From IMG/VR virus record IMGVR_UViG_3300020463_000131, positions 1 to 23,992 of that record: DNA of 23,992 nt; one strand, written 5' to 3'. This stretch comes from a virus. Both the position numbers and the translations under genes were made by a program. Every line of letters begins with the position of its first letter. The stretch's first letter is position 1. This document shows, piece after piece, positions 1 through 23,992 of the stretch. The notes below the pieces were generated by a model, which saw only the letters and a program-made list of their open reading frames with translations, was not told the DNA's origin and searched no databases.

Positions 1-597
1 TTGGTCTGCTCTTAGGAATTGTTGTCTGTCTAATCCGTCAAGTTTGTCTGCGTTGATTGCAAGTGCGTCTACGAATGATTTGTCAACATCATTAGTAATA
101 ATATTAGAGACATCCACTGTATCTAATATCGCAGGTGGGTTTGTAATATTATTAAAATCTAGGTAATGAGCAGGTAACTGTCCTCCTAGTTTTTCTGCAT
201 TAGATGCAAGTGTTGCAACCCCAACGGAATCACTTTGACGTGATTGAATGTAGTCTGAATCTATGAGTGCGATTGTTCCTGCAGAGTCTAATTGAAATGG
301 CGCCCAATTACCTGCAGCGTTTGGTAATTCACCTGTGTTACTATCTCTGTGTTGACCTGAACCTAATTGATATTTGTAGTATCTGTCTGCTTCAAATCCA
401 CCATGTGCATTCTTAACATAGACTACCATCCCATCTTGTAGTCTTTGTCCGTGTATCCCTACTACAGTGTCACTATCTACACCACTTACATAACGCAGTC
501 CACCTCTTATCTCTGTGTCTAATGCAATGGGATGATTGGAACTAGGACTCCATGTTCCTGGCCATTGGTTTCTTGTAAGTCCGTTATAATTGGGCAT
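1..597 (-). CDS. Tail-fibre-like protein, C-terminus cut by window edge
   Basis: Reading leftwards from an ATG at 597-595 the frame stays open for 199 codons to the edge, so the end of the gene is missing. The ATG overlaps the stop of the 1010-residue fibre gene in a TAATG arrangement, which indicates translational coupling and supports this start. The protein begins MPNYNGLTRNQWPGTW and carries short spaced motifs typical of phage fibre shafts: Asn-Ala-Glu-Lys-Leu-Gly-Gly near residue 135 and Asn-Ala-Asp-Lys-Leu-Asp-Gly near residue 183. These N-A-x-K-L-x-G units recur in T4-type long-tail-fibre and related proteins. DSA and DSD tripeptides match the neighbouring virion proteins. I infer a fibre or fibre-attachment component made late with the upstream fibre gene. 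The true length and the receptor-binding end lie outside the window. Confidence 0.75.
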   Translation of the reverse strand, partial: MPNYNGLTRNQWPGTWSPSSNHPIALDTEIRGGLRYVSGVDSDTVVGIHGQRLQDGMVVYVKNAHGGFEADRYYKYQLGSGQHRDSNTGELPNAAGNWAPFQLDSAGTIALIDSDYIQSRQSDSVGVATLASNAEKLGGQLPAHYLDFNNITNPPAILDTVDVSNIITNDVDKSFVDALAINADKLDGLDRQQFLRADQ

Positions 598-3500
598 TAG
601 CTAATACTCACATAAGTGTTGCCAGGCTGCAGAGTGATACCGTATAAATTATAGGTCTCTGCACTGTAACCTGCAGGTGGTGAATCTGGTTCCAAATCTA
701 ATGTGCCTGTTACAAATGCAACATCACTGAGTAGTGATGAACTAGCACCAGTTTGAAATGTTGTTGGTTGTGATGCTGCACTCCTTATCATAAACCAAAA
801 TGCACGAGGTGTTGCATTTGGATTGTTAACAGTGCCTGTAAAGTTGTTTGTTTGATTTGATAATTCGTTTACTGCAGATTCAAACTGATCACCATTGACT
901 ACCTCTGCTCTAGTAGGTGCTAATCCTGTACTATTAGTAAAGATCCACAGTGAAGGATATGAAAAGTTTGCATTTAACGAGGTATCGGATGCGGTATCAG
1001 TTGCTGCATATGTAGTTGTTGCAACGCCTGGAGGTCTTCTAAACTCTGTACTCACAGCTACTTGTCTCCCCCCACCGTTGTCTTTGTGTATTGGTGTTGT
1101 AAATGTCAATGTCCCAGATCCAGTAGTACTAGAAAGAGATCCTCCAGTACCAGAAACTGTATGAGTAAAGTTAGCAGAAGATGACATGTTAGTCTGATTG
1201 ACGGTATATGATGTAGAAGTATAAGTCTCAAGGAATTGTTTTCCATTTAAGTTACTCATACTGATTGTCACGTTTGGTGTTTTCCATGTGGTACTGAATG
1301 ATGCAGTTGTACCAAAGTCTGCACCCTGATCATCCGCAAATGTAATTGTTGCAGAGGAAGTTCCACCCGATAAACCTGTGTTATTATCTCTTACTGCGGC
1401 ACCAGATGCAGAGTCAAACGCAAATGTCTGTGTCCAATCTACACCACCTGCAGGAGTTTGACTTTTAGCACCTGCATTGTAGTTACCTAATACCTGACCA
1501 ACATATGCATTTGTTTGTGTAATACCAGATACACTATTGATAAAACGTGTTGGAAAATCTGTTGGGTTATCTATCGATACGGAGAACTGAGTTGCTTTCT
1601 GGTCAAAGTTTAAATTAGTCTGTCCAGTTGCAACAAGTGATGGACTAAACTGTGCAACCTCGATACGAAGTTTATCACCAGTAAAATTCATTTCTCGTAT
1701 TGTGTACACTTCTAGATCAGAGTCGATATAGTTAGTCGCGGTTCTAAATTGGTCTGAAGCACCACTTACTGTCCATGTAATACCTGCCTTGTTACCATCA
1801 TTATTGAGAATGTTGGCATCATATAGTCTGGTAGCAAATGATCCACCATCTGCAGTATTGATTGTGAAATCACCTGTAGCAGAATCCATAGAGGTTGATG
1901 AAACCCCTGCGACTGTTACTGTACCTGCAGAATCTAATTGACCCTGTGCATTAACTGTAAATACTGGAACCTCAGATGCAGAACCGTATGTCCCTGCAGT
2001 AACTCCTGTATTTGTAATATTGATTGTACTAGTGGCAGAATCATATGTAATCCCTGTACCACTTGCAAGTGCTTCGTCTAAGTCGGAGTCAAAGTTTGCC
2101 TTTGTGTAAACCTGTTCAACGTCAAACTGAAACACACCAGTTGCAGGATCATAAGAAAGATCTCCTGCCGCACTTACCGCATGTCTTGCGTCACTATCTG
2201 CACGTGATGATGAATATACTGCATCGTTACTGAGTGAGATCTGACCAGTAGAACTGTCATAACCTATTGCACCTGCACCACTTAAATGTGCACGAACCTC
2301 TGCAGCACTGGGGCCTGTATATGTAAATTTACCTGTGGCGGAGTCATATGTAAGAGATCCATCTCCACCTGCATCAACTAGGTTGATTACATCTCGTACA
2401 CGTTGTATAGTATAATATAGATTTGTACCTTCGGCAACATCAGTAGTTGTCTTGGTTCCTAATGCAGTATCAAATCTCGCGTCTGTATAATATAGGTTTG
2501 TTCCCTCTGCGACATCAGTTGTTGTCTTTGTTCCAAGTCGAACATCAAAATCTGAATCATGTCTTGTAGTAGTATAATATAGATTATCACCTTCTGCAAG
2601 ATCTGTAGTTGTTTTTGTTGCAAGGTCAGAATCAAAACCATCGTAACGACCAGTTAATGTCTCAGCTGAAACGTTTGGTGCAACGATTGGTCTGTTAAAA
2701 TTCCAAGTGTCTGGTGTTGCCTTATAGAAGATATGTGCATTTGCACCCTGAACTGAGATACCTGCAGAGTCTGCTGCGTTTGCATCTGCTGCACCTTGTG
2801 CAAGTTCAATATTCTTATCATCGACTGTAAGAGTTGTTGAGTTGATAGTTGTAGTTGTACCCTCAACCTGTAAGTTACCTTGAACAACTAATGTACCTGC
2901 CGCACCGCCTGGGGTTGGATCAAGAACCATGTCTCCAGACAATGTACTGATAGTATTACCATCAATTTTGATATTGTCAACTTCTAATGATGAAAGTCCT
3001 GTTACGTCAGAATCGAGATAGATGTCAACTTGTGCACCATCTGCAAGATCATGACGTTTTGTGTTTGTGTTGAAACTACCCTTGATCTCAAGTTTGTCAC
3101 CTGCTTTGATGTTACCTGTACCTGCAAGGTTCTCATCTGCATTTGCATGAACTAGATCTAGGTTATCTACGTAATCTTTGTTTACACCATCTGTACCTGC
3201 AACTGGTGTCGCAACATCTGTAAGTCTATCACCCCCAAAGCTTACTGTACCATCAAAACCTTTGAGTGATAATGCACCAGATGTAGAAGCAACAGTAGCA
3301 TCTGTAAATTCTAAATCATCTATATTTAAAGTGCCAGATTGAGTTTCAATCTTTCCGTTTGCGTCAACGACAAGTGCTTTACCACCTTTAAGTTTACCAA
3401 TCGGTGCACTTAAAAGATGTGTATAATATTGACCACCAATAGTTGCATATTCACCTGCATATCCATTACTTTTCTGAGGCCCAACACCAATAAAAAGTCT

Positions 3501-3629
3501 ATCACCACCATCAGAATCACCTGAAACGTAAGTGTATCCCATTTCCCCAATCTTGAGGATGTTGAGACCTTCCTTACCTTCTAATGTCGCGGTAGTAGAA
3601 GATGTTTTTATTTTAAATGTATTTGCCAT
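597..3629 (-). CDS. Large tail-fibre-like virion protein (1010 aa)
   Basis: This is a long Gly/Ser/Thr/Asp-rich protein with almost no Cys or Trp, the usual composition of trimeric phage fibres. An N-terminal part of about 200 residues is followed near residues 250-290 by a segment, GTTTTINSTTLTVDDKNIEL, that is common in fibre and structural proteins of marine T4-like phages. Residues about 335-415 hold three imperfect repeats of TKTTTD(L/V)AEG(D/T)NLYYT. After these come several TYDSATGKF / GYDSSTGQI beta-strand units. The C-terminal third (about 600-1010) is Thr/Ser-rich without recognisable motifs. There is no signal peptide or membrane segment. The ATG lies directly after the stop of the 73-residue gene, and the stop overlaps the next fibre ATG, so this is the third gene of a four-gene late fibre operon. 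The exact fibre (long, short or side) cannot be told from sequence alone. Confidence 0.8.
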   Translation of the reverse strand: MANTFKIKTSSTTATLEGKEGLNILKIGEMGYTYVSGDSDGGDRLFIGVGPQKSNGYAGEYATIGGQYYTHLLSAPIGKLKGGKALVVDANGKIETQSGTLNIDDLEFTDATVASTSGALSLKGFDGTVSFGGDRLTDVATPVAGTDGVNKDYVDNLDLVHANADENLAGTGNIKAGDKLEIKGSFNTNTKRHDLADGAQVDIYLDSDVTGLSSLEVDNIKIDGNTISTLSGDMVLDPTPGGAAGTLVVQGNLQVEGTTTTINSTTLTVDDKNIELAQGAADANAADSAGISVQGANAHIFYKATPDTWNFNRPIVAPNVSAETLTGRYDGFDSDLATKTTTDLAEGDNLYYTTTRHDSDFDVRLGTKTTTDVAEGTNLYYTDARFDTALGTKTTTDVAEGTNLYYTIQRVRDVINLVDAGGDGSLTYDSATGKFTYTGPSAAEVRAHLSGAGAIGYDSSTGQISLSNDAVYSSSRADSDARHAVSAAGDLSYDPATGVFQFDVEQVYTKANFDSDLDEALASGTGITYDSATSTINITNTGVTAGTYGSASEVPVFTVNAQGQLDSAGTVTVAGVSSTSMDSATGDFTINTADGGSFATRLYDANILNNDGNKAGITWTVSGASDQFRTATNYIDSDLEVYTIREMNFTGDKLRIEVAQFSPSLVATGQTNLNFDQKATQFSVSIDNPTDFPTRFINSVSGITQTNAYVGQVLGNYNAGAKSQTPAGGVDWTQTFAFDSASGAAVRDNNTGLSGGTSSATITFADDQGADFGTTASFSTTWKTPNVTISMSNLNGKQFLETYTSTSYTVNQTNMSSSANFTHTVSGTGGSLSSTTGSGTLTFTTPIHKDNGGGRQVAVSTEFRRPPGVATTTYAATDTASDTSLNANFSYPSLWIFTNSTGLAPTRAEVVNGDQFESAVNELSNQTNNFTGTVNNPNATPRAFWFMIRSAASQPTTFQTGASSSLLSDVAFVTGTLDLEPDSPPAGYSAETYNLYGITLQPGNTYVSIS
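2409..2632 (-). repeat. Three imperfect tandem repeats in the fibre gene
   Basis: Three coding repeats lie about 75 and 87 bases apart. Each encodes TKTTTD-x-AEG-x-NLYYT followed by a variable spacer (29, 25 and at least 16 residues). On the plus strand the shared landmark TATAATAT occurs near 2411, 2486 and 2573. The units differ at many third codon positions, so the conservation is at protein level and the duplication is not recent. They probably form repeated turns of the fibre shaft. Confidence 0.8.
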
Positions 3630-3851
3630 TTAGAAAGTCCCTGCATCTAACTCTAAACCATCTGGTTCAGTAGTTGCTTCGAACTTTCCTGATGATACAT
3701 TAAACTGAAGAACAGCAAAATTACCATTCCCAGATAAATCTACATCTGTTAAATCGCCTATACCTTGAGCCTGTGCACCAGTTACTTTTTTAACTGGAGT
3801 ACCAACTGTAATTTTTCTGATATGTGTTTGGACTGGAGGAATTTCTGACAT
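3630..3851 (-). CDS. Small virion-associated protein (73 aa)
   Basis: This small ORF is packed between the BppU-like gene and the large fibre gene. Its ATG overlaps the upstream stop by one base (position 3851), and its stop abuts the next ATG, so it is clearly part of the late fibre operon. The central and C-terminal part reads LTDVDLSGNGNFAVLQFNVS followed by SGKFEA. This is the 'L-x-D-V-D ... L-x-Y/F ... S-G-K-F' unit found repeatedly in phage fibre proteins, where it forms a short beta-structured module. The N-terminal 30 residues are basic (RKITVGTPVKKVTG). It could be a fibre-attachment or adaptor protein. No enzymatic motif is visible and the function is inferred from position and composition only. 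Confidence 0.7.
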   Translation of the reverse strand: MSEIPPVQTHIRKITVGTPVKKVTGAQAQGIGDLTDVDLSGNGNFAVLQFNVSSGKFEATTEPDGLELDAGTF

Positions 3852-4195
3852 TATGTTACCGATGGGTTAGCTCGTATCTTTCCTTCAAGGACTCTCTCAA
3901 CTACTGTTGATCCATTGGAGTCAACAAAAGAGATTTCCACATCATAAACGTAGTTACCGACACGAAGTTGGTTAGTCTGTAGGTTTGTCAAGGAAAGAGT
4001 TACTACACCATCAGTAGGTTGTATTGCTACGGAGAAGTCAGTTGTGTCAGCAGAATCGGAATTGTAGTTCCGTTTCATTTTAGCTGCAGCAGAATAATTT
4101 GAAAGATCCTTTGGATTACCACTAAGGTCTACAAGTTCTAATTGTACTGCGATATCCGACCCGATGTCGAATGTAAATTTTTCGTATTCTGCCAT
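3851..4195 (-). CDS. BppU N-terminal-like Ig-fold virion protein (114 aa)
   Basis: First gene of the fibre operon, starting 42 bases downstream of a T4-type late promoter box. The protein reads as one beta-sandwich domain: an N-terminal strand (FTFDIGSDIAVQLEL), a 'DLSNYSAAAKMKRNY' segment, a 'GVVTLSLT' strand, a 'LRVGNYVYDVEI' strand and a C-terminal 'VVERVLEGKIRANPSVT'. The order '(dis)placed ligand, D-L-S-x-Y-x-A-x-A-K-M-(K/R), G-x-Y-x-Y-D-V-E, V-x-x-V-L-E-G' is that of the BppU N-terminal family (baseplate upper proteins), also seen in small proteins of marine T4-like phages. In those phages such proteins sit next to fibre genes. I infer a baseplate-to-fibre or decoration role. The family call comes from memory of the pattern, not from a search. 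Confidence 0.7.
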   Translation of the reverse strand: MAEYEKFTFDIGSDIAVQLELVDLSGNPKDLSNYSAAAKMKRNYNSDSADTTDFSVAIQPTDGVVTLSLTNLQTNQLRVGNYVYDVEISFVDSNGSTVVERVLEGKIRANPSVT

Positions 4196-4237
4196 TTCCC
4201 AATCCGATACTAAGTAACTCGTGCATCATGTTACGTT

Positions 4238-4245
4238 TATTTATA
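4238..4245 (-). promoter_or_regulatory. T4-type late promoter for the fibre operon
   Basis: A perfect TATAAATA box on the minus strand, 42 bases before the ATG at 4195. T4-like phages read such boxes with their own late sigma factor (gp55). It sits in an AT-rich near-palindrome (TTATT-TAT-AATAA, 4237-4249) just past the stop of the kinase-like gene at 4250. The same box occurs before two other operons in this window. Confidence 0.75.
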
Positions 4246-4249
4246 ATAA

Positions 4250-4753
4250 TTAGGAAGACCAGAATTTATTTTTTAAATCTATTCTTTCATTTTCTACTAT
4301 TTCATCAACACTTTTTTTAAGATACTTGTTCCATTCTAACAATTTACTTTTACGATCTCTTGGATTATACGTATCAAAGTCAACAAGATAGAGAGTATCA
4401 GTGTTTTTTTCTATGACAAAGTTTTCAGGTTTTAAATCACTAAACCCCCAATGATCTTCTCCATCTACTAGATCTTCTTTTATGACATCTTTCCAATTTA
4501 CAAAGGTAGTTGCACCTAACTGCCTACCTTTTATAAATTCTATTTCAAATAAAATTTCATTATCAATAATCTCATATGTGAATTCAGGAATTTTTATTCT
4601 GTTGAAATCTTGCGACTTTATTCTTTCTAATCGCTCTACCCATATTTCTGGATCAAAGGTATCTTTGTCAAAAATTAATTTTTTTTGAAATCTAAATCCA
4701 ACTTCTATGGGCGTATTAATATATTTTCCACCCCTTTTATAACACGTAAACAT
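4250..4753 (-). CDS. Small protein-kinase-like protein (167 aa)
   Basis: I chose ATG 4753 over an upstream TTG at 4786, which overlaps a predicted -35 element. The C-terminal half carries a kinase-type catalytic loop, FSDLKPENF (residues 104-112), with the catalytic Asp106, Lys108 and metal-binding Asn111, then VDFD (124-127), where Asp125 would take the place of the DFG Asp. A strand of the form ILFEIEFIKGRQLG (67-80) resembles the hinge of kinase-like folds (protein kinases, APH, Kdo/WaaP kinases). The N-lobe is very short: there is no glycine-rich loop, and the ATP-anchoring lysine is uncertain (Lys24 or Lys25). At 167 residues it is about half a normal kinase. It may be a minimal kinase for sugar or protein, or a pseudokinase. 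It diverges from the glycosyltransferase cluster, so a related role in surface or virion modification is possible. Confidence 0.6.
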   Translation of the reverse strand: MFTCYKRGGKYINTPIEVGFRFQKKLIFDKDTFDPEIWVERLERIKSQDFNRIKIPEFTYEIIDNEILFEIEFIKGRQLGATTFVNWKDVIKEDLVDGEDHWGFSDLKPENFVIEKNTDTLYLVDFDTYNPRDRKSKLLEWNKYLKKSVDEIVENERIDLKNKFWSS

Positions 4754-4756
4754 ATT

Positions 4757-4786
4757 AATATATAGTAGTGGAAAGGTTGATGTCAA
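4757..4786 (-). promoter_or_regulatory. Sigma70-like promoter for the kinase-like gene
   Basis: On the minus strand TTGACA (4786-4781) is followed after 18 bases by TATATT (4762-4757), or after 16 bases by TATATA (4764-4759). The expected transcription start falls within about three bases of the ATG at 4753, leaving almost no leader and no Shine-Dalgarno sequence. This is a host-sigma (early-type) promoter, unlike the TATAAATA boxes of the structural operons. Confidence 0.5.
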
Positions 4787-4812
4787 AGTTTTGACTTTTG
4801 ATTGATGTCAAA
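4777..4812. repeat. Direct repeat TTGATGTCAAA, possible operator
   Basis: The 11-mer TTGATGTCAAA occurs at 4777-4787 and again at 4802-4812, a 25-base period. Each copy is itself a near-palindrome (TTGA-TG-TCAA). Between them lies a CAAAGT-TTTG-ACTTTTG hairpin-like stretch. The copies overlap the -35 elements of both divergent promoters, the expected place for a shared repressor or activator site. Function is inferred from position. Confidence 0.45.
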
Positions 4813-4818
4813 TATTAT
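4791..4818 (+). promoter_or_regulatory. Sigma70-like promoter of the glycosyltransferase cluster
   Basis: TTGACT (4791-4796), a 16-base spacer, and TATTAT (4813-4818). The predicted start seven bases past the -10 box is position 4825, the A of the ATG of the first gene, so the transcript may be leaderless. No Shine-Dalgarno sequence precedes that ATG, which is consistent with this. Confidence 0.5.
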
Positions 4819-4824
4819 AGTATT

Positions 4825-5364
4825 ATGAAGATCATATTATTAAAACATGGCGATAAATATAATGCAGAGGATGTAAATCGTCAAGCAGAAAAGATAAGAG
4901 AATACTGCGACCATGAAATTTTATGCTTGACAGAAGATCCAACTGGTGTTATAATAGGTATAACCCCTATACCTGAGAGGCCGAGGTTAACTAAGTGGTG
5001 GAACAAGTTACATGTTTTTAGATCCGACTGGACTATCAGGGACAGATGTGTTCTTTTTGATCTGGATATTCGTATTACTGGTAATCCTTTTCCTACCATA
5101 GAAAAGATAGATTGGAACAGGCCTCACTTCATCCACGATTACTGGAAAAAAGATCTCGATTATCGTCCTCACGCATATGAGACGGAGATCAATAGTTCTA
5201 TCTTCGCATGGACTCCCCACAAAAACCCAGAGTTCTGGCAGATTTTCGCCAGTAATATAGATTATAATACTCGTAAGTACAAAGGAATAGATCGATACAT
5301 CTGGGATCAGAAATTAAACTATGGAACATTTGATGACGAAATACATACAAAAATCGTTCTTTGA
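4825..5364 (+). CDS. Glycosyltransferase-like protein (179 aa), first gene of cassette
   Basis: I chose ATG 4825 (MKIILLKHGD) because the upstream TTG at 4798 lies inside the promoter. It resembles the short GT-A-fold glycosyltransferases of large marine phages: an N-terminal beta strand, a 'TKWWNKLHVF' segment (residues 56-65), a strand ending in the DxD-type metal and nucleotide-sugar motif VLFDLDIRI (77-85; D79-L-D81), then 'INSSIFAW' (122-129) and 'YKGIDRYIWDQ' (152-162). The last two occupy the place where GT-A enzymes keep the acceptor-side N-(S/T)-G/S-(I/V)-F and (D/N)-x-x-x-(I/L/W) motifs. No signal peptide or membrane helix is visible, so it should act in the cytoplasm. Donor and acceptor are unknown. 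The 3' end overlaps the methyltransferase gene by 32 bases. It is shorter than the two following paralogue-like genes. Confidence 0.65.
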   Translation: MKIILLKHGDKYNAEDVNRQAEKIREYCDHEILCLTEDPTGVIIGITPIPERPRLTKWWNKLHVFRSDWTIRDRCVLFDLDIRITGNPFPTIEKIDWNRPHFIHDYWKKDLDYRPHAYETEINSSIFAWTPHKNPEFWQIFASNIDYNTRKYKGIDRYIWDQKLNYGTFDDEIHTKIVL

Positions 5365-5971
5365 TGACAAAGTTTTACCTCTACTCAGTTTTCTTTATAC
5401 TGACACGATGTACGAAAAGAACTTTGATTACTACAGAATAAAAGATATCTTAGATCAATACGACCCCAAACAAATAGAATGTAAACAATGGGTGGTAGAC
5501 AAACTCTTACCGTTTATAAACAAAGAAGATGAGATTGCAGTAATAGGTGGTTGGTATGGATTGATGTCGCACATGCTTGCAGAATGTCTAGACAATACCA
5601 TAATGGATTATGAACTAGATGCAGTCTGTATTGAACTGCATTACAGATTAAAAGTACACGACAGTATCATGATAGAGTTAAAAGATGGGTTAGAAATATT
5701 CGATGACAAAGATCTGAATGGAAAAGACAAAGTCATCATATGCACAGCCTGTGAACATATCGATGAAGAAGATTTATATGGTGCATTGTCTATGAAGAAT
5801 CCATATTCCTTAGCTGTTCTACAATCTAACAATATGTCACACATTGACAGTCATGTAAACTGTCACTCCTCTCTTGATTACTTTATAGAGTCTTTACCAG
5901 ATATGGAAATACTTTACAAAGGCACAAAGGTTTTTGATGACTATGAAAGATACATGGTAATCGCACGATGA
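5333..5971 (+). CDS. Class I SAM-dependent methyltransferase-like protein (212 aa)
   Basis: The N-terminal 60 residues are helical. The nucleotide-binding core then starts with IAVIGGWYGLMSHMLAE (68-84), in which GGWYG (72-76) corresponds to the glycine-rich motif I of Rossmann-fold methyltransferases. It is followed by a second strand with acidic residues at MDYELDAV (91-98) that could hold the SAM ribose. KVIICTACEHI (133-143) sits at the motif IV position, and HVNCHSSLDYF (174-184) is a conserved-looking distal segment of phage versions. Two ATGs are possible, 5321 and 5333. I prefer 5333 because GGA lies 8 to 10 bases before it. The gene overlaps the preceding glycosyltransferase by 32 bases and the next by 4 (ATGA), so all four genes form one transcript. 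The substrate could be a sugar, peptide or small metabolite and is not visible in the sequence. Confidence 0.65.
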   Translation: MTKYIQKSFFDDKVLPLLSFLYTDTMYEKNFDYYRIKDILDQYDPKQIECKQWVVDKLLPFINKEDEIAVIGGWYGLMSHMLAECLDNTIMDYELDAVCIELHYRLKVHDSIMIELKDGLEIFDDKDLNGKDKVIICTACEHIDEEDLYGALSMKNPYSLAVLQSNNMSHIDSHVNCHSSLDYFIESLPDMEILYKGTKVFDDYERYMVIAR

Positions 5972-6822
5972 AAACACTAATCTATAGTATGTACATACAT
6001 ATTCCAGATCACATGATAGAAGCGGAACATTCCGATTGTGAGATAACAAAGACTAAAACTCACGAAACAACCAACAAGATGTTAGAGAACTATCACTGGT
6101 TGAGGGCCCAACATGAAAAGTATGCGGAACTGTGTGGTGCAGATTACAAACTATTTGAGTTTGATGATGATTATCTATCGTTTAGAGAAAAGTTTTTCCT
6201 TGACAAACCACACATAACGATGTATAACATAATAAACTTCTATAAGATCTGGTTGCTTTATCAAAACTTAGAATATGACAGAATACTTTACATAGACTTT
6301 GATGTAATTCCTATCACAGAAAAAAATGTATTTGAGGAACTAGACTTCGACTCTGGTATATTGTGCAGAGTAAACCATGAGGGAACTTATTCTACAAAAG
6401 ATTTTGGTACTCATACTATAAGATCACCGAGAGCAAAGTGGTGGAACGCCAGAGAGTTGCTTTTGGACGAAGGATTTAATGGAGAGAATGATGTATACAA
6501 TACTGGAATTGTTGGTGCAACTCCAGAGAACTTAGATAAACTATCTTACTTCAAAGACTTTGAAGCATCTCTTGAGATGATGCATGAAAAGGCAACGGAT
6601 AAAATGTATCCACAAAAGATAAGGTCTATGCTTGGATATGATAATGAAACTCTGTTCAGTTACCTTATGCAAGTAAACGATGTTAAACTCAACGACATGT
6701 CAGAAGACTGGCACTTCGTTATGAATCACAAGTTTGCCTTTATTCCTGATAGAGTAAACTTAGTCCACGCAATTAATAAAGATTTTGAGTATGCGAAAGA
6801 TTATATTCAGCGTTTGGTCTGA
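5968..6822 (+). CDS. GT-A-fold glycosyltransferase-like protein (284 aa)
   Basis: The start overlaps the methyltransferase stop as ATGA. Features of GT8-like or related GT-A enzymes are present: 'YAELCGADYKLFEFD' (52-66), a strand and DxD motif RILYIDFDVIP (105-115; D110-F-D112), an acceptor-side NTGIVG (178-183), DNETLFSYL (225-233) and the C-terminal LVHAINK (265-271), where the histidine could serve as the third metal ligand. The order DxD, NTG(I/V)xG, D/N-N-E-x-x-x-S-Y, H-x-x-x-K is repeated in the next gene. The protein is soluble with no signal peptide. The function is transfer of a sugar from a nucleotide-sugar donor, but donor and acceptor are unknown. This is the longest of the three transferases, and an insertion at about 120-165 ('VNHEGTYSTKDFGTHTIRSP') is absent from its neighbour. 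Confidence 0.75.
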   Translation: MKTLIYSMYIHIPDHMIEAEHSDCEITKTKTHETTNKMLENYHWLRAQHEKYAELCGADYKLFEFDDDYLSFREKFFLDKPHITMYNIINFYKIWLLYQNLEYDRILYIDFDVIPITEKNVFEELDFDSGILCRVNHEGTYSTKDFGTHTIRSPRAKWWNARELLLDEGFNGENDVYNTGIVGATPENLDKLSYFKDFEASLEMMHEKATDKMYPQKIRSMLGYDNETLFSYLMQVNDVKLNDMSEDWHFVMNHKFAFIPDRVNLVHAINKDFEYAKDYIQRLV

Positions 6823-7429
6823 TCTAGGAAGATCTTGGTCAAAACATAAAGACTCATTGATAAGAAACCATAAGGACTATGCTAGGCTCTGTGGTGCAGA
6901 TTATCATTTGTTTGAGACAGATCTTGACTACACTGAATTAATGTTTTTTAAAATAAAAAAGGCAGAAGAACTTGTGGAGGCCTGTGATGCAGTTTTGTAT
7001 CTAGATGTGGATGTGATACCCAAGACTGTCATGTCTTTCTTTGATGCTCACAATCTGAACACTGTTAGTCTACACCAAACTCTAAAACCTGACTGGAAGA
7101 TCAACCTAAAACAAATGATGTTAATAGATGACGGCATCATGGGTAACGATTACATATGCAACACTGGAGTTTTTGGTTTAAATAAAAAATCTTCAGATCT
7201 ATTGATGTTCTCTGAAAGATTAGAAGAGTCCATGAAACTACATAACGAAGTTGACAATAACGATCTCTATCTTCCAAACAATGAAGTGTACGTTTCTTAC
7301 ATAATAGAAAAGTATAATGTTCCTATAAAAGACATAGGTATGCCATGGAATTTTATTTTAGATAAAAATTTTAAAACTTCGACAGACGCATGTTACTTCT
7401 TACATCAATCTAATAAAGAATTTAAGTGA
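6791..7429 (+). CDS. GT-A-fold glycosyltransferase-like protein (212 aa)
   Basis: I chose ATG 6791 (MRKIIFSVWS); a TTG six bases upstream is the only earlier option. It overlaps the previous gene by 32 bases. It shares the core of the preceding gene: 'YARLCGADYHLFETD' (30-44), AVLYLDVDVIP (67-77; D72-V-D74), YICNTGVFG (121-129), NNEVYVSYI (163-171), and a C-terminal 'YFLHQSNKE' (202-210) with the metal-ligand histidine. The two genes are therefore paralogues of one another, probably duplicated in the phage lineage and then diverged. It is cytoplasmic with no membrane segments. It is the last gene of the plus-strand cassette, and its 3' end overlaps the 3' end of the radical SAM gene by 25 bases on the opposite strand, with no terminator between them. 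Substrate unknown. Confidence 0.75.
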   Translation: MRKIIFSVWSDLGRSWSKHKDSLIRNHKDYARLCGADYHLFETDLDYTELMFFKIKKAEELVEACDAVLYLDVDVIPKTVMSFFDAHNLNTVSLHQTLKPDWKINLKQMMLIDDGIMGNDYICNTGVFGLNKKSSDLLMFSERLEESMKLHNEVDNNDLYLPNNEVYVSYIIEKYNVPIKDIGMPWNFILDKNFKTSTDACYFLHQSNKEFK

Positions 7430-8601
7430 GGTGCTAGTTCGAATATATCTTCATCATTCATTCTAGCAATCAAACAGAAGTCAATCCATCTCAGCATTCT
7501 TTCTCGCATCTCTCTTACCTCGGTATCCGTTGTTGGTTCAATGCTCTTCATGTTACCAATTCCACTTACCATGAGGTTGTCTGTCTTGTAGATATCATGT
7601 TTTTCTACATAGTCATAACTGTCAAGATAGTCAAAAAACTTTTTCTTTCCTTCTTCTATCTGGTGGACTGGTAGATATAATGGAGAACAATACTTTGGAA
7701 AGGTTACAATGTTTGCCATACTAATTCTTGCAACACCTTCTATATCTTTCCAGTAGTCTATGAGTTCTGGTAAATGCATCCAGTTATAGATCGATACTGT
7801 AGAGACAATAACTATCTTACGTTTAGCATATTCATAGTAACGGTTTATATTATTTACAGTCTTCTCAAAGTTACCACCCCTAATCCAATTGTAGAGAGAA
7901 CCAACACCATCGATACTGGCCTGAATATGTACTTCGTCAATCTTATGCAACAACTCAATAACTGATTTAGTAACCAGCTGGAAGTTTGTGCAGATCTCTA
8001 CCCGACACTTAGGGTTTGTGTCTGCGAGTTTTTGTAGTATCTTTATATTGTTTGGATCTGCGAATGGTTCTCCACCTTTAATCGTCAGATGTTGTAGATG
8101 TGGAACGGTGTATAAAATTTTATCGACATCGTCATCTGTCATCTTGTATTGTTGGGTGTGGAATTTATGGTTCTCATTTCTCCAGTGGAGTCCGACATCC
8201 ACTGCTTCTTGCTCGTATGGTGCCCACTTTGAAGAGTATTTTCCACTACAAGTAACACACATCTGATTACAAATATTACTAGTAGTAATTTCCAAAAAAC
8301 GGATAGGTATTGTTTCACTGGTGATATCCTCTTCGTATGTGGGGAAGTTAAATCTATTATAAGAATCGAACCTAGCAATTCTACCTGCTTCCCAGTGGAC
8401 TTTACATACGTTACACTGGGATGGAAAAGCTTTTGATTTAAATTTATTTCTAAGATCTTCGTAGATATCCGAATTAAAAAACTGAGTGATGTTGTCCACA
8501 TTCTTTATATGTTCTACAGCAACATTATCCCCTGCACAACAGAGTACAATCTCACCAATAGGATTTATGGTGAGTCCTGTTTCAGGAACCATGCATTTCA
8601 T
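7405..8601 (-). CDS. Radical SAM protein with N-terminal twitch-like Cys cluster (398 aa)
   Basis: The SAM-binding [4Fe-4S] motif is at residues 111-118, CNQMCVTC (Cys111, Cys115, Cys118; CxxxCxxC), followed by GGEPF (176-180), the usual GGE motif for SAM binding, and further barrel strands (VEICTNF 201-207, HIQASIDG 225-232). Before the barrel lies a second Cys set: Cys3, then Gly16-x4-Cys21-Cys22, and Cys63-x2-Cys66. The spacing C-x12-G-x4-C matches the first half of a SPASM/twitch auxiliary-cluster domain, which normally follows the barrel but here precedes it. Such enzymes modify peptides or sugars. No precursor peptide was found. Its ATG overlaps the stop of the 176-residue gene (ATGA, 8598-8601), so the two are translationally coupled. 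Related twitch-type radical SAM proteins occur in marine phages; the substrate is unknown. Confidence 0.85.
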   Translation of the reverse strand: MKCMVPETGLTINPIGEIVLCCAGDNVAVEHIKNVDNITQFFNSDIYEDLRNKFKSKAFPSQCNVCKVHWEAGRIARFDSYNRFNFPTYEEDITSETIPIRFLEITTSNICNQMCVTCSGKYSSKWAPYEQEAVDVGLHWRNENHKFHTQQYKMTDDDVDKILYTVPHLQHLTIKGGEPFADPNNIKILQKLADTNPKCRVEICTNFQLVTKSVIELLHKIDEVHIQASIDGVGSLYNWIRGGNFEKTVNNINRYYEYAKRKIVIVSTVSIYNWMHLPELIDYWKDIEGVARISMANIVTFPKYCSPLYLPVHQIEEGKKKFFDYLDSYDYVEKHDIYKTDNLMVSGIGNMKSIEPTTDTEVREMRERMLRWIDFCLIARMNDEDIFELAPHLNSLLD

Positions 8602-9128
8602 TTTTTTAAATGATTTGAAATTACACTAAGAACTTCATGAACATCTTTTGCCTTACGAATATTCTTTTTAAAATTTTTATCAGTGTCTTTAAGTTTATCC
8701 CATTCAAATGTTGCTAACTTGAGTAGAAACAATCGTTCTTTATTTTCTTCGTCTGTAGAATCTTCTCTACTATCTAAAGTAAAGATTACTTCTAATAACT
8801 TTGTCATACTTTGTTTGTTGAGATCATCTTTAGTATCTGCCAAAAATTTATCTTCTGCCGCAACACTATCGATAATTATTTTCTTGTGTGTTTCTTCTAA
8901 CTCTTTCAACCTGATATAGGTTCTTTCGTAAAGATCTTCTAACGTTATAAGTCTACCAGTTTCATCAATAGGTGTTTTTAAAAACTTCTCCCATTCACTG
9001 TCACCTTCTTCAGCAACAATAATTTGACTCTTATAAGTTTTGTTTTTGATATCGAAATAGAGAGTGTCTAGAGTTTTTCTTTCTTCATCAATAAAATAAG
9101 CATCTACAAATTTGTGTCCTTCAATCAT
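8598..9128 (-). CDS. Helical protein of unknown function paired with radical SAM gene (176 aa)
   Basis: I do not recognise this family. The protein is acidic and lysine-rich, with no Cys, no signal peptide and no membrane segment. An N-terminal alpha/beta part (residues 1-60: 'MIEGHKFVDAYFIDEERKTL', 'LYFDIKNKTYKSQIIV') is followed by helices. Residues 64-90 (LEDLYERTYIRLKELEETHKK) and 145-170 could form coiled coils. It lies 2 bases after the stop of the 329-residue structural protein and overlaps the radical SAM ATG by 4 bases. Coupling with the enzyme suggests a partner or chaperone. Alternatively it is the last gene of the structural operon, for example an assembly factor. The sequence alone cannot decide between these. 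Confidence 0.75.
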   Translation of the reverse strand: MIEGHKFVDAYFIDEERKTLDTLYFDIKNKTYKSQIIVAEEGDSEWEKFLKTPIDETGRLITLEDLYERTYIRLKELEETHKKIIIDSVAAEDKFLADTKDDLNKQSMTKLLEVIFTLDSREDSTDEENKERLFLLKLATFEWDKLKDTDKNFKKNIRKAKDVHEVLSVISNHLKK

Positions 9129-9130
9129 AA

Positions 9131-10120
9131 TTAAGTCCTATCTAGTTTTAGTCTCCATGTAGTTTTTACTGATACAGTTCCGTTTGGAAATTCTTGAGCA
9201 CGATAGTCATCTAAGCCAGGTGTCACCTGTCGAGTATTGTGATCTCCTGTAACACCAGACATTGATCTGTTAGTTATCGCAGATCCTTTTGTCGTACCAC
9301 TTCCATCTATAGCATATGATAAAGTATTACCTGTACCATCATATGCTTCCTGTATAATTAATTTGCAAAACAAATCATTAAATTCAGTACTAGTCATTTC
9401 TCTTAATCCTGCAGGATTATTTCTCCCATTACTAGTATAATCTATCACTAATGGCAATCTTTTAGCAACTGCTACACCATTATTTTTATGTAGATAATAA
9501 TTAACAGTTGAAGCTGTGTCTACGTGATCTTGATAAGTTCCACTAGTACCTATAGATGAAGCACTATATAGACTTAGTTTAGTCACCGTGTCTGTAAATA
9601 TTAAACCTAATTGAGTGCAATTTGTTTCAGATGTACTTGTACTTACAAAGAAAGATCCTCCTGCATTTGCAGCAGTGGTTCCACTTACTATATTGTCAAT
9701 TACAGGATCTATGAATGTGTCTAATACATCCTGAAAAGACATCTCTCTTATAATACTATCCGTTTCCATATAAACAGGTTTTGCAGTCCAACTATTCCAA
9801 GTAGTGGAAGTAAATCCAGTCGCTGGGTTTGTTCTAGTCTGACTAATGTAATCGTAAGTAGCAACATTAATTTCTTCTGGTTCACCTGTAGTTGTTTCTG
9901 CTGGAAATGCAGATACACTTGTTGATACAGGCCCTGATCTAAAACGAGTATCAACAAATCCTGTTAGATTACCATTGTTACCAGACACATAACTTAAAAA
10001 TACCGATGGATCATCCGCATAACATTTAGCAATGACCTGATGAATATTATCTCTTTCAGTATTTGTATACTCTTTTATTGCCTCTGCATCTTTAGTGACA
10101 AGAGCTCTTCGAACTGTCAT
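9131..10120 (-). CDS. Virion structural protein of unknown family (329 aa)
   Basis: The gene overlaps the preceding DSA-repeat gene by one base and ends 2 bases before the next ATG. The N-terminal 60 residues are helical (EAIKEYTNTERDNIHQVIAK), and the rest is Ser/Thr/Gly-rich beta structure. Visible landmarks are 'TTWNSWTAKPVYMETD' (about 105-120), 'VNYYLHKNNGVAVAKRLPLV' (about 208-227) and a C-terminal 'GTVSVKTTWRLKLDRT'. Composition and position at the end of a tail operon indicate a virion protein, perhaps a peripheral baseplate or fibre-base component. I see no similarity to T4 gp9, gp11 or gp12. The family is unrecognised. Confidence 0.7.
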   Translation of the reverse strand: MTVRRALVTKDAEAIKEYTNTERDNIHQVIAKCYADDPSVFLSYVSGNNGNLTGFVDTRFRSGPVSTSVSAFPAETTTGEPEEINVATYDYISQTRTNPATGFTSTTWNSWTAKPVYMETDSIIREMSFQDVLDTFIDPVIDNIVSGTTAANAGGSFFVSTSTSETNCTQLGLIFTDTVTKLSLYSASSIGTSGTYQDHVDTASTVNYYLHKNNGVAVAKRLPLVIDYTSNGRNNPAGLREMTSTEFNDLFCKLIIQEAYDGTGNTLSYAIDGSGTTKGSAITNRSMSGVTGDHNTRQVTPGLDDYRAQEFPNGTVSVKTTWRLKLDRT

Positions 10121-10791
10121 TATGGCACACTTACTGTATTTGAGGTTGATAAGAAATAACCGCCGAGTACTACGTTACCAGCCTCATTCTTTACTGTGAA
10201 TAGTTTTAGGTTATCTAATGCTCTCTGTACATTACCTGCATCATCCATGTATAAGGTGGTGACAAATGTATTCTCTATTGTCGCCATGTCAAAGTATGCA
10301 GAGTCTGCACTAAGATTATGTGTTGTTAATGTATTAATATGTGCACTATCCGATAATAGATTAGGTACTCTTAATCTTTGTATGGTTGCAGAGTCTATAA
10401 GTGCGGAGTCTATTATTGCTTCAGTAACTGTTAATCTTTCAATTCTTGCACTATCAACCATTAAGAAATCAACGTCTAGATTTTTAATAAATGCAGAGTC
10501 GATAGTCGCACTGTCTGCAAGAAGTTGACCTGCCCTAATTAAATTGAAAGATGCTGAGTCGCAATTGATACCTTGCATATGTAAAGGCCCTGCAGATTCA
10601 CCAAACAATCTCCTGTTAATAGAGTCTGTTAAATCACCAACTCTATTCAATGCAGTTACTACTGTAGTATCAGCACCTGAGAAAGTAGAGTCTAAATCAT
10701 CCAGATCTCCAATGTAATCGGATATCTGGTTGGTCTTGGTCATAAAAGAACCAACTGCGTCTGTTAAATCTACTGTTACCTTACGTGTCAT
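10120..10791 (-). CDS. DSA-repeat virion protein A (223 aa)
   Basis: The N-terminus 'MTRKVTVDLTDAVGS', 'KTNQISDYIGDLDDL' is closely matched by the upstream neighbour, so the two are tandem paralogues. From about residue 75 to 175 the protein repeats a unit D-S-A-x-(I/F) eight times (DSASF, DSATI, DSAFI, DSARI, DSALI, DSATI, DSAHI, DSAYF) at variable spacing, alternating with hydrophobic strands. This suggests a beta-helix-like shaft. The C-terminus ends with 'NEAGNVVLGGYFLSTS', also mirrored in the neighbour (NENSVDRFGAYFLDDSS). A ribosome site (AGAGGT) precedes the ATG. It is probably a peripheral baseplate or fibre-network protein of the marine T4-like type; the exact role is unknown. Confidence 0.8.
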   Translation of the reverse strand: MTRKVTVDLTDAVGSFMTKTNQISDYIGDLDDLDSTFSGADTTVVTALNRVGDLTDSINRRLFGESAGPLHMQGINCDSASFNLIRAGQLLADSATIDSAFIKNLDVDFLMVDSARIERLTVTEAIIDSALIDSATIQRLRVPNLLSDSAHINTLTTHNLSADSAYFDMATIENTFVTTLYMDDAGNVQRALDNLKLFTVKNEAGNVVLGGYFLSTSNTVSVP

Positions 10792-10813
10792 TTTTTACCT
10801 CTAACACTATATA

Positions 10814-11620
10814 TTAACTAGAATCATCTAGAAAATATGCACCAAACCTATCTACACTATTTTCATTTTCGATTCTAAATTTCTTTACTAATCCGACATA
10901 ACCGTCACCATCCATGCGTAATTGATTTATAGCAAGTTGATTAAAGGTGGCATTTTGCGCTGTAAATACAGGACTGAATAAATCTTCTACGTCTGTATTA
11001 CCTGTCACACGTGCAGAGTCTGAATGCAGGTTGACGGCATGTAAGTTTATTATTCTTGCACTATCAATCTCTGCAGTGCCGTTTTGATTGTCAGCTGATG
11101 ACATTCCACCAATTCTTACACGATCATAAATAAATGCACTATCGTTAACGTCTAAAAAGTTACCGACCTTTGCCACATTTATATGTGCACTATCACAAAC
11201 GAAATCAAATGCATTAGTGCCTGGAGAGTCGCCTAACCAATATGGTTTGTCGTTTTGGTTGAAGTTAGGGCCTGGCATCGCATCATCAGTATTTAATACC
11301 TGATCGACTCTCAGTATGTTTCTAATGTGAGCAGACTCACCATGAAAGATTGCAGTTACTGGTTTGGTTCCTGCACCAGAAGATATAGGTTCACCAGCTT
11401 CAAAGAATAAGAAGTGAATTCGATCCCCAATTTGTGTTGAAGAATTTAATGCAGCAACAAGATTAGAATCTTGTCTGGTATCTGGTGGTGCATAGAACGG
11501 ATTCGAATCAAAAATCTGACCTAGATCATCCAGATCTCCTAAGTATTCAGACATCTGTTGAGTCTTGGATTTCCAAGTACCGATAGTATTTGTTTTTTGT
11601 ACGGTTACCTTACGTGCCAT
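10814..11620 (-). CDS. DSA-repeat virion protein B, paralogue of A (268 aa)
   Basis: N-terminal homologue of protein A: 'MARKVTVQKTNTIGTWKSKT' then 'QQMSEYLGDLDDL', with the Leu-Asp-Asp-Leu ending identical. The middle carries an insertion of about 60 residues not found in A ('DRIHFLFFEAGEPISSGAGT', 'FNQNDKPYWLGDSPG'), then four DSA units (DSAHI, DSAFI, DSARI, DSARV) plus a degenerate one (GESAHI). The C-terminus ends with the shared (G/A)-Y-F-L motif. It starts one base over the stop of the 66-residue gene. The stop lies 22 bases before gene A. The pair probably arose by duplication and may form a hetero-oligomer in the virion. Function not known. Confidence 0.8.
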   Translation of the reverse strand: MARKVTVQKTNTIGTWKSKTQQMSEYLGDLDDLGQIFDSNPFYAPPDTRQDSNLVAALNSSTQIGDRIHFLFFEAGEPISSGAGTKPVTAIFHGESAHIRNILRVDQVLNTDDAMPGPNFNQNDKPYWLGDSPGTNAFDFVCDSAHINVAKVGNFLDVNDSAFIYDRVRIGGMSSADNQNGTAEIDSARIINLHAVNLHSDSARVTGNTDVEDLFSPVFTAQNATFNQLAINQLRMDGDGYVGLVKKFRIENENSVDRFGAYFLDDSS

Positions 11621-11820
11621 TACAACTTCTCTAAAATTTGTTTCATCATATCTTTGAGATCGGAAACATCTTGTTTTAGATCATCAATCTCTTCTTGTTT
11701 TTTCTTCCATGCCTTCTTACGGGATCTTGCTGCTCTTATTTCTTCAGTACTGGTATTTAAGACTACTCCACGTTCATCTTTCACTAAACCTTCATAACCA
11801 TCAACTTTTCTATGTTTCAT
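11620..11820 (-). CDS. Small coiled-coil protein (66 aa)
   Basis: The protein begins MKHRKVDGYEGLVKDERGVV and LNTS, a pattern (K-V-x-G-Y-x-x-L-V-(R/K)-D-x-x-x-G-x-(V/I)-(L/I)-N-T) that I associate with small proteins found in tail-gene clusters of marine T4-like phages. Residues 45-66 form a perfect heptad: Ile45, Leu48, Val52, Leu55, Met59, Ile62 and Leu66. This is a short parallel or trimeric coiled coil. Both ends overlap neighbours by one base (11820 and 11620), so it is translated in step with the tail proteins. It may be a virion trimerisation or plug element, or an assembly helper. No known T4 counterpart is recognised. Confidence 0.75.
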   Translation of the reverse strand: MKHRKVDGYEGLVKDERGVVLNTSTEEIRAARSRKKAWKKKQEEIDDLKQDVSDLKDMMKQILEKL

Positions 11821-13406
11821 TATACACTCAATGCGATTACTCTTAAATCCTTTATACTTGGAACTTGTGCAGAGTTAGTAGAAGTCATAACAATTTTCAA
11901 CTGAAACTTTGTAAAGGCAGGAACATTACCTCCTTGTCCACCGATTAGATATTCATATTCTCTGAAAGTTTGTTTGTTTGCATCTGGGGGGTTATTAGAT
12001 GATGTTATTTGTTTAACAAAATCAACAGCACGAATATCTGTACCTTCATCACAAGTTCTATAATAAAGTTCTATTCCTGCAGGTTTTGGTCTATTTGCGG
12101 CAAGAATAACTTTCAATCCAACTGCAGTCTCTGCAAGAGTTGTTACAGTTGTAATATGTTTTGCTGGCCCAGAAGATCTGTTTGCATTAGTTTCTGAGAT
12201 AAAATTCAATGGAATGTTAAATCCATTAGTCGCAGCGGAATCTTGATTATCGATCACATTATCAATCAATGTTATAGAACACCTTTGAAGATCAATAACA
12301 GGAGACACAGTATCAAGTGCTGTAGTCATCTTGATTTCCATTTCTGCAGTCGATGCACCTACCGCAATCTCTGCATCTGCAATTGAGTCTGCAGCAATAA
12401 CATAAGGATGTTCTAGTGCAAAGTTATTTTTATTTAAACTCACACCTGTGAAATCTGCATCTACTGTATAAGGTGTTTCTACACCTGCAAGGGATTTACC
12501 ATTAGTACCTTTGAAAGAAGCATACAGATCAGTTCCGTTTGGTTTTAGATTTGATATGAAAGGCCATACAATAGAGTATGGAATGTTCTTTGTACTTTGT
12601 ACTATAGATCCACCACCTACTTCATCAGAGTCTGCAAGACCTGCAATTTTAAATTCAAATCCACTTGCGTCTATACGAGTAATACTATGATCACCGTTGA
12701 TTTGATTTGCAGTGAATCCACCGACAGAACTAGAACCTGTTATAGAAACAGTATCACCGACTTGTAGTCCATGGTTTGTATGATATACTCTAACATCACT
12801 GTCAGCTTCGTAAGTCCTAATTGGATTTGCATTCAATAGTTCACGAGGAACTGATGCATTTTTTAACTTGACAACTGGTAGAGTTGTGGTAGTATCAAAT
12901 ACTGCACGAACAATATCAAACTTCAGATCTTGTTTTTGGTTTGCAGAGAAAGTTGCACCATTTTGAGAATAGAACAAACTACCTAAGTTGGGGTTTAAAC
13001 TGACACGTGCAGAAGCAGAACCAATGATTTGATCATCTATTTCAGATATAAAGATCTCATACTCTGGTGTTTCTGCATAAACTACAATCGCATAGTCTCT
13101 AAGACCATCTAAAAAGATTGGTTCGTTAAAAGTAAACGCTGTTGCAGTCGAACCATCTGTAGATGTTTGCACCGCATTGTGAGCAACATAAACTGTAGAT
13201 CCAGGCACAACCTCTACGTCAGAAGGTACACCGTTTCTCATTGGTCTTAGATGCAGCATGACAGGAAGTTGCAACTCTGCAGTTGCAGGAAACGTAGTTT
13301 TAAAATATAAATTTATTTTAGTTACGTAAATCCCACTTGTTTCGTCAACAAAAAATGATTGAGCAATCGGGTTTTTATTCTGTTGATATCCTAAAGAATT
13401 TAACAT
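11820..13406 (-). CDS. Tail structural protein, partner of the DUF4815 protein (528 aa)
   Basis: Residues 11-30 (NPIAQSFFVDETSGIYVTKI) begin a domain of the form 'N-P-(L/I)-A-Q-(S/T)-F-x-V-(D/E)...G-(I/V)-(F/Y)-(L/V)-T-(K/S)-(I/V)-(D/N)-L-(F/Y)-F', which continues with 'MLHLRPMRNGVPS' and 'FLDGLRDYAIVVYAET'. This jelly-roll-like unit commonly follows DUF4815 sequences in phages and can be fused to them; here it is a separate gene. Around residues 205-265 a second module appears: 'YHTNHGLQVGDTVSITG', then 'INGDHSITRIDASGFEFKI', a repeat-like domain common in marine phage tail proteins. The ATG overlaps the stop of the upstream gene. I expect a baseplate or fibre-network component, not an enzyme. 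Confidence 0.75.
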   Translation of the reverse strand: MLNSLGYQQNKNPIAQSFFVDETSGIYVTKINLYFKTTFPATAELQLPVMLHLRPMRNGVPSDVEVVPGSTVYVAHNAVQTSTDGSTATAFTFNEPIFLDGLRDYAIVVYAETPEYEIFISEIDDQIIGSASARVSLNPNLGSLFYSQNGATFSANQKQDLKFDIVRAVFDTTTTLPVVKLKNASVPRELLNANPIRTYEADSDVRVYHTNHGLQVGDTVSITGSSSVGGFTANQINGDHSITRIDASGFEFKIAGLADSDEVGGGSIVQSTKNIPYSIVWPFISNLKPNGTDLYASFKGTNGKSLAGVETPYTVDADFTGVSLNKNNFALEHPYVIAADSIADAEIAVGASTAEMEIKMTTALDTVSPVIDLQRCSITLIDNVIDNQDSAATNGFNIPLNFISETNANRSSGPAKHITTVTTLAETAVGLKVILAANRPKPAGIELYYRTCDEGTDIRAVDFVKQITSSNNPPDANKQTFREYEYLIGGQGGNVPAFTKFQLKIVMTSTNSAQVPSIKDLRVIALSV

Positions 13407-16400
13407 TATACGTTCTCCATACCCTTATTGCGTCTCATTAATTTACCAATACTTCTACATAATGGAACACCTATATTTAACATCAATCTTCCGACCTTAT
13501 TATCTTTGTACTTCTTTGGTTCCATGCGGTGTGCAATGTGTTGTGCCCATGCACCAGTGAATGGTCTGACCCATCCATGGAAGTAAACCTTAGACAGTAG
13601 AGATCCTTTCTCTATCCAATCTACCATTGGAACCGCCCATGAGTGATAACCATTGAATACATCTGGATCGTTTTCTGACATCCATATACCAAACTTGTGA
13701 TCTTGTTCCCAGATCTCTTGTGGTAAATATCCTCTGCGATATAATAAAGAACATAGAACAGTACCGTTATTACTTGGAGTACTTGGATATGCCGCATCAT
13801 TATAATCTTGGTTGTCACCACGTATTGGTTTACCAGGCGGAGGAAACTTGTTGAGAGTTTGAGTTTCGTTATCCCACTTATATGTGTTACCTTGAACAGT
13901 CGGAGCATTTGATTTATTACGATCATGGAGAGTTGAGTTATTGCTATTTCTTGTAGGTGCAGGTGATGTGACCGAACTCTTAGCTCCTTCAACTTCTAGT
14001 ATCCTAGTTGATTTTATATCTTGATGAACAGTGTCTAATGTACCCTGTGCAGTGTACATACCTCTAGAGATAGTCCCTGCAAGTCTCTCTGTGTTTGAAG
14101 CAACATCCATGACTTTTATTTCATGTGTACCAGATCTAAATCTAAAAGAACTATTATTTGGTATCATGAAAGATATATCAACTGATCCTGTAATATCAGT
14201 AGTTAATGTTCCTGCACCATCTATATGTGAAGTTTTATTAGATAACGTATTACCGTAATCTTTAGTTGTAGAAGAATATCTTTGGAATGCGGATTCACGA
14301 ACATAGTCTGACATGTTTTTACCATCCATGAACAAGAATACATTTGCGTTAGGTCTCATACCTTGTGCGCGAATACTAATAATACGAGATCTAATAAACG
14401 GCAGTAATGCAACCTGTAGAACTCGTGTTCCTATTATCTCTTCAACAACACTTTCTGATATAACTTTATTCACAGTTTTAGTAGTTGTTCTACCTGAAGT
14501 TTTTGAGATGGTGTTTGTTTCATCTCCAACTTTAAGATCCTCTAGATCTTTACCACCCCAGTTCCATTCCCAGTTATTCCAGTTTGCAGCCTGATTGGTA
14601 GATAATCTTTCACCACCATCAATAACATTTCTTGCTCCTATCTTTTTATCTTTCCACTCATCTGAAGCAGGAGATATTCGTAAGTTACCTGTAAAGATAG
14701 AATTTGAAAAAGGATTTATCTTAACTGCTTTTGTCGCATGTTCTTGAGTAATATATGTTGACTCAGTGTAATCGATGTATATGTTATCACCTCTGCGAAC
14801 AACACCTGTTGAGTTTGCAGAATCAAACATTAATCTTATATTGTCTTCTGTAAATGTTGGACGTAATATACCAACTGAGGGATCTATAGATGCAAAGTAA
14901 TCTAAGTTTGTCACATCTGATAATATGTGTGTTGTAAAATTATCTACAAAGAAACCAGATTTAGTTCTGTTTAGACCTGCAGAATCTAACACTTCAAAAC
15001 TATTAGTTGCAAGTTCTAACATGTTGAGAGAAGTTGCTTCTTCTAGATTTGAAATACGTTTCTCCAATTGATTGATGTCATCCATAGTATACCTACGGTG
15101 ATCAATCTTTTGGACTGACATATCGTTTTCATTCAACGTGTTTGGATAGAATGTAAAGTTATAAAGTGGTAGTGTACTCTCTGGCGCCTGTGGGAACTGA
15201 GGGTTGAATGCATCTGCACCCCTTACTATATCAAGTTCACCGTCAGTGTTGATTAGTAACTTGTGTGCTCTTGACAGGTAGTAAGTATTGTCTGATTGAA
15301 TTACATCTGTAGGAGTTGGTAAGTATGATATGTTTGCCTCTGTGAAGTTTCCAGAAGAATTCATTACAGGACGAAAGTCATATGCGTCTCTTAGATTTAT
15401 GATCTCTCCATTAGATCTCGTAAAACTAGGAATGTTATCATAATCCACAACACCAGTGTATGAGTTGACTGCAAAGAAGTTACCTGCACCATGATTGAAA
15501 TGATCAAACTTAACATACACATTTCCTGCAGGGGCTGATTGACCACCACTCAGTACCATTCTACCTAGTCCATAAAAGTTATCTCTCTGACCATCATCGA
15601 GTTTAAACTTGTATGCAACGTCTGCACCATCAGAGTCTATAAGAGTAACTCTACTAACACTTTTAATGTCTGGTGTTTGTAAGTCTAAAAATTTCTCACC
15701 TGTCTGTGCATCTGTCTGGATTGTAGTGGTTACTGTAGCATTCTGTGTAAGTGTTTTTGCACGAACAATAGGTGTTGAAGTTACACCATAGACATATACT
15801 TTAACAGCTGTTGAAGTTGCCAACCCTGTAATAGTTGTTGTATTAGACCCAGTGTTTAACCCACCAAGAGTTGAGTTGTCTACCAATCCAGAAGAAGTAA
15901 ATATCAACCAATCACTTTTGTTAGTCAGTGCATATGCAGTTGGAATACTTACAGTAAAGTTACCTGCACCATCAGTTGTTCCTGATCTAAGGATTTGTAC
16001 TTCTATCTGTTGAGGATCTAAAACTCTAGGTCTTTGACGTAGTGTATCATATACCAACGTGTTATTGGTTGGATCTTCTAATACAATATTGTTAACAGTT
16101 GTTTGAATTGGGTTGAAGTAAGATGTTATGGATGTACCAATAGATTTTGCATTTCTAAATGATTGACCTGTGTTCATTTTTATATCGAACAAATGATATC
16201 TTAGGTTTGCCCCATTCTCATGCACCGCACGAACACGTGCAGTACCTATCGTTGAACCACCATGATTGATTGAAGAACGAAGATTCTGTACCGCAAACGT
16301 TTTAATATCAGGGCCACCCTTCACACCTGAAGGTGCAACATCAACAAAGTTACCATAGTCAACTGGCATGAATTCACCTTCAACTTCAATGTCAGAAGTT

Positions 16401-17431
16401 GGTTTGGGAACTCTAAAGTCAGTTGGTGTAAACCTAGCAGCTCTATATCCATTTACTACAACGATACCATCACTCGCTCTCATTATTAAATGTGTATCTG
16501 CAGAATCCTCTTCAAATGTGATACGGAATGGTTTTACGATATAATCACCAGAGTTTTCTTTTATTCTAGTTGCAACCATGTCTCTAGGAATAGCATATGC
16601 CATGTCCTGTTGAGCAACCACTGCAGAGAATATCGCACCTTCTTTTACTGTGTTAATATGAATAAAGTTTTCATCAGATGTCAACTGATCATCTGAAGTC
16701 AGTCTTAGTTTTATGCAATATCTGTCTGCGCCTGGAGCAGTTGTGTTTATAGATGACCCTTGATTGTCATATAACTGTAAGTTGTCATCTACACTTTGAA
16801 CTTGTTGTATAATTTTAAAACCCACATTTGTTGTAGGATCGTCAGTGTACTTTGATATGATTGCACTTTGTGATTCTGTATATACGAAGAAACCTTGAGT
16901 AAAGTAGATACTGTCACCAGTTAGTGCACGAGTACCTTTACCTACTGCAGGATTTACATCTGTATTTGTAATTTGAACAACTCTACCAGATCCTAGACTT
17001 TCACCTGCTAGGAACCTCGGTGTGGATGTTGTTATAGATGCTGCAGATGTGTCAACGTACCTTACATAAACTGTAACAGGGTCTCCTGCAATTGCATCGA
17101 CTCTCTGGAGAATTTCTGCTTTAATACCAGATGTTGCACCAGTTAATATAGTACCGACATTAGCAGTTGTGGATGATGATGTTATGTCAAGTTTTACAAA
17201 TTCGTAACTGTTGTCAATCGATAGTCCACCTGGCTTGACCGCTGCACCTTCTTTGAATATGTTATTACCAAATCGTTCAATCTGTTTTTGAATGATTGTT
17301 TGTGCCTGAGTAAGTTCACGTGCTTGTAGTGACCGACCACTGTTGAACAATATTCGATAGTAACCATCACTATCGTTGAAATCATCCTTATATTTTGTTT
17401 CAAATAAAGTATCTGTATATACTGTTGCCAT
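13406..17431 (-). CDS. DUF4815-type large tail/baseplate protein (1341 aa)
   Basis: Residues about 22-68 ('YYRILFNSGRSLQARELTQA', 'QTIIQKQIERFGNNIFKEGA', then GG) carry the DUF4815 signature: a strand, R-x-L-Q-A-R-E-L-x-x-x-Q, a helix, F-G-x-x-I-F-K-x-G-x-x-V. The long middle is beta-rich with adhesin-like segments. Near residues 1000-1140 the sequence 'SFMIPNNSSFRFRSGTHEIK' matches the 'S-(L/F)-R-F-R-(T/S)-G-x-(R/H)-E' element of cyanophage tail proteins. The last 130 residues form a separate Trp-rich helical tail (starting near 'LLYRRGYLPQEIWEQDHKFG' and ending CRSIGKLMRRN). The gene starts 11 bases after gp8 with an AAGGGT ribosome site. Large tail proteins of this type occupy the place of T4 gp7/gp10. 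I see no lysozyme or protease motif. Peripheral baseplate or side-fibre role inferred. Confidence 0.8.
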   Translation of the reverse strand: MATVYTDTLFETKYKDDFNDSDGYYRILFNSGRSLQARELTQAQTIIQKQIERFGNNIFKEGAAVKPGGLSIDNSYEFVKLDITSSSTTANVGTILTGATSGIKAEILQRVDAIAGDPVTVYVRYVDTSAASITTSTPRFLAGESLGSGRVVQITNTDVNPAVGKGTRALTGDSIYFTQGFFVYTESQSAIISKYTDDPTTNVGFKIIQQVQSVDDNLQLYDNQGSSINTTAPGADRYCIKLRLTSDDQLTSDENFIHINTVKEGAIFSAVVAQQDMAYAIPRDMVATRIKENSGDYIVKPFRITFEEDSADTHLIMRASDGIVVVNGYRAARFTPTDFRVPKPTSDIEVEGEFMPVDYGNFVDVAPSGVKGGPDIKTFAVQNLRSSINHGGSTIGTARVRAVHENGANLRYHLFDIKMNTGQSFRNAKSIGTSITSYFNPIQTTVNNIVLEDPTNNTLVYDTLRQRPRVLDPQQIEVQILRSGTTDGAGNFTVSIPTAYALTNKSDWLIFTSSGLVDNSTLGGLNTGSNTTTITGLATSTAVKVYVYGVTSTPIVRAKTLTQNATVTTTIQTDAQTGEKFLDLQTPDIKSVSRVTLIDSDGADVAYKFKLDDGQRDNFYGLGRMVLSGGQSAPAGNVYVKFDHFNHGAGNFFAVNSYTGVVDYDNIPSFTRSNGEIINLRDAYDFRPVMNSSGNFTEANISYLPTPTDVIQSDNTYYLSRAHKLLINTDGELDIVRGADAFNPQFPQAPESTLPLYNFTFYPNTLNENDMSVQKIDHRRYTMDDINQLEKRISNLEEATSLNMLELATNSFEVLDSAGLNRTKSGFFVDNFTTHILSDVTNLDYFASIDPSVGILRPTFTEDNIRLMFDSANSTGVVRRGDNIYIDYTESTYITQEHATKAVKINPFSNSIFTGNLRISPASDEWKDKKIGARNVIDGGERLSTNQAANWNNWEWNWGGKDLEDLKVGDETNTISKTSGRTTTKTVNKVISESVVEEIIGTRVLQVALLPFIRSRIISIRAQGMRPNANVFLFMDGKNMSDYVRESAFQRYSSTTKDYGNTLSNKTSHIDGAGTLTTDITGSVDISFMIPNNSSFRFRSGTHEIKVMDVASNTERLAGTISRGMYTAQGTLDTVHQDIKSTRILEVEGAKSSVTSPAPTRNSNNSTLHDRNKSNAPTVQGNTYKWDNETQTLNKFPPPGKPIRGDNQDYNDAAYPSTPSNNGTVLCSLLYRRGYLPQEIWEQDHKFGIWMSENDPDVFNGYHSWAVPMVDWIEKGSLLSKVYFHGWVRPFTGAWAQHIAHRMEPKKYKDNKVGRLMLNIGVPLCRSIGKLMRRNKGMENV

Positions 17432-17441
17432 TGTTCAACCC

Positions 17442-18788
17442 TTAGAATTGTAGAATAATTTTTATATCTTCTGCTTGTGATGCAGTCCTTGATACTGGAT
17501 TTCTGTTATCTATGTAAAGAACATCACCAGTACGTCTATCAACCTCTGGTTGTATCAGTGCCGAGTCAATAATGCCTTGACCTGGCCCAGTAACTTCTTC
17601 AATGATTTCACCATCTTGGAAAGCAGTAAAACCAGTTCCTTTCGTTTGGTGGTAATAAATCTTATCAGAATCAATGTCATCGATGAATGCCCTCGAAAAT
17701 GAAGTTTGACCTTCGATTAGTTTATCTTTTGTGAAGGCATTAACAATACTTGATAATCTCATAAAATCTAATGCACTTGCAGTATTAGAGGTAGTTTTAG
17801 CACCACTATATGTAAGAGGATCTTTTATCAAAGTTACTTGTCTGAAATCTTGTTCTAGAAGGAAGTCACTGTCATTACCTTCTATCATTGTGTGGAACAT
17901 AACAGATGATGTTTTTAAATCTATCCTTGCGTCTGCACCCACACCCGAATCACTGAAAGGAAGAACTGCACGTGCAGTTGCACCTGTACCCCCACCACCA
18001 GTAATACTAACTTGTGCTACCGTAAAATCTCTACCGTGTGCAATGTGTTGTCCACTATCTGCCATACGGATTCTTGACACAACTCCTGCAGCAGAATCGA
18101 TGTCTGCAATTGCACGTGCGCCAGTACCGTTACCAATAATGTTTACTGATGGAATACTTGTATATCCAGAACCACCGTCTTGTAATACAATATTTAAAAT
18201 CTCACCAGCCTCAACACTGTCCTGAACTTCAAACTGTTTTAATTCAATACCAGTTGAGTTAGAGTCAACAGTAAATTGTTTTTGTACAGGCATAAAGTTT
18301 GAAGACTGAAACTTCTCTGCACGTGAACCACTAATCGTATACATGAACTTCCACACATATCCGTCTGTAGTTCTGAATGAGTCGTTATTAGATCCTGTAG
18401 GTTCTATTACAGAAGGTTGTGCAACTCCTAGTCTGTTTCTACCAACTTCTAAACAGACATATATTTGACTGTTATCATTCTTCACATAGTAGGGTAATGC
18501 AGGATATCCACCTGTTGCATCATCGTATGATGAATATATTCGACCATTTGACCAATTGTTTCTGGGAACAACAAGAGATGTCGCAGCAACTTTCTTCATT
18601 GATTGCAGACCATCTCTCAGTCTTGCAACATCTTCTGGACTGTTTATAGGAGTAGGAACAGTCTCTTGTGAGTCCCAAGGTTCTGATCTACCTATCGCAA
18701 CATAGTAATTGTGGGTTTGTTGTTCAAACCTTTCGAAAAAATCACGAGCAATCTGTTGTCTCAGTGTATCTGTAATCGTAGCTGGCAT
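17442..18788 (-). CDS. 8: Baseplate wedge protein gp8 (448 aa)
   Basis: Clear T4 gp8 landmarks: GRSEPW (33-38; T4 has the same GRSEPW), VPRNNW (74-79; T4 IPRRDW), TDGYVWKFMYTI (141-152; T4 GDGYVWEYLFEI), FRQVTLIKDP (315-324; T4 FRQISIITNP), and the end, 'LYIDNRNPVSRTASQAEDIK' with IILQF (T4 'IYMENRPPI' ... 'EEINILFTF'). In T4 gp8 is a dimer in each wedge, next to gp7 and gp10. The protein is 114 residues longer than T4 gp8. Most of the excess is an inserted two-unit repeat at about 200-277: 'GGSGYTSIPSVNIIGNGTGA' and a second unit ending GGGGTGATARA. A ribosome site (AGGATATAG) precedes the ATG. Late baseplate gene. Confidence 0.92.
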   Translation of the reverse strand: MPATITDTLRQQIARDFFERFEQQTHNYYVAIGRSEPWDSQETVPTPINSPEDVARLRDGLQSMKKVAATSLVVPRNNWSNGRIYSSYDDATGGYPALPYYVKNDNSQIYVCLEVGRNRLGVAQPSVIEPTGSNNDSFRTTDGYVWKFMYTISGSRAEKFQSSNFMPVQKQFTVDSNSTGIELKQFEVQDSVEAGEILNIVLQDGGSGYTSIPSVNIIGNGTGARAIADIDSAAGVVSRIRMADSGQHIAHGRDFTVAQVSITGGGGTGATARAVLPFSDSGVGADARIDLKTSSVMFHTMIEGNDSDFLLEQDFRQVTLIKDPLTYSGAKTTSNTASALDFMRLSSIVNAFTKDKLIEGQTSFSRAFIDDIDSDKIYYHQTKGTGFTAFQDGEIIEEVTGPGQGIIDSALIQPEVDRRTGDVLYIDNRNPVSRTASQAEDIKIILQF

Positions 18789-18798
18789 TTTCTATATC

Positions 18799-19359
18799 CT
18801 ATGTATTAACTGCTTGACCCAAGACAATACGTCTGTAAAAACCACCTGCACTATCGTATATTGCGAGACATGGGCTTCCTGCGTTACCGTCTGTGACGAA
18901 TATCATTCTTCCGTGTACACCTGCAGGTTCGGTTCCGACTGTATAATGTTTGATGTCAATATAATCTGGTGTGGGTTCACGAGATCTTTCTGCAACGTAA
19001 TCTGAATCTAGTGATGTGGAAAGAGCTGCAACTTCATCTGTTATATTATGTTTTAATGCGACTGTACCGTCACTATCTGGCAAGAGTATAACTCTATCTG
19101 CAGTAGGATCAACAACTCCTAATGAAGTTTCATGAGAATCTGCAGTTCCTTCGTAAACAAGAAACGAAGCATTATTAGAACTGTCGTGTAATTTTATACC
19201 AAGCTCTGATGCAGAATCGCCACCTATAATAGTACGTATCTGTACAACATCACCATACAACTCTGAAAAGTTGTCATTGATTTTACCTGCACCTGTGTAC
19301 AGATCATCACCAGTGCCATCGTTACCAGTTGTACCTCTATCTATAATTTGTCTTGCCAT
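18799..19359 (-). CDS. gp9/gp10-type connector-like virion protein (186 aa)
   Basis: Residues 5-36 ('IIDRGTTGNDGTGDDLYTGA', 'GKINDNFSELYG') match the N-terminal wedge-binding motif shared by T4 gp9 ('GEIGNASTGDILFDGG'), gp10 ('NVVDDGTGDYLRKGG') and gp11, all with K-I-N-x-(N/D)-F after the Gly/Asp-rich loop. In T4 this segment attaches trimers to gp7 and gp8. Only about 150 residues follow, compared with 250-560 in T4 gp9 and gp10, and the C-terminal half ('RMIFVTDGNAGSPCLAIYDS', AGGFYRR) looks like a small beta domain common in phage fibre proteins. The gene lies downstream of a late promoter, directly between gp7 and gp8, the right place for a connector. Which T4 protein it replaces is not certain. 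Confidence 0.75.
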   Translation of the reverse strand: MARQIIDRGTTGNDGTGDDLYTGAGKINDNFSELYGDVVQIRTIIGGDSASELGIKLHDSSNNASFLVYEGTADSHETSLGVVDPTADRVILLPDSDGTVALKHNITDEVAALSTSLDSDYVAERSREPTPDYIDIKHYTVGTEPAGVHGRMIFVTDGNAGSPCLAIYDSAGGFYRRIVLGQAVNT

Positions 19360-19372
19360 TTTTTATTTCCTA

Positions 19373-19401
19373 AAAACTGTACCTTTATTTATAAGGGTTT
19401 T
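19373..19401. repeat. Inverted repeat around the late promoter
   Basis: AAAAC (19373-19377) and CCTT (19382-19385) pair with AAGG (19393-19396) and GTTTT (19397-19401). A four-base bulge (TGTA) and a 7-base loop holding TATTTAT remain unpaired. On the minus strand the hairpin lies just past the gp7 stop at 19406 and is followed by GTTTTT, so it could be a weak terminator as well as a promoter region. Confidence 0.4.
19386..19393 (-). promoter_or_regulatory. T4-type late promoter for the gp8 operon
   Basis: Perfect TATAAATA on the minus strand, preceded by CT, 26 bases before the ATG at 19359. It separates the gp25-gp6-gp7 operon from the connector/gp8/DUF4815 operon. Expected reader: phage late sigma gp55 with the gp33 and clamp co-activators. 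Confidence 0.75.
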
Positions 19402-19405
19402 GTCA

Positions 19406-20482
19406 CTACTTTGTGCCTACAATGTATTCTCTCTGTGAGAATTTATCTCTTGTGGATGAGAACCTTACTGCAGAGTTGACTATTCCATTTGATGATACAC
19501 CAGTTGAATCTGCAAAATCGTCAAATCTAATCTTAAACCCTGCGAACTCATTCATACTACTGTAGTAATTTTCTACTTCAGCAATTGTTAAATTCTGCCA
19601 ATCAGACATCTTACGTACCAGACTGAATCTATCTCTTAGTTCAAATCTTTCTGGATCACCCTCTACATAACCTTCATTTACATAATCTCTAGTCATATAG
19701 AGTGTTGCATCCATATCAATTTGATCTGAGTCGAGACCATCAAAACTAGGTGCATATAGAGAAGTTCTTATCGCACCGACTGCCTCACCCTCTGCGGCAT
19801 ATGAGAATGTAGCAGTACTGAAGACATTTAAATTTGGATTGACAAAAGGTATAGATGTCAATGTTCTAATATTTAATGCAGGTTCTGCCTCAAGAACAAC
19901 TGCCGCACCCAAGTAAAACCCTGATGGATGTACATAGTTTCTATACATTGCTTCCCACTCTAAGAGAGGGATCGGGCCTTTTATCAGTGTAGAGAAGACC
20001 TGATAAAGTCTACCATCTTGTATTCTTTTCGCATCCTCTGTACCAACATTAGATTCACCAACAATAAACAAACTATCCTTGGGATGAAATATTTCTACTG
20101 TTTCGTTAAAGAATGCACGAAAAAAACCATTTATAGAATATTCAGAACCTTTAACTCTAAAAAAGTTACCAAAGTTTCTTATGACTTCTCTTGGTGTTGT
20201 GAACTGACCATTCGATATACCCAGACCAATTTCGTCAAGGAGTAGATCTAGATATTCTAACTTAGCATCTTCAATATCTCTAATAGTTTGCAGTTCTTCG
20301 ATAACTCCACCGAAGTTATCAGCCGAGTCGAGGAACTCATAGTACGCATCTAAGAAGTTGATGAGTTGAGGATAATCAGAACGAAAATGTTCTGGCAATA
20401 CCTCATCAACCAAACTCTTTCTGACATTTATGTCATGTCTGTCGAAGTGTCTTAATGTTTGTGCAAAACCAGTGTGCGCCAT
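19406..20482 (-). CDS. 7: Baseplate wedge protein, short gp7 homologue (358 aa)
   Basis: The protein aligns with only the C-terminal part of T4 gp7 (1032 residues). 'YPQLINFLDAYYEFLDS' (37-53) corresponds to T4 'FEAFCEAYIQYLSDGYG', 'RNFGNFFRVKGSEYSINGF' and 'FRAFFNETVEI' (102-131) to T4 'ARFFESRSYDFYSTKGIEAS' and 'YKFLFKVLYNEEVEI', and YVHPSGFYLGAAVV (183-196) to T4 RFVHPVGFGFIAIT. In T4 this part binds two gp6 chains to form the wedge core. The large N-terminal beta part of T4 gp7 is absent; this may be the ancestral, minimal form. The TAATG overlap with gp6 (20482) couples the two, as expected for a 2:1 complex. It ends before the late promoter of the next operon. Call by my own alignment; supported by gene order. 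Confidence 0.85.
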   Translation of the reverse strand: MAHTGFAQTLRHFDRHDINVRKSLVDEVLPEHFRSDYPQLINFLDAYYEFLDSADNFGGVIEELQTIRDIEDAKLEYLDLLLDEIGLGISNGQFTTPREVIRNFGNFFRVKGSEYSINGFFRAFFNETVEIFHPKDSLFIVGESNVGTEDAKRIQDGRLYQVFSTLIKGPIPLLEWEAMYRNYVHPSGFYLGAAVVLEAEPALNIRTLTSIPFVNPNLNVFSTATFSYAAEGEAVGAIRTSLYAPSFDGLDSDQIDMDATLYMTRDYVNEGYVEGDPERFELRDRFSLVRKMSDWQNLTIAEVENYYSSMNEFAGFKIRFDDFADSTGVSSNGIVNSAVRFSSTRDKFSQREYIVGTK

Positions 20483-22323
20483 TATCCTACCGTAAGTTTA
20501 GTATCTTGTCTATCTATAGATGCAGTTGCAAATGAAACTGATGGATCTAACCTCACAACATAATTACGTAAAGGTTTTACCACACTTTCGTTCAACGGTA
20601 TCGCTGATATTTTTATGAACTCAGATCCACCTATGAATGCTTGTGGAGCAAACCCTACAATCTTCACTTCTCCTCTTGTCGGTATAAATTCACCAACATT
20701 ATCTAACAATACATCACCGTCTATGTTTTGTATTTGTAGTCTCTGAGAATTTAATTTATTTCTAATAAGTGCAATAGATCCATCATATTCGAAAACACTA
20801 GAGATAACAGTGTATGTAAAATCATCTGCACCTTTTAGTTGCATTGGATATTGCAATTCAAAGTTTCTCTCAGTTCCTATTGTTGGGAATATTCTTAGTT
20901 GTGCTTTGACATCACACTTACTTGATAAAATCGCAGGATCAAGTGCGTCAATCTCTGTCAACATATTACTACGTCTAAATGTCTTATCAAATTTATTTAA
21001 GTTTTCATTAAAATATTGAACCATAAAGTTATATGCAGAACTCTCAGTTGCAGCTAAACTAAATCCTGTAAGTGCAGGATCAAAATTAAAACTTAAAACC
21101 AACTCTAAGAAAAGATCTGTAGGATCTGTATACTTAGTTGTCATAGAAACGATTCCAAGGTTATCAGAAAAGTTTGTTATTATATCTGCCTTTACTTTGT
21201 CTTTTATCGTATCAGCAGTTCCTGCGGCAAAGTTAAGGGCAACATATACTGCACCATAGTCACGAGGAACGTTTTGATCTCCTGACCATACGTTACAGTC
21301 TGTGACATCCACAAAATTACTTAGGATCATTGCTTTATAGTCGAGTGACGTAACAAGTCTAGCCTGTTGTGCATATGCAAAAGGTGCAAGTTGTCTTATA
21401 CTCTCTATAGTTTGTCTTGGTGCACCACCTGTGGATTCTGTTACCGTAGTTGTTACGACTGGATAGTTTATTTGTTTTACTGTTAAATTAGAGTTTGCAG
21501 TAAAAACAGTTCCGTTATCTGCTAGACCTTCTTTAGTGGACAAGTAAGTGACAACAACTTTTTCGCCTGGATCTGGTTTCTTACCAAAAGATACACCATC
21601 ACCAAAGTTTAATTCATAACTTCCATTGGGTGCTTCTCGAATAGAGTAAACTCTACTATTACCATCAATGCTAATTGCTTCTTTCAAAGGAATGTAACTA
21701 TTGAATGATGTAGAAGTTGCCGTGTCGAAAACTAATACACTTGCAGTTGATGTATCTATTGTACTATCTGGAATAACAAAAATCTGTCTCTCATTTTTTT
21801 CACCTGCAATAAATGTTTTTGTTTTCTGGACACCCTCAAATATTGTTATATCCGATGACCCCTTAGATGTTTTAAACTCGTAGTTACCTGATCCGTCATC
21901 TTTCGCAAAGAAACTCTCTAGTGTTCTAAATGTGTATGAGATACCATCGATAGAGGATGTAAAAGAAAACCCACTAGGCAATTCTACTTGGGATGGTCTG
22001 TTAGCAACACCTGCTAAATTAACATTGAGATTTACAACTGCCTTAGATGTTGTAGGAGATCTTACCTCATATCCTAAAGTTTCTGCGTGAGATACAATAG
22101 AAGATCTAAGTTGTGCAGTATTTAAAAATGATTCATTGATTGCGAAGTTCGCGGTCAAACCATTTAGGTGTGTATTGTATGCCAATACATCCAAGACATT
22201 ATTAAGTCCTGATGCTTCAAAATCATAATCAGCAAACTCACTTTTTTGTTTAAAATGATTTTTTAAAGATTCTTTTATGTTTGCAAAATCTAACTCTGAA
22301 GATTTTATGACTGTTGCGACCAT
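20482..22323 (-). CDS. 6: Baseplate wedge protein gp6 (613 aa)
   Basis: The N-terminus is clearly gp6. 'FADYDFEASGLNNVLDVLAY' (30-49) parallels T4 'FLDYDFEGSRLNVLCDLLAY', and 'NESFLNTAQLRSSIVSHAET' (63-82) parallels T4 'YESFMRTANLRSSVVQAAQD'. The central region (about residues 230-420) carries the Baseplate_J fold: 'YELNFGDGVSFGKKPDPGEK' (the N-F-G-D-G motif), and 'RQTIESIRQLAPFAYAQQAR', then LVTSLDYKAMI. The C-terminal 150 residues are beta-rich. T4 gp6 is 660 residues, so the length fits. gp6 dimers form the inner iris of the baseplate around the hub. The start follows the gp25 stop without a gap, and its stop overlaps the gp7 ATG. Structural protein, made late. Confidence 0.95.
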   Translation of the reverse strand: MVATVIKSSELDFANIKESLKNHFKQKSEFADYDFEASGLNNVLDVLAYNTHLNGLTANFAINESFLNTAQLRSSIVSHAETLGYEVRSPTTSKAVVNLNVNLAGVANRPSQVELPSGFSFTSSIDGISYTFRTLESFFAKDDGSGNYEFKTSKGSSDITIFEGVQKTKTFIAGEKNERQIFVIPDSTIDTSTASVLVFDTATSTSFNSYIPLKEAISIDGNSRVYSIREAPNGSYELNFGDGVSFGKKPDPGEKVVVTYLSTKEGLADNGTVFTANSNLTVKQINYPVVTTTVTESTGGAPRQTIESIRQLAPFAYAQQARLVTSLDYKAMILSNFVDVTDCNVWSGDQNVPRDYGAVYVALNFAAGTADTIKDKVKADIITNFSDNLGIVSMTTKYTDPTDLFLELVLSFNFDPALTGFSLAATESSAYNFMVQYFNENLNKFDKTFRRSNMLTEIDALDPAILSSKCDVKAQLRIFPTIGTERNFELQYPMQLKGADDFTYTVISSVFEYDGSIALIRNKLNSQRLQIQNIDGDVLLDNVGEFIPTRGEVKIVGFAPQAFIGGSEFIKISAIPLNESVVKPLRNYVVRLDPSVSFATASIDRQDTKLTVG

Positions 22324-22761
22324 TTATCTAACCCTCGCTAACGACACATCTAATGTTACAATTTCTTTTGTGTTGACCACCTGAAACTCTACTGTTGTGT
22401 CTAGTGTATTATTTTCTGGTTTCAGTAATACAGTTACTGATAAAACTCTTGCTCTTGGTTCGTGGTTTGTTATTGCATCGAATATTAAGTTTTGCACAAA
22501 CTCTGGATCAAACTCTGTATCTAATCCAAACAAAGCACTATTAAGGTTAGAACCAAAAAAATTATTAAATGGTTTCTCACCTCTAGAGGTTAACAGTAGA
22601 TTCTTTACTGACTGTTTTACCGCAGCCGCATCTACCTTCTTAAATATGTCACCTGCTGGTTTTGGACTGAAAGTCAAATCTATATCTTTATAAGCAACGT
22701 TACGAGAACTTACAATAGATTTGTTTAGTGAACCGTCTTCAATTGAAAATGCTCGTGCCAT
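22324..22761 (-). CDS. 25: Baseplate wedge protein gp25 (145 aa)
   Basis: This is a GPW/gp25 family protein. 'VKNLLLTSRGEKPFNNFFGS' (52-71) is the diagnostic 'I-x-x-L-L-x-T-x-x-G-E-(R/K)-x-x-x-P/N-x-F-G' segment, and IFDAITNHEPRARVLSV (93-109) contains the conserved E-P-R triad. 'TVEFQVVNTKEIVTLDVSLA' closes the domain. T4 gp25 is 132 residues; here the N-terminus is slightly longer. gp25 ties gp6 to the sheath end (gp53, gp54) and helps start sheath polymerisation. The gene starts 23 bases after a late promoter and runs directly into gp6, matching the conserved gp25-gp6 order of marine T4-like phages. Confidence 0.95.
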   Translation of the reverse strand: MARAFSIEDGSLNKSIVSSRNVAYKDIDLTFSPKPAGDIFKKVDAAAVKQSVKNLLLTSRGEKPFNNFFGSNLNSALFGLDTEFDPEFVQNLIFDAITNHEPRARVLSVTVLLKPENNTLDTTVEFQVVNTKEIVTLDVSLARVR

Positions 22762-22779
22762 GTATACCTCTAGTTAATT

Positions 22780-22804
22780 ACCACTATTTATAACGTTTAG
22801 TGGT
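22780..22804. repeat. Inverted repeat around the gp25 late promoter
   Basis: ACCACTA (22780-22786) and TAGTGGT (22798-22804) are a perfect 7-base inverted repeat with an 11-base loop. The loop and left arm contain the late promoter box, and the right arm holds the stop of the upstream gene. No U-tract follows, so this is not a standard terminator. Confidence 0.55.
22785..22792 (-). promoter_or_regulatory. T4-type late promoter for gp25-gp6-gp7
   Basis: Perfect TATAAATA on the minus strand (preceded by GT), 23 bases before the gp25 ATG at 22761. It begins directly after the stop codon of the hub gene and lies within the loop of a 7-base inverted repeat. Confidence 0.75.
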
Positions 22805-23992
22805 GTCCTACATCCTCAGATACTTTACTTTGTTCTATTATTTCAGTAAGTTCACCATTAGTTTGAGTATAATTGTTGTATCTTGTCTCAATAATGTTTC
22901 TATATCTCATTTTCCAGTCTGCACTTACTGGAGGCATTTGTATGATTATCTGTGCGTTAAGACTATTATCTGCGTTATATGAGTCATAATCTAATATCAT
23001 TTTATCAAAGTTTAGATAATCTTTACAGTGAGTTGCAATGTCAAACGTCTTATCGATGTCGATATTACCACCTCTGTTACGGATCTCGTACACAACTACC
23101 TGACCTCTAGTTGCAAGGAAGTTTAAACTTTCTGGATCTAGAACTTCACCTTCTTGTTTTTTATACAAACCTTCTGTTACAACTAACCTGTGTCTATTTG
23201 TTTTTTCCAGATGCTCTTGGATAGACAACATAAATTCTGCATGTACATAAAGGTTTCTTGCAATCTTCAATCTTTCAGTGTCATCTGTTATATGATCCAG
23301 AGTAATAGGATCACCATACCCACCTAAGAATTTAGCAAGTGGTGTACCCTTTGCTAACTTTGTCTTTGCGTTGATCACTTTATACTTATTGAACTGCAAT
23401 TCTGGATTGTACAATTGATTTGGTATGAGAGTTCTTGTAACAATAATGTTTGACTCATTTGCAATCCTCTCTGGAAAAACTCCTTCGTTTCCTAGTATCT
23501 TCCCAGATGGTAGTTTGGAAGTACCAGTAGTGTTTAGTATTCTTCCAATCTCAAATAATTCTGGCTTCTGTTGTACATAGGTTGGTGATAATATACCCTC
23601 AGATATAGCACGACCAATGAAAACTTTATTACGTACAGTGTTAGGATCTCTTAACTTACTTCTAACTCTCTCAGTTGTCAAGGTATAATTTGACACACCC
23701 CCATAAGAATTAGATTTGACAATAGTATCCTTCATTACATCGCCTGGATCTATTTGTACATTACGTATTCCTAAATTTGATTTATTTAAATAATCATCCA
23801 TGGTTGCGGATGTTGGGCCTGGTGCATTTACGGAACCACGAACAGTTGTATCAGTTGCAGTATTGTCTGCAGTATAACCTTGGGCAGAACCAGTATTCCC
23901 TGCACTACCTGCATCTGTGTCTGGGTCTGAGTAGTTTTGAGAGTTTGTAACATCTGCAGTAATGGATCTAACAGCTGTGCCTTGAAGATCTC
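22797..23992 (-). CDS. Hub/baseplate-associated protein, 5' end cut by window edge
   Basis: An ATG is present at 23801, but the frame is open for a further 63 codons to the edge with no stop, and those codons read as sensible Ser/Thr/Gly/Asp-rich protein. The gene therefore probably starts outside the window. The visible part has a low-complexity N-terminus (DVTNSQNYSDPDTDAG and following), then a well-structured region: 'LAKGTPLAKFLGGYGDPIT' (about 150-168 from the internal Met), 'IQEHLEKTNRHRLVVTEGLY', 'LATRGQVVVYEIRNRGGNID' and 'FDKMILDYDSYNADNSLNAQ', then IIIQMP. The last part has the strand order of a peptidase-M15-like (D-Ala-D-Ala carboxypeptidase) fold, but the zinc ligands are not evident. 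Position just before gp25 suggests a gp5/gp53-type hub or central baseplate protein of marine T4-like phages. Family not certain. Confidence 0.6.
   Translation of the reverse strand, partial: DLQGTAVRSITADVTNSQNYSDPDTDAGSAGNTGSAQGYTADNTATDTTVRGSVNAPGPTSATMDDYLNKSNLGIRNVQIDPGDVMKDTIVKSNSYGGVSNYTLTTERVRSKLRDPNTVRNKVFIGRAISEGILSPTYVQQKPELFEIGRILNTTGTSKLPSGKILGNEGVFPERIANESNIIVTRTLIPNQLYNPELQFNKYKVINAKTKLAKGTPLAKFLGGYGDPITLDHITDDTERLKIARNLYVHAEFMLSIQEHLEKTNRHRLVVTEGLYKKQEGEVLDPESLNFLATRGQVVVYEIRNRGGNIDIDKTFDIATHCKDYLNFDKMILDYDSYNADNSLNAQIIIQMPPVSADWKMRYRNIIETRYNNYTQTNGELTEIIEQSKVSEDVGHH

Follow-up and report, generated by a model that had tools for sequence, protein, structure and literature searches.

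Glycosyltransferase genes in the host recognition cluster of a marine T4-like phage form an exchangeable cassette and follow a virion-type gene rather than the neighbouring fibre genes

What do the glycosyltransferases (GTs) that lie between the tail and fibre genes of a marine T4-like phage act on? The purpose of the hypervariable islands in large marine T4-like phages has so far been guesswork. We examined this question in an entire IMG/VR virus record of 23,992 bp from such a phage (hereafter the window). Nearly all of its genes are on the minus strand and are transcribed toward the fibre genes at 1-4195; they include the tail genes gp25 (labelled from position only), gp6 (labelled from position and additional evidence), gp8-like, gp9-like, VrlC and others. 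The two VrlC ORFs match the annotated VrlC of Pelagibacter phage Mosig. Between s329 and A114, the latter 62% alike to the ‘L-shaped tail fiber protein assembly’ of phage C48C1, the minus strand carries Q176, a radical SAM gene and a kinase-like ORF, and the plus strand carries four enzyme genes that overlap one another (Table 1). The other border of such clusters is the neck gene gp14; the window stops inside the fibre genes. The locus comes directly after VrlC in the tail region, and its gene content is non-syntenic and variable and comprises fibres and GTs, which identifies it, judging from genes and their order, as the host recognition cluster of a marine T4-like phage. This cluster was described in pelagimyophages and cyanomyophages by Zaragoza-Solas et al. 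2020, who read the GTs as modifiers of the host O-chain (PMC7029224); as in the window, it follows VrlC, is variable, and combines tail fibres with GT8-type GTs and radical-SAM cassettes (PMC7029224). Its location and general content are already known, as is virion glycosylation by phage enzymes.

Table 1. Features of the cassette and its borders. Starts of GT1 (4825), MT (5333), GT3 (6791) and KIN (about 4753) were set from homologues.
Feature	Position	Strand	Basis
A114, phrog_1084 / L-shaped-tail-fibre-assembly-like	3851..4195	-	phrog_1084 3.1e-20, phrog_3304 8e-14
T4-type late box TATAAATA ahead of A114, right-hand cassette border	4238..4245	-	exact match
KIN, kinase-like ORF (DLKPEN...DFD)	4250..4753	-	motif; Pkinase E 0.11
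Two direct copies of TTGATGTCAAA, 25 bp apart, starts 4777 and 4802	4777..4812	.	divergent intergenic region
GT1, GT-A-like glycosyltransferase, invariant DxD (FDLD)	4825..5364	+	phrog_1962 ‘glycosyltransferase’ 3.3e-8
MT, class I SAM methyltransferase-like	5333..5971	+	motif pattern, weak PDB profile matches
GT8-like glycosyltransferase, 284 aa (YIDFDVIP, NTGIVG, C-terminal His)	5968..6822	+	PF01501 3.4e-4; family alignment
GT3, 214 aa, paralogue of GT8-like enzyme (YLDVDVIP)	6791..7429	+	family alignment
RSAM, twitch-domain radical SAM enzyme	7405..8601	-	NF033640 2.6e-62; PF04055 6e-13
Q176, small helical protein, 176 aa, directly downstream of s329	8598..9128	-	alignment; model pLDDT 85.8
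s329, virion-type protein, left-hand border of cassette	9131..10120	-	alignment; model pLDDT 94.6
VrlC in two ORFs (13406-17431, 11820-13406)	11820..17431	-	phrog_358 2.4e-219 and 4.4e-108

The original prediction described three GT-A-like glycosyltransferases, a class I methyltransferase and a kinase-like protein at 4250-7429. All five ORFs were found in the place and on the strands predicted, but the block belongs to a larger cassette (4250-9128), whose further members, RSAM and Q176, had been overlooked on the minus strand within the late operon. The cassette genes show dN/dS values of 0.07-0.18 against the relative L002, implying purifying selection, and are therefore real, functional genes. 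The assignment of three GT-A-type enzymes is supported by a DxD that is invariant across the families, a sub-threshold GT8 match and the phrog_1962 match. The DxD of GT1 is invariant in the alignment of its 18-member family. The 284-aa enzyme scores 20.7 bits against PF01501, missing the curated cut-off of 24.3, so we call it GT8-like and not a member; six of its 19 relatives match PF01501 at E ≤ 1e-3 (best 2.2e-6), and it is 40% alike to Mosig_00091. In the family that it forms with GT3, the DxD, NTG and C-terminal His columns are invariant or nearly so, and a profile comparison between the GT1 and GT8-like families gives a weak alignment of their DxD regions (E 0.009, probability 4%). MT resembles a class I methyltransferase in its motif pattern and in weak profile matches to spermidine synthases in the PDB (E about 0.05); a Pfam methyltransferase match was not found. 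It is nearly always accompanied by GT1, and its bacterial relatives adjoin polysaccharide genes and, in Rhizobiales, glycosyltransferases. The label ‘kinase-like’ stands at motif level: the ORF with DLKPEN...DFD exists and occurs in several different cassettes, but it has no significant family match (12.3 bits against the Pfam Pkinase cut-off of 31.7), its catalytic motif is degenerate in distant relatives, and a scan with KIN itself returned no relatives, these being recovered only through their neighbours. Profile searches of the PDB with the alignments of GT1, GT8/GT3, KIN and MT gave no significant match, and querying annotated phages with the block at the DNA level gave none. RSAM, which overlaps GT3 tail to tail and belongs to the late operon, scores 211.2 bits against NF033640 (N_Twi_rSAM; cut-off 170) over 3-396 of 398 and its translation carries CNQMCVTC, a CxxxCxxC radical-SAM motif, marking it as a clear member of that family by profile. 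The islands of relatives add a sugar aminotransferase (DegT), an epimerase and an SGNH hydrolase to the GTs, corroborating the predicted glycan role in general.

Which glycan carrier these enzymes serve is a separate matter. DNA glucosylation is well known in T4-type phages, and the glycosyltransferases could modify phage DNA bases against restriction. We consider this very improbable: a base-hydroxymethylating gene is absent from the window, the enzymes are GT-A/GT8-like with DxD whereas AGT and BGT of T4 have the GT-B fold, and the enzymes are linked to virion-type genes, as described below.

To compare gene orders, relatives were collected by five protein scans (the KIN query gave none). 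The relative L073 matches the window at 93% over 2-4254 and at 94.7% over 10012-14213, and the cassette in between is unrelated, the sole DNA match in this interval being 69% over part of s329 and Q176. The converse case is L083 (the same contig as L002), which is 85% alike over 4811-9210 with flanks of only 66-75%, and in which most cassette genes have a lower dS than the backbone genes. The right-hand breakpoints coincide at 4250-4254 in five relatives, beside the late box, and the left-hand breakpoints lie at about 9210 or 10012, within s329. These comparisons show that phages exchange the cassette, one junction lying at a conserved late promoter and the other within s329, and they bear out the proposed modular, swappable nature of the locus. 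A114 is the conserved gene bordering the exchange site on the right. The structural operons carry late boxes as predicted: exact copies of TATAAATA number three in the window, each preceding structural genes on the minus strand, and of 44 distinct relatives 38 carry TATAAATA no more than 70 nt upstream of A114, against a chance expectation of 0.42. The pelagimyophage survey reported gradual divergence of the cluster and did not find late promoters (PMC7029224); the window differs from it in the clean exchange of the cassette, in the conserved TATAAATA at the border, a regulatory landmark which that survey missed, and in a fixed s329-Q176-GT-MT core.

The original prediction tied the enzymes to fibre type, and they could indeed decorate the neighbouring distal fibres A114, fib1010 and fib199. 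Adjacency is consistent with this, at least one GT or GT-like gene being found between Q176 and A114 in 29 of 29 distinct loci that have both. We calculated distance correlations over up to 26 related records, with families built by single linkage and including paralogues, so that the numbers are indicative. The structural genes co-vary (A114 with fib1010, r 0.78; s329 with A114, r 0.69), and GT1 co-varies with MT (r 0.49). Neither GT1 nor MT correlates with A114 or fib1010 (r -0.14 to -0.02), while the enzymes show weak positive correlations with s329 and Q176 (r 0.22-0.41). The picture is not uniform, as GT8/GT3 correlate with A114 (r 0.53), in agreement with a fibre target. Against such a target, the A114 and fib1010 fibres of L073 are 90-100% alike to those of the window despite its unrelated cassette, and modules that have moved elsewhere in the genome (see below) leave the fibre genes behind. 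The tie to the neighbouring fibre genes is thus unsupported for GT1 and MT, and decoration of the distal fibres appears improbable.

To examine the other border of the cassette independently of the enzymes, we scanned with the s329 alignment alone, kept the best 80 of 447 relatives, and counted the 57 loci among them with at least 6 kb downstream. In these 57 loci from the best 80 of 447, Q176 is present downstream of s329 in 55, a GT in 55, MT in 55 and all three in 54, indicating that GT genes are stably linked to a virion-type gene; MT lies on the minus strand in 33 and on the plus strand in 22. A radical SAM gene occurs in 40 of the 57, a count from a filtered model that may be somewhat high, as there was no separate carbamoyltransferase model. 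The enzymes follow s329 and Q176, not the fibre genes at 1-4195. The core consists of s329, Q176, a GT and a methyltransferase, and the extra GTs, the radical-SAM enzyme and the sugar-tailoring enzymes vary. The lower frequency of the radical SAM gene compared with GT and MT bears on another reading, namely that RSAM modifies the s329 peptide itself, for instance at its YRxQEFPxG end, in the fashion of a RiPP maturase, with the sugar enzymes secondary. The solved structures nearest to RSAM are the peptide maturase SkfB and the radical SAM entry 5v1q (weak matches, E 0.011 and 0.025), and the C-terminus of s329 is nearly invariant and falls on the cassette side of the 9210 breakpoint, both of which would suit such a reaction. 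In the papers searched, no substrate was found for the N_Twi_rSAM family, and with its uneven occurrence we regard peptide maturation as a poor prospect, distinctly improbable.

s329 is probably a virion protein, given its place in the late tail operon; its model has no PDB match with Z ≥ 2 among the Foldseek-ranked chains and none that is significant in BFVD. Q176, placed directly or one gene downstream of s329, may be its chaperone or adaptor. A structure search with Q176 returned weak helical-bundle and DnaK-like matches (best Z 6.9), to which we give no weight, and a search of PHROGs with the Q176 and s329 families gave nothing useful. The link between the two is also seen away from the tail. 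The 221-kb record G001 has a single s329, Q176 and MT, all at 96-103 kb; VrlC lies at 46-49 kb, and no s329, Q176 or enzymes are found among the genes after it. The whole set has moved jointly to a place ~50 kb away from the tail locus and follows a late box there. G001, L028 and related loci share the series late box, 61-72-aa protein, s329, Q176, rSAM, GT1, MT, GT8, all co-directional, and this series adjoins a curli operon (CsgG match 2e-48). Joint relocation of this kind cannot be explained by vertical inheritance of one gene order, and a functional tie is therefore the simplest reading. Some of the curli-adjoining records carry two s329 and two Q176 genes, as would be expected of paired partners. 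In L083 the cassette is 80-93% alike and s329 only 50% identical, implying that the enzyme and s329 sequences need not evolve together.

The predicted expression of the enzymes from host-sigma-like promoters, before the late genes, found no support. Sigma-70-like sites number 21 in the region, where shuffled sequences give 24.9 ± 4.9. Of the sites ahead of GT1, the best has a P of 0.11 and is not conserved in the closest relative; with both results at chance level, we rejected such sites as evidence. We also discarded a perfect 12/12 sigma-70 site at 4927-4955, which falls inside GT1 codons, where a conserved protein motif accounts for the sequence. MT is inverted in 12 of 20 relatives and co-directional with the late tail genes in the other 8, so inversion is not a defining feature. 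A late box stands ahead of the enzyme operon in 3 of 17 inverted cassettes (0.41 expected, P 0.007), and in some relatives the whole enzyme set stands behind a late box. With sigma-like sites at chance and late boxes ahead of some cassettes, early expression is unsupported. This timing bears on the chief rival reading, in which the enzymes alter the host O-chain or another surface polymer, excluding competitors or stopping progeny from sticking to debris, and in which the tail-side position reflects a recombination hot spot. It is the published interpretation for pelagimyophage host recognition clusters (PMC7029224), and it accommodates the GT8-type enzymes, DegT aminotransferase, epimerase and SGNH hydrolase of the larger islands, the MT relatives beside GTs in Rhizobiales, and the enzymes that are uncorrelated with fibre type. 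It does not predict the near-universal linkage to s329 and Q176 or their joint relocation from the tail locus, however, and the co-directional late arrangement in many relatives would come late for superinfection exclusion. We therefore judge modification of the host surface to be rather unlikely, if still worth serious attention.

The reading that we prefer, and to which we give about an even chance, is that the cassette is an exchangeable module, expressed late, whose products glycosylate and tailor s329 or its partner, besides or instead of the host surface. Late in infection, Q176 would bind or fold s329, the GT-A enzymes would build a short saccharide on s329 or its assembly partner, and MT and the radical-SAM enzyme would tailor that saccharide. 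The resulting exchangeable particle glycan might alter how the particle adsorbs, how it is shielded or how stable it is, whichever distal fibre type it carries. A working analogue is found in mycobacteriophages, in which phage-encoded GTs glycosylate their own capsid and tail proteins (Freeman et al. 2023, cited in PMC12363180). These phages are unrelated, and the glycan is demonstrated there while that of the window is predicted from genes; no s329/Q176 or radical-SAM partner is known for the mycobacteriophage system. More tentatively, and with somewhat less than even confidence, we suggest that s329, Q176 and their own glycan enzymes form a transferable ‘decorated adhesin’ unit that moves as a block between phages and genome sites. 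If so, marine T4-like phages would have exchangeable particle glycans independent of their distal fibres. If a specific phage protein is what these enzymes act on, the islands would be a system that varies the surface chemistry of the particle, and not genes for host metabolism or superinfection tools. Glycosylation of s329 predicts a glycan on the s329-type protein, which is testable in a cultured Pelagibacter phage.

No description of the s329-Q176-GT-MT unit was found in open-access literature text. Among isolates, sequence comparison identifies Mosig as the closest in cassette content and C48C1 as the closest in A114. The island of Pelagibacter phage Mosig EXVC030M (MT647606) has s329 (Mosig_00097), Q176, MT, GT8 and GT1 in the same arrangement as the window, with A114 at the opposite end; it differs in an epimerase between s329 and Q176 and in about 20 more enzymes, including an aminotransferase, an annotated carbamoyltransferase, dioxygenases and nitroreductases. 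Phage C48C1 (OQ984149) shares A114 (62%) and, at the corresponding site, has a Q176 homologue, but its enzyme-like genes are only two (c26, c22), none of them among the window's enzymes, and where s329 would stand it has a very large gene. Carbamoyltransferase-like proteins of ~500 aa can probably mimic the RSAM label, judging from their HDxNTYDG starts and the Mosig annotation, and in the gene-order comparisons of relatives this label is unreliable for proteins of 460-505 aa. Finally, the paired TTGATGTCAAA copies between KIN and GT1 are a possible operator.

The glycosyltransferase gene GT1 carries within its coding region a perfect sigma-70 consensus with a TGn element (TTGACA-17-TATAAT), and relatives keep the TATAAT half of this site, but its sequence tracks codons that encode a conserved protein motif. 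Between GT1 and the kinase-like ORF, which are read divergently, TTGATGTCAAA occurs twice, 25 bp apart, and we regard these paired copies as a possible operator.

Coordinates of the features discussed
Feature	Sequence	Position	Strand
Paired TTGATGTCAAA copies	window	4777-4812	
GT1-internal sigma-70 consensus	window	4927-4955	
s329	window	9131-10120	-
s223 and s268	window	10120-11620	
VrlC (two ORFs)	window	11820-17431	
Carbamoyltransferase-annotated protein	L120	12829-14334	

The cassette methyltransferase has relatives in Rhizobiales and other bacteria (L124-L201). In Rhizobiales these are conserved genes of the chromosome that adjoin glycosyltransferases and an ABC transporter, whereas Bdellovibrio-type and gammaproteobacterial genomes have them within runs of genes rich in radical-SAM enzymes. 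The large islands, such as that of the cultured Pelagibacter phage Mosig, encode a ~500-aa protein annotated as a carbamoyltransferase, which starts with HDxNTYDG in relatives and which single-linkage clustering merged into the radical-SAM family.

The virion-type protein s329, whose family has at least 447 IMG/VR relatives, gave a confident AlphaFold model (pLDDT 94.6) in which three pseudo-repeats appear to be present. Comparing the model with BFVD gave nothing significant, and no Foldseek-ranked PDB chain reached Z ≥2. In L028, L045 and related loci, the module of s329, its small partner Q176 and the enzymes adjoins a phage curli operon (CsgG match, 2e-48), not the tail locus.

In the window, s223 and s268 are mutually related, and s268, with dN/dS up to 0.6, ranks with the structural genes that change fastest. 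VrlC, which marks the host recognition cluster, is split here between neighbouring ORFs of 1341 and 528 aa, as in close relatives; in other relatives it is a single protein of about 1700-2050 aa.
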